Part shown: positions 1-64,000 of the stretch, piece after piece
Layout of the letters: each line of letters begins with the position of its first letter
Numbering within the stretch: position 1 is the first letter of the stretch
Assembly: GCA_030295235.1 (NCBI GenBank)
Contig: AP026146.1
Coordinates: 1-64,000, forward strand
From: Fistulifera solaris
Lineage: Eukaryota; Bacillariophyta; Bacillariophyceae; Naviculales; Stauroneidaceae
Length of the DNA: 64,000 nucleotides
Direction: 5' to 3'
Program-made: the position numbers and the translations under genes
The notes under the pieces: model-generated
Seen by the model: the letters and a program-made list of their open reading frames with translations, nothing else
Told to the model about the DNA's origin: nothing
Databases searched by the model: none

Positions 1-258
1 AACCCTAACCCTAACCCTAACCCTAACCCTAACCCTAACCCTAACCCCAACCCCAACCCTAACCCCAACCCCAACCCTAACCCTAACCCTAACCCTAACC
101 CTAACCCTAACCCTAACCCTAACCCTAACCCCAACCCTAACCCCAACCCCAACCCTAACCCCAACCCTAACCCTAACCCTAACCCTAACCCTAACCCTAA
201 CCCTAACCCTAACCCTAACCCTAACCCTAACCCTAACCCTAACCCTAACCCTAACCCT
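1..258. repeat. Telomere, (AACCCT)n with AACCCC variants
   Basis: Forty-three uninterrupted 6-bp units in register, read C-rich towards the chromosome interior, so this is a left chromosome end with TTAGGG-type telomeres. Eight units (numbers 8, 9, 11, 12, 22, 24, 25 and 27) are AACCCC (TTGGGG on the other strand). The 16 units nearest the gene side and the first seven units are all canonical. The array stops sharply at 258. Confidence 0.98.
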
Positions 259-590
259 CAGGCTGGTTTTCGTAGTTCTAACTTAATTTCTTCCTATAGC
301 TGCGTTTTTTCCACCCCAACCCTAACATTGAAATGAAGGCTTCGACCAACTACTACGGTGCTGTATCGTAAGAAAGACAGAATAGCTTTTTGTTGCATAT
401 ACACGACGATATTACGATGTATTATACATTCATTTTAAAATGGTGAATCGCTACAATCACTCCCTTTTTTATTCTGTACGAATGGAAACGTTTTTGTTTG
501 ACCGCGGCAGCGAAAGTATTTGCAAACAGTGCTCATGATCCATTTTATGGCCCCAGCCACCAGATACTTGTTTCGGTCGAACTGTATGAT
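259..590. other. Subtelomeric spacer
   Basis: About 330 bp of unique sequence between the telomere and the 3' end of the first gene. One stray CAACCCTAAC lies at about 317-326, a possible relic of an internal telomeric unit. No satellite or subtelomeric repeat family is visible. Confidence 0.6.
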
Positions 591-1885
591 TCACGCGGAC
601 AGGTCCATACACTGCCGTCGCATGAAACGCCGATAGTGGTGCAGTGGGGTTTCCATCAATATGTGCTCGTGCATACCGTTCTCTAAACCAATGTGGCGTA
701 CTTGACTGCGACTGGGAAAGAGCATGGTGTGCGGTAAACTCTCTTGTAGTGTCAACTGCACCAGAGTCCAATCCCAATTCGATTCGTCCATTGTAATAGC
801 ATTCTGATGCAGCGCGAACAATTGATTGGTAAATGGCGCGATGCATCGTCATGGGACCAGTTTGAAAAGCGTGTGCATAAAATAAATGATCGGGCAAAAA
901 TCGGGTTCTTGGGCAATACCACCATTGGTCGGATCAAGAGCGACACCCAGAAACGGCGTTTCGACCGAGTATTCCGCCATGGCGTTCATCCCCTGTTGAA
1001 TAGTTTCATAGACCGTCGGTGCAACAATATAATCTTCCTCCAGGAACAAGAAAGTGTCGTATTTGTTGAGTGTCTCGCTGTTAAAAGATTCTTGCAGCAA
1101 CCACGTGAAATGATGTTTGCAGCATGTAATTTCCGGTGTACGAGGATTGCCGTATGAATCTCCAAGGTCTGGTGTTGTCACTTTCATAGGAAATTCGCTG
1201 TGATGATCAGCGCACGCGTACGGATGAATCCAAACTTGCAGCATCGGAAATTCCGTTTGTAGGGTGTCCAGGTACTGCAGGACATCTTCAATGTGTCCAT
1301 CCACCGAAACAATGAGCGGAACCGTCTTCCGTGGAAAATCCGACTTCATCAACGAAGCAATTGATTGCTTTAAGTACTCCAACCGATTGTAAGCCATTAT
1401 CACGAACGGTACCGGAATAGAAGACGCCATGTCAAAGGCTTTCGATATTGGCCGTTGTTTGTAAGGTAATGCCGGACGATGTGCCCGTATGAATTTCAGT
1501 TGCTCTTGAATGGCTGTGCCATTTGTGATCGACAATGGTAAAATACTGCTCTTCAGCTTAGATGGTGACTTTTTGATAGCGCTGGTTGAAGTTGAGGTGA
1601 GGTGAATTGTTGCGTTGTTGACGTCGTCGGCGATGCAAGAAACGATGCAGCTGGTGCATTCAATCGAAGCTGTCTCGTCGAAGAGAGAAATGGAGCTGAG
1701 ACCAGATACAATAGAAGTAACGAAAGGCTTCCGAAAACAGAGAGTGAAACGGTCAGAATGCGGCCGTATGTGATTCGTATTCTCTGTTTGCGGACTTGTC
1801 TTCGTCGCAACGTTGGATGGCTGCTACTGTTGTTGCCGTCTCCACTTTGTGCATGAGAGGAGCTGCGCCTCTTCGGGAAATCCAT
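591..1885 (-). CDS. MGAT2-like alpha-1,6-mannosyl-glycoprotein 2-beta-GlcNAc-transferase (GT16), frame-broken
   Basis: GT16 enzymes add GlcNAc to the N-glycan core in the Golgi lumen. The N-terminus chosen at the first ATG (1885) is basic and followed by one hydrophobic anchor (ILTVSLSVFGSLSLLLLYLV), as in type II Golgi enzymes. The catalytic part shows VIMAYNRLEYLKQSI, SVDGH, a KHHFTWLLQES segment and the metal-binding FLFLEEDYIVAP (EED), with a C-terminal NWDWTL...VRHIGLENGMH block; all fit GnT-II/POMGNT relatives. The reading frame is not continuous: it shifts between about 1540 and 1620, at an A-run at 896-900, and again near 810. Each shift can be explained by one or two bases, but this is the gene nearest the telomere, so real decay is also possible. 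The family call is firm; MGAT2 rather than MGAT1/POMGNT rests on the C-terminal block. Confidence 0.75.
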
Positions 1886-2302
1886 TTTGATTGTTGAATG
1901 AGTTCTTGTCAAAAGACTATTGGTTTTCGATTATCAAAATGGCATGCGAAATTGATAGATCGGCCGTTTGGCAAAAGAGTTTTTTGTTGTGCGAGTTTTG
2001 TGAGATCGCTCAAAACAACGCGCGGACGTTTGCGAGCGGTTTCACCTGTAGCAAACTAGTACCGTTCTCGAAACTGTGTCTCCGTGTCGCTTAGCGAAGG
2101 AAACTCTTCGTAGTACACTTAATGATAGTCACCTACTCACACGGTACTGAATATTCTCCTCCGTTCCTCCGCGTCGGTTTCGTCACGGAGCAAAAAAATC
2201 AGGAGACCGATCGACTTCAAACTTCACAGCCACTCAAGGAGTTCTTCTTACTTATTTTTTCTTTCCTCTATTCCTCGACAAGAAGCATTCATTGTGCCAA
2301 GT
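1886..2302. promoter_or_regulatory. Divergent intergenic region
   Basis: The MGAT2-like gene leaves on the minus strand and the myotubularin gene on the plus strand, so these ~400 bp should hold both promoters. I see no recognisable core element or repeat. Confidence 0.4.
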
Positions 2303-4982
2303 ATGAGTGCCGCAGACGATCCCTTGCAGGCCGCGCTGGATGAAGCGGCATCGTTAATGAACGAACTCGAGCAAGATGTCGTCGATGTCTCGTTAATTGA
2401 TGAGAGTGCGGATTTGCATCCGTTGCACGACTATTTCTTGTCGGCGCATCCTTCTCCGCCGACTTTATCAAATAATTCTATGGCAGAAGAAATCACTCCG
2501 GCTTTGGAGTCCTTCTGTGCCATTGAATTCTGGTTTACACATCCCACAACCGGGCTGCCGCAGCAACAACCATTACCGCCTCAGCAAATGCAATTCATTC
2601 CTCAACAGCAGCACTTGCAACCACAACCAGCTTTACAACCGGTACAATATCCGCCTTCTTCTACTCCTTCGACAGCCACCAGTACGGCACAGCGCATCAT
2701 TTCCGCCGATACGTGGAAAATGCAAACGCGTCAATTTGCTAGCAATATTGCGACCATGGCACAACGAGGACTTCAGCAGGTACAAGAGCATTCGAACTTT
2801 CTACCGACTCCTGCTGCGTTGCACGTTTCGTCGCCGTCACATCAGCATCATTCTGCAGCTACCATGATTACTCCTTTATCGCACATGACGAATAGCGGCA
2901 CGAATGGTCATCTCATGAATCAACCCATGCTGATGACGCCCAATCGGGCGATTGCCCCCGAGCCAACACCAGTCAATCCGGAGCAACAGCAGTTACTTCT
3001 ACAAACACACGTAGGAGATTTGATTCAAGGTGAAAAGATCATTCTGTTTGTTTCCAACTTACCACATGTGTCCGATTCGCGAGGTGTCGTGTCGTCTGGT
3101 GTCGCGTGGTGCGGTGTGGTCACCTATTACCGGCTCTTATTATTTCCACTAGCACCGGATGTGTCTCGCTCTACATCATCTGGAGTGCAGAGTTTGCATC
3201 CGGCGTGTGTGTCTGCGTTAACTCCGCCACGGTCGGAATTACTGCAACTGCCTTTAACTTGCATTGAAAAAATTGAAAAATCTACCATGACGGCGCAACA
3301 ACAAATGCTCTTTCTTACCGTCACTTCGAAACTGAGTGGTTACTGGATCCGATTGGCGTGTCCTACGTTTATGGAAACACAAAGGGTGGCCGAATCGTTG
3401 GAAACGTACGCTTTTCCAGGACGACGGAACTTGGGATACCTGTTTGCTTTTGAGTGCCAGCGGGAGGCTGTCATGCAAAGTATCGTTCAAGATGAGCACG
3501 GACAGAAGCGTGTAACATTAGAACCCACACCCAGACGATTCGATGCGGTGGTCGAATATACACGTTTGTTGGGGATCTTCGCCGCATACGGCATGGAAGA
3601 TATGGACGCAATGCAACGCACAATACCAGTTGTGTCCTTCGTATCCCAATGTTGTGGTAGGGCCGTCATCATTGGAGGAATTGGATGTCATGGTACGGCA
3701 GTGTGCGGCATTCCGGAGTGAATATCGGTGGCCGACATTGACTTGGGGGAATGCACGGGATGGTGCTTCGATTTGGCGTTGTGCACAACCTAAAATGGGA
3801 TTGCAAGGAAATCGCAGTTCTGCGGACGAGTACTACTTACAGCAAATAATGGAACAAGCGGGACGGATGAATTAATTAGCACCGTCATCCTTGCAATGGT
3901 CGCGGACGGAATTGCAAGCTTTGACGGGATCGAGTGATCTTTCGAATTGGTATCCCGAGGGACAATTGAAGTTACTGGATTTGCGCCCACGGGCTTCGGC
4001 CATGGCGAATCGGACGGCTGGATATGGTTACGAGAATACATCGTATTATCCTGGAACAACGTTGCAGTTCTGTAATATCGGGAACATCCATGCAGTTCGG
4101 GACGCGTATCAGAAAGTATCGGCAGTAGCTTTGCAAGCATCTGATCTGCAGTGGCAAAGTGCTATTGATGATTCCAAATGGTTGTCGTCCATACGTTTGA
4201 TTTGGGCAGCCGCATGGGAAACTGCCTTTTGGGTTCATGTGCATCGCATGCCGGTCTTATTGCACTGCTCGCACGGTTGGGATCGCACTTCACAGGTGGC
4301 TGCGTTGGCACAATTATTGCTGGATAGTCATTATCGAACTCGAAAAGGATTCGCCACGCTTGTCGAAAAGGATTTTCACGCGTTTGGTCATCCTTTTCAC
4401 ACGAGATGTGCGCACGGCGAAGGCGGGAACGAGCAGTCAGTGGACGAAGGACAAGTGTCACCCATTTTTTTGCAGTTTTTGGATTGCGTTTACCAACTTG
4501 CACGCTTGTATCCCGATGCTTTTGAGTTTACCACGAAGTATTTGTTGGAGCTATCGAATCACATCTATTCGTGTCGATTCGGAACATTTCTGTGTGACAC
4601 GGAGCGAGAGCGAGAAGTTGCAGCCAATTTGCGACAACGGACACAAAGTGTGTGGGACGCTTTAGAAGCGCGTCCCGACCTCTGTAATGACAAGTTCCAG
4701 GACAGCGATGGCGTTTTGTTGATACCACTTCCCTTACTGCTTCGTAGCATAACTCTATGGAACGATCGACACGCGTTGCATGGCCCGAAACCGGTTTTGC
4801 GGACTCTTCCTAACGAACTGGAGCTAGAAATGTGGCGGAGACTTTTAAGCGGCGAAGCAGTGGAAGGACAGAAATCCCAAGAAGAGGACTCGCCGAAGAA
4901 TGTTGATTCAGTGGAGGATGAAAATGGAGGTCCCAGTGATACCGCAATTTTGTCCGCAACTTCATTCACCATCGATGACTAA
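2303..4982 (+). CDS. Myotubularin-family phosphoinositide 3-phosphatase, frame-broken
   Basis: Myotubularins remove the 3-phosphate from PI3P and PI(3,5)P2 on endosomal membranes. Start chosen at the first ATG (2303). Order: acidic N-terminus, Q/P-rich stretch (about residues 85-130), a GRAM/PH-like region beginning GEKIILFVSNLP, then the phosphatase domain with YAFPGRRNLGYLFAFE, QYQLCPSYP, AAFRSEYRWPTLTW, GNIHAVRDAY and the active-site loop LLHCSHGWDRTSQ followed by YRTRKGFATLVEKDFHAFGH and FGTFLC. The CX5R cysteine and arginine and the second Asp (WDR) are present, but the usual CSDGWDRT reads CSHGWDRT. One frame shift lies near 3615-3630 and an in-frame TAA at 3873-3875 interrupts the phosphatase domain. 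Family membership is very clear; whether the copy is functional is not. Confidence 0.85.
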
Positions 4983-5050
4983 TTGGGTAACGAGAGGTAC
5001 ATGACACACTCTTAACGTCGCACCCATAGGCCGTTATAAATAGTAAATTA

Positions 5051-6279
5051 TCATGGCACGTTCAATGCTTGTTCGCTAGTTCTTGTTCGTCCCGAAACGC
5101 TTGTAAAATATAGCGCCCCGCTGATTGTGTTTCCTCCTGTTGATTTTTTACAAGGATCCATCATCCAATCTTTCACGTAAGAAGAGAAATGTGGTAGAGT
5201 AACAATGTGACTCGAGTCCGGTGCGGCTAGAAAGTAATTCCGAATCCACACAGAGGAACTTCTCGCTATGCGCATGAGTTCAAAGCGCACACGACGATGC
5301 TCACAAATATCCATTCGCATTTTTCCACTTGTTGTGCTATCCGTCAATGATGAAGGACGCTTTTGTTGGTTGAGAATAGGGATCTCTGCAGACAAGGGTG
5401 TCGACAAGCCCAAAAAGTCAGTCAACGCCTGTGACACCAGATCCGGATGATCCTCTAACTCCCTGATTTCATAAAGAAAAAATGGATTGGAGACGACCAT
5501 TGTGGATTGATCGGTAATAGTAGTAGTATTCGGTGGCTCTAGATGAGCGCCTCGATACATGCGTCGTTCGAATTCCGACACAATGTGAGGTTGCTTCGTC
5601 TTTCCTAATTGCCGCAAAAACAAGGCAAACTCTCCCTTGTACGTACAAGTATTTCGCGCAGAAGCCACACAGGCTCCAATCAATTCATCCGGAGGCGGTA
5701 AAGTAGTCCTCAAAAAAGGTGAACGTTGTTGTTGTAGACGAAAATTGTACAAACTTGCAAACCAATGGACGGGATGTCGAACACCGACAATCAACTTGGC
5801 GTGAGGAAAAAACCGATTGAAATATTGTAAAACGTGCGGCAATGTCACGTCTACCGGTGATTTGTAGCCTTTGAGTTTATTGGAAGGTAATTGCGTGAGC
5901 TTTTCGATCAGTTGGTCGGGCTGATGATGCATGAGGTCAAAATTTTCAACAGGTAAAACGGCAATCTCGGGATGCTTTTGTAACCACTTTAAGACAGAAG
6001 TCGTTCCGCATTTTCCGAATCCTATGATAGCGAATTGTAGTAAATCCTCCGTGTGATTGTTAATTGATTTGTTGATGATTTTGTTGTTTTGACGAGAAAG
6101 ATACAAATCATGGGCTGGATAATGTCGTTCATTCGAAACACGATACAGGAAAAGGGAATTGAGAAAGAAGGACGTGAATAACAGACATGCGGTAAAGAGA
6201 CTAAAAGAAACGTCCTAGGAAGACTTTCGGGTCGTCTTCTTATTCTACTTGTTGTTTTGAATCGTTCAGACAACATCAT
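5051..6279 (-). CDS. Type II membrane sulfotransferase (Sulfotransfer family)
   Basis: Transfers sulfate from PAPS, probably to a glycan in the Golgi. The 5'-phosphosulfate loop is IIGFGKCGTTSVLKWL and the 3'-phosphate site is IVGVRHPVHWFASLYNFRL; GYKSP, another hallmark of carbohydrate/NodH-like sulfotransferases, lies between them. Starting at the ATG at 6279, residues ~20-45 form a hydrophobic anchor followed by FLYRVSNERHYPAHDLY, giving a type II topology. Joining that leader to the catalytic ORF (open from 6106) needs one extra base at an A-run at 6194-6196. The C-terminal third has the DSTTSGKMR...EHRRVRFELM segment and no other domain. Substrate cannot be told. Confidence 0.82.
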
Positions 6280-6766
6280 TCTTCTTGTTGCGTTGTTGCT
6301 GATCGATCGATGATTTTTGTTGTCGCATTTTTCATCGATTGTATCTCATCTCCATTATACAGGCTATAGTATCTTTCCACCCACATCAAACGCTACAATG
6401 CATTTTCGACTAACCTTATTGATGTACAATGTCCTTCTGCGACTCTTACTTGTTTTCGGCCTTCGGCAAGGTTTCCTCCTTTCCATGCGGCGATCTTCTT
6501 TTGATCGATTTACTGTATGCGACCATCATTGATTTCCCTTTTGTCCGTACGTATTTCATTATTGACGACTGACACAATATTTTACAAGCATTATGATGCA
6601 CTTTCTTGCCATCTTTTTTTGTTCAAATTGAATTAGGCTTCTCCGGAGTTCCGAGGGCGAGAAAAGATATCTTTTGATACGCTTGTAAGCGGATTCTACG
6701 AATGCAAACGCAAGCTTCGTTTTATTCAGTTGCAAATTTCTCTAGTGCTAATACTCAAGTACAATT
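6280..6766. other. Divergent intergenic region
   Basis: About 490 bp between the sulfotransferase (minus) and the first DUF6174-like gene (plus). A 71-codon open frame at 6317-6532 has no family resemblance. Nothing else seen. Confidence 0.4.
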
Positions 6767-7072
6767 ATGCTTCGCTTTTCGCTGCCGCTGGGAATTCTGG
6801 CGCTCGCTGTCGTCGTTCGTTCCGATGATACCAGTTGTCATGATATGATGTCCCTGGAGGCCTACAAGGAAGCTTTTGCCTTATGGGAGGAGCCCGCGTG
6901 TTATTCCTTCTCCTACATTAATAAGGAGTCTTACAATGGAACAACTGTGCGCACTGTACGAAATGGAACTTCCTTTCAAGATGGCGATGGTAATGGACCG
7001 TTTCAAACTTTGGCGGATGTTTGGGCTATCGCTCGTTACATCAATCGTTGCTGCTGTTGGAGATTATTTTGA
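6767..7072 (+). pseudogene. Truncated DUF6174-like secreted protein
   Basis: First member of the cluster. The start ATG at 6767 is followed by a clear signal peptide (MLRFSLPLGILALAVVVRS) and the first half of one repeat domain: EAYKEAFALWEEPACYSFSY, then VRTVRNGT and FQTLADVW. After TLADVW the frame runs into CCCWRLF and stops; the expected second half (CP...C.VEY...YP.....) is not found in any frame downstream. Length is 101 residues against ~155 for the complete single-domain members. It looks like a 3'-truncated copy; it could still be expressed as a short secreted peptide. Confidence 0.6.
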
Positions 7073-7587
7073 GCGACTCCCGGATGGGCTGAATCCCGCG
7101 CAGTATGACGTCACATCTATCTCTAACGACAACGGAGCTAGCAAAGAGTTTCAGCGTGGAGGTAGCGAGTCTACAAAGAAGAAAGCTAGTAAGCAAGTAA
7201 GTGCATTTAGTAGTCAGGTAAGGACTAAACCGGCCACGGTGTAACTTGGGCAGATCTGGTGGCTGGGAAAGCTCGAAAGACAGATTCAGCCGAAGGCAAT
7301 GCCGACTCTGGTTGCCGCATTAATTGCATGAATCCTGTTGACATAAAAAGTAAAGATAGACTGTTTGAGAACAAATTACTGTCTTCCCGATTTCATTTGA
7401 TTTGAACTGGACTGAATAGCATCAGAGGGGTTAAATACCATACGGACGTCGAAGTTCAGGGTGAAATCATAACAGCTGCACCGCATGATACTGGAAGAAT
7501 TGATCATTGACATACTACTATTTTTGTCGCAGCAAACGAAATCGCGCAATTACTTGTACGACTTCATTTTGGCGGGCGGGCTGCCGG
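7073..7587. other. Intergenic, no gene seen
   Basis: About 500 bp without a convincing open frame. It ends with the left copy of the 8-bp MITE target-site duplication GCTGCCGG at 7580-7587. Confidence 0.4.
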
Positions 7588-7851
7588 TATAGTTCGCCAA
7601 ATATCGATATTTCGATTTTTACGAATATCAATATCGTATTATAAGATATAATAACCGATATTAATATCGGCGACCGTCTGTCTTCGCCCGCAAACTACAG
7701 TCATTTTAGCGTAAAATGCCACAAGTCCGTCTGTCAGGCGTACGAGTATCGACAAATATCGATATTGGGAAAAATGGCTCTGATATAATACGTTATTATA
7801 ACGTGAATATCGGTATTCGTTATTTGTTATTTTAGAGCGTGTCGAACTATA
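7588..7851. mobile_element. 264-bp MITE with 8-bp target-site duplication
   Basis: The element starts TATAGTTCG and ends CGAACTATA, a perfect 9-bp terminal inverted repeat, with weaker AT-rich similarity further in. It is flanked on both sides by GCTGCCGG (7580-7587 and 7852-7859), a perfect 8-bp direct repeat. The interior is AT-rich with many ATATCGATAT-like palindromes and has no coding capacity. Eight-bp duplications are typical of hAT and P elements; TATAG does not match the usual hAT terminus well, so the superfamily is open. Confidence 0.8.
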
Positions 7852-8144
7852 GCTGCCGGGATGCTGCACCTCTCCCTACAAAGTAGAGAACGTTTTCTTC
7901 ATCATGAAGTTGCCGGTACCGGTACTCACAAATGCCTTAGCAAAACTCCTAGATACTTTGTAATTACCCCTTGCGACACCACGACACAACACATTCGTTG
8001 CTATTCTCCGCAATCTTCTCATTCTTTATTAGGTTGATGTTGCAGTTTGCGATGTTTACAAGCAATCAATGTCATGTCCTTACTTTCCGGAACAAGTTAA
8101 AGAGTGCGCCAATCAATTAACCCCTTCGAAACTTTCGACGGAGA

Positions 8145-8184
8145 GATGAGATCTTTTTGATGTCAATCAAAAGCTTCTCGTTCA
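8145..8184 (+). promoter_or_regulatory. Conserved upstream box of DUF6174-like gene 2
   Basis: A ~40-bp segment beginning GATGAGATCTTTTT and containing TGTCAATCAAAA then TTCTCGTTCA recurs nearly unchanged at 11177-11217 upstream of gene 3. It is the best-kept part of a longer shared upstream region (7866-8184 versus 10913-11217). It could be a promoter element or simply the least-diverged part of a duplication. Confidence 0.4.
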
Positions 8185-8286
8185 CAATCGCTGTCCTTTG
8201 ATATTCGCAAAATTTGAACGACAACAATTGTATCGCATCTCGTCTTCTATCATTTGCAGCTTATCAGCTTCTGTTCCATCAAACTG

Positions 8287-9675
8287 ATGTCTTTTCGCGT
8301 CTCCTTTCTACTGGGCGTGCTAGCGATCCCTATCGCTGTTTGGTCCGATGATATCCCTTATGTCGACTTCGAGGAAGCCTATGCTTTGTGGGAAGAGCCT
8401 CCGTGTTATACGCTCTCCCACGTCGTAGGAGCTGATTTTTACAGGGAATCATTTGTGCGCACTGTTTGAAACGGAACATCCCTCCAAGATGAAAATGATA
8501 ATGCGGCCTTTCACACTTTGGCGGACGTTTGGGGCTTGGTGAAAGAAAATTGCCCGAACACAGACTTCTGCTACGTGAAGTATGCCATGAATACACACAT
8601 TGGCCCCGTGTATCCGTATTATTTTGAATTTGCGTCAACTAGCTACTGGATTGGGGATGTTCGAGTAGGTGAATGTCCCGAACTTGCACCAGTTGCTGAC
8701 GATGATTGGGCTTACGACGAGTTAAATCCTTGTATTGGTTGGGAGAAAAATGTTCCGGCCTACGAGGACGCGTTCACCAAGTGGCAAGAACCCGCGTGCT
8801 ATACGTTCACGTACATTGATCCGGTGTTCAATTTCGGTGCGCAGCCACTTGTTGTGCGAACGGTGCGAAACGGAACTGCCTTGTCAGCGTTTGGAGATGA
8901 ACAAGAAGACGGTTATCTTCCATTTTCTACATTCGTTGATGTTTGGGACGAGATCTATGAGTCTTGTGTTCGCGAATGCCCTATCAGCGGGGCATTTCGT
9001 TGCCTGGTCGAATACACGGCTGATAACGAAAACGGCATAGTCTATCCGTCCTTGTTGAGCATAAATTACTTCGAAGATGAGTTTGATGAAGAAGTTAACT
9101 ACACAATAAGCATCTCACCCTGTGGCGATCGAAAGCCAGGAGTATGTGTTGATTACGAACGGATCCAAAATGACTTCTATGCAGCGAGGTACGCGTTGCC
9201 CTATTATGTGTGGGACATGAGCTGCTATACATATATTATACAAGGTACATTTGCCAATGAATTTCGCGGCCCCCTCCAAGTTCAGGTTAAAGATGAAATA
9301 CCACATCTTATTCAAGCGCCAATGACGGATATCGAAGCTGACATGATTGTCACTTTTTCCGACTGGATGGCTGAGATTGAAGAGCACTGTATCAAAGCTT
9401 GTGCGAGCGGCAGCAGCTCTGAAGCATATTACAACTGCACTATCGAATACAGTACGGAGTGGATGCTTCCCACCCGTATTGTCTTTGAAAAGAACAAAGT
9501 TGGCGACAAATACGAATACATTATGTCAAATATCACAATGGATATTTGTGATTCTGAACCCTGGAAACCTCCGCCAAATGAAACACAAAGTAAAATGACC
9601 TCATTGTCGCCTACGGTTGCTTGGGCGTACCCTCAAGCCCTTCTAGTCTTTGCGTCTCTTCTTTCTTATTTCTGA
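8287..9675 (+). CDS. Three-domain DUF6174-like surface protein with one in-frame TGA
   Basis: Signal peptide (MSFRVSFLLGVLAIPIAVWS), three tandem repeat domains and a hydrophobic C-terminus (YPQALLVFASLLSYF) that suggests a GPI signal or membrane anchor. Each domain follows the pattern CxxWE...A...W..P.CYxFTY, a VRNGT segment, a TxxDVWxxI helix, paired Cys, an EY strand, YP and a final DE..Y.I strand, which matches my recollection of DUF6174. Domain 1 begins near residue 25, domain 2 at CIGWEKNVPAYEDAF, domain 3 at CVDYERIQNDFY. The only break is TGA at 8467-8469, where the paralogues have the Arg of RTVRNG; CGA to TGA is one transition. Function unknown; extracellular role inferred. Confidence 0.65.
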
Positions 9676-10353
9676 ACAGATGTCTTTCGATACGTCCGTA
9701 TTACTTAATTTACGCATGATTCCTATCCTATCCTGGTATCTGCTAATCTATACGTCAAGTGTTGCAATTCAAGTTTTTGCATCGATAACAAAAAAATAAA
9801 TGTCTAATATTTCATTTTTGTCTAACAAACTTCAATACTTTTTTTAGATTATTGTGAAATTGCTCCGACGTTTTTAAACCATTAAACAAGAGACTTCCAA
9901 ATTCAATATCATGCACGATACATCAGCAGGACTTGACTTTCGCGGTAGGCTTTCATAACCGTTTGAAAGCAGTAATTGATGCGCATGCTAATGCTTTGAC
10001 TCGGCCGTCCAATTCAATGCAAGCACTCGACATCCAATACCGACGAATGGCTGAATCAGGCTTCTGTCCATTCAGAATCTAAGGCCATCATCAGTCCCTT
10101 CGATAGCGAGTGAATTGTCCGCCGAAAGTGTACTCAGTCTCGTTCCGCATAGTTCTGCGAAGACTTTTTTTAAAATGAACGGCCAAGAAAGTACACAATC
10201 GCACATCTTGTTGGCTTTACGATTCAGCTTCGTGCCATTCGTTCAATCATTTTGTAGAATACGATCTGTTGCCGTCGATGCCAAGAGTGGGGAATCTGCG
10301 GAGATGATGGCATCGACAACAAATTCACAAGCGTTCTTACAAATTGCCTTAGC
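9676..10353. other. Intergenic, no gene seen
   Basis: About 680 bp. A 98-codon open frame at 10115-10411 runs into the tandem repeat and has no recognisable domain or signal peptide. Confidence 0.4.
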
Positions 10354-10713
10354 AGTCACGAAATTCATTGTCTCCCTAGCATCTTTCAAACAGAAAGCCC
10401 TGTTGCTATAAGTAGCACTCAAGGGCGCTAAAATTGAAAGCCCTTCACAACATTTTGTCGAAATGCCGAGTTAAGTCACGAAATTCATTGTCTCCCTAGC
10501 ATCTTTCAAACAGAAAGCCCTGTTGCTATAAGTAGCACTCAAGGGCGCTAAAATTGAAAGCCCTTCACAACATTTTGTCGAAATGCCGAGTTAAGTCACG
10601 AAATTCATTGTCTCCCTAGCATCTTTCAAACAGAAAGCCCTGTTGCTATAAGTAGCACTCAAGGGCGCTAAAATTGAAAGCCCTTCACAACATTTTGTCG
10701 CAATGCCGAGTTA
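10354..10713. repeat. Minisatellite, 3 x 120 bp
   Basis: Three head-to-tail 120-bp units (10354-10473, 10474-10593, 10594-10713) starting AGTCACGAAATTCATTG. They appear identical except for one A-to-C change at 10701 in unit 3, so the expansion is very recent. It lies between two DUF6174-like genes and encodes nothing obvious. Confidence 0.95.
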
Positions 10714-11176
10714 CTTGATTTTTCTCATCATTGCATGTTCATCATTCTTCAATCGCATGTCGCATCAATCCTTGCCACTCTTAGGATTATGATCTACTAT
10801 CGGCATCATCGTCACAGCAATAACTTGAATGGAAATTACGAAGGACGAATGCATCATCATCATTACTACGTATTTATTGCGAGCAGCGTCTCGCGGGTTG
10901 GCGGGAAGCGCGCACCTCTCCAGAGAACGTTTTCTATATGATATATTCGGTACTCCAAAATGTCTTTGCAGCACTCCTACGTAATTGCCCATCCGACACC
11001 TTCCAACACGACACACGACACGTTCGTTCGTTCGTTCGATCTTCAGTTCTTCGAGTTGATGTTGCAGTTTGAATGTCTACCAGCACAAGTGCCATCACGT
11101 GTCCTTACTCTCTTAACTAAACAGAAGAATCATTCTACTCCGTATTCTTTAACCGCTTTGAATCTTCCAACAGCAA
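10714..11176. other. Duplicated upstream region of DUF6174-like gene 3
   Basis: From 10913 (CACCTCTCC) onward this matches the sequence from 7866 upstream of gene 2, sharing GAGAACGTTTTCT, GGTACTC, GTTGATGTTGCAGTTTG and TGTCCTTACT in the same order. GTTCGTTCGTTCG at about 11023-11038 is a short tetranucleotide run. Confidence 0.6.
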
Positions 11177-11217
11177 GATGAGATCTTTTTCTGTCAATCA
11201 AAAAGGTTCTCGTTCAT
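11177..11217 (+). promoter_or_regulatory. Conserved upstream box of DUF6174-like gene 3
   Basis: Second copy of the ~40-bp box at 8145-8184: GATGAGATCTTTTT, CTGTCAATCAAAA, TTCTCGTTCA, about 110 bp before the ATG of gene 3. Confidence 0.4.
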
Positions 11218-11323
11218 CGGCAAGTAAAAAAAATCGTTTGACCAGCAGCCAACTTGACAAGCTGCCAAGGTGAGGACGCAGCAACCTACCTTTCGATCAT
11301 ATGAATTACTTTCATGGCGCAAG

Positions 11324-12769
11324 ATGGTTTGTTTCATGTCACTTGTTCGGATGCTTGCTTTTACTGTCGTGGCGGTGACGCAAGCGCAAAATGAAAATCC
11401 AGCGAAAGCCATTTTCTGTGCCGAATGGGAGCTGAATGCCAAGGCCTTTAAAGAAGCGAGTGCTGCATGGAAGGAACCTCCGTGTTATTCATTCATGTAT
11501 AAAGACTTGTCGGCATATTCGGACAGTATCCCTTACGTAACGACTGTACTGAATGGGGAGACGGAAGGAGAAGAGGAGTGCCCACTCATTAGGACACTTC
11601 AGGATGTTTGGGATTTAATTCGAATTTGTTGCTATTTCGAAGAAGATTGCCCGTTCGAATATGGTAGTAGCTGCAGAGTTGAATATGCACCAAGTAACGA
11701 CACCGGCCTCGTGTACCCGGCATTCTTCAATATTTCGGAATATGATATATACCGGATTGATAATGTTAACACGGTGAACTGCTCTGTGCGAGAACCGATG
11801 GTCTGTATGGATTGGGAAATAAATGTTCCGGCCTATGAAGAAGCGATTGCCAAGTGGAGAGAACCTGCTTGCTACAGCTTCACATACGTTGATCAGATGT
11901 ACACGAGTTATCTGTCGACGCCACAATTTGAATTTGTGCAAACGGTGCGAAACGGAACTGTCTTGTCAGCGTATGGAGACGAATCGATGGGCTGGTTCCT
12001 GCCGTTTGCAACTTTTGCTGATATCTGGAATGAGATCGATGAGTATTGTGTACGCGATTGTCCTACAAGTGGAGCTCTTGCGTGTCAAATCCATTACGCT
12101 ACAGATGCCGAGAGTGGTATCATGTATCCGTCCTTGTGGAGCATCAACTACTCGAGAGAACCCGGTGACGAGATTAGCTACGCGATGAGCGTAATGCCCT
12201 GTGTCGATCGAAAAGCAGGAGTCTGCGTTGATTTTGAACGAGTCCACAATGACTTTTTTTGCAACGAGCTACTTCTGGAACACTTATCTCGGGGGAGAAA
12301 TTCCTTCTTGCTACACGTATATCATTCGAGGTACGGTGGATGGAGCAACCCACGACCCCTTTCCAGTTTTTGTTCAGGATGGAGTACCGACAACAGTAGA
12401 CGCGCCAATGACGGATATCGAAGCTGACATGGTTGTCACATTTGCGGATTGGCTGGCTGAGATTGAAAAGCATTGTATCAGAGCTTGTGCAAACAACAGT
12501 GCTTCGGAAGCCTATTACAGCTGCAAGGTATTATATGATCATGAATGGAACCTTCCATCTTACATTCTTTCGACAAGGATGGAGCGGGTGACCAGTATGA
12601 ATACGAGATATTAAACATCACTATGTATGTCTGTGATGCTGAATCCTGGAAATATCCGGCAAGCGAAACGCCGTCGATATTTCCGACAAATACCACATCA
12701 TCGGGTGCGGGTGCATCGGTGTACATTGGAGCCATTCTTGTCTTTGCGTCGCTTTATTCTGTTTCTTGA
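11324..12769 (+). CDS. Three-domain DUF6174-like surface protein, frame-broken
   Basis: Same architecture as the gene at 8287-9675: signal peptide (MVCFMSLVRMLAFTVVAVTQAQ), three repeat domains (CAEWELNAKAFKEAS, CMDWEINVPAYEEAI, CVDFERVHNDFF) and a hydrophobic tail (VYIGAILVFASLYSVS). Several NxT/S sites fit a secreted glycoprotein. Two single-base breaks interrupt it: a run of seven T at 12254-12260, where six would keep frame, and near 12562-12570, where one more base restores SFDKDGAGDQYEY. Both are in domain 3. The two genes share domain order and upstream sequence, so they are tandem duplicates. Function unknown. Confidence 0.65.
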
Positions 12770-13303
12770 AACGGAGAGCGGTATTGCCAAATTCATCTGT
12801 TTGTTACTTCGATTTCTTTTTTTACAAATTATTACCTGACTATTCATTCATGTATTGTCTTATAGATTAATTTCAATTTGGTGACCTCTTTCATCTCTAG
12901 CACCTTAGCTACAAGCCGGAAAGTTGAGAGCGACGAGCTACACTAGAGAGTAGTCTCGCCGGTGTCTTCACTATCCGTGAGCCGTGAGTCGTGAGTCATT
13001 ACCGGTATGGTAAGTGCGAAACGAGTAAGGATGGGAAAACGTGGTGGTGCTCGGACATACCAGGTTTCTTGCGTTTATCATTGCAAAAAGTCTCTTTCGA
13101 AAACTTCGCACGCAACAAACGACCGAGCATAAGGATCGGCTTCTCATCGATCGTGTGAAAGGGAAGCGCTGATTTGATCGACAGCAACAAGTAGATAATA
13201 AGAACAACATCATTTCATTTGATTGCCCGTATTTATCAGAAAGTCGACGTTCATTGAAGCCTCGTCTAGTCTATCGCTTCTCAGCAGCCGACAATCCTCT
13301 ACA
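12770..13303. other. Intergenic
   Basis: About 530 bp. Contains a short imperfect GTGAGTC-type heptamer run at about 12976-12998, seen in related forms near 20340 and 49430. No gene seen. Confidence 0.4.
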
Positions 13304-15988
13304 ATGATCTACTCCAACCTCTTTTTTACTTTCATGGCTTCTTTGTGTCGTCTCTGCACAGGAAGACGAAGTGATACAGCTTACAAACGAGCCATGTGTC
13401 GACTGGGAAGCCACGGCAGCGGCGTATCAAGAGGCGTTTGCGGAATGGCAAGAATCGGAATGTTACACGTTCACTTACACGTTTTTGGGATTTTCCGTCG
13501 GAGAACCTGGCAGTGTCACGCGCACCGTGCGCAATGGGGTTGCCTTAGAACAAGACGACGATCAGCCCTTTGGTACTTTGACGGATGTCTGGAAGTTGAT
13601 TGAGGAGCGGTGCATTCTAAATTGCCCGGAAAATGGAGCTCATACGTGTGATATTGAATTTACGACACGTGAGGACGGCAATCTCGTATATCCTGCTTTC
13701 GTTAGCATCAATCCGGATGCTATGCTGATGGATGAAGAACTGATTTACCGTATTCACGATGTACGGACTTTGGATTGCGCAGAACTTGAAATGGAGGAGG
13801 GAGAAGAGGTAGCAATCAAGGCTGATGTCTGCCTGAACTACGAAACCGTTAAGACGACTTTGGAAGCGGCTTTGCTTCAGTGGGAGAATATCACCCGAAC
13901 TTGCTACAACTATACAATAGAACGCGTTGGGCGCGTGACCGAAGACTTTCGCGGACCCTTTCGGATTGCCGTGCAAGAGGGTCAAGTTGTGGAAATAATC
14001 AGTGCCACCTCACAACCTGACATGAATCGAACCTTATCGAATTGGTTACAGGAAATTCAGACCATGTGCGTAGATCGCTGTCGAGTTGACAATGATGAAG
14101 ATCCTTATTACGATTGCACGATTGAATACGACGAGACAATGGGATACCCGACATATTTTGTTCTTGATTTGGATCAATTCATTGTCGATGAGGAACTCTA
14201 CTACAGAATCACAAATTTTTCGAGTTGCGAAGGTGATTTTGACGACGTTTCGAATTCCGCAGTCTGTATTGATTACGAAACTGTCAAAACAGACTATGCT
14301 GCGGCGATAGAAAAATGGAATTTGATTGATGACTGCTACGACTACTTCATCGAGCGACAAGGTCGTATTTCAGATGAGTTCCGTGGTCCTTTTGAAGTGC
14401 AAGTGCGGGATGGGGTGCCGCACGTTATGAATATGCCCAGCAATAGCGATGGTGCTGAGAGACCGAACATGACGTTCACGTTGTTGGATTGGATGACGAA
14501 AATCGACGAGCACTGCGTGGCTGGATGTGAAGTGGCAAACAACGAAGATGCGTATTATTATTGCTCTTTAGAGTACCATTCAACGTGGGGATTCCCAACA
14601 TCGATCTTCTTTGACCCCGACGAAAATATTGCAGACGAAGAACTTTATTATACCGTATCCAATTTCACACCGTGCGAAAGCAGAGTAGTTCCAGAAACGG
14701 ATTATAACGAAACATCCAATTGTACGTATCAGACGGATGATGCCTACGAGTTCGAGGCAGCATATGCAAAGCTAGAGACATTGTTGACAGACAATCTTTG
14801 TTATGACTTCACGTACGTTGAGACGGGGTTCTTGTATCCGCCACCGCAGCCCGTGATGGTTCGCTTTCGAGATGATTCAATCCCTAGTCAAAGCTCGGAT
14901 GATGAATTTGCCTCTTTGTTGGAGGTGATGAGCTTCTACAGGGAAACGTGCTTTCCATGCAATGATACGGCTCGACCTTTGCTTGCAGCATTACTTATGA
15001 TGATCTCGGACTTCCTAAGGCTTTATTGATTGATTACGTTGAGATGCTGGCGGATGAGGAGATGGGTTATACCATTAGCAACGTAACGTTTGTACCGTGC
15101 TCAGAAGACCCTTCGCAGCAGAATTGTGACCCTGAATGGAGGGTCGCCAAGGAAAAGTGGTCGAGTCCTGCGTGTTATGATTATTCCATTCGTCGCGTGG
15201 GAGAAATCCCTGTTGAACGAGAGGGAACATTCGTTGTGAAAGTGAGAGATGACAAAGTGATCAATGGTACGGCTTTGTCCGTCAACATGACTGTTGATGA
15301 TCTGTTTGCTTTGGTGGAAGAAAAGTGCATCGCTGGGTGTCCCGATACGGAGGCCTACCAGTGCGCGAATACATATGATGCTGAGTTCGGCTTTCCAACT
15401 CAAATAAGCATCGACTACGATGACCTTATGGCTGACAAAGATGAGATTTACATCATTTCTGACTTCATAGCCGTGAAGTGTGAGTCCGGACACGAGGACG
15501 ATGGTGCGGTAACTGTGTGTCAAGAGTGGGAGCACTTAAGAACTGAGCTTGAGTCGATCGAAGACAACTGGGAAGACCCGCCTTGTTACCAATACACAAT
15601 GAAAAGAAATAACGAGTCGGCACTTACGGTTCATGTGCGAAATTTCACGGTCGCATCGCCGAAACCGCAAGGCAGGGATGATGAGTCGTGGATACCCGTT
15701 ACAGTCGATGAGTTTCTTGTTGGAATTCGTGCGTCATGTATCGATGGATGCCCATCCATGGGAGTTGCAAATTGCAGTCATGAAACTAGCGGAGAAGATT
15801 TTATGGGCAGTTGGGTGATTACTACAAAAACATTGACAACCAGTTTTGCGATTTCCGATTATAAAGTCGTTTCGTGTGACGAGAAAATAGTTACGATTGC
15901 TGAAGATACACCGTCGTCAGCAGCGGTTGCCAAAGTTTCCTTCGCGATTGGGCTTGTTGCTACAATTGTCTTTCTTTTTAGTAAGTGA
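13304..15988 (+). CDS. Six-domain DUF6174-like surface protein, frame-broken
   Basis: The largest member. The ATG at 13304 leads into a signal peptide if the T-run at 13322-13327 is five rather than six bases (then ...FLLSWLLCVVSAQ). Six tandem domains follow, starting at CVDWEATAAAYQEAF, CLNYETVKTTLEAA, CIDYETVKTDYAAAI, TYQTDDAYEFEAAY, CDPEWRVAKEKW and CQEWEHLRTELESI. Domain 5 is closest to bacterial DUF6174 as I remember it (YDYSIRRVG, VRDDKVINGT, TVDDLFALVEE, YDAEFGFPTQISIDYDD). Another one-base break lies near 14985, inside domain 4. The C-terminus (AAVAKVSFAIGLVATIVFLFSK) looks like a GPI signal or anchor. No catalytic motif is evident. Confidence 0.68.
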
Positions 15989-16275
15989 GATCTTTGACAT
16001 TGAAGGAGGATTGCAACGGTTTACGCTGCGTCTTTGAAAGCTACTGATTTGCAAAATGGCAATGAAGTTATGTGCAAGCGTTGACAGCACAAAGCATCAA
16101 TAACTATCGCGCCAGTGTCACATTATGATTACTTCACCCAGCTGTGAACGTCGTCTTAGGCGCTCGGATGATAAAAGTCCACGAAAGATGAGCTGTCTCA
16201 TGTTATAATCACCTCGCATGATACATGTTAGCATTGACAAGGTGTTCACAAATGTGCTTCATGATTAATTCGTGA
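15989..16275. other. Intergenic, probable deletion boundary
   Basis: About 290 bp; the next gene begins in the middle of a domain, so its 5' part has been lost here. No signal-peptide exon is visible. Confidence 0.4.
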
Positions 16276-17978
16276 GGCGGGACATACAGGGTCAACCAAA
16301 TGATGCCAACGGAACCAGTCACTCGCACAGTCAAGTATGGCCACCCGGTCGGAACGGGCGATGCTTCGACGTACAAGACCATCGACGAGTTCTGGAACTC
16401 GATTGAAACATATTGCATTCGCGACTGTCCTACCGACGGGGCCCACACATGCGACATCAAGTATTCAAGAGATGAGGAGGGTGGTTTCATGTATCCCGCG
16501 TCCATCTTCATCGATTTCGACGCAGCTGTCTACGACGAGGAGCGAAGCATTACCATCACAGATGTGCGTTCCATCGCTTGTTCCGACGAAGAAACAGAAG
16601 GCGAAGAAGTCGCGCACGAACCTTGCGTCAATTGGGAGTCGAATGCGGCGGCCTACGATGAAGCCTATGCTCAATGGACGGCACCTTCTTGCTACACCTT
16701 CACTTACGCGTATACTATTGCAGAAATGATCAAGGGACGATCCCAAGAACGGTTTGTGAAGAATGGCCAGCCGGTACAGATGAACTATCCGTATCCCGAA
16801 ATCGAAACTATCGACGAGTTCTGGACACTCATTCAAGAGAGCTGCATTCAAGATTGTCCGATCAGTGGCGCACATTCGTGCAACATTGAGTATACAATGA
16901 GTGACGACGGCAGCTTCATGTTTCCATCATCCATCGAGATTGACTTCAATTCCTCGTCCGCCGCCACCCAGGACACACATATTTACAATCTTTTCAACGT
17001 GAGCTCGGTCGATTGTTCCGATATACAAGAAATGGAGAATCAACTCTGTGTCGATTGGGAGTCGACTGCTGCTGCATATGAAGCCGCTTTTGAGCAGTGG
17101 ACGGCCCCTTCCTGCTACAGTTTTACTTATTCGTTTGCCAATTCTACCATGAACAATCGTGAAATAAAGCGTTCTGTCCGAGATGGAACATCATTGCTGA
17201 ACGGAGACGAAGGGGCGTTGCATACACTCGACGACTTTTGGAATTTGATCCAAACCAACTGTATACAGGGCTGTCCAGACGAAGGAGCACATTCTTGTAC
17301 CATTGAATATATTATGAATGAGGAAGGCGGCTTTATGTATCCCATGGAATTGTACATCGATATGGATGCGAGAATCTTCGGTAGTGACACGTACCGTATC
17401 TACGATCTTCGCGTTGGAGAATGTCCTGAAGTCGAAGAAAAAGAAATCACCGACGAAGAGCTCAACGAACCGTGTGTAGAATGGGAGACGACTGCCGCTG
17501 CGTATGAAGATGCTTGGGCGCAATGGGAAGCTCCATCCTGCTACACATTTGGCTTTTCGGTTGACGGAATCACGCCCTCTGTAACGCGCACCGTCGTCCA
17601 TGGCAAATCGTTGGCGGAAGACGAAGAATCATCGTTTTCAGAGTTGCAGACTCTCGACGACTTTTGGCAGTTGATTCAAAGAGAGTGCCTTCAAGACTGT
17701 CCTGTCCGTGGAGCTCATTCTTGCAGCATCGAGTACACGATGCATGAAAAGGTGGCTTTGTATTCCCCCAAGTTATGGATGTCGTTCGAAACTCCTTTGA
17801 TGGATTCCTTGGTCGAATTCAAAATGTACAGGTAATTCCTTGTCCCAAAGAGATAGACGAAGTTGACAACGAGAGCGAAGAGAGCCGTAGCAGCAAGCAA
17901 AAGATGAAGAAGCCGAAAAGAAGGGGAAGAAAAGCAGTTCTTTGCGCAAGAATAGAAAATTGTTCCGGAAGTAAATGA
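16276..17978 (+). pseudogene. 5'-truncated four-domain DUF6174-like gene
   Basis: An open frame enters mid-domain at TYRVNQMMPTEPVTRTV; the expected start (signal peptide, CVxWE, CYxFT) is absent upstream and a TGA precedes it at 16273. Three complete domains follow (CVNWESNAAAYDEAY, CVDWESTAAAYEAAF, CVEWETTAAAYEDAW). These are more alike than the domains of other genes, suggesting recent internal duplication. A one-base break at the A-run 17747-17750 switches frame; the continued frame reads GGFVFPQVMDVV and ends in a basic tail (KMKKPKRRGRK) with no GPI-type hydrophobic end. It lacks both secretion signal and anchor, so it is probably a pseudogene unless transcription starts from an unseen upstream exon. 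Confidence 0.6.
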
Positions 17979-19603
17979 TATAAATATGAATGTGGCGTTG
18001 AATAGTCCATCATGCTGCTGATCTTGATCATTCTCATCCTCGAGCATAAATGATCTCTACACATCCCCGCCAGCATCGTCAAGCGCGAATTTGGAAGAGC
18101 ACGCTCGTCGTCGACAGTTGTAAATGCCTTTTTCCAATCAATAGCATCGATGAAGGGATTTATGCAACTTTATTATTTTTTTTCGCAGCCTGATTTCGAG
18201 TGGAGTTAAGGGCAAAAAAAACTATCCTACGAATGTTTTTGCCGGTCATCAGTTTCATTTGATAGTTTGTGTTTTTAAAAATCGACGCAGCATTGAAATC
18301 ATTTTGAATGTTGAGCATGATCGTGAGTGTCGACGCAGAATACGAAATAATAAGAATCTACGTACGTGTGTCTTCATTTCCAGTGCTTTCGCGACATACG
18401 GCGTCGATTCTTGCTGATCGTAGTATCATCATTCTTGATAATTCTTCTTTCAAAGTTCTTTCAAAGGACTGCGGCTGATTGTCGTGTGTAGCGAATGTAA
18501 AAAGGAAATGAACATCGTTGCTAATACTGGTAATGATGATTATGATTATGAAGCATAATACAAATGACGGAAGGTTAAAAAAAAAAGTCGTCGTCCTGTT
18601 GGCGTGCCGCGGAGCGGGGAGCTGAAGCGTACCTCGTACCGGTATTGGGAACGCGGCCAAAACAAAAACTGAGAAAATTTATACCAGTATCGTCCTTATT
18701 AAAAGATTGGTGATACTGGTCTTTAATGGAAGCACAACATTAATTACAACAGCACCATTGATGAGATCCAAATCCAAATATTCACTTCATTTTTCAATGC
18801 TTTTAATGCATAGCGTTGTCACCTTATTTAGAAGCAAGATTCCAGGACTGCATTTCGTATTGAGTGTCCTTCACATCTTGTCGAGACTACATTGGAGCCT
18901 ATAGTTCATTTTGGGCTGCTGAGTAGCCTTCGTAAGCCCTGGTCATTTCGAATTCGTCAATGAATTACAAGCCATTCGGCGCAAAGCGCTTTTCACGGGG
19001 GCCCTGTGCATTTCCCACCGACCAACGGCATTTCTGTTGTAGTCACGTCCACATATCCGCCGGCGGCTACTACTAACACGAATGATAACTCTTGTTCGAC
19101 ACCAATTGTTGTTGCCGCTCCCATCGATCGGAAGGACCGTCGGGATGATGATGCCTCGCCGCCACCAAAACGACCCAACACGCGATGAGAAGAAATGTCG
19201 CTGATTCCCTTTCAAGTTACCAATATCAGATCTCACTTTACCATCCTTCAAATGTTCTGTTTCTAGGGCGAAGGAAGTAGAACCAATGAGCAACAGTGCA
19301 CGGTGTGCTATGGTGCAATCAGCCACTAAAAGTGGTGTGCGAGCATGTTTCAATGCGCTTTTCTCCAACACCTAAAATGATATCATTTTCTAAAGACATC
19401 CCTGAAATAAAAAAACACTTCCGATTGTGAAAAACAGCTACAGGGCTATTCTCGTCAATTTTTTTGACAAAGTGAACGGATTGTTTCAAAAACGAGAGCG
19501 TGGAACGACTACACGTCTAAAGGTGAAACTTTGGCAAATCATGCAGACTATATGGCTTGTTAACCCTATTTGTACGGCTGCTTCCCGCGTTGGCCGATTT
19601 TCA
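17979..19603. other. Long intergenic region
   Basis: About 1.6 kb. Contains short A/T runs (18173-18182, 18575-18584) and scattered small open frames. One of 60 codons at 19006-19188 is rich in T, D and P but has no family match. I see no gene I can support. Confidence 0.35.
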
Positions 19604-20068
19604 TTATCCACATTTACCGATGCGAACGTTTTCAATAATGTAGTTGTCATGATCGTAGACGTCTTCCGAATCATAACTGATAGACACAAACCAAGGATAC
19701 ACCAGCCCAGTCTTCCTATCCGTCTTATATTCAATGTAGCAGTAGTACGAAGCCCCATTGTCGGGGCATCCTTGAATGCATTTTGATTTGATCAACTTGT
19801 AAAAGTCATTCATGGTCTGCAAGGCGCGGTACGGTTTCTTACGCAAAGCTACGCCGTTTTTGATAACACGCTTTATTTCGGGTCTGTGCTCTAACGCCGC
19901 ATCAACGAACGTAAAGCTGTAACAAGATGGTTCCTTCCACTTGGCGAAAGCCTTTTTGAATTTTTTGTTATTCAGCTGCCAGTCAACGCACGTCACTTCG
20001 TCACTTTCCGCGGTAGCGACAACGGCAATGAGAAAGAAGAAGAAAAGTGAGATCAAGTTGCGGAACAT
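19604..20068 (-). CDS. Single-domain DUF6174-like secreted protein
   Basis: A complete 154-residue member in one uninterrupted frame. Signal peptide MFRNLISLFFFFLIAVVATA, then one domain: CVDWQLNNKKFKKAFAKW, EPSCYSFTFVD, VIKNGVALRKK, LQTMNDFYKLIKSKCIQGCP, YYCYIEYKTD, GLVYPWFVSISYD, YIIENVRIGKC. There is no C-terminal anchor, so it should be secreted. It is basic in its middle part, unlike the acidic multi-domain members. It is on the opposite strand to the multi-domain genes and pairs with the gene at 21791-22266, its closest relative here. Function unknown. Confidence 0.8.
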   Translation of the reverse strand: MFRNLISLFFFFLIAVVATAESDEVTCVDWQLNNKKFKKAFAKWKEPSCYSFTFVDAALEHRPEIKRVIKNGVALRKKPYRALQTMNDFYKLIKSKCIQGCPDNGASYYCYIEYKTDRKTGLVYPWFVSISYDSEDVYDHDNYIIENVRIGKCG

Positions 20069-21790
20069 ATTGGTGCTGATATGAGTAAGTGTCGATGTTT
20101 GATTGGCGAAAAGGTGATACTTTTGCGCAGTTCAAGAAAAATTGTGAGCATCAAAGGAGTTGTTGTTGAGGCAAAGGTCAAAGTTCTTTTGCGATTATTA
20201 GACGAAAACTGCTGAGCAGTGAGACATTTCCTGTGCAGTGCAATTCGGAAACCGCCTAAGTCTTTCATTCAGATTCGGAAGCATGGTAAAGTGTTATAGA
20301 ATGTTTAGTCGTGATTCGTGAGCGACAATACTGAGATGTGAGTTGTGAGTTGTGAGTTGTGATTTGTTAGTCGGAAATCTAACTTCTTACTACGTACTAC
20401 TTGATATTCGTGATTCGTGTTTGCTCTAAACTACCTCTTTCTGACTCTTCCTTACAAAGTATTCTTTCGTAGAAGCATGGTAAAGTGTTCCTTCTGAGCA
20501 CGGATCATATTATTTAACAGCTAACGGGTCGTGAGTCGTGACTTATATCTCTGGTTCGTGACGGTTTCTGCTCGAAAGACTAAAGATTCCAAATTCCAAC
20601 ATTTAAAAAAAACAAGGACAAGTAGCCGCAAATGGTGCTCATGACGCGTATCGCTGCGATTACCGGCTACAGCATAATCTCATCAAAGCGTTACAAGTAC
20701 AGTGAACTTGAAACGAGCTTTTGCACATATCTGCTGTGCCGCCGACACTCATCGATACTCGAGTGAATTGAGCTGATCTTAGAATCACACTTTCCCGATG
20801 ATCAAGACGCTTGTTTTTACTTAGTCTTCGTTGTTTAATGTTCTTAGTCTTCCCCGTCGGTAGTGATCGCCCGTTAGGTTTGAGCAACATCATCGATGCC
20901 CACGCCAGAGTATGTCAATACTATATTTCAACACCACGCTGTGTCCCTTTTTCAAAAATTCTTTTAAAACGACAGCATTACAAGTGGACACTATACATTG
21001 AATTCAAGCTTACAAATCTGCTGGAAAATCTTCGTACTTTCAGGATAGCCATAAGCCGCTTGAAGATTACATGTAGCGACAAGTGCGTCTTCATGTTGGG
21101 CGTGATAAGTTCTGACGATGCAAGAGACTCTCCAATTGCCATTCCAGGGCAATCAAACAAAAATGATGTCGATTGTTATGCTTGAGACAATCATTCACTA
21201 GCACTGCCTGGTCACGGAGCGCCGCTGATTGTTATGTGTTAGAAAAATGAGCGACTGGTTGATATGCATGGAGAACATGAAGGGCGGTTTGTATAAGCGC
21301 CTCGCTGCGTATCTGAAGAAGGCTATGGATAATGGCACAATGGAGCGCGGAAGAATCGTCAACGCTTCCTTTTTCGACAAAACTCCCTTGTCACTTCCTC
21401 AACACGAAAGATTTGCAATCTGAAACTGCTTCTCTAATCCGTCGATCGTTGCTGTTGTAAGGGAGGTTTCGCACTTTCTTGCGTTTTCATGATTCTGGCT
21501 GTCTTTTCATGGACAGGATCTCGAGAACATTTGTCGCAAATAAGAATCTAGTTTGTTGCACTGCCAATGTCGCCAATACTTATTCGCAGCAAGTTCAATA
21601 CGGCAATACGATTCCATTATAAGCAACGAAGGTAACCCCTCCTAGTTTGGGGAGCGTACGGTCGCTACGAAAAATTTTTGATCTAAAATGGGGCTGCCGC
21701 AATAACGCCCGTCCGAAAGCTTTGCGCTTCTCTTATTATATATAAATGCATTTACCCTACTTCTACGGTGTATCGTCATCTGTTCTCTTT
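20069..21790. other. Long intergenic region with heptamer repeat
   Basis: About 1.7 kb. A short GTGAGTT heptamer run lies at 20338-20366, with degenerate relatives at ~20525-20560. GCATGGTAAAGTGTT occurs twice (near 20281 and 20475). No supported gene. Confidence 0.4.
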
Positions 21791-22266
21791 TCATTTGTCA
21801 CATTTGGTTACGCACAGATCCTCAATGTAATAACTGACATAATCGCCATAGTTGTAAGGATCTTCTTGAATACTCACATACGAAGGATAAACCAACCCGC
21901 TCTTCTTATCCGTCTTATATTCGACGTAACAGTAAGCAGCCCCATGATGAGGGCAACCTTGAATGCACTTCGTTTTGATCAACTTGTAAAAGTCATCGAT
22001 GGTCTGCAATGCACGATACGGTTTTTTCTTCAAAGCCTTGCCATTTTTGATAACGCGACCGATCCAATCAGCATCATAATTATCTTGTACGAAATTAAAG
22101 CTGTAGCAGGAAGGTGCTTTCCACTTGGCGAAAGCCTTTTGAATTTCTTAGCATTCAACTTCCAATCGATACAGACTTCACCATAATCGTCATAATCATA
22201 TGCTGTCGTGGAGAGGACGGTAATGAGAAAGGAGAGGGTGAAAAGTGAGACGATGTTGCTGAACAT
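21791..22266 (-). CDS. Single-domain DUF6174-like secreted protein, one frame break
   Basis: Close paralogue of the gene at 19604-20068. Signal peptide MFSNIVSLFTLSFLITVLS from the ATG at 22266, then CIDWKLNAKKFK. A frame shift at the T-run 22134-22137 (one base short) separates this from the rest, which after the break reads as the usual ...CYSFNFVQ..., VIKNGKALKKKPYRALQTIDDFYKLI, CIQGCP, YCYVEYKTD, GLVYPSYVSI, YYIEDLCVTKC. With that base it would be a complete protein of about 158 residues. Only one base separates it from an intact gene, so I list it as a CDS. Confidence 0.68.
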
Positions 22267-23035
22267 GTTGATGCTGACTACTGCCAGAAAGAGAAACGTT
22301 TGAAGCTGGTTTTGCTTTGAGCAAAGATGGATACTACTTTCCCGAACTTTGAAAAAGTGAGAGCAGTGAAAGAGGCCCCTTTGAGGTGTTGTGGGCTCAT
22401 AAATTCGCAGGTTTTCGAACCGCATGTAGATTTACGTAGACTTACAACTGTAGGAGTCAACCGTCAACATACATTCGGAAGTTAGAAACTACTGTTCGCA
22501 TAGGTTTGTTCGTTGATATGGAAAACTGTTTCTCGTCGGAAATCGGGAATAGCAAAAACATTAAACAGGAAACGAAGTACAAGAAACAAGAACTAAACAG
22601 TCCTAATACCGTATCCACCGCCAAATATTGTGAGCTACTACGTATCATAAATAACGAGACAAATGGGCGACGAGCGACTAGCCACGAGCGAAAGTTTAAA
22701 TTCTTCAGATCCTAGAGATAGCTAAACAATAAACAAGTCGTGGACCGTTGGTCTTGGCGTCATGTCTTGGTTTTTTCCCTTTCTTCAAAGTGAAGACGAA
22801 TCGTAGTTGTGGATAATGGAGAAGCTACCGTGAGTCGTGATTATTTACTTGGCTGTGGAACTATTGAAATGTGCCATCGCATTGGCACAGATGCCGAATT
22901 GGCTTGATAAATAGCGGAAATTCTACCTATGGAATATATGAAATGCTGATAGGGTTATTCTTGCAGATTTAGCCAGTTGAATTTATTCATGTTGCACTTG
23001 CCAAGTGGGCGTGCGCTATTAACACTTTCGATTAC
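22267..23035. other. Intergenic
   Basis: About 770 bp between the last DUF6174-like gene and the Clp ATPase 3' end. No gene or clear repeat seen. Confidence 0.4.
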
Positions 23036-26000
23036 TCAAGCGCGTTGGGCTGAGCTAGTCAAAGCATTCTCCCTGTTGGCCGCCCTCTTCGCTCGACCAA
23101 CATCACCTATGCCCCCGCCAGAGTCTTCCACTGCTACCTCAATTTGCGCACCATCTCGCATTCGTGTGATCCGAATGGAGCGCCCGCTACCGACATCAAG
23201 CACTGCACTATCTCCCTTTTCAAGAAGCCTTGTAAAATAGCATCACTGAGCGGATCTTCTACGTAACGCTGTGCGGCTCTACGCATGGGACGAGCCCCAA
23301 ACTCATCCGCGTGGGCGCTACCTTCGTGTCGCACTTGAGTAATCAATGAAGGATGTACGGTGATTTCCATTTCAGCGCGCTCCAAGGCTTGCTGCACAGT
23401 CAGTTCCGCCACCATAGCTAGTTGTTCAGAGTCAAGAGGAGCAAAAACAACAATTTCGTCAATGCGATTCAAAAATTCAGGACGCATCGTGGTCTCCAGT
23501 TCATCTTTAACGACTCGCGAAAGCTTATCGTACAGCATGCCGGGTGGGTCCATTGTTTGTCTGATTCCCTCAACAAACGTGGTTGCATCTTCTTCACTCC
23601 ACTGTTCAATAGTCTCCTTGAAACTGTCACGGATGGCTTCCAGTCCGGTGCTACTGCTGCTCGTAGTTGTCAATTCGTCTACTGCACGTTGCGGTATATC
23701 ACCTACTTCAGCCCACAATTTCTGTAGAAAATCGGAGACGGCAGGGTCTGTTTGGGCTAGTGTCAAGAGATCAGCTGGTGAACCGGTCATAGAAGTGCGT
23801 AAAGCGTTCATAATTCTAGAGTCGGTGGCAGCTTGCGCCATCAGGGCGCCAGCTTTGGGACTTGATTGAAGACGTCTCATGATCTCATCGGCTTCCATTA
23901 GGGGTCCGTCTGATAGAGTATTTGGTAGTGCACCATTAACGTTTATAGCATGACTTGAATTCGCACCATCTTTACTTGGGGGTACATTGCTTTCGCCACT
24001 GTTATTGGTTTTGTGGCTTCGTACCGTTTCTAAAATTTGTCGGCTTCCCACATTCGATGTCATGACCAAAATAACATTTTTGAAGTTCACGGTGCGACCT
24101 TTTCCGTCGGTCAGTATACCATCTTCCATGATCTGCAACAAAACGTTCAAAACGTCGGGATGCGCCTTTTCCATTTCATCCAATAGCACGACGGAATGAG
24201 GAGCTTTCCGAACAGCTTCCGTCAACTGTCCCCCGCTTTCGTAACCAATGTATCCCGGTGGCGGACCTGTTAAACGACTCACTGTGTGTTTGTCCATATA
24301 TTCACTCATGTCGATTCGAATAAGATTTCGTTCTGCGCCGAAATACGTCGCTGCAAGTGTTTTGCACAGCAAGGTCTTCCCCGTACCAGTCGGACCGCAA
24401 AACAAGAGAGAAGCGACAGGACGATTCGGATCTCGTAAACCCGAACGCGCTCGACGAATCGCACGCGCCACACTGCGTAACGCGCGGTGCTGACCCTTGA
24501 CGCGCTTCGAAAACTCCTGTTCCAAATCTCGCAGACGGTCCATTTCTTCCAATTCAATTTGCCCGACAGGGACGCCGGAAAGCTCACTGACGACACGCGC
24601 GATGGTATGATGCGTCACAATTGGCTTCTCTGTACTCCCACCTTCTTCCAATTGCGCCAGCGAGCCAGCTTCATCTAACAAATCGAGTGCCTTATCGGGC
24701 AAGAATCGATCCGTCAAATATCGTTCCGACAAGGTCGCCGCCGCCTGCAAAGCCAATGGCGTGTATTCTACCGAATGATGGCGTTCGTACGTCCCCTGAA
24801 TGGCTTCTAAAATGTCGCACGTTTCTTCGACGGTCGGTTCTTTCACCATGACGGGTTGAAATCGTCGTTCTAGGGCACCATCCTTCTCGATGTATTGTCG
24901 ATATTCCGCTACGGTCGTGGCACCCATGACTTGTAATTCACCACGCGCCAAGGCGGGTTTTAACAAATTGGCGGCATCCATCCCACCTTCGGCCGCTCCG
25001 GCGCCGACCAAATTGTGTAGTTCATCCATGAACAATATAGTGGGTGGCGCTTTCGGATCTGTCACTTCCTTCAACACTGACTGCAATCGTTCTTCGAATT
25101 CTCCCCGATATTTGGTTCCCGCCACCAACAAACTTAATTCCAAACTCATCAAGCGATAGCCCTTTAACGAGGGTGGACATCGATCCTCCGAAACCAATAT
25201 TTGCGCCACTCCTTCTGCAATGGCGGTCTGTGTACGTAGAAACAATGAAAATCAGAGAGAAGTGATTATGATACGAGATATTGACGGAGACTTCACAAGC
25301 AAGCACGCAAGCAAGCACAATATCATTGGTAACGTACCTTACCCACTCCTGGTTCTCCAATCTGTGCAACAAACAATGGGTGAGACATTTGAATACTTTT
25401 TCCATCATCTGCACACCACAATTTTAAGAATACGCACCAAACAGACATTGTTTTTCCGACGCCGCAACAAGGTCCGCAAACACGCTCGAATTTCGGCATC
25501 TCTTCCGTAGACCGGATCCAACAATCCATCTTGGGCTTGTTGCGTCAAATCCACGGCAACTTGCGCTAACGTCGGTGTCGCGGCACTGCCACCGATACCA
25601 GTTACCAATTCTTTACCTTCCGACGAAGTCGATTGCAAATGCCCCAACAACGATTCACAAATTTGCAAGGCGGTCGCATTGATCGAACACGATTCTTGCA
25701 ACAATTTCCACGCGGCACTTTCTTCGTTTGCTTCTCTTTGTTGCTTCACTTCTTGATAACCCAATAGTGCGAGAAACAAATGATGCGTCCCAATGATGGG
25801 TTGTGACATTTGATCAGCTAATTGATTAGCGCGACGCAATGTTGATTTCATATCTTGTCCGAAAGGACGATCTTCTTGTTGCGAGGCGGCCCGAAATCCG
25901 GCTAACCAGCCTTTTTCGTTCGAAGTCGAAGTGCCGTATTCGCGTTCGAGTTGTTGCGTGACACGTCGTGTCGTAATTTGATATTGTGTCAAGGTTCGAC

Positions 26001-26283
26001 GCAACGCTGGTGATTCGGGATGTTCCAAACATCCCGCCACGGCGTGAATGTCATTCACAAACTCACTTTGATATTGATTGGCGAATTGTTGTCCTTTCGC
26101 AATGGCTTGCACACATTCTTCCGAAAGTCGTTCGAAGACTTGTAGTTTTGTACAAGTTATTCGAGGAGTCGTAGTAGTAGTAGAAGAAGGAAAGGCAAAG
26201 GCGTGGATTGTTGCTGATAAGGAAAGGAGGCTGCCCCAAAAGAGGAAGAAATGAAATAATTTGTTGCCTTGTAGAAGACGCAT
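23036..26283 (-). CDS. Plastid-targeted Clp/Hsp100 ATPase, ClpC-like
   Basis: Hsp100 unfoldase of the Clp protease/chaperone system, about 1020 residues. The N-terminus is a signal peptide ([20 protein letters not shown]...) followed by HAFAFPSS, resembling the ASAFAP cleavage motif of diatom plastid proteins. Domains: Clp_N (residues ~50-190), AAA1 with P-loop GEPGVGKT and Walker [11 protein letters not shown], a short middle region, AAA2 with GPTGTGKT and [10 protein letters not shown], then the C-terminal D2 domain ([20 protein letters not shown]). Exons: 25438-26283, 25338-25361, 23036-25227; both introns are GT-AG and phase 0. The lack of a long coiled-coil middle domain argues against ClpB. 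About 165 extra residues sit in AAA2 (about 23541-24033). A one-base break at the T-run 23217-23220 affects only the last ~65 residues; past it the frame reads [11 protein letters not shown] and ends at 23036. Confidence 0.88.
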
Positions 26284-27015
26284 TTTTGCAGTGAATTTTT
26301 ACTAATCTTCTTCCTCGTGCTACTACGACCGACGATTCTTCAAACTCCCTCGTATTCGCTCTAATCTATTTGATTCTGATCCAGTTCATTCGCTTTTTAT
26401 TAATATTTAAAGTAATGATTGTTAGTTCGGATGCTTTGCTTTGCCAGAAAATCATAAAAAAAAAGATCTGGCGAGAGCGAACGAAGGGAAAGCCACGTCA
26501 CTTTATCAAGAGGGACGACTCGCAGGTTTCGAGTCAGTCGCCAATCGAAACTTGGGTGCCAAGTGAGGCCGTGTACATTCGAGCTGCGGTGAGGCGGATT
26601 AGGCTGCAATTCGAGCTTTTTAGTGGAGTCCACAAGTTCCTGAAATCATAAAATAAACGTATAATATATTTGATGCGGCCGACCGTGACAGGGAAGAAGG
26701 ACGACAATTCTTCCGAAAATAAACGCTATGGAGTATTTGTCAGTGGGTTCTGACGAAGGATCGTGATGGAAGAGACGAGAGCCAGTACAGGAATATAGAC
26801 ACGTATTAGGTCTTCCATCGCACGAAGAAGGTGTTTTCTTGACAAGAACAAGAAACGATAAGAGCTAATTCGTAAACAAACAAAGATCATTCACATGACA
26901 TCTTTACAACTCCTCGTGTTTAGACTGTGAAGGTCGCCGTTCTATCTTATCATATGTTTATGTTTATAGGCAAATGAAATATATTCGTTTGCTTCCAAAT
27001 GTCACAAATAGTGCT
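26284..27015. other. Intergenic
   Basis: About 730 bp holding the presumed Clp promoter and the 3' flank of the ribosomal protein gene. The 93-codon frame at 26370-26651 is not convincing. Nothing else seen. Confidence 0.4.
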
Positions 27016-27642
27016 TCACATTCTCTGTTGCTGTTGATCTAGCACATCCACCACACTCTTAAAGGCAAACGGCTCATTTGCTGCTAGTTCCGACAAAACC
27101 TTACGATTCAATCCAATCTGATGCTTTCCTAACGACGACATGAATGTCGAATAATTCCAATCATATTGTCGCACGGCCGCATTGAGTCGCAAAATCCATA
27201 AGGATCGCCAACGTCGTTTTTTGACCTTGCGATCACGGTAAGCGTATTGCCACGCTTTATGGACCCGACGAATGGCAATCGAGAAGCAATTTTTGGATTT
27301 ACCGCGGTAGCCTTTGGCGTGTTTTAATAAATTTTTGTGCTGTGGTGGAAGAAAAAAATGGGTGAGAGAAAGAGGAGAGACAGAGACAACTGAAGGTTGT
27401 CATGATTTCTATCAACGTTCTATCAAGATGTTCTCGACGACAAATCCTTCTCCAAATCACATGTAACGCTTGTATTGGCTTACCTTTTTACTGGCAAGAG
27501 TACGAATTTGCCCGGCTGCGGCCGTGAGAGGAGACGCGGGAAGGAACCCCGTGAGAGGTGTCAAAGGAATACTTCTCGTCGGCGCTCGCAACGAAGAAGA
27601 TGCCACATTCCAACAGCGTTGCGTCAGATATCGCAAGGACAT
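27016..27642 (-). CDS. MRPL20: Mitochondrial large-subunit ribosomal protein bL20m
   Basis: Binds 23S-type rRNA early in large-subunit assembly. Two exons, 27484-27642 and 27016-27339, joined across a 144-bp GT-AG phase-0 intron, encode 160 residues. Exon 1 is a mitochondrial-type presequence, rich in R/S/T and nearly free of acidic residues (MSLRYLTQRCWNVASSS...). Exon 2 is essentially the ribosomal core: HKNLLKHAKGYRGKSKN, AWQYAYRDRKVKKRRWR, LWILRLNAAVRQ, GLNRKVLSELA, which aligns along its length with bacterial bL20. The intron falls almost exactly between targeting peptide and core. A plastid destination is less likely because there is no signal peptide and bL20 is normally plastid-encoded in these algae. 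Confidence 0.92.
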
Positions 27643-28392
27643 GTTAATTGTTGTAGAATTGAATTATGAGCGACGGAATGAAGAATACGAATGAATAATC
27701 GAAGATCAAACCAACATTCATCAACAACAGATTGTTTTTCGCGACGAGACGATGCATGAAGCGATTGCCGACCGACCGCATAATTAAAAATACATGTATA
27801 CGATTCCGCATTCCAGATTCCTTTTCACCTCTCTTCACAACCGCCAAAGGACATGGATGATAGATGATGCATTTTACGCATCAAACGTCCCTGCTATATC
27901 ATTGGTCACAATATATCCGGAATACTTTTCACTTAGATTAGTATCTTGATCGAGAACGGTCCCTCTCTAGCCAGAGCGTAGAATGAAATATTGCATTGCA
28001 TTGCAACAAATAATGCAATCGACATTTGACGGGACTCAGAGACCGAAATTCGTTGGGGTCGTCCGACTGTCGTGAAAATTGTGGCCGTTCGTGACGCAGG
28101 ATGCGTGACTTATAACTTTTCCTATCCAACGGACGGTTCGCGGAAAATAGACGGTGCACCAGACTGTGGCATTTTCAGAGACAATAGGCGCAGACTTTTT
28201 CACCTACACGATTGTATCGACCAATTTTCTGGCCTCATACGTGTTCTTGTTTCGTGTTATGCATTGTCTCATTCGTTTGGGACTCTTGTTTCCCATCCTT
28301 TCTTGATCGACACTTTTTTGAAATGCTTTCTTTCTCGCACAGGACCAAACAACCAGCAGGCCCAGCAATTTCAATCAACACTTTATTCAACA
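27643..28392. other. Divergent intergenic region
   Basis: About 750 bp between bL20m (minus) and the secreted protein (plus). An open frame runs upstream of the latter from 28072, but its N-terminal part lacks a signal peptide or family match, so I leave it as 5' flank. Confidence 0.4.
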
Positions 28393-28866
28393 ATGATCCG
28401 GAATTTTCTAATCGTTCTCTTGTCTCTCATGGCCGCCTCGGCCCAAGAACTGTCCTTTTCCTTTTCTCCCGAAGGACACCAAAGCAGCAGTAGTGGCAGC
28501 AGTGCGGGTGGCGACTCTTGTGGCCTCTGCAGTGGCAGCAATTTGAGTGCGTGCACCAGTTGGGTTACGTCCCTCGATTACACCAATTATAGCGTTCGCA
28601 ATTTGTTTTGTGGGTGCACCGACCGCATTACCGGTGACAGTCAATGCTTCCGTTTCATGGATCGTGGACTGTCGGAATTGGAGAGTTTCGCCAAGAATGA
28701 ATGTGGTGTTCATTTGCGATGCGAGATCTTGGATTACGATGCTGAGCCAGACTCACACGTGTGCGATGAACAGTGTGCCGTTGTATTCATGGGTTGTTTT
28801 GCCAAGTGCTCAACGACCTGTGCGTACTTGTATTCTTGTCAAGCGATTGCGCCGGTGGGGAAGTAA
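28393..28866 (+). CDS. Secreted Cys-rich protein, copy A
   Basis: 157 residues. Start at the ATG at 28393 because it opens a clean signal peptide (MIRNFLIVLLSLMAASAQ). A short Ser/Gly spacer is followed by a ~110-residue domain with about 14 Cys: CGLCSG, CTSWV, NLFCGCTDRIT, SQCFRFMD, FAKNECGVHLRCEILD, CDEQC, CFAKCSTTCAYLYSC. The same Cys pattern occurs in the protein at 31448-32221, so they are paralogues. I do not recognise the domain from another family. No membrane anchor; expected to be secreted and disulfide-bonded. Confidence 0.78.
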   Translation: MIRNFLIVLLSLMAASAQELSFSFSPEGHQSSSSGSSAGGDSCGLCSGSNLSACTSWVTSLDYTNYSVRNLFCGCTDRITGDSQCFRFMDRGLSELESFAKNECGVHLRCEILDYDAEPDSHVCDEQCAVVFMGCFAKCSTTCAYLYSCQAIAPVGK

Positions 28867-29670
28867 ACCTGGAACAACATAAACAAAATATGTAATAGTA
28901 TATACTACTTATGATTAAGGATGCTGAGACTTTTTAGTTGCATTATTGTTTGCATTCATTTACTTCAATGCACCACCAAAGACCTCGCGCAAAGCGCAGC
29001 AGCAGGTTGATACTCACCTCTGTATCGGGCCGAATACATTGCTCTGGAGTTATCATTTCTGTGACGGGATGGTAGCATGGATAGAAACAGATGCAATTAG
29101 CGAGCATTTTCTTCGACACGAAGTTTTCCTCCGTTTGTTTGATCTACGGTCGAGTAATATTGCCCTCTGTCAAGCTTCAATTATGTGAAGCAGCAGCATT
29201 TGCAATGTGCGTCGTATCCATTACTTAGGGCGAAACGGCAGATAGATGGTTCCCCCCACTTCCGATTTGCACCTATATCAAGTTGACTATAGACCTAATG
29301 GGCATTCGACTTTCTTATGACTGCATTTCAGTCACGAAATTGGATTTCTCACCTCTACTGAATGCTATAGTCTGTGGTAGAAGTCCCTGTACGACTTTCA
29401 GCGATGCTGCGGCAACGCGAAGCCATAAACACGCACGAAGCGAAGCAACCGCGTCCATCCGCATAGAGCGGACCTCGATTTTTGTCGTTTTGTTGTTTTG
29501 ACAGGAAAGTGTCGGCGGTGGTCGGTAAATGTTATATTGTATGCTCAATCCTAACATAACAGAGTCTTGAAAGCATCACATTCTTTACAAAGTTGCTCTT
29601 TTTTTTGCTTCTCGTTTCTATGCACTAAAAGCGAGAGGAATAGACACACATTAAGTCACATACACATAAA
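28867..29670. other. Intergenic
   Basis: About 800 bp. Two small frames (28946-29188, 29283-29501) have no support. Upstream region of the homoserine acetyltransferase gene. Confidence 0.4.
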
Positions 29671-31107
29671 ATGATTTGGTTGCGAAACGCGATGCCTGTA
29701 TGCTGGAGCCGACGCTGCTCGTCGGGTGTTTCGACCACGGCCACTCGCACTCTTGTCGTTAGCAACAGTTGTCACAGTAGCTTACGTTCGGATGTAGAAA
29801 TGATTGCTGCAAATCATCGGATAGGAGCGGCACCTTCGGTTGTGTCGATGGCAAGAAACTCTTCGCATTCTTACAATCTACACGCACAACAGCGTTACTT
29901 TGCTGCTTCCACGGCTCCTACAACAACAACAACAACAACCACCACCACCAATGAGTCGGAAATGAAAGACGAATACGGCGCCATGGATGATTCCGGAAAA
30001 ACGTTTGTTTACCAAAATTTCGTCTTGGAAAATGGACAAGTGCTGCCGGAAGCTCAATTGCGTTATCAAACGTACGGCACTCTCAATGCTACCAAGGACA
30101 ATGTCTTGGTAGTGTGTCATGCCTTGACGGGAAACGCCAGCTTACACGCGTGGTGGGGCGATTTGCTGGGGGATCAACTGGCGTTTGATACGTCGCAGTA
30201 TTTTGTCGTCTGTTGCAACCTGTTGGGGTCCTGTTACGGCAGTACCAACCCGACTTCCCTCAATCCGCTCACGGGAAAGGCGTACGGCAAAGACTTTCCC
30301 GATGTCAGTGTTCGTGATTCGGTCCGTTTGCAGTTGTTGTTGTTGCAGCAAGAACTGCAGTTGCATTCTGTGAAGGCAGTGATTGGTGGGAGTTTTGGGG
30401 GCATGCAAACATTAGAATTTGCCGTACAAGCGGGGTCGTCGGCGAATGAACTGGAAGAGGATGATGCGCCCGCATATTTGCAAGACAATTTCTATGACGC
30501 CGAGGGCAACCCCTTTGTCCGCAGCGTCATCCCCATTGCGTGTGGAGCACAGCACACGGCGTGGCAAATTGCCATTTCTGAAGTGCAGCGCCAAGCGATT
30601 CAAAAAGATCCGCATTGGGAGAACGAACCCGAAAAAGCCACGGCCGGTTTGGAAATTGCGCGGCAATTGGGGATGGTCACGTACCGTACCCCGAAAGGCT
30701 ATCAAACCAAATTTGGACGCGACTTGATGGATGCCACTTCGCCGGCGTACGGCACCCAAGCGCGTTGGCAAGTGCAAAGTTATCTGGAATACCAAGGCCA
30801 AAAATTTTTAAGTCGCTTTGATCCCATTACGTACGTGAAACTCACGGAACAAATGGACAGTCATGATTTGGCCCGCGGGCGTGGAGACAGTCTGGAAGAG
30901 GTTTTGCGGCGTGTCACGATTCCAGCGTTGGTGCTAGGCATTGATAGCGATGTCTTGTATCCACTCACGGAACAAGAAGAATTAGCGGAGTTGTTGCCGA
31001 GAGGTGCCTTGAAAGTCATTCATTCAGAAGATGGACATGATGGCTTTTTGTTGGAACAAGATCAGGTCGGACAGCATATCATTGATTTTTTACAGCTTCG
31101 CGAGTAA
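29671..31107 (+). CDS. metX: Homoserine O-acetyltransferase (MetX family)
   Basis: Acyl-CoA-dependent O-acylation of homoserine (or serine) for methionine/cysteine synthesis. Alpha/beta-hydrolase fold, 478 residues in one intact frame. The catalytic core starts near residue 110 (FVYQNFVLENGQVLPEA). The nucleophile is Ser241 in GGSFGGMQTLEF; the acid lies in GIDSDVLYPL and the base is His456 in EDGHDGFLLE. VCHALTGN and SCYGSTNP are also typical. The first ~90 residues are rich in R, S and T and include a nine-Thr run; they look like an organellar presequence, probably mitochondrial. MetX and serine O-acetyltransferases of this fold are hard to separate by eye. Confidence 0.92.
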   Translation: MIWLRNAMPVCWSRRCSSGVSTTATRTLVVSNSCHSSLRSDVEMIAANHRIGAAPSVVSMARNSSHSYNLHAQQRYFAASTAPTTTTTTTTTTNESEMKDEYGAMDDSGKTFVYQNFVLENGQVLPEAQLRYQTYGTLNATKDNVLVVCHALTGNASLHAWWGDLLGDQLAFDTSQYFVVCCNLLGSCYGSTNPTSLNPLTGKAYGKDFPDVSVRDSVRLQLLLLQQELQLHSVKAVIGGSFGGMQTLEFAVQAGSSANELEEDDAPAYLQDNFYDAEGNPFVRSVIPIACGAQHTAWQIAISEVQRQAIQKDPHWENEPEKATAGLEIARQLGMVTYRTPKGYQTKFGRDLMDATSPAYGTQARWQVQSYLEYQGQKFLSRFDPITYVKLTEQMDSHDLARGRGDSLEEVLRRVTIPALVLGIDSDVLYPLTEQEELAELLPRGALKVIHSEDGHDGFLLEQDQVGQHIIDFLQLRE

Positions 31108-31447
31108 GAAGGAAGAGAAGGGACTAGTTTCTCAAATTAATTTAAAAAGCAATGGCAGGAGAAGAATGGCGAAAAATCAATTTATATGCTTGACAAATCT
31201 TCTCAGCGTATTTATACCTATAGTAGATATCGTCATAGGGAGCGACTCATTGCATTTTATCATGTAATCGTATTTGCGCAGGCACGTCGAAGTGAAAAGT
31301 TGCAGCAGTAAGCAATGAGAAGATGATTGTGTTGAAAACAATAATATCTATCTACAGTTATAATAGTCTCTATGCACCCACATGCAACATCAGCTGGAGC
31401 TGTAATGGGGTCACGAATTTCGGCGAAGTTGGACACCCGCGCTTGAC
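31108..31447. other. Convergent intergenic region
   Basis: About 340 bp between the 3' ends of the acetyltransferase gene and copy B of the secreted Cys-rich protein. Nothing seen. Confidence 0.4.
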
Positions 31448-32221
31448 TTAAACTGTCTTGATAACCGTGCAAGCAATATTGTAGGCGCAAGAGGTACTGC
31501 AGCGAGCGAAGCAACCAAAGCCCACCGGACAAATCCCGGTGCACGAATGTGAACCAGGTTCCGGGTCGAAATCAACGACATCGCAACGAAGATGCACTCC
31601 GCATTCATTGACAGCGAACTCTTCTACGCCGGCAATACCGTCGTCCGCGAATCGAAGGCACTGACTTTCGGGAGTAATGCGGTTGGCGCACCCACAAATG
31701 AAGTTAAAGACGCGGTAGTCGCTGAACGTGGGAGAGTAAATCCACGAAACGCAATCTCCGGGAGTTTCCGCACTGCAGGTTCCGCAGGTCAAGCCACTGC
31801 TGCCGCCATTGTCTTTGCTATCCTTGGCGTCATCCTTATCGTCATTGTGATGGCTGGTAGTCATGTCCTTGGACGGCTTGCTGTCTGTGGTAGCATCGCT
31901 GGTGGAGTCCTTGTCACTCACGTCTTCAACGGGAACACTGACATCCGGAACCTCGACATCCTCATCGGCAAGGTCAACAGGAGGTTCTGTTTCTGTTGGG
32001 CTGCTAGTTTCCGAGGGACTTCCGGTTTCCGTCGGATAACCCGTCATCGGGTCGGACAAAGCGAGATCCAAGCCCGAAATATCAGTGGCCAGATCGGAAG
32101 GAGGAATTGTAAGCGAGTCGACGGTAATGTCGTCTTTGCTGCCGGTGCCAGCTTCCGAAAACGAGTCTTGAGCATGAGTAGCTCCAAAAATGGAGATTAT
32201 TGCGATTAGCTTAATTATCAT
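31448..32221 (-). CDS. Secreted Cys-rich protein, copy B, with acidic linker
   Basis: 257 residues from the ATG at 32221, which opens a signal peptide (MIIKLIAIISIFGATHAQ). An acidic Ser/Thr/Pro/Asp-rich linker of about 120 residues (TETGSPSETSSPTETEPP, DDKDDAKDSKDNGG) precedes the C-terminal Cys domain: CGTCS, CVSWI, NFICGCANRIT, SQCLRFAD, FAVNECGVHLRCDVVD, CFARCSTSCAYNIAC. The Cys domain matches copy A at 28393-28866 closely, while the linker is unique to this copy. The two copies flank the acetyltransferase gene in inverted orientation. An open frame on the opposite strand is a codon-bias shadow. Confidence 0.8.
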   Translation of the reverse strand: MIIKLIAIISIFGATHAQDSFSEAGTGSKDDITVDSLTIPPSDLATDISGLDLALSDPMTGYPTETGSPSETSSPTETEPPVDLADEDVEVPDVSVPVEDVSDKDSTSDATTDSKPSKDMTTSHHNDDKDDAKDSKDNGGSSGLTCGTCSAETPGDCVSWIYSPTFSDYRVFNFICGCANRITPESQCLRFADDGIAGVEEFAVNECGVHLRCDVVDFDPEPGSHSCTGICPVGFGCFARCSTSCAYNIACTVIKTV

Positions 32222-32649
32222 TGTGAAAGAAAGAGGAATGTTTACTAGTAACTGCAATGCTTTTTTTTTTAAGAAAAAGTGTGCGAAAAAAGTGCGAGGC
32301 GAGCAACGGTTGAGACTTTATGGTGGGAACACTCAACGGCAGATGATTCTCGTAGTATAGCATTTAGGGTACAGAAACAAGGTTCACGAAAAGACGTCGG
32401 TACTGCGATTCGCAGAGAGTGACCGTTGATGATTCGCTACTTCGCAACGGTCAATACAATTCAGTAGGGTGGCGGCTTCGCACGCGGTTTTCAACAGGCA
32501 GAAGAGGGCGTTTGACTTCGGATGATCCTCGTAACGGTACCCATTAGGCTAAAACCAAACGATGCAAAAAAACATACCGCGATCAAGACCGCGATGTCAT
32601 TTTTATGATTCAAGTCGAATGCGTTTCACTTCCAGAGCTAATGAACACA
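32222..32649. other. Intergenic
   Basis: About 430 bp, no supported gene or repeat. Confidence 0.4.
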
Positions 32650-35578
32650 CTATGATAGTCCACCCTTCACAATTTCGTTTGCCTTTTCTACCAATTCCCT
32701 TAACGTCTCATTTAGACGCTGAAGCTTACGATTTCTATCCGTCTGCTCCATGGCTTCTTCCTGCAAGCTTTCCAAAGACATGCGCTCTCGTTCCCGCTTC
32801 CTTCGAGAAAGAATGATGGTCATTCGGCGCTTCCTCTCGACCTTTTCTGAGTCTTCCTCTTGCAAAAGAAGCTTATTGCGAGGAATCAGGTATCTAGCTG
32901 AAAGTTCTTCTTCCCTGCTATTCGTGAACAGACCCCATTCGTATCGGACTCGCAGCTCTTGCCACTTCACAAAATCGTCGAAACCTAGTAGACCAAACAA
33001 TGCCTTGGGTAAGCTTTCTCTTGAATAGCCATAGTCTAAGAGATTTTGCAATAAATCTTCTCTCGAAGTACCGACATGGGTTTCCACAGCAGGCGCACCC
33101 AAGACTTGTTGAAAATCCAATACCCTCTTTGTCTTGTTCAGTCTAGCCTCCATCGAGCTTTCAACTAAAACGTCCGCTGGGCATAGGTCCAAACCCAGAA
33201 TGTGAACTTCATGAACGCGAACAGGCATTACAGGCAGTATCGTATCTACAAAGTGCTCTTTGAAAACGCGGTCGAAGCTTGGGTCTGACCAAAAGTATAA
33301 CAAATTGAACCCTTTCATTTGAGATATAACGTTCTCGGACATGATGGAAAGCATGTAAAATTTGCATCGGGCTCGCGATGAGCTAAACGTGGACTTTTGT
33401 AACTTTGTACCATCACAGTACAGTACGCTTTGCCCGCTCTCGACACATGGCAACTGCATAAGGTAGCCGGTCTGTAGAACAGTAACATCTTTTCGCTCGA
33501 CAGCGCCCTCAAAAGTTTGGTTAAGTGGAAGAAAGGCGCGATCGCCAAACAAGTCCTTTCGTACTTCCCAGTACTTTGCGTACATATTGGCAGCCTTTGT
33601 AGCGTTGCAGTTTGTAAATCGTAAAAATCTTTCCCAAAGACTTTCCTGCTCAGACAGCTCCGGAGCTTTATCTAGCGCTTCTAGATAAGCAGCTTTGTTT
33701 CCATTGGGAATCAGTGCCAATGCAGTTCGCATGGCTTTGATTGCCGATGATGCCACTTCATTTGTGACCGAAACTTCACCATGGTTTTCCTCCAGTCTCT
33801 GACACAAAAGGAACTCCATAGGCCCATCCTGTCCACCTGCTTTCTTCGGAAGACCTTCACTGGTCACGCCCAAAGCCTCAAACTTTTGATGCATCTCCTC
33901 TTGGGCCTCGACACCGACCGAAAAATGTATATTCTGATCTTCACCGAACAAAGTTGTAAACATCCGGACGAGAAATTTACAGCAGAATTCAGTGAATACG
34001 CTCCATCCGGATGGACAAGAGATGATCTGAGTAGTAGTGGGTCTAACTGGAAAGCTTGCTTTAAAAATCTCTCCGGCTTGTACTACGTTTGCTCTCCATC
34101 TTGAATCGATGATGGGAATCTCGATGTGAGAGACCATTGGTATCCCAATAAACTCACCACGAATCGACTTAGGATTTTTAACACTTTCGACGCAACATAA
34201 TACAGCACTTTGACACGCATTTTGAGATCCACTTCGGGATCAGAACTCATCTTCAAGAGAGGTTCTCCACACCAGACCGAGCGACCACAATTACCATTCC
34301 GCAGCAGAAACTGCGATCCTAGTTCCAACGCCATTTCCCCATCAGGGCCCATAGCTCCATTGATCGTCATTGGTAGGAAGGCTCGGTCTCCAAACATATC
34401 AACACGGTACTTCCAATAATTGCAAAGTCGAATAGCCTAAGAACAAAGTGGGCATGGGGCATGAGAGGATTTCATTTTCCATACAACGCGCCAATGCCAA
34501 TGCAACGTACCGCAGCCGCATAATTAAAATCATCAAACTCCAGAAATCTTAATGGTGGTGACTCTGCTTCCACCAAGTCAGGAGTGCGCTGAATGGCTTC
34601 GATGTAGGCAGTTTTATCGCTTTCGGGAAGGAGATCAATGGCTCCGTGAAGACATTCTAAGTTGAAAAGCGTGGCATCCGATTTATGATCCATAATCAAT
34701 GAAGTCAAAGCGTTTGCTGCAACAAATCCAAATTGTGCTAAAAAGCGAGGGTATTCGACACTGGACTGGTAGTTACCCCCCTAGCGTAGGAGGCAAGGCA
34801 TTGGGAAGTATACCGTGTGGTATCAATTTCACCAAGGCTTGCGCCGGAGTCTCGCAGTGGTGCACCACAAAATGACAAGGAATAAATTGCCACGTACGGA
34901 AAAGAGATAAGCATTCTCTACAAACCCTAAATGAGCGTCAGCATCCAATACCAGGTGAATTGCTTTGAGATGAGCCGGAAAAGCTTTCGAGCTAAGCTCC
35001 ATGGTCTTCGAAGCGACCCTATTCTCGGTCCGTTTTGAGGTTCTAAAGTGAATCACGACCTGATAGCCTTTTCCATGCAAAGCGTTGACTCGATGTCGCG
35101 ATAGAAGCTGAAGAATGAAAAAGTAGCGGCGAATGGTCGACTCGATCGAAAATTCGATTTTGTCGGGCTCTAAACTGCGATCAACAACCACCGTATCTTC
35201 CGCGGTAAGCTGAAAGCTTCCCGTTGAAAATAGCATTAAATCTTCTCCTGCGAGAGCGCCATTCCCGCTCAAGTCTAGAACAGGGAGAAAGGCCCTTTCA
35301 CCAAATAGTTCCCTGCGCTTTTCCCAGTAGGTGATTATACGCGTTGCGGCATTCCAGCTGTTGAAATCCGCAAAGACGAGAAATTGCATCGGATCTGACT
35401 CGGTCTGGACGAGTTGAGGGCATCTTACGAGTGCTTCTCGATACGCCGACTGCTGTTGAAGAGGTATTTGAGCAAGGGAATCGTGAAGTTGTTCGAGGGC
35501 GCGGCGATGCCATATCAAATTGGAAGCAGCTGCTTCGGCTTCCGTCGCGGCGAGTACTTGCGAATAATCAAGCATCAT
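32650..35578 (-). CDS. CRAL-TRIO-like/bZIP-like protein, copy 1, frame-broken
   Basis: Tandem paralogue of the gene at 35976-38994. Three modules each begin with an ALIPxxxKxAYxEAL...P.L...ES...FL.F.....AA helical segment and continue through YWExRRxLFGxRAFLPL into a ~180-residue alpha/beta part, resembling CRAL-TRIO (Sec14) N- and lipid-binding lobes. The last ~75 residues are highly basic then heptad-like (KRRMTIILSRRKRERERM, NRKLQRLNETLRELVEKAN), as in a bZIP. Start at the tandem ATGs near 35578. A 73-bp GT-AG intron (34438-34510) matches that of copy 2. Unlike copy 2, the frame breaks at about 34855, 34783 (six-G run) and 34175-34179 (T-run), each by one base. A signalling-lipid-responsive transcription factor is only a guess. 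Confidence 0.62.
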
Positions 35579-35975
35579 CTTTTGATTGCTTTTAAAATCT
35601 TCTAGAGCGCTGGCTCGCAAAATACAAGGTCGCAATTCCTTAACAACGCAAAAGAAAGGTGCAAAACACACGAACGCGTGATGTTTCGTGCTTCCGGCCT
35701 TGTGCGGCGCAAGGGGAGTCAGTCACGTTTGATTGGGTCCCGACTATGAGCTGATAATACTCAGCGAGTTTTTAATACTGGGTACTATCTCGTTATTTGT
35801 TACTAAAGCTAAAAAGAAACTATCTCAGGGAAATATATAAAATCGACTAAAAGGTGGTTAAAGCGACAAGGAAGAGAAAACAAAAAAGCATCGCAAACTA
35901 TGATTCCCGTACTTTGTAATTCACTAATTATTACGATTCTAATCCTATGGTAGACCATAGTGTTGATCCCTTCTA
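35579..35975. other. Intergenic between the tandem copies
   Basis: About 400 bp, upstream of copy 1 and downstream of copy 2. Nothing recognisable. Confidence 0.4.
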
Positions 35976-38900
35976 TTACAACGGTGTGTTTTTGATAAGA
36001 TCATTCGCCTTTTCCAACAGATTCTGTAGTACTTCATTCTGACGCTGAAGCTTACGATTTCTATCCGTCTGCTCCATGGCTTCTTCCTGCAAGCTTTCCA
36101 AAGACATGCGCTCTCGTTCCCGCTTCCTTCGAGAAAGAATGATGGTCATTCGGCGCTTCCTCTCGACCTTTTCTGAGTCTTCTTCGTGCAAAAGAAGCTT
36201 GTTCCGTGGAATCAGGTATTTAGAAGATTGCTCTTGTTCCCTGCTGTTTGTAAATAGACCCCATTCATACCGAACACGTAGCTCTTGCCACTTAACAAAG
36301 TCATCAAAACTGAGTTCGCCGAACACGGTCTTGGGTAGACCCTCCTTTGAATACCCGTGGCTCACCAGCCGTCTTAAGAGATCTTCTCTCGAAGTACCTA
36401 TATGTGCATCGACTGAGCACAAACCTACAGAACGCTGAAAATCCAAAATATGCATCGTCTCCTTCAACCTAGCCTCCACCGAATGGCCATCATCATGGCT
36501 CGCGTCCCTTGAGTTCATATTAAGTGCCAAGACATGGACGTGGTTGACGCGAATTGGCATTACCGGTAAAATTGTTTCGAAAAAGTGATCTTTGAACACA
36601 CGATCAAAACTAGGATCGGACAAGAAGTACAACAGATTGAACCCTCTCGTCTGCGACAAAGGATTCTCGGCCATGATCGAGAGCATGTAGAATTTACATC
36701 GAGCTCGTGATAAGCTCGATGACGACCTTTGCAGCTTCGTACCGTCGACGTAAAGAACACTCTCTCCACTTTCGACACACGGCAACTGCATAAAGTATCC
36801 GGTTTGCAAAACAGCAACATCTTTGCGCTCAAGAACACCTTCGAAGGTTTGATTAAGAGGAAGGACGGCGCGATCACCAAACAGTTCCTTTCGAACTTCC
36901 CAATAATTTGCGTACATGGTGGCGGCTTTCGTAGCGTCACAGTCTGTAAATCGTAGAAAGCATTCCCAAACACTCTCTTGGTCAGCAATGTTGGGGCATT
37001 TGTTGGCTGCTTCTAGATAAGCTACCTTGCTTCCATCTTGGATACAAGAAAGGGCAGTGCGCATGGCTTTAATTGCTGACTTGTTCACTTCTGTTGCGAC
37101 TGAGCTTATATTCCGGTTTTCCTCTCGCTGTTGGCGAGAGAGGAATTCCGCAGGTCCTTGCTGTCCTCCTACTTTTTTAGGTAGACCTTCCTTCGTGATG
37201 CCTATCGCTTCAAACTTTTCTTGCAGCTGTTTTAGCGATTGAGAATCGGAATAAACATGGATATTCACAGGGTCGCCGAGCAAACTTGAATACAATCGAA
37301 GGAATATACTGATGACAATGTTTGATAGGGGGCCCCCAGACGATTTGTAGATCACTTGTGTACCTGCTGGTCGAATAGGGAAGCATTCCTTAAACATTTT
37401 CCCTGACCGAATAAGATTTGCTATCCACCTTGGATCTATTAGAGGGATTTCAATCTCGCTGATCAACGGTATCCCTATCACTCCGTTACGAACAGAGTTT
37501 GGATTCTTGAATATTTTGGAGGCAATGTAAAAGTACATCTTCGCACGCATATTGTAATCCACTTCGGGATCGGAGTCCATTTTCAAAAATGATTCGGCAC
37601 ACCAGACCGTGCGACCGTATTTATCATTTTGTAGCAAGTAATGTACTCCCACCCCCGCAGCCTTTTCACCATCTGGACCCATTGCTCCCTTAAGTGTCAA
37701 CGGTAGCAGGGCACGATCACCGAACACGTGGAAACGGTGTTTCCAGTAATTGCAGAGACGTGTCGCCTTAAACACCGTCATAGACATGAGATACACTAAA
37801 GCAAGCTGTAGAACAAAAGTTGCAATGACAACGTACCGCAGCCCAAGCGTCACAATCACTAAATTCCATAAACAACGTAGGAGGCGACTCGTCTTCCACT
37901 AAATCCGGCACTCGTTGCATTGCTAGGAGATAAGCAGATTTATCAGTGTCGGGAAGCAGATTCATGGCTTCTTTAAACGATTCCATATGACGAGCACTGA
38001 CTCCTCCCGCGAAGTCGTGATCCGAATGTGTGCTCGAGGTTAGCGAAATGCTGGATGCGTCGCACATCACCGAGCTCTCATTTCCCGATCGCGAAGTAAA
38101 CCCAAGCTTGATGAGGAATCGGACAAAATCGACTCCGAGATTGTACGTCCCGCCCAGGGAAAGAGGCAGCGCACTTGGCAGTAAACCATGGGGTACGAGC
38201 TTCATCAAGGCTAGCTCCGGTGTCTCACAGTGATGTAAAAATAAATTACAGGACGACATGCCCCATAACTTACACAGGAGCGACACGGCATTTTGTATGA
38301 AACCCAGCTGAAAGTCAGCCGCAAACACCATATGAACCGCTTTGATGCGAATGGGGAAGGCCGTGGTGCAAATTTCGGACGATTTGGCGGCCACACGTTG
38401 ATCCATCAACTTGAAACGTTTATACCGCACTACGAATTTACAGCCCTGCATCGCGACCACTTGATGTTGGGCTAAGAGCTGATACAGGAATACATTGCGG
38501 CGTATTTGCGACTCGATGGAGAGTTCGGCACATTCGGGCTCCAAGCTGCGATCGACGACTACCGTATCTTCTGCCGTGAGGAGAAAACTTCCCGTTACGA
38601 TGAGCTGCACATCCTCCGCAGTCAGAGCGCCATTTCCGCTCAAATCCAATAGAGGAAGAAAGGCTCGCTCGCCAAAGACTTCCCTCCGCTTTTCCCAATA
38701 CGTTACTAAGCGTTCGGCGGCACTCCAGAAGTTAAAATTTGCAAAATGAAGAAATTGCATCGGGTCGGATTCGGTCTCGACGAGTTGCGGGCATCGTACG
38801 AGAGCTTCTCGATACGCCGACTGCTTTTGAAGAGGTATTAGTGTGAGAGAGTCACGAAGTTGTTCGAGAGCTCGACGCTGAAAAAAGAAACTTGAAATAG

Positions 38901-38994
38901 CCGCTTTGACATCATCTTGCGAAGACTGTTGATTTTGCGTTGCGGCATAAAACATTTTCAAAATTAAAATGCGATTTTTAACTTGCGTCTGCAT
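35976..38994 (-). CDS. CRAL-TRIO-like/bZIP-like protein, copy 2, intact
   Basis: Exons 37837-38994 and 35976-37766, with a 70-bp GT-AG phase-0 intron, give 982 residues without interruption. Module 1 (RRALEQLRDSLTLIP...YWEKRREVFGERAFLPL), module 2 (MESFKEAMNLLPDTDKSAY...YWKHRFHVFGDRALLPL) and module 3 (AIKAMRTALSCIQDGSKVAY...YWEVRKELFGDRAVLPL) share the same layout; the intron cuts module 2. The C-terminus has a basic block (ERKRRMTIILSRRKRERERM) and a heptad segment (NRKLQRQNEVLQNLLEKAN) as in bZIP factors, although the usual basic-region Asn is not evident. 'CRAL-TRIO-like' is inferred from pattern, not alignment. An alternative start is the ATG at 38955. This copy shows the gene structure is real and can be used to judge copy 1. 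Confidence 0.68.
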
Positions 38995-40617
38995 TCAATT
39001 ACAAGAATGCGGCGTAAAATGAGGCGCACGCAACAAAGAGAAGATGAAGAATGCAAATACCAGGTACAGTATTGGTAAAACGGCTTTTTTGTTTCTTGTT
39101 TGTTTCGTTCCTCCGTCGGGAAAAGGCGGACATGATCCTGATTGCGGAACATCCAAGAACCGTTGTTCTCGTCCATCCGGGTCGTGGCGAGGAGCAAACT
39201 GTAACAGGAAACAGCCGAGAAAAATCCGACCTTCCGAAACAGCCTACTGTAGCAACCGAATGTACGGCCACTTTTCACTGGACTCAACGGTCGGACCTCC
39301 AGCTCAGAAAGGCTTCCGGAAGATCGAAACTCATCTTTGCTCTTTCCTCTTTCCACGGTCCAGTTAATTATTGAGGCTAAGGTAGAACGAAAACACAAAC
39401 GACATACGACGGACTGAGTATCTCCAGTCTCCAGTATCGTACAACGTACAACCAACGAGATCAACAGCACCAGACTTAGAAGTTTGAAGTTAGAATTATG
39501 GAAGAACAAAGAACATGAGACATGAGTTTAAAACGATAAAATAAGTTGGCGGCGCATGAAGCATGAAGAATATACCGGTACAAGTTTTTTTGGCAAAAAC
39601 AATAACACATATACTAATATTTATTCCTAATTTCCTAACGTCAAAATGTAATCTTGACATTCGACACCTTCGCTCTTCGCTCCGAGAACTGAAGATATTT
39701 TATCCGCCCCACAATGTCGGGCCTTTTCGGAAAATAATGACGTCATCGTCAACGTCGGTTTTTAGGTAAAAAATGGCTAAATGATTCACTATGCTGACGT
39801 CCTATCTCTACCCCTACAAGAGAACCGAGTCCCTAATACAAGTTAAAGAAACACAACTGGTCGATGCCATGAGTCGTTCACAAATCTCTCCTTATCTATA
39901 TCATGATCTTCATAAAGGTAAGCATCATTATGTATGTAAATAAACCGTTAAAATTAAGAAACGAAGTTATGCTGATGAATGATGAAGATGAGGATTCATG
40001 ATTCTTCAATGTAGTCATTGTCCGCCTAGAACACATTTGTTTAGTTCATCAAAAAATCTAAATCATGTTATGATCATGCTGCCGAGTAGTCTCTGCTGTA
40101 TCTTTTTGTTGGGTACGAGCACCAGAACGAATCGTAACTCCTCTTGTGGGTCGTATATTGTTGTTTCATTTCAACCAAAGGCGTCAAGATGTCGTCTCTC
40201 TCTAGAGAGAGACCGAATGAATAACAGAGAAAGTCTTACCATGAACTAAAAGTAAGTTAATAATTATGTCATGTCGGCAAGGACTATAACATGCGTCAAA
40301 AATGTGACAATTTGACTATGCTAATCGGATTAGAGGGCGCTTTAAGCTAGCGTCGATACCGATATGACGCGAATGTATGACGTACGGACGAACATGCCGA
40401 CGAAGAATGTTAATGGTTAATGAAGCGAAAAAGGATGAAGCGATATCATCGAGCCCACCAAAACAATGTGATAACTGTGCGATCTCCATCCTTGCAATTA
40501 ACAGAATTGCTGCTGATTGATTCCATTTCTATAAATTACCTGAATTGGCTACAAGATTAACTCGTGCTTACACGTCTCAATCGATTGAAGAAATATCTTT
40601 CGAAAGCTCGTAGCATC
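38995..40617. other. Long intergenic region
   Basis: About 1.6 kb. Overlapping open frames in three frames at 39044-39509 cannot all be genes and none has a recognisable domain. Elsewhere AT-rich with a CTCTCTCTAGAGAGAG palindrome at ~40196-40211. No supported gene. Confidence 0.4.
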
Positions 40618-42948
40618 ATGTTTCTACCATTGACGATCGGCTTCTGGATATTCCAGTGCTTCTTGCAGAGCACAAGCGTCGCTACAGCCTTGAACGTCAG
40701 ATCTCAACAACAGCGTGTGACAAATTTGCTACACCGCATCGAACGACTCCGAACTACCCAGACGACGCTCAACTTTATGTCGCAACAACTCGACAGTTTG
40801 TGGTTTTATTTGCAACATGATTTCGGAACGACCGGAAAACTGTCGGAATTGGAAGATGCCATGTTACAACAAGAACCCCTTGAGATACTCGAACGCATGG
40901 CGTTGGTACGTCCGAAAGCTTTGACAGCCATGGAACAGCAACTGCAAGAATTCGAGCACTTGGCTACCATGGTGGCCATATCGGAATTGATGACGACCTT
41001 TCAGGATATGAAACAATCACCATCATCAACCGTAACACCATCCGACCAAGGAACAGCGACAAGTACTACTACACCCTTTACAAGTACATTGACACCAGCA
41101 AAGCCAAATGTCATATCATCAACGTCATCATCCACAAAGGTCCCTTCGTCCCTCGTTTTGGCCAATTTCCGTCGCGAGCAACAACAACAACAATTGAACA
41201 ATGAAACGGTCGTGGATGTTTGTATTGTCGGTGCCGGATTGGGTGGTTTGTGTGCGGGTGCCATATTGAATACATTGTATGGAAAACAAGTGGCAATATT
41301 CGAATCGCATTATTTACCGGGGGTTGTGCCCATGCCTTTCCACGACAAGTGGGCAATCTCCAATTTGTGATGGATTCGGGGCCGACCATTTTGACGGGAT
41401 GTTCCGGTAGTAGCCGAGTCAATGCCTTGCAGCAAGTCTTACAAGCCATCAATCAAACCGTTGAATGGATACCCTATCAATCGTGGGGAATGATTGAATC
41501 GCCGGGGACATCCAATGAACTTCGATGGAGTGTGCCCTTGGGAAAAGAAAAAGATGATACAAGGACCGATTCTACAATTTGGTGGAGCGGCTGCTGTGGA
41601 AGAATACAAAGCTTTGCAAGAATTGACCAAGTCGTTGACGGTCGGAGCCGAATTACCGGCCATGGCAATGCGACCGGGAAAAACAGCATTAGTTCCGTTG
41701 TTGCGCTATCTGCCCACCACTACGAAGTTGTTGAGTCAACCGATGGATCTGTTGACGGGTACTTTTGCACCGTACATAGACGGGCCACTATTTACCGTCC
41801 AAAGTCCTTGGTTACGGAATTGGCTCGATGCTTTGGCGTTTTCTTTGTCCGGACTTCCCGCCAATCGCACCGCGGCGGCGGCCATGGCGGTTATATTACA
41901 GGATATGGAAACGTCGCAATTGGATTATCCTGTCGGTGGGATGGGCAGTATCGTCGACGCATTGGTTCGTGGGGTCGAACAGGGCTCAACGGGCAGTAAA
42001 GTACATTTGCGTTCCCCTGTCAAGTCGATTGATTGCAACGATATTGCGAGTCGTTTCGTTGGAGTCACACTGGGCAATGGAACACGTATACGGGCGCGAC
42101 AAGGTGTTATCTGCAACGCACCTCTTTGGAGTTTGGCGGAGCTCATTAAGGATCCTCGTGCTCTCCGCAAACTGAACAATAACCAATTATACAATCCACC
42201 GGCATCTTCCGAGTCTTCCTCGACACTACCGCGACGACGCACATCATGGGCCAACAATCGCATCGTCAACCATCGCGACAGCACGGCTACTATAGACACA
42301 GAATCGTTGTTACAAAAATGCGAATCGATGGAAATGACTGGCTCCTTCATGCATTTGCATTTGGCCTTGAATGCTTCAGGCCTAGATCTCGCTACCCTGG
42401 AAGCACACTACACGGTGATGGATCGTGGTCTTGGTGGTCACAATTCCACAGACGGTCCCACCGGTATTCTCAATATGATTGCAGTGTCCAATCCGTGTAG
42501 ACTGGATCCGAACTTGGCGCCACCCGGAACTATTGTTGTTCATGCTTATGGAGCCGCCAATGAACCTTATGACATCTGGGAAAGAATGGATCGGAAGTCG
42601 ACTGAATATCGTATATTGAAGCAAAAGCGCTCTGAACCACTTTGGCGAGCCGTCGAAAGTATCATTCCCGACGCACGTGAACGAGTTTTATTGGAACTGA
42701 TCGGTTCGCCACTGACTCACGAGCGCTTTTTACGACGTCCCGGTGGAACGTACGGAAGCGCTACGGAAGATTATCTGCCCAATGGCCTCACATATTTCGA
42801 AAGTTTAGTTCTCGCGAATGACGGTGTGTTCCCCGGTATTGGTGTTCCGGCCGTGGCGATCGCCGGAGCGAGTGCCGCACATGCGTTTGTTTCGATCGGA
42901 GAGCAATGGTCTGTTCTCAACAAGATAGAGCGAAAACGACAACACTAG
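40618..42948 (+). CDS. Carotenoid isomerase/phytoene desaturase-like FAD oxidoreductase
   Basis: CRTISO-like flavoprotein, a family that isomerises or desaturates carotenoids in plastids. The ATG at 40618 gives a hydrophobic leader (MFLPLTIGFWIFQCFLQS...ATA), likely a signal peptide of a bipartite plastid presequence, although no clear ASAFAP motif follows. A helical region (~residues 30-190) precedes the dinucleotide fold VCIVGAGLGGLCAGAILN...VAIFESHYLPGG and CAHAF. MDSGPTILTGCSG and the C-terminal signature DGVFPGIGVPAVAIAGASAAHAF follow. Two opposite one-base breaks at the G-run 41319-41323 (one short) and the A-run 41548-41552 (one extra) cancel each other, so ~75 residues are read in another frame between them. 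The exact substrate is not certain. Confidence 0.78.
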
Positions 42949-43079
42949 GCACGCATGGCAAGCCGGATGTGGTGCAACAATTCAACATCTACTGATTCAG
43001 CTATGACGAGATTCAAGTTTTGGACATGAAATACAACAATGCAGGTAATAAATCTACGGCCTCCGTACGAAAGCGACGG

Positions 43080-44417
43080 TCACGATACCTCCGCGTGTTG
43101 CGGGTACACTCGCGTGAGAGGTGTTAATAGGTTGGAACTGGCATTGACCACTTGCGAATATGTAGGAAACAATCCCAGTGGAGGAATGTGTATCTTTTTT
43201 CTTTTCTTCCAGTGTGTCTGGACGTTTATATCGGTGCGTCCTTGTTCTTTGAACAATTGGGCGAGTTCAAACATCCAATAATGCCTGGCTGATTTGTATT
43301 GGGTGCTCGGTCGGCAGCAATCGGGCGGTGCACCGCCTTTCAACCAAGGTTTCGCCAGACCCGTAAAATGAACAAAACAATTGAAAGGATATTTTGATTG
43401 GGAGTGCTTGCCTGGTAGACGAATCATGGGACTCTCTTTGTTCAGAAAAACGTCCGTGGTTTGATGAAAAGGTCGTATTTTGGGTACGGCGGCACCGTTC
43501 CATCCATAGTGAGTCACAACTCCCGTACGATGCAGGACACTGACGGATTTGCGATGATATTTGGTGTAATAGTAAAGCAGACCCTGATCCGCAAAGGCTG
43601 CGAGAAAAGACCATTGTGTTCCGCTCTGAAGTTTACTGGTCCAAGGATCATTGGTTAGATTTTGACCCCAGCCCATGGTGAGATCAAAGTGCGGATAATC
43701 GAGTTTGGCAGCCTCGTGTTCTCGTCTTGCAATGATCTGTTGAATTTCGTCGAGATATCCTGTTTTTAAAAGAAAGAATCCGCCATTAAAAGGCTCTCTC
43801 AGACCTTCGATCACCACATTTTCTTGGAAGTGGAGCGAAGACAGGAACGGATCCAAGTTGCACAGAGGCATGATATCGCCATCCAGAAAGAGAACTTTTT
43901 CGTATTGCTGCAATCCCAGGATTCGGAATTTATCCAATTGTGTTCGATAAAAGCTTTCGCGTCCAGTCCATTGCGGTGGGATGGAGTAGATGATGACATT
44001 CTGCGAGTCCAGCAACTGCAAGTCTTCAATCGGAAGTTGAGACTCGGTGCTTGTTTGCGACATTTGAAAGAGGGCGACCACATCGGCTTGACTGCCCAGA
44101 CGTTTCAAAATGCGGGCGGCGACGGCAATACTGAACAAATAATTTTGATAGGTGGGACGATTGGCTGGATCGCAACCGCCAATGACAAACGCATATGCGT
44201 AGCGAGATTTGCCGTCTGCTAAAACGGATGACGGAGGCTCAGGAATCATCCCATATGGTGGTTCATGATAGAATTGAAAAAGGTCCGTGAGCTGATACAA
44301 ATTGCGCAAGTTGTGCCAAATCGCTACGATGATGACAAGAAAGGCTCCCACTATCTTCCATGTTCGCTTTTTTTCTTTGTGGTAGAAGCAGGCTAGACAT
44401 GCCGGATGATAGGCCAT
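43080..44417 (-). CDS. GT8-type glycosyltransferase, type II membrane protein
   Basis: Retaining nucleotide-sugar transferase related to glycogenin and galactinol synthase. I chose the ATG at 44417, since it is closely followed by a single hydrophobic anchor (WKIVGAFLVIIVAIW); the frame stays open to an ATG at 44612 that would add 65 residues. Catalytic region: YAYAFVIGG at the start, RTQLDKFRILGLQQYEKVLFLDGDIMPL with the metal-binding DGD, GLREPFNGGFFLLK and, near the end, CFVHFTGLAKPWLKGG, matching the GT8 HFxG.KPW motif. One intact frame. Convergent with the flavoprotein gene, 131 bp apart. Probably Golgi-localised; acceptor unknown. Confidence 0.85.
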   Translation of the reverse strand: MAYHPACLACFYHKEKKRTWKIVGAFLVIIVAIWHNLRNLYQLTDLFQFYHEPPYGMIPEPPSSVLADGKSRYAYAFVIGGCDPANRPTYQNYLFSIAVAARILKRLGSQADVVALFQMSQTSTESQLPIEDLQLLDSQNVIIYSIPPQWTGRESFYRTQLDKFRILGLQQYEKVLFLDGDIMPLCNLDPFLSSLHFQENVVIEGLREPFNGGFFLLKTGYLDEIQQIIARREHEAAKLDYPHFDLTMGWGQNLTNDPWTSKLQSGTQWSFLAAFADQGLLYYYTKYHRKSVSVLHRTGVVTHYGWNGAAVPKIRPFHQTTDVFLNKESPMIRLPGKHSQSKYPFNCFVHFTGLAKPWLKGGAPPDCCRPSTQYKSARHYWMFELAQLFKEQGRTDINVQTHWKKRKKIHIPPLGLFPTYSQVVNASSNLLTPLTRVYPQHAEVS

Positions 44418-44732
44418 GGGCTTTCGTTTTCGTAGGGAATCATTTTTTAAAGCATGGGAGTCACCAGAAAGAAAAGAAGAAAAAATAATAATAGTGCACA
44501 GAGCACAGCCACTAGGCTGTCTTCCAAAGTCAATAGTTGAAGTACTCGAGTGCTCGAGCGTGCTGGGAGGATGTCGGAACGGCTTCTTTTGTACGAATTC
44601 CCTATACAACATTCAAGTACATATTGTGGTATAGATATCAGTACTAGGACTTTAAAACTACACAAAAATTCAAAGCAGTGCCGTTTGCTTTTAAAATACG
44701 AATTAGTGTAGCTAATTTTTTCTTGAAGAATT

Positions 44733-44888
44733 CTTCTTTCGAAAGAAGAAAGTTTCTTTCGAAAGAAGAACGAAAGAAAAGCTTCTTTCGAAAGAAACTT
44801 TCTTCTTTCGAAAGAAGGAAAAAATTCTTGGTACATTCTCTACACAAGTTCTACGCAGTATAAAAGAAGAAACCTTCTTTCGAAAGAA
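44733..44888. repeat. Palindrome cluster forming a 36-bp perfect hairpin
   Basis: The 14-bp palindrome TTCTTTCGAAAGAA occurs five times: 44734-44747, 44754-44767, 44783-44796, 44803-44816 and 44875-44888. The first four lie in a larger perfect inverted repeat with 36-bp arms (44733-44768 and 44782-44817) and a 13-bp spacer. It sits 120-320 bp upstream of the GT8 gene's open frame. It could form a cruciform or RNA hairpin, or be a multi-site protein-binding region. Confidence 0.93.
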
Positions 44889-45605
44889 ACTCGTCGATCG
44901 AGTCGTGGTTAATTTTTCAGTTTCCTGTTGAATGTACTAAAATAATAAGTGAATTATTAAGGCCCCAGTACTGATTCAGAAAGCCGAAATCGTCGATTCG
45001 GCACAAGTTTATACTGTGTAATACGGGTATTAGCTCAAAAGATGTATAATCGACACCCTCCCTGGGCACGTCGTAAATTATTCCCGACACAATAAAGCCC
45101 CAATTCTCATACAAAACTGTACTTTTAGTCCGAGTACCGCTCTTTGAATAAAATAAAAGATTGTATTCTGTTATTAAAATATTTGCTTCGGTACGACAGA
45201 TGGTGACCAGGGAGCGGTGCAATACTGGAACAGCATACAAGTAAATGATCAGGGATGACGTCGAAATTTCAATTCAGCGATTGTAGCGAAAAAAGTTTTT
45301 TTATAAATAATTCCCGAAAAATTCTGCGATGACTTCTATGCTACTTGTATGTGTTCCACAAAATATTTTCATTTGATTATATTTTTATGTTCATGTCGAC
45401 ATAAAAATATTTCCGTTTGAAAATATTTTGGCGCGAGAATATACTTTTTCCTTAATCTTGTGATCTCGGATTCCGTCCCAGGAAGAATAGAGGAATTCCG
45501 TCGCCAAAAGAACTGTTGTGCAATAAGGTTAGTAAACCCCTGTCCCTGTCCCGTGTCTGCCTATCTCATTTTTTCTCATTTTTTGCGGTTCGAAAAGGAG
45601 GTGCG
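44889..45605. other. AT-rich region leading into the MULE
   Basis: About 700 bp. AAAATATTTT-type motifs and an ATTTTTATGTTCATGTCGACATAAAAAT palindrome region (about 45380-45408) resemble the array at 48733-48846 and may be the left subterminal region of the Mutator-like element. Confidence 0.4.
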
Positions 45606-45779
45606 ATGGCAGAGCAGAAGACAAGAGAAGCACGCAAGATACTTATCAAAGATCTTGAAAGCGGAGCGTTGCCCATTGACAACAAGGACTGCACTGAGGA
45701 AGAAGCTTGGGAGCGGTACAAAGGCATGATTGCCTTTCTTCATGTACCATACAAGCAATTCTTTACTTACCTCCAATAA
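45606..45779 (+). CDS. Small ORF of unknown function inside the MULE region
   Basis: 57 residues, MAEQKTREARKILIKDLESG..., with EEAWERYKGMIAF and VPYKQFFTYL. It reads like the start of a larger helical protein family I have a faint memory of from stramenopile repeats, but nothing downstream continues it. It points away from the transposase and may be an accessory-gene remnant or chance. Confidence 0.3.
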   Translation: MAEQKTREARKILIKDLESGALPIDNKDCTEEEAWERYKGMIAFLHVPYKQFFTYLQ

Positions 45780-46058
45780 TCTTAATCGGTGATCCTTTGG
45801 GCGTCATGGCAAACAAAATCACAATTTAAATTTTATGGGTATGGACAATGGGTATGGACAAGTAGTCTCAGTGAACCTTGTCACTTCTGTTTGGCGCAAA
45901 AGCATGCCAAAAAAGTTTTCCAAATGATCACAGTCAGCATGTAAATACAAAGTATAGAATGGACTATTTCCTTGGCCATTGTGTTTTGGCTTCATCGCAA
46001 TGCAGTGTTTGTTGTTGTGCGTAAGGGCTGGTTTCATGGACGGGCAATAAACTCCGCT

Positions 46059-48270
46059 TTAATTGTGTGGTAGTACATTAACAACTATAGTAAATACGTA
46101 GCCATTTGGAAGCGCATATTCTTGCAGGTGTCGTTTGGCAAATAAAGATATGAAAAATTGACCCTTCTTCATGCAAATTTCATGACGACATTGAACTCCC
46201 ATAGAAATTCGTGTATCACAATTGCATCGCTCCCCCATGGCAATAATAAAGCCCATCCTCAAGACCTCTACGGACAACTTTCACAGCATTATGGGGCATC
46301 AATGTTAAAATGTAATTGCTGGCTGCTGCTTTTTCGACACTCCAAATTTGTGAGTAAGCATATTTCGAAAGGTTATTCAACGCCTCAGATTCTGATGGAT
46401 CTGTCTTTGATAGTTGTTGTGAACGAATACTACAGTTCTGATGGTACTGAAGATCGGCTACATGATGCTGTTGTCCAATCTCATGCTGTCTTTGAAGGAG
46501 CTGCTCAACCTGTTCAAAAAGTTCACGTGATCCACCCGATCCAAGATGAGCTTGAATGCTGGAGTGATTGGCCTCGGCGGGAGTATCACCTTTTCTCCCA
46601 AGACTCATTGGAATGTTATTGATAACATAAGATGCACATTTATGAGGCTGGTTCATAAATCCCTCCTTGAAGTAATGGTACTTTTCAGGAGTAGCAATTA
46701 GGATCTCTGAAATAGCGGCACATGCTTGATCAAAGCCGTCCTTGGTTTTTGAGTTCAACATTTTGCGGGCATCATCTGAAATGCGATCAAAAGAGATTTT
46801 CCCAGCTCTTTCGGCCAAACAAAGTTGAGAAGGTGAAAATGGTCCCATAAAATACTTGTAGTGTCAGTAGAGAGTCCAATCATTGGAAGTAAACCGTCCG
46901 TCAAAAACAGTCCCCATAGATAAGACGGAGACTATCTTTTGGCCGACGGGCACCATGCTTGAAGAGATTGTTGAGAACAAATGCATAGGCAGAAGTGATT
47001 CTTCAATGATGATACATTCACAAACAACCTGCACCCTCAATTCTGCCGTCAAAACTACGGGACCAATGTAAGGCCAGTGGAGTACATTAAATTGACGTTT
47101 CATACTGTCGAGGTAGATAGAATCACCACATTTAATCCACGCTTTCTTCATTCTTCCAGTCATCCACCAAATTCCGATTGGCCTGCCAGCATTATCCATT
47201 GCAATCTCAAATTCAAAAGCAGGATCACTAGCCTTCAGAGTTTCAAGATATTGCTTAACCACCCAAGTACCATCAGAATTCTGCAATGTATCAAGTAGGA
47301 GCTCTTTAGCTTTTGAAGTTGCTTCATCGGGTAGACAGTTGAATTTCATCATTGCCGCCGAGTCCCTGTCTTTTTGCAAGGTTACCCATCTCAGTAATTG
47401 CAACATCTATGTTACCTGTCAAGTATGCTCGGCGCAATTGTACGGGCATTTCTGATATGATTTGCTGTAATGTCAACATCACTTGGCAGAAATTGGCATA
47501 GTATTACGCGGACTTACGTCGTTTCCCCGGGTAAGCATGGTACTAACAACCAACATTTCAGTCAGATCTCGAGGAAGATTATTGACAGAATATGCTCCAG
47601 AAGCCTTTTTAGCAAGAATAAGGCTTTCCTTCCCAATGGGATGATTGTGTTGACAGCAGTCAAGAGAGTTAATTTGTATCATAGTTTTCACCCGATTGTG
47701 GCTCTTGATTATCTTCAAGCTTTGATTCTTTTTGCTCATCGGTAGGATAATAGCCAGTACTTATTTTAAACTGGCAGCCCACTTTCTTGAGGGATTCACT
47801 ACGGATCCGTTTTCTTGGGTGTGGATACTTGAGACTTGTATTCATTATCTCGATTTTTCCCTCCGTGAGGAGCACAAGAAATAAAAGCCGTCTTCAATTT
47901 TGAGCTGAAAGCCCCACATTTTAGCAAGCTCCTGTGCCATTTGGAATGCTTGATAGATATTATAGAACAATCTTTTAGCTTTGAAGACCTTCGAAAAGGC
48001 AAGCTCGAGACGGGAAGTATTGCTTACAATACCATCATTTATGTCAATATCGGCATCTGGGCCATCTCCAATGACGGGTTTGCAGCAATCAATCTCTTCC
48101 CGTAGCTCTGGTGTTAGCCAGTCAAGCTTTTTCAGCATCAAAGGTTTAATACCAACAACGCTGGCAGCATCAATTGTACTTTGCTGGGGTGGAAATGGTA
48201 TGTTAAAAGCCGCACCCTGCTCAGATAGCAAATCGTTGTCAACAGAAATATCCATGTCTGTGTCTTCCAT
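46059..48270 (-). pseudogene. MULE-type transposase, broken
   Basis: N-terminal acidic segment (MEDTDMDISVDNDLL, 48270), then a FAR1/WRKY-GCM1-like DNA-binding region (FYNIYQAFQMAQELAKMWGF, later RSESLKKVGCQFKI and CCQHNHPIG), the MULE catalytic domain (FEFEIAMDNAGRPIGIWWM, DSIYLDSMKRQFNVLHWPY with the first Asp) and EANHSSIQAHLG before a SWIM-like CNCDTRISMGVQCRHEIC finger near 46190-46230. These are spread over at least five frame segments between 48270 and 46059, so the gene is interrupted several times. The D1 region and SWIM order fit Mutator transposases. Not functional as it stands. Confidence 0.68.
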
Positions 48271-48780
48271 TGTTTGAAATAGTTATTGATATAATGGTTT
48301 GTGTTGCAGAGTGTGCAGGATCTTTGTAAAGCAAGTAATGGTTAGAGGACAAAGCCAAAAAGCGGCAATGGTTGCATAGATCATGCGGACCGCTCAACAC
48401 TCAACACTATAAGTTGGCCAATTTGCAACTTGGCCGAGAGATCTTGTGATCTCAAGAAACGAAAGTACACTTCTGACCTATATTTCATAATAGCCGTTAT
48501 ACGATGGTTACATTACTTAGGGGGGAGCAGTGCCGTTTCTGTGTGACGTAACAAGCGGTACCAACAGCCAATCAGAATGCGTTCACCCAAATAGTCACCC
48601 GAATAACGTTCACCCGAATAACAGTTCTCCCTTAAATTAGTAACCTTACTTCATGCGTTAAGCGTTAACCCTTCGCGAAAAATGCGTTTTCCATCTCGAC
48701 GCAGAAAAAACAGAAAGGAATCTGGAATCCAAAGAAAATATTTTCACTTCAGAATATATTTCGGCGCCAACATATATTCT

Positions 48781-48846
48781 GGAATGAAAATATTTTTATC
48801 ACGGAATGAAAATATTTTTATCACGGAATGAAAATATTTTCTAGCC
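48781..48846. repeat. 22-bp tandem repeat x3
   Basis: GGAATGAAAATATTTTTATCAC twice in full (48781-48802, 48803-48824) and a third copy diverging at its end (48825-48846). Part of the presumed right subterminal array of the MULE. Confidence 0.9.
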
Positions 48847-50135
48847 GAGATGTTTCATATCTATAGTGACAATTTCCTGTTGCTGTTTCAATGATGCAAC
48901 AAGATGATTTGTGTTTCAAGATCTCAAGTATAGATTTAAGCGAGAGTTATGGTTGGTTTAAGAAGTGGGTACACTCAAACCCATACTCGTTACTTTTCTC
49001 GCGACACTGATCAATACTGTAAACTGGGATAGGACAAACGATAAACCCTCCGGTACCGAATCTACTAGAATTGATCCGACTGGGATCGGAACGGTACTCG
49101 CATTGTTGTCTACGCAATATTTTAACGCCGTGCCCTGTAGAGGAACTTTTTTGTGGCTGGTGGCTGGTGGCTTTAATAATTGAACGACATACTGAATACG
49201 AAACAGAAATTGTAATTAGATGCTGAATAGTCTACTACCAGGTACGGAACCGAAACCTGTAAGTTGTAAGTGTTAGACTAATCCGTAGATGCAATCTCTA
49301 GGCCTCTAGAGGTGCCGAGTGCCGATCCAGAGACTTGTACAAGTACTTGGTAAGAAAGTGGCCAATATTTAACCCCTCCTTAATAATTAATTCGGATTTG
49401 GGGTTGAGCAATTCTACCAGGTATTGTGGGACCGTGAGTCACGGCTCATGACTCATGATTCATGATTCATTCAGCCACCGATGGGCAACGACCGATAACG
49501 GATGACGAAGCCTAGAATGATACATCATTGCGGCCATTAAGACCATATTGTGATCGAAAAATTATCTGGGGGTTCTCCTTTTATGGTTGTACCTTTATAA
49601 AGTTTTCACCACGACTTGCGCGCGAGCTATGGATCGTCGGCACTTCAATTTGCATGATTATTCGTTCACGATGAACAATCCTTACCTGAACCTCTCTTTC
49701 CATTAGGTAAAATAATAAGCGCACTTCTTCTCCAAGGTAGATCTCCTTGGTGGGGCAGCAACAGCATCGTTTATGCTACTTTTAGGATGTTTTACATAAT
49801 GTATCCACGAACGTGACTGAATCAGTCCCACAATGCCGTGTCCTATGTCCTTATCCGTCGGATCGACTGGCGTTGTCGTGGACCTGATCGAAAGCGTCTT
49901 ATGTCATTGGTGGTGCTTTCTTTTTTACAGTAAACTTATTAATCGAATTGGATTCGACGTTGGAGCATTTTTGTTAAAGACAGCACGACGCACGTCACCT
50001 CAATTGCGGAGCGAAATTTTCGACCTCATCCACATTTTTTAGTAAAGCTTGAAATTTGAAACGAATGACAACCACACACGTCATTGCAATTTCAAGATGC
50101 CCATCCTTCTCTTTGGCCTATTGTGTGAGAACCCC
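48847..50135. other. Intergenic between mobile elements
   Basis: About 1.3 kb. A short run of direct and inverted TGAGTC/CATGACTC/CATGATTC units lies at ~49435-49470. AACCCC...GGGGTT flank a short AT-rich loop at 49371-49406. No supported gene. Confidence 0.4.
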
Positions 50136-50300
50136 CTGGAGACTGCGGGAAATATGATAACTATGAAAACTGGAAATAACACGAAAAAGATAGGCATTGA
50201 TGTACCTGTAAAATGTCCTTTGAATCAAGGCGCACTGTTGATTTTTCTTTAAAAAACAGAAAAAATACAAAAAATGCGATTTTGAATTTTTCCTGGATGC
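50136..50300 (+). repeat. Left inverted-repeat arm
   Basis: Starts CTGGAGACTGCGGGAAATATGATAA and matches the reverse complement of 57249-57090. The outer ~52 bp agree at about 49 positions, the middle is weaker, and a second strong block (AAAATACAAAAAATG, GATTTTGA) lies ~127 bp in, at the equivalent place in both arms. Confidence 0.7.
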
Positions 50301-50681
50301 GAACTCTGAATTCGCAGAGATTGTAGAAAAATTGCACACTGCAGTTGCCGGTGCAGTACTGTGCTACGTGCTACGTACCAAGTACGAGACGGTCATACGG
50401 ACCAACAACAGAGACTGAAATCCTGACCTCAGTCGTGGTTCGTAGTGCTGAAAAAATCGTGCAGCGTGGAGCGTGGAGCCTACAAAGTACAGTGGAAACG
50501 ATACACAAGCACATATATGACAATGCCACCATCCTGGCAACTGGCAACGACATTTGGCGATAGAGTCCTCGACTCCGTACACACACAAACAGAAAGTTGC
50601 GATTTGTCACGCTCTCGCACATTCAGCCATTCAGCTGTCAACAAGTAGAATTTTTCTTGGTGATTGGATCATCAAGTTACG

Positions 50682-51612
50682 ATGAAGATACAGTTTAATT
50701 ATTCTTCTAATCAGACTAGAGAGTTCTTGAGAAGTGGGTGTTTCATAATGGGCGAGTCGCTGGACATGCGCAGCTACAAGCCCACTTTGGTTCAAACGCG
50801 ACGCTTCATGTCGCACTTTGGCGTATCGCCAACACAATGCTCTCAGCTGTGGATCTTATTGAAAGTCCCTGAGAATGGACGCTTCAAGCATCTGCTTTGG
50901 GCCCTACTGAAATTGAAAGTTTATGCAACAGAGGAAGTTTTAAGTGGCATGGCCGGATGCGATGAAAAGACCTTTCGAAAGTGGTCCGACCAGTTTATCA
51001 CTGCACTGGCATTGCTCTCTACTCGATTGGTAAGTCTTTTGCGCTGATTACCTGTTGCACTTTGTATATCGCTAACAATATGTTTTCTTATAGATAAAGT
51101 GGAACAGCCGAACGAAATCTGGTATTCATACATTTTCGGTTGATGGGACTGACTGTCCGATTAACGAACCGAGTCCGTTTTCGCCCAAATGGTATTCGCA
51201 CAAATTCAGAAGCGCCGGACTACGTTATGAAATTGCTGTCTCGCTTTTTGACAGTGAAATGATCTGGATCAATGGCCCTTTTCCTTGCGGGGAATTTCCT
51301 GATTCAAAGATTTTTCGACGAAACCTTGCCGGTCAGCTTTCGAAGGGTGAAAAGGAATAGCAGACCAAGGCTATCGTTCGATCTCCCAGCTGACAATAAA
51401 AAAATCGTGGTCATCAGAAAGGGAAATTGATTTTGATTGGAAAAGCTTTGGCGCGTCATGAAAACGTAAATCAACGAATTAAGCGGTTTGGATGTCTGCG
51501 CCAGCAATTCCGACATGAATTGAAACGGCATGTTTATTACTTCCGAGCAGTTGCATCGGTTGTACAGCTTCGACTAAAAACCGATAACCCTATCAACTCT
51601 CTACCGAAGTAG
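50682..51612 (+). pseudogene. PIF/Harbinger-like DDE transposase, broken
   Basis: Exon 1 from the ATG at 50682 to 51029, a 64-bp GT-AG intron (51030-51093), then the catalytic part. Helical N-terminus with EEVLSGMAGCDEKTFRKW, then FSVDGTDCPINEP (first Asp), WYSHKFRSAGLRYEIAVSL, IWINGPFPCGEFPD and, after a frame shift near 51355, ADQGYR (second Asp). ALARHENVNQRIKRFGCLRQ supplies the Glu. The order and spacing fit DDE_Tnp_4 transposases. At least two frame changes separate the segments, so it is not active as it stands. It lies just inside the left arm of the inverted-repeat block and may be what mobilised it. Confidence 0.72.
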
Positions 51613-51739
51613 ACACTAAAGTAGATAAATATCATTCAATTAACCTATAGCATGCAAACTTTAATCGAATGAATGAGAATAGGCGCGCAATTTATTCTTC
51701 TTCAGATTTTTGGTTCTTGGTGGGTGCCTTCCTCAAGGA

Positions 51740-53071
51740 TTACAGGTGCGAATCAAGGGCTTTTCGGTTTCTTGGCAGTGTGAACAAGGTTACTTGAAGT
51801 TTGGTTGCCCTCGTACACAACAATCTCCCCCCGTGCCTCGGTTCCTTTCCAGCGTCAACACTCGTACTGAAAAATTCAAAATCACGTTTTCCCAGTGATT
51901 CGTAATTCATTTCCACGTCAATTGGCACTTGATTTAGAGCCAATGCTTGTTCAGCTACGTCATCTGAAGGATTAGCTGGTATCGCAGCTATCGCCCTTGA
52001 GAGAGATGATGGTCGGGTAGGGCGGAGATTCGCGAGTCTTGCTGCAACACTTGGTATCTCTGCTGTTTCTCCTATCTTGATGGTATACCAAGCACCCATA
52101 TTCTCGTTGAATGCTGACATCAGTCCGTCGTTTGTCCCAGGTAGGTTGCCATGCACTTCGGATGTAACTAGCTGGTCTGCTGTTTTCTTTTGTGAATCCG
52201 TCCAAGTCTGGTCGAACGTTGAATCTCGGCCGCGGCTTTTGACCTTGCGGCTCATCTCATAAGACGCATCCGACACAAGGGCTTTGGTTAGTGAGCCACC
52301 CGAGCTTACAATGGATCTTTTCGAAAGCTGCTGTACAACAGTTTGCTGCTCCACGAAAGTAGAAATAAAAGAATCCTCGCTGTGTTCCTGCTTTGCTACA
52401 GTGACATCGCGTGCCAGTGTTTGAAAGACAGGCTGGTGGTTCGGTTGCTGAATCATGTCAGCCACAGATAGCTCGTTCAAAGCCATTTGCGGCTCCTGGC
52501 TCGACTCAGTAGAAGGAGTCGTGTCCATTCGATCCGGCATAGAAAGTGTTTTGAGCTGGCCGTGCTCCTGACCTACAAAGTTCAAAGAGTTACTTTCCAT
52601 TTCAATTGCTGCAACAGTATCTGTTTCTTCCCCAGATGTATTGTTCCTTCTAATGATACGGAAGGCTTGAGAATCAATATCATCCATTCTTTTCAGTGTG
52701 ACCGTGCCTTCTTCGATAGTCTCACGATGCGAGAACAGTATCTTCTTGCTGTCACCTTTGAGTTCCTTCATTTTCAGCCTATGCGCAACGACAAGCGGGT
52801 GATCCTCGCTTCTATTGCCGTAGTTGACAAAGAAATCGTCGCGGAACATGGCAGAGTCCGTGATGTCAATCATAATTTCAGTCCCTTCTTCATCAACACA
52901 ACATTCAACAATTTCTCTACCATATGCGGTTCGTTGACGGAGACCAGAAAGAAGGTTTGTGTATTGTGAAATGCGAAGATTGGCATGCCTATCATGCCAG
53001 CTATATATGAGGGACGCGGGAAGTTTCCCCTCAATAATGACGGTCTCTTCGCTCTCGCCAAACTCAGACAT
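51740..53071 (-). CDS. Unknown protein, member A of three-gene family
   Basis: 443 residues in one frame from the ATG at 53071; the upstream extension to 53194 lacks an ATG. The N-terminal ~110 residues (IIEGKLPASLIYSWHD, SQYTNLLSGL, EIMIDITDSAMFRDDFF, HPLVVAHRLKMKEL) match the N-terminal part of member B (54127-54766), and more weakly a block of member C. The rest is hydrophilic, rich in S/T/E/Q, without a recognisable domain. Cys-poor, no signal peptide or membrane segment, so probably nuclear or cytosolic. The family is new to me. Confidence 0.62.
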   Translation of the reverse strand: MSEFGESEETVIIEGKLPASLIYSWHDRHANLRISQYTNLLSGLRQRTAYGREIVECCVDEEGTEIMIDITDSAMFRDDFFVNYGNRSEDHPLVVAHRLKMKELKGDSKKILFSHRETIEEGTVTLKRMDDIDSQAFRIIRRNNTSGEETDTVAAIEMESNSLNFVGQEHGQLKTLSMPDRMDTTPSTESSQEPQMALNELSVADMIQQPNHQPVFQTLARDVTVAKQEHSEDSFISTFVEQQTVVQQLSKRSIVSSGGSLTKALVSDASYEMSRKVKSRGRDSTFDQTWTDSQKKTADQLVTSEVHGNLPGTNDGLMSAFNENMGAWYTIKIGETAEIPSVAARLANLRPTRPSSLSRAIAAIPANPSDDVAEQALALNQVPIDVEMNYESLGKRDFEFFSTSVDAGKEPRHGGRLLCTRATKLQVTLFTLPRNRKALDSHL

Positions 53072-54126
53072 GGTTTTCGTGATATTTGTGTATTTTTGAA
53101 AGTTGGTGAGGCTTCTGAGATTCCGTAAGAATTTGGGCTTGACTGGAGAATCGGATTTGAGCTGTGACAAGAATGATGATGGCGGAAACCGCAACAGGCA
53201 GTGCGCACCAGCGTGTCGTCCTTTTCATCTCATCATCATCACACGAAAAACACACACACTCGAGACGACTCCTCCTCCTCCTCGAGACTGTCCAATCCAT
53301 CACTCAACACCTCAACACTCAACACACACACACACACTCGGTACACTAGAATGAGGGGAAGCGAAACTGGGAATGGAGCTACAGTAGAAACTCAGAGTAT
53401 GCATCTTGATCAGTAATCAGTCGTTAATGTTGACGGATCGAGTATCGAGTATCGAGTATGACAAAGGAAGAAGCTAGTTTAGAAAGATACAGAGAAATTG
53501 ACAGTTCAACGTGTTCCTTGTTCTCTATATACATTTTGTACTGAAATCATAACTTATTACTGAAAACATTACAGAAAAGAATACCATAACATACCAAGAC
53601 ATAACATAACATAACATAACATAACCTAACCTAACATAACATAACAAAACATAACATAACATAACGTGTCTGAAAAATGTACTCGTGAATCGAGTAGAAT
53701 CTACACAAAAGTTGTACCATCTTTTTTTCGAGTAGTAAAAACATAACTGAACCTAACTAAACATAACAAAACATAACATAACATAACATAACATAACAAA
53801 TCATAACATAACATAACATAACGTAACAAAAAACATAAAATTCCTTTGGCTCATTAGTACAGTGTACTGGGCTTGTTTAATCTATAACTATAGAACAATG
53901 AAGCGTACCAAGTGAAGTTTGATATTCATCATTATTATTTTACAGAAGACACACACACTTCGCAAGTTCTGGGCTTTTTTCGCTCCTTTGACAAAAGACC
54001 GAGCACGAGCAGTGCGCCCGCAGCAAGCACTCACTATGCAAATCGCTGCGATTCGTTGACCTTGGCCAAGCTCATTTCAATTGCATCTTGCATCTTGTTG
54101 ACAATGTCCTCTTGAAAAAATCCATA
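53072..54126. other. Intergenic with simple repeats
   Basis: About 1.05 kb between divergently oriented members A and B. Contains (CAC/ACA) and (CTC) microsatellites at 53241-53340, a GAGTATC trio at ~53439-53458 and the pentamer arrays listed separately. No gene seen. Confidence 0.5.
53584..53838. repeat. (CATAA)n pentamer arrays with CCTAA variants
   Basis: Two blocks, about 53584-53665 and 53740-53838, of CATAA/ACATA pentamers, with CCTAA units at 53624-53634 and 53751-53756 and occasional CAAAA. The unit is 5 bp, not the 6-bp telomere unit of this chromosome. Confidence 0.9.
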
Positions 54127-54766
54127 ATGGCTGGTATGTAGCGTTCCTGTTTGATCGGCTTCAACAATTTCTTGCTAACTGATCCGTTTTCTTTGATGCT
54201 TCGACCCAGACTACGACGATAACGACGAACGTGTGAGAACCATTGAAGTCCCTGTCAAACTCCCAGGCTCACTCCTTTACAAATGGGAAGACCTGGAGTA
54301 CAAGCGATTGTCACAGCAGACAGTTCTGCTCTCTGGTGTTGACCAAGCGGATGTCCATTGCTCCATTAACGAGTCTCGGACCGAAACTGAGATTCGGATG
54401 AAGGGGGACAATTCGTACATGATGATGCCTGCAGAATTCTGGCGTGCTGTGTCACGCAACAACGGGGCTGCTTACTCGGAAACACACCCAAAGGTTGTCG
54501 CCCATATGAAGGCTATCAAAGACCTCAAGACGACATCAATGGCAAATTCTATTGTTTATGTTCACAAGCAGAAACTACCAATGGCGGTACTACCTAACTT
54601 TTGTTCGATTGCGGAGGAGTATCCGAGTGGATCTCGCATTGCTTTTATGGGAGCGCGGAACTGTCCTGAGATTACAGCAGGTTTGGAAATGCAAGGAGAA
54701 TACGACGGTTTCTATTCTCCTTTAGCTCAGGGTGCCAAACGCAATATTCGCATGCCTCAAACTTGA
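54127..54766 (+). CDS. Unknown protein, member B of three-gene family
   Basis: Two exons: a 7-nt first exon (54127-54133, ATGGCTG) and 54210-54766, joined across a 76-bp GT-AG intron that restores MADYDDNDERVRTIEVPVKL. 187 residues. The opening acidic segment then VPVKLPGSLLYKWEDLEYKRLSQQTVLLSG parallels member A (IIEGKLPASLIYSW...SQYTNLLSG), followed by TEIRMKGDNSYMMMPAEFWR and ETHPKVVAHMKAIKDL. It lacks A's long hydrophilic C-terminus. The tiny first exon is supported by the start and phase matching member A's layout. Tail-to-tail with member C, 82 bp apart. Function unknown. Confidence 0.6.
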
Positions 54767-54848
54767 TGATAAAGCAATCTAGCATCAAATACATTACGAT
54801 ATACTATAATAGTTGTAGAAATATATACTAGACAAAGCCAATCAGCTT

Positions 54849-56255
54849 TTATCCTCGTAAGCGTTTAAGCTGTGGCGTGATTCGTATCAGTCTTGTAATG
54901 AGAGCCATCTTCGGCTGGCCAATAGGAACCGTCTTTGTCTTCTTTCCGTCATCCTTCTCCTTTTCATCTGTCTCATTCACAGTCTCAACCGGAACTCCTT
55001 TCATCAGATGGTCAACAAAGTCGCGTAGGTTCTTCGTGCGGTCGGTCTCGCAACGTAAGACTTGCGTTTCTTGGGGTCTCGGTCAATGTCCATTTCATCG
55101 CCTTCATCATCATCTTCCGAGCGTGGAACATTTGCCGCAGCACCAGTGGCCGTTCCATCATTTGTAGCTACTACTGGTTCGTCATCATAACAAGTATCCC
55201 ATGCGACAGAAACGTTGTGGCTTTTGAATCCCTTTGCAAGGGCTTCCTTCATCTCCATGACAACGTATTGCTCTTGACTACCGTCTACTCCAATTTTGAG
55301 CATGACCAGCTGCTCGACCGTCGGGATATCAGGATTCCACTGAAGTTCGACTTCAAAAGGCAATTGGATGCGGCACTTTTTGATGATGCGCTTGCGAGGG
55401 TTGTTGTTCTTGAGAAGACGGACTGCAGTGTGGTGTCCGACAACTTTCACGTGCTCTGTACCGAATTTGGCGCGACCCCAGAATTTGTCGTAGAATTTGA
55501 TAGGATCATGGATAGTATCGTCAGTCACATCAATAGCGATTGTGGCTGTGAGGGAATTTTCAATGTACGCGGTGACGTAGCTCTTCAAACCACTTCCTGG
55601 AGCTGGAGTGCGCAGAAGCCTGCAGGAAGGCGTCGCGATAACTGTCAGATTCTGCGCCTGGTTTGAACCCATCCATCCGATCACAAGGTTCGGCAGCACG
55701 ATTTCTTCCGAGTCTGGCTTCTTGATGTCTTTCTTTGGTGTTGCTTTCTTCTCAGCATCACCTTCCGGATCCAAGTTCATGCCTGTAAAAAATGGAAATT
55801 TGTCAGATAGAAGAAAAAAATCTAGAAGCAGAAGAACGCTTACCACCGAATTCATTGTCTAGATCACCCAAACCGGCATCGCCGTTATCATCATCGTCGT
55901 CGTCGTCACCACCACCTTCGTTTCCCGCATTTCCCCCATTTCCCGCTGCTCCGGCCTTTGCAAGAATTTCTGGGTCGACTTCGTTGGTGTCCAAGATTTT
56001 GAGCCACTCTTTTTTCTTCCCATTCCAATTCTTCCGAATCTTATCAAGATTGGCGGTAAAGTTGGCCAATTTGTATTTGAAGAGAGGGCTCATGGCTCTC
56101 ACCTCTGCCGGTCCTTGACCACCAGCAGATTTACTTTCGACTGAAATCATCTTCTTGCTCAGCATGAAGATGAGAGTGTGCCAGCCCTTTGTACCCTCGC
56201 CCCATTTCGGAAGATTCGCATCAACGTCGTCGTCGTTGTCGTTTTTCTTTGGCAT
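54849..56255 (-). CDS. Unknown protein, member C of three-gene family
   Basis: Exon 1 (55844-56255) encodes an acidic N-terminus (MPKKNDNDDDVDANLP), a segment WHTLIFMLSKKMISVESK...FKYKLANFTANLDKIRKNW and a Gly/Asn/Asp run ending GDLDNEFGG. A 61-bp GT-AG intron (55783-55843) leads to GMNLDPEGDAEKK and the core VLPNLVIGWMG...TATIAIDVTDDTIHDPIKFYDKFW...EHVKVVGHHTAVRLL, which echoes members A and B (LP.L.Y.W, D.A.F...F, HP.VVAH...K.L). A basic patch (DPKKRKSYVARP) is NLS-like. A one-base break near 55045 is likely, since the other frame continues as DRTKNLRDFVDHLMKG and ends at 54849; the current frame stops at 55004. Function unknown. Confidence 0.58.
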
Positions 56256-57089
56256 TGCTGATAAGATCTGTTGTTATTGTCGTTTGAAATGCGCCGCAGA
56301 GTGATTTGTGATTATTTGTGGGAGTTCCCGGCCCTCGTGATAATTGAAGGTTGACGATCAAAGTGCGAGATGGAGAGAGGAAGAGAACGGCAATTCTTCC
56401 ATGAAACTCTCCTACTACTTAAGAGAGTCTCAATGGAGACTGTAATGCTTAGCGTGGAAAAGGACGATGTCGCCAAGACCACCTACTATTCACGATATAG
56501 AAGAAGTCACGAGTGCGAGCCGATCATATGACAGTACCGCGTTCCAAATTGAATTGTTAATTGTTACTGCAATTTCTCTCACAGTCGGCAGTCGGCATTC
56601 GGCATACAGAAATCAATTTGCGGCAGGTGGCACTAGTTGAATGGGCTTATGACGCGGCAGGCTATAAAAATCAAAGCTATTTTTGATCATTGTTACTACA
56701 TAAAAATTTCTTGAATGGTGCGTGGCAGTTGGCAGTGTTACTTCGCAACTTCCTACTTCTGACTCCAGACTCCAGACTCCAGATCGTACAATAATCCTTT
56801 ATTCCTTCAGACTTCACACTTCACACGCCGCACTCGACAGTCAATCACAGGAAGACACAGAAACTGAATGTGCTACAATGTGGATGATAGTGAACAACGA
56901 CGATAAGAACATCGAGATTTTTATTTACCTTTGAGTTTGGACCCTCGACTGCTCGACTCGGCTCAAGGTTTTCCAATCTTGTGTCGTCGGTCCGTATATA
57001 CGTCACAGGCATCGGCAGCGGACTGACGGCCTCATTCGACTCCAGTAACGCTGAAACCGCGCTACCAGGTAAGCGTGAGCTAAGTTCTC
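56256..57089. other. Intergenic upstream of member C
   Basis: About 830 bp. CAGACTC units repeat at 56762-56782 (GACTCCAGACTCCAGACTCCAG). No supported gene. Confidence 0.4.
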
Positions 57090-57249
57090 AGCCACGAAAA
57101 ACTCAAAATCTCATTTTTCGTATTTTGATCTATTTTTATGTAAAGTAGCAGCAGTTTGTCCATTTTTCGAAATTTTGCAGTTGAATTAAACAATAAATTT
57201 TCATGTTATTTCCATTTTTCATAATTATCATATTTCCCGCAGTCTCCAG
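57090..57249 (-). repeat. Right inverted-repeat arm
   Basis: Reverse complement of 50136-50300: outermost CTGGAGACTGCGGG reads from 57249 leftward, and the second conserved block lies at ~57095-57130. Confidence 0.7.
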
Positions 57250-57411
57250 ACACACTTGACACCCGGTTTCTTCGAATGTGTCACATTTTCCTGGGTGTCC
57301 GAAAGAAGAAACAGGAACCGGTGACGGTTTTTAGTATCTGCTACAATGTGGCATGGCGAAGGTATGGCACTTCAACCGGGTATTATAGACTTATTTGTAT
57401 AGTAGTGGTTA

Positions 57412-57472
57412 GGCCATGCCCATTCATCGACCGGAAGGGAAAAAAAAGGAAAAAAAACGGACTTTGAGTGCC
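57412..57472 (+). repeat. Harbinger left terminal inverted repeat
   Basis: Begins GGCCATGCCCATTCATCGA, then CCGGAAGGG, two A-runs and CGGACTTTGAGTGCC. Matches the reverse complement of the right end at most positions. Confidence 0.93.
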
Positions 57473-57705
57473 ACATCCACTTTCCCGGTACTCAAAGTCC
57501 ATTTTTTCGGCTCGGCAAACTCGGAGTTTGCCAAGAAAAAAAATGGAGTTGCAAACTCGGAAAAAATCGAGTTGAAAAAACAGAGTTCGTCCGTAGCACC
57601 GTTTTCCGCCTTTCTCCCCAAATTATTGAACGTCGGCATATCAAAATCTGCCATTTCTATAATTACTTTCTCTTTATTCCACTGTCTTTCCTATCAGAAA
57701 ATCTC

Positions 57706-59636
57706 ATGAGTAACTATAATACCCCCTTGTTGCAACGTGTTGCTGAAGGGAACCTGCCTGTTGATCCGGCTAGCACGAGAGCCGATGATTCCGGCTCAGT
57801 TGGTGACGAAGCATCACAAGAATGAGAGCCGAGAGCTCTGATATGGACGAGGCAGTCGCTCGTTTGGCAGACCATGGGAGTATTGATTCCGACGATTCTT
57901 CTGATGAAGGCGTACTCACTCCAGCTGTCCGTTCAAGAGTACGACCAGGAAATCTCAGCAGTGGTAGTGCGAGATTCCGCTTCCAGTCGCCCCATTTGCT
58001 TCCACCCCAGTTCCTCAACATTCTGTCCAATCTATTTTCGAAGAGAATGGTGGCAAATTGGAATTCCTGTGGGTTTTTTCGATTGGTATTTGTGTTGAAG
58101 GGCAGCCATTATTGTCCCTCGATACAGATCCTCTTAAAACTCTTTGTCTTCAACTTGGTAAACGCAACATTACACCGAACACAGCAATGTTGCGCGAATG
58201 AAGTCGTCAGCGCCAAGATCCTCGGAAAGCCTGAAAAGCCCAATCACTGGTCAAAAACGAAGGCGACTAAGTGGTTAGAGGAAAACCCAGTCACCAAGAC
58301 TGAGGACGTTGCTTTTTTGGTATTGCAAGTTGACAAACTGAAGAGATTGGAATGCGGTCAAGATGCGGATCAGAACGAAGCTTTAAAAGGAAAACAGTGG
58401 CGCGACCGTCTTCCATTTCTGCGTTTAATGCATTGCCTGTTGGACAATGAAGTGAAGCGGTTGTATTTGAGCGGTATCGGTGTCTCAGCCGACCTGAATT
58501 GGACGGCAAGGATTCCGATGTTGCACCGCCCTGATTGGAAGGAGTTGTTATCCGCAAAATGGGCAGATCCATCCTTCAACCCATTGACAAAAGCCTCTTC
58601 TGTCCATGTTAGTTTCAAGCATCCTATTGCTCTTGACTATGAGTTGGTCAAAGATTATTCGCACCCCAATCCTGGTGCCTGCGAGGACCGCCCTGCAGGC
58701 CATGAAGGTTGCAATGTACCACATCATGAAGCGCTGGGAGGCAAGTGGTGCTGGTGACTGTGGACTCATGCCAACCACAGACCAAGATCCTGACATGATG
58801 GAGATAAATCCTGACCCAATCGTGGTACTACTTAATAATGACGCAGCATCGAGCGCAAGTAATGTTGCAAGTGAGGAACAATCGGAAACAATGGTGGCAA
58901 TTGCCGAACAACCAGCACAGGAGTCGGAGCTGGTGGTTATCCAGGAAAGTCGGGACATAGCGGAATTGGCAACCGCGACCGCAAGTAACACCGGTGCTAC
59001 TACACGAAAGTGGGGACACGTGTGCAACTATTCACCCACATCGGACAATCGCTACAGTTTCTTGAAGAAGAATGACCCGCCGTATCTGCTCTACTTTTGG
59101 GAGTTGCTGGATGAAAATGGTTTGCTGAGCACAACGCTACAGATGATCTCTTCTCGAGTAGCATCGTCCCATGGTCGAATGGACCTCACACCACTCGATA
59201 GCCTGACTGCTTCCCGCGCATCAAAATCTTCTTCCGCTCGGAAGTCATGGTCAGCGATTGCTTTGAAAAATTGATCAGTGTCATCCAGACTACTGAAGAA
59301 GAAAAGTGGGTCCAGAAACGACAGCTGATCGCCCAGGAAAGGGAAGAGAAAAAAGCAGCGCTATGATCAAGAAAAGAAAAGATCGGGAGGAGGCTGACCG
59401 AGTGCAGTTCGAACGGGAAAAGCTTCTCCAGGAAAGAAGTGCTGATCTCAACCGAAAGGCACTTTTCGATGACAAAATCATTGTTCTGGAAAAAAAATCC
59501 ATCATTTGGAACGGAAATTGGAAAAGACTCCTAACGAAGAGAAAGATGCAATCCAAGATGAGATATTGGATGTGCGAGATGAACTTGCAATATTGGAGGA
59601 CAAGGTTGAATCATTGGAGAAGAAACTCAATGGGTA
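57706..59636 (+). pseudogene. Harbinger accessory protein gene, frame-broken
   Basis: From the ATG at 57706 (MSNYNTPLLQRVAEGNLPVD) through an acidic Ser/Asp stretch (DHGSIDSDDSSDEG), a central globular part (WSKTKATKWLEENP, DVAFLVLQVDKLKRLE, LPFLRLMHCLLDNEVKRLYL), an acidic S/E/T linker, NRYSFLKKNDPPYLLYFWELLDEN and a C-terminal coiled coil (REEADRVQFEREKLLQERSADLN...). Five or so frame segments are needed. Harbinger elements usually encode a Myb-like helper that brings the transposase to DNA; I do not see a clean Myb motif, so the helper role is inferred from position only. Confidence 0.6.
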
Positions 59637-59665
59637 AAGTGCACTTATCTCGAAAGCCTAAGTTA

Positions 59666-61153
59666 CTAGTTCGTGTTAATTTGTAATATCACTTCTTCTA
59701 CTTTTAATGTCTTCGGCGGTTGTGGAATTGGTCTTCGTTCTCCCGTGATAAGTACATGCCTTAACATAGCCTCACGAGGCAACTCTCCTTCCTGGCGTTG
59801 ATTGATTCTTTCAGCACTCCTTCTTGAACGTAGATCATCGGAAGTGGTGACCACCACCAACAATGATGTTGGTAACGATTCACGAGTGCCTGTAACGGCT
59901 TCTGTCATCTGGACCGATCCTTGCTGATTGAAACGAATGTGAATCTCGTCCGCATCATCCGGGGGCAACCTCATCTTTCTCATCAATGCAAAAGTTATGC
60001 AGTTTAGCCAAAGCAATTACCAAACGAATGGTCTTCCCGATACTAACACCCCTTGGCATTGCGCTACGCAAAATCCCCCAGCGTTGGACAAGAATACCGA
60101 AGCAACACTCGACCACCAATTCGGGAGCTGTGAATGGAAAAAATTGTACCAATCCTCTGGACCCCCTGACACGTTCGGGATAGGGAGTAGCAAGGAAGCG
60201 TGTTGACGTCGCGTTGTCTCCAAAAATGCAGAGACCTTCCGCTAGGTAATTTGGGTCTTCGTCACACTTACTCCACAGATGGCTTGCTTCGAAAGCCAAT
60301 AAGTCAGATGTAGACCCGGGATACACGATCGATATATCTAAGATCTTGCCATAAACGTTGCTAACGGCCTGGCAGTTCAGACCAAACTTGTGCTTTCGAT
60401 AGCAAAAAAAACTTACCGGCGTCAACATCTGCTGCGTTTGCGTCTTTTTCAAAAGGACGATGAGTCCAGATAAGAATTCCATCTACTGCTCCAGCACATC
60501 CCGAAAAGCCCACGTTGGATTTTTTCTGAAATTCGGCTGCAATCTGAAGCTGCTTCTCATGATCGTCAGGATAACTAATCTCCATGACTGGGCAAGCATT
60601 GATGGCTTCGACAACATACCAAACGCTGTACATGCAGTCCGTAAAACCAACTCCATACAATGGAGACAAATCATACATAGAGCCTCCCGCAAAGTAGCGA
60701 AGCTATGGCAAGTCGCACCTGAGTATCAATTTTCCCATTTGGAGGCAGCGGTACGAATGTACTTGTGATACTGGACCCAACCTTTCCCCTCTTCCGGTTG
60801 ATAGAAAATTCAATGTGAGGCTTCAATTGATTGTAAAGCTTAACAAATGACACAAATGTCATTCTATAAGCGCGGCGAAAATAGTAATCACCGAGCTGAT
60901 GATAAACATCCTCAACTGAGCGTCGAGTCCTGCTTATGGTTTGTTTCCCAAACCGACTTCCTCTCCTTTGCTTCTGTAATGTCGCCACATGCATCAAAAG
61001 TAGCATGCCTACACAGGCATAATGATTTGTTGGTGACGATACCATCCTTTCTGATATTGATACCTGGTAAACTGAAATGTCGGCTTCACAAGTTGTTGGC
61101 AAATTGTGAAGCGCTCTATTGTGTTTCCGTACGACTCTGCTAAAATGAATCAC
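59666..61153 (-). pseudogene. PIF/Harbinger transposase, frame-broken
   Basis: N-terminal helices (SVEDVYHQLGDYYFRRAYRM, FVKLYNQLKPHIEF), then FSGCAGAVDGILIW (first Asp), KHKFGLNCQAVSNVYGKILDISIVYPGSTSD, LCIFGDNA (second Asp) and ELVVECCFGILVQRWGILR (Glu), followed by IALAKLHNFCIDEKDE; this is the full DDE_Tnp_4 signature. Four frame segments (breaks near 60685, 60375-60470 and 59960) interrupt an otherwise well-kept protein; the last segment extends the C-terminus to 59666. It is a different lineage from the transposase at 50682-51612. Confidence 0.85.
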
Positions 61154-61253
61154 TAATCAATTTTTTTACCTCATTTTTTTTTCTATTTTGGAAATGATGA
61201 ATGGACATGGGTGAGGACTCCGGTGGTTGAGGACCTCTACCGGTAGTCACAAC

Positions 61254-61317
61254 GGCACCCAAAGTCCATTTTTTTTTCCTTTTTTTTTTCCTTTCGGATC
61301 GATGAATGGCCAAGGCC
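61254..61317 (-). repeat. Harbinger right terminal inverted repeat
   Basis: Read from 61317 leftward: GGCCTTGGCCATTCATCGA, CCGAAAGG, two A-runs, TGGACTTTGGGTGCC, matching the left end. Confidence 0.93.
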
Positions 61318-61597
61318 TTACAGTGTTTAGGACAATGAAAAGGTGGAAATTGCGAGCACGAAACGTGAAGGCGTAATAAGTGTGCGGCCGATGGTCACCA
61401 GTCGCCATCAAAGCTATGTTTCGCTTTATTCATTGCATTCAAAACAAGAGCTCGTTGCTTTTTCTCATTCTTTTTGTGTCTTCTTCTATTGTTGAAATCA
61501 AATACACATAGCAATAAAAGGAAGAGACGCTCCGGATCATCGCATCATTCTCTCGCGTCTTCTTTACACTATTGTCATCATCTTTGTAGGTAGCATT

Positions 61598-61981
61598 ATG
61601 ACAACGTCCTCCATTCTCAATACTCCTTCGGTACCTCATCGTCGAATTGCTGCTGTGAAAGCCCTATTGGACCCACCGGCACGTCCACCCCGTCGCACGT
61701 GTTCTGTTCAGACACTGTCCGCCTTGGCGACTTCTTGCCCCGCGGATTTTCCTTTGACCTTGACGACGCCCTCTTGTAGTAGCCCTCGAGACATCTTTCG
61801 TCTCGAACCACGATTGTTGGCAGCAACATCTTCCTTCTGTGACCAAAGAGTCTCCTCTTCGTCTACAGCAGTAAGTGCACGACTTCCCCGGATACGAGAT
61901 TTATTTGAGGAGGAAGACAAAGAGGACCTTCCTCCGTGCAAACGTCTCAAGATGCGTCCTTCTACGACCTTGCGTTGGTAA
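61598..61981 (+). CDS. Small hypothetical protein
   Basis: 127 residues from ATG 61598. Pro/Ser/Thr-rich N-terminal half, then LPRIRDLFEEEDKEDLPP and a basic KRLKMRPS near the C-terminus that may be a nuclear localisation signal. No domain recognised, no signal peptide. Protein-like composition and a clean start support it; it sits 280 bp right of the Harbinger element and converges on the kinase gene. Confidence 0.5.
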   Translation: MTTSSILNTPSVPHRRIAAVKALLDPPARPPRRTCSVQTLSALATSCPADFPLTLTTPSCSSPRDIFRLEPRLLAATSSFCDQRVSSSSTAVSARLPRIRDLFEEEDKEDLPPCKRLKMRPSTTLRW

Positions 61982-62492
61982 AGCCAAGCCTTCTTGAATT
62001 GCAATCATAACGCGCACTATTTGGATTCTACGCTAGAATCTGCTATCTCATACTATACTGCTTCGAGAAGAAGGAATCATCATTGGGAGGATCGACGTCA
62101 ACGAAACACTTTGTGACTGATTTCTTCCCCCCTCGGACTGTTTGTCTATTTCTCTACATGTCTATACCTATGTTCTTACTGTAATAACTGCTAGTTACAT
62201 TTCTATTATAAATGCCTTTCAATAGTTTTATACGGAGTACGTTTTTATCGATTCTTGCTGTTTCAGTGACAAAACAGAATGAACGGACAAGAGCATCAAG
62301 CATCATCGGCATGGTCCCAGTACTAGCCGAATTCATTCCCGAGTAATAGAAAATAAGCCTCAAACGACAAAGATAATCATATTTTCTTTCATTAGTTGTT
62401 ATTTTGATCCCACTTTCATTCACCTCTATCGCTGCATCGCTACATCCTGCTCTCCATTCGTTCCATCGCCGCTCTTTTTCTTCCAACTTCTT
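61982..62492. other. Convergent intergenic region
   Basis: About 510 bp between two gene 3' ends. Nothing seen. Confidence 0.4.
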
Positions 62493-64000
62493 CTACCACA
62501 AATGAAATTTGGGCAATCGATGCATCACTTCGGCTTTCAACACTAAGGGCAGCGCTACGGGGATCACTTTGAGATCGGGAGACAAGGCCGACGCAATCCC
62601 TTCCATGATTTCGACGGCCAAGGCGGCACTGACAAAACTCGGTTCCAATTTGACCTTGTGCATACAGGCCAAGTAACAAATGTCCACAATGTAATCACCG
62701 ACATTTTCGACAAAGTTATTCCCCTTATCGGATTCCACAATCTTTTGAATGCCTTGAACAAAGAGTTGCACATCGACATCACTGGCTTGATGTCGTGTGG
62801 ACGACGTATCGACCATGAGTTGTCCCGCCTTGGTGCCATCCTGTCGTGTAAAGGCCCCCAAGATCTTGACAACATTCACGTGTTGTTCCGGTCCCATTTC
62901 CAAGACAATTCCACAATCGAGTAAATGTAAATGGGGCTGTTGTGTTTCTTCGTTCCAACTGACCAGTATGTTACCCGGATGCAAGTCTGCGCGAGGATGA
63001 AAAGTAATAACAATAATAAGTAATGAGAAAGTATGTACGTTTGTGAATGAGTGAAACAACGAAAGAGAGAACAAGTCAAGTCAAGTCAAGTCAAGTCAAC
63101 TCAACTCAACTCAACACATTATGAAACGTACGCACCGCCATGTAAGAAATCATCCAAAAGATCATTTTCAATGTTGTTTCCAATCCCAACAAGGCAACTT
63201 GTTGTCGAACTTTTCCGAATATTTTGTTTCGTTGGTAAATTCCAAAATGGGCGTCCCGTGAACAAAGGTTTCTGTCAAGACTTGTCGTGTCGTATACTTC
63301 ATCAAGGGCGTGGGAAACGATACACGAGGATTGGAAGCGAAATTGTGTTGAAAGCGTTGTAAATGTTGCGCCTCCAAGGTCAAATCCAATTGCGGTAACA
63401 TGATATCCCGAAATTGTGTCACGGTATCGACCAAACTCAAATACTGCAAATTCAAATACGGCAAGGCTTCCAACCATTGTGCGACTTTGGCCATGATATA
63501 AAAATCAACACAAACTTTGTACAAGATTCCTGGATGTTGGACTTTGACCGCGAGCGGTGTCCCGGAAGGATACTTGTCGTAATTGTGTAACAAATGACCT
63601 TTATACACTTGCGCAATACATCCCGAACCAATGGGTGTTTGTTCCAAAGCCACGTGTTGTAGAAAGTTGGGTGGTAATTGTTGGACGGTTTCTAACCAAC
63701 TGTGTCCTACCGTTTCATCACGCAATGCCCCAAAATACGAACAAAATTCGGGTGAAAACAAATCGTGTCGTGTCGTGGCCCATTGGACCAATTTGACAAA
63801 GGTCGGTCCCGCTTGTTCCAATCCCCACAATGCGTATTGCCAATGATATTGTTGCAAAGTCGTTGAATATGCCGCGAAGGGATACAGTAACACAAAGGGC
63901 GTCGCGAGAGCTGTCAACGACAGTAAACGTGTCACGGCACGATACCATCGTTCTAGTTTGGTCGAACCTAATTGTGCCAACAATTCATCCGTCCAATCTT
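62493..64000 (-). CDS. ADCK2/UbiB-like atypical kinase, 5' end beyond window
   Basis: UbiB/ABC1 family proteins support ubiquinone synthesis and lipid handling in mitochondria and plastids. Visible motifs: GPTFVKLVQWATTRHDLF, TPIGSGCIAQVYKG, LAVKVQHPG, HGDLHPGNILV (catalytic loop) and LLDCGIVLEM (DFG-like metal-binding Asp). TRHDLFSPEFC and the overall order resemble ADCK2 rather than ADCK1/3/4. A 149-bp GT-AG intron (62987-63135) splits HGD from LHPGN. Two frame breaks, each one base short in a homopolymer, lie upstream of the intron at 63211-63214 and 63156-63159; they are needed to reach DDFLHGD. The frame is open to the right edge, so the start, and any targeting peptide, lies outside. 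Confidence 0.83.
63072..63115. repeat. Pentamer microsatellite in kinase intron
   Basis: CAAGT x5 followed by CAACT x3 in register, entirely inside the 62987-63135 intron. Confidence 0.9.

Follow-up and report, generated by a model that had tools for sequence, protein, structure and literature searches.

Transposons of the PHIS superfamily (PIF/Harbinger-ISL2EU-Spy) are characterized by a transposase of the DDE_Tnp_4 kind, terminal inverted repeats and a target duplication of 0-3 bp, and as a rule they depend on another protein encoded by the element, in most cases one with a Myb/SANT domain. PIF/Harbinger elements in the narrow sense duplicate TWA and carry the Myb/SANT protein as their second ORF, while ISL2EU elements duplicate AT and encode THAP and YqaJ domains. 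The 7.1-kb block at positions 50136-57249 of the window (the whole stretch of 64,000 nucleotides analysed, from the diatom Fistulifera solaris) is real and is a DNA transposon, of the cut-and-paste type and recently mobile. It combines a DDE_Tnp_4 transposase with terminal inverted repeats and a short target duplication, as PHIS elements do, but it fits neither of the two groups above, since its duplication is 3 bp of the form C-N-G, no Myb/SANT second ORF is recognised and neither THAP nor YqaJ gave a Pfam match.

Other described PHIS elements resemble it in part. NuwaI, reported from animals only in the available part of Han et al. 2015 (PMC4482050), has a DDE transposase of the same superfamily and inverted ends starting with G, as here, and its CWG target duplication is close to the 3-bp duplication of the diatom element, for which at least one target is CGG. 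NuwaI differs, according to the same portion of that source, in having a Myb/SANT second protein, ends that usually start with GGG and a length of ~4.5 kb, whereas in the diatom element no such protein is recognised, there are three additional genes related to one another (A, B and C), the ends start with GAG and the length is 7.1 kb. Pangu, whose hosts in the same partly available account include a heterokont and two algae (PMC4482050), has a second gene without known motif, as is the case for A, B and C, but duplicates ANT and has two genes rather than four. The Harbinger elements of the brown alga Ectocarpus, as far as the available text describes them (PMC12477816), consist of two tail-to-tail genes, the arrangement also seen for the transposase and gene A, but have a TNA duplication and no further genes. 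The TET-bearing Harbinger (PHISTA) of rust fungi, likewise of Harbinger type, encodes three proteins and no Myb/SANT protein; one extra gene is a recognisable dioxygenase, the duplication is 2 bp (TA), and a paralogous triplet is not described in the available part of that paper (PMC12730594). We read the three related extra genes as a new variation on the PIF/Harbinger-like (PHIS) plan, with a function that we infer. The features of the window copy are collected in Table 1.

Table 1. Features of the element copy in the window.
Feature	Position	Strand	Description
Left target-site duplication CTG	50136..50138	.	Identical to counterpart empty site
Left terminal inverted repeat, GAGACTGCGGGAAAT...	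50139..50305	+	Outer ~50 nt 94% matched; ~167 bp at 75%
DDE transposase gene	50682..51612	+	Exon 1 50682-51029, exon 2 51094-51612
Gene A	51740..53071	-	N-terminal shared domain and faster-evolving tail
A-B intergenic region	53072..54126	.	CATAA-type pentamer arrays; genes A and B head-to-head
Gene B	54127..54766	+	Short exon 1 54127-54133 (splice read by eye), main exon 54210-54766
Gene C	55004..56255	-	Exon 1 56255-55844, exon 2 55782-55004; splice sites read by eye
Right terminal inverted repeat, ...CCCGCAGTCTC	57083..57246	-	Matched to left arm
Right target-site duplication CAG	57247..57249	.	Middle base unlike left copy

The inverted arms of about 165 bp with nearly unchanged outer ends, seen in an earlier sequence-only reading, are confirmed, as 50136-50187 and 57198-57249 are complementary at 94% over 52 nt and the match continues at lower identity through the arm. 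A second matched block noted in that reading is present, but weak (50388-50410 against 56982-57004, 23 nt at 78%). A search of the 51.7-Mb genome with the terminal 22-mer at 0-1 mismatch gave ten sites, which form five inverted pairs around A/B/C genes, with no solo ends among these matches. At three mismatches two further sites were found, compared with four matches for a reversed control pattern, and the two were left out of the end count. The paired ends bound four near-identical copies of 7.1 kb and a fifth, strongly diverged copy of 6.8 kb.

The four young copies sit in unrelated flanks, and clear counterpart sites without the element exist in the same genome for four of the five insertions (on C34 at 85%, on C7 at 84% and 87%, and on C9 at 69%, identities being measured across the joined flanks), which, like the lack of solo ends, favours the earlier proposal of a DNA transposon. 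For the C6 copy the counterpart is limited to a pair of short matches on C5, one at 82% and one at 93%, and just one of them spans the junction, with 7 bases on the left side. The 41 flank matches comprise 10 own flanks, the six counterpart sites used and 25 short repeat matches, which were left out. That just five copies are present in 51.7 Mb could suggest a segmental duplication or a low-copy, immobile host gene cluster, but this explanation, to which we assign next to no probability, is refuted by the pairs of filled and empty sites, the unrelated flanks, the exact paired ends and the 3-bp duplications.

All ten ends of the five elements are flanked by C-N-G (CAG/CAG twice; CGG/CGG, CTG/CAG and CCG/CTG once each), and the trinucleotides at the counterpart sites are CTG, CTG, CAG, CGG and a diverged TAA. 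The target duplication, which rests on the filled and empty site pairs, is 3 bases long, of the form C-N-G and mostly CWG. The earlier reading, which reported no duplication, missed it because the two flanking trinucleotides of the window copy are unequal, CTG on the left and CAG on the right. The outermost three bases (50136-50138 and 57247-57249) are the duplicated target, and the element proper thus extends from 50139 to 57246. The past mobility of the element, its boundaries and its target duplication are direct observations.

The joined exons of an open transposase copy match Pfam DDE_Tnp_4 (1.6e-8, 34.8 bits against a cut-off of 24.8), in agreement with the PIF/Harbinger-like DDE transposase proposed from the letters of the window. 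This gene had also been described as broken, which holds for the window copy, where a -1/+1 frameshift pair leads to stops in exon 2, but not for the three other young copies, in which it is open over 288 aa; the frameshift is confined to the window copy among these four. The older fifth copy has apparent frameshifts in the transposase and in gene C. Of the young copies, those on C6, C8 and C10 have a disrupted reading frame in gene C, and the one on C10 in gene B as well, so that none of the assembled copies has all four genes intact; assembly noise may account for some of the disruption. The young copies are 17-60 substitutions apart over 7.1 kb, with ten substitution columns outside one patch. 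In the gene C region the differences among copies are CpG-centred, the limits of the CpG patch having been chosen after the differences had been seen.

In gene A the shared domain reads LPxxLxYxW ... DITD ... HPLVVAHxxxxKELK ... EM, and the residues conserved across A, B and C are LP, W, HxxVVxH, K and EM. Gene B consists of this domain alone. In gene C, exon 1 encodes a helical module and an Asp-rich linker, and exon 2 the shared domain and an acidic tail with KKRK, which is present in gene C of both element lineages; a motif scan of the transposase, A and C found no K(K/R)x(K/R) cluster in the transposase or gene A. One might guess at a shared promoter for A and B in the region between them. 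Searches of Pfam and PHROGs with A, B and C gave sub-threshold matches only and thus no recognised domain, and no Myb/SANT match to the three genes exceeded the Pfam cut-off; the single Myb/SANT-like match of the Pfam search was a sub-threshold MADF match in the transposase (13.2 bits against a cut-off of 22). A very diverged Myb fold may be present in A, B or C. A profile search of the shared domain against solved structures gave no matches at E up to 10. AlphaFold2 models of the domain from the three window paralogues reached a pLDDT of 34, too low to use, and exon 1 of gene C alone gave an all-helical, weak model (pLDDT 54).

The three genes had been recognised earlier as related, and profile comparison agrees. 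The hhalign matches are strong for A-B (E 4.3e-12, probability 97.6%), intermediate for B-C (E 2.7e-5, 74.4%) and weak for A-C (E 0.0017, 15.5%), and the local scores of A-C and B-C were reached by none of 150 shuffles. Judged from these comparisons, A, B and C descend from a common ancestor, the direct tie between A and C being weak. In this genome, matches to A, B and C at E up to 1 lie inside the five elements only, and capture of a host gene as their origin is not supported, no homologue having been found outside the elements. Viral contigs contained no relatives of A, B, C, the transposase or the second protein of a sister element on contig 7 (see below), and prokaryote genomes, searched with gene C alone, contained none of that gene.

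The diverged element keeps A, B and C in the same order and orientation as the young copies, at identities of 58, 63 and 60% (domain range 57-63%). Between the element lineages, dN/dS is 0.15 for the A domain, 0.31 for the A tail and 0.19 for B, values that are rough since dS is 1.6-2.8; dS is saturated and gives no ratio for gene C, compared over 165 shared-domain codons, and for the transposase, compared over 116 exon-1 codons. By these estimates, A and B have been kept by purifying selection as the two old element lineages diverged. Mutually related, confined to the elements, kept in order and, for A and B, conserved at such ratios, the three genes look like working parts rather than random cargo. 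Of the earlier proposal, a cargo-bearing transposon in which one gene has multiplied, the transposon and the multiplied family stand, while 'cargo' is probably the wrong word, as the selection on A and B and the lack of A/B/C homologues outside the elements point to element-intrinsic helpers.

Conservation of A and B and absence of homologues from the rest of the genome would also fit a passenger role, in which the three genes shield the element from, for instance, DNA methylation or silencing by small RNAs instead of helping it to transpose. The rust-fungal PHISTA elements offer a precedent for an extra gene, the TET/JBP dioxygenases being likely protective in the available part of that account (PMC12730594), and the CpG-centred differences in the gene C region could reflect methylation. 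However, no enzyme domain is recognised in A, B or C, and the element would be left without a recognisable second transposition protein, usual in PHIS elements; we regard protection as unlikely. Still less probable is that the three-gene block had an origin of its own, as another mobile unit or a gene cluster without relation to the transposon, entered a simpler element before the two lineages separated and has travelled with it passively since. The block can be separated from the transposase gene, and the identity between lineages is far higher for the transposase (87% across 116 codons of exon 1) than for the domains of A, B and C, but no repeat of at least 20 nt brackets the inner block in a repeat scan of the element, the constraint on A and B is at odds with a passive passenger, and gene copies outside the elements were not found in this genome.

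A two-gene sister element is present on contig 7 (~79.8-85.3 kb, ends CGGAGCTACCCGAAAT), with like ends (GGAGCTACCCGAAAT compared with GGAGACTGCGGGAAAT), transposase pieces 40 and 48% identical to the element's transposase, and a second protein laid out as gene C, that is a short module, an acidic stretch and a domain with KLPFEVE. It has one further gene instead of three, and its genes are divergent and not tail-to-tail. Against the gene C profile the second protein beats 2991 of 3000 shuffles and 107 of 107 window ORF pieces; the hhalign probability is 3.4%, and hmmsearch gives 0.6 bits, with shuffles scoring higher. Shuffles as high numbered 1678 of 3000 for A and 1622 of 3000 for B, and a profile of all A/B/C sequences gave no local match, with 144 of 200 shuffles as high. 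A relationship to the whole family is not supported, as the match is limited to gene C, for which 9 of 3000 shuffles scored as high; the protein weakly resembles gene C only, and homology to C is a lead. Two candidate relatives of C exon 1 are likewise not supported. Its likeness by eye to the W..S.AR..PLDEEELSAEEAWE..F.QF..RLADHR module of other Harbinger-type elements of this genome is suggestive, but the hhalign probability is 2.1%, and of 300 shuffles 283 scored as high in the semiglobal and 122 in the local comparison; for the contig-7 module the corresponding counts were 172 and 67 of 300.

Taken as a whole, A, B and C are probably a triplicated and diverged helper in a PIF/Harbinger-like (PHIS) transposon, with a role in transposition. 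By analogy with the superfamily, from which the enzymatic steps are taken, the transposase would bind the GAGACTGCGGG ends, excise the element and integrate it into C-N-G trinucleotides, for the most part CWG, with a 3-bp duplication. In place of the usual Myb/SANT second protein, A, B and C would most likely serve, as three divergent versions of a single new domain. Gene C is the best candidate for contacting DNA and carrying the transposase into the nucleus, because of its extra N-terminal helical module, acidic linker and KKRK cluster, the transposase being without such a cluster, while A and B, without the module, may act together with C or the transposase or modulate either of them. The full scheme, in which a single helper was replaced by a three-part set built from one new DNA-transaction domain, with a DNA-contacting C, module-free A and B and a C-N-G duplication that often differs in its middle base between the two sides, is put forward only tentatively and is rather doubtful in all its parts together.

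A helper gene seemingly copied, diverged and kept as three would offer a natural dissection of the helper's job. Fistulifera solaris is an allodiploid diatom for which, according to the available part of one account, genome-editing tools exist (PMC13276009), and the matched filled and empty sites in its genome make the activity and target choice of the element directly testable.

The inverted arms described in the sequence-only reading are present, matching at 94% over 52 nt at the extreme ends and at 75% over about 167 bp overall. Either arm, used as a query against the whole genome (51.7 Mb, 61 contigs), finds eight places, which are both ends of four blocks, here called the young copies, and the similarity of these four copies when aligned ends just inside the interval first proposed (50136-57249). 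With the terminal 22 bases as a pattern, 10 sites at 0-1 mismatch are obtained genome-wide, forming five pairs, the additional pair belonging to an older, strongly diverged copy (the fifth element). Two extra sites appear at three mismatches, a level up to which a reversed control pattern gives four matches. The genome-wide check for solo arms, also proposed from the sequence, revealed no solo end among the sites at 0-1 mismatch.

Copies of the element, their flanking trinucleotides and counterpart sites (related second versions of the flanking regions that lack the element), with the sister element on contig 7. C5, C6 etc. are other contigs of the same genome.
Feature	Location	Flanks	Counterpart site	Trinucleotide at counterpart	Ends
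Young copy 1 (window copy)	window 50139-57246	CTG/CAG	C34, 85%, clear	once: CTG	
Young copy 2	C10:8353-15506	CGG/CGG	C9, 69%, clear	once: CGG	
Young copy 3	C6:1898783-1905896	CAG/CAG	C5, two pieces: 82% over 91 query bases, 93% over 28	once: CAG	
Young copy 4	C8:935232-942296	CCG/CTG	C7, 87%, clear	once: CTG	
Fifth element	C8:729.6-736.5 kb	CAG/CAG	C7, 84%, clear	length fits, bases differ: TAA	paired, in terminal 22-base pattern search
Contig-7 sister element	C7 ~79813-85283	readable as CGG/CCG			CGGAGCTACCCGAAAT / ATTTCGGGTAGCTCCG, similar to the element's ends

C-N-G flanks every end of the four young copies and of the fifth element. A second, related version of these flanking regions is present in the genome, and when the joined flanks were used as a query, 10 of the 41 matches were the elements' own flanks, 25 were short matches to other repeats and 6 fell on the counterpart sites. 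As the trinucleotide occurs only once in the counterpart sites, insertion of the element duplicates 3 bp; for the C6 copy the junction is crossed by the second piece of its counterpart only, with 7 bases on the left. The target-site duplication that the sequence-only reading did not find is therefore present, and had escaped the eye because the middle base differs between the two sides of the window copy. In the window and C8 copies (two of the four young copies) one side has kept the base of the counterpart (CTG), and the opposite side has a different middle base. This inequality (window 50136-50138 versus 57247-57249; C8:935232-942296) is found despite the youth of both copies and, if real, runs contrary to the outcome of simple gap filling.

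One source describes F. solaris as allopolyploid, its homoeologous chromosomes forming 42 pairs (PMC5935921), and another terms it allodiploid (PMC13276009). The window proteins, the short introns and the paired related contigs are consistent with an allopolyploid diatom such as this species. On reading, the window also gives the impression of two clusters of related long ORFs (8470-17835 and 32650-38994), one with repeated W...CYxFxY / Cys-rich units and the other with paralogues resembling CRAL-TRIO proteins.

Exon 1 (50682-51029) and exon 2 (from 51094) of the transposase gene near the left end together encode 288 aa. This frame is open in the C6, C8 and C10 copies, and the protein matches Pfam DDE_Tnp_4 at 1.6e-8, over the cut-off. 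The earlier description of it as broken holds for the window copy, where a single base is missing and, about 49 bases away, a single base has been added, with stops in between, and not for the other three young copies; that of the fifth element is apparently frameshifted too. At least 25 DDE_Tnp_4 matches, 24 of them over the cut-off, were found in the genome, a minimum in which neither the window copy nor that of the fifth element is counted, and the element is therefore one of several Harbinger-type families there. A second, distinct match lies less than 3 kb from the element (window 59994-60428, minus strand, 55.7 bits, 175-aa open frame).

Its transposase and its 3-bp duplication place the element in the PIF/Harbinger-ISL2EU-Spy (PHIS) superfamily. 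It falls outside PIF/Harbinger in the narrow sense (TWA, Myb/SANT), outside ISL2EU and outside Pangu (ANT). NuwaI is nearest in target type (CWG), but the element has at least one CGG, no Myb/SANT protein was recognised in it, and its host is not an animal. In Ectocarpus Harbinger elements the second gene lies tail-to-tail with the transposase, as gene A does here (PMC12477816).

The proposed kinship of the three genes A, B and C was borne out by profile comparison (A-B, E 4.3e-12; B-C, 2.7e-5; A-C, 0.0017, the last with a probability of 15.5% only) and by local scores, reached by 0/150 shuffles for A-C and B-C and by 0/100 for A-B. In an alignment of six A/B/C sequences the invariant residues include LP, a W, HxxVVxH, K and EM. 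None of the three has a match over threshold in Pfam, PHROGs or PDB sequences, none was found outside the five elements by protein searches of the genome (E up to 1, best candidates scored), and the open-access literature searched yielded no paper describing such a gene triplet. The fifth element keeps all four genes in the same order and orientation, with identities of 58% (A), 63% (B) and 60% (C). Nei-Gojobori dN/dS is 0.15 and 0.31 for the domain and the tail of A, respectively, and 0.19 for B, values that are rough since dS is 1.6-2.8; for gene C and the transposase dS is saturated. Non-synonymous change has nevertheless clearly been held back in A and B, and it is mainly for this reason that A, B and C may be called working parts of the element.

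Differences among the young copies are concentrated in 54600-56400, a stretch that covers gene C and the end of gene B, as small indels and short substitution clusters that differ in each copy; as a result gene C is broken in three of the four copies, in a different way in each, and gene B in C10. CpG is touched by 44/58 events in this patch, whose limits were chosen after the data were seen, against 26% expected, the strongest excess among seven dinucleotides examined; elsewhere in the element the counts are 3/25 (50138-54599) and 0/1 (56401-57247). The patch reflects either base-calling noise at methylated CpG, which is favoured, or CpG-directed damage.

A first exon encoding a module predicted to be helical, at a pLDDT of just 54, was found in C alone of the three genes. 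C also carries an Asp run and a KKRK cluster, the latter in both lineages; in a scan of C, A and the transposase, such a cluster was absent from the last two. Contig 7 carries the genome's next-best other transposase, pieces of which are 40 and 48% identical to that of the element. The second protein of this contig-7 sister element is laid out like gene C: a short module containing W is followed by a long acidic tract and then by a domain that includes HHAVAAL and KLPFEVE. The gene C profile scores this protein above 107/107 window ORF pieces and 2991/3000 shuffles and, in a separate test, above 200/200 local and 194/200 semiglobal shuffles; the likeness is not significant by hhalign (probability 3.4%) or hmmsearch. 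The six-sequence A/B/C profile gave no local match to it (144/200 shuffles as high), nor did A or B alone. In other Harbinger-type elements of the genome, on C7 (118 kb), C12, C15 and C18, the helper protein contains a conserved module, W..S.AR ... PLDEEELSAEEAWE ... F.QF..RLADHR, once or twice; this module gave no Pfam match over the cut-off, and kinship of gene C exon 1 to it could not be shown. Between C12 and C18, the copies agree at 98.7% over 3.3 kb.

According to PMC2836001, mobilisation in the superfamily requires two element-encoded proteins, ORF1 and the transposase; the second protein is Myb/SANT in most PHIS groups, that of Pangu being without known motif (PMC4482050). The main rival explanation is a role of A, B and C in anti-silencing, for which the TET-bearing Harbinger elements of rust fungi offer a precedent (PMC12730594). 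On the simplest reading, C would instead be the second protein of the element's family, descended from a single helper like that of the contig-7 element, and A and B would be duplicates of its domain, the module lost or never present, that may now perform some of the helper's work.
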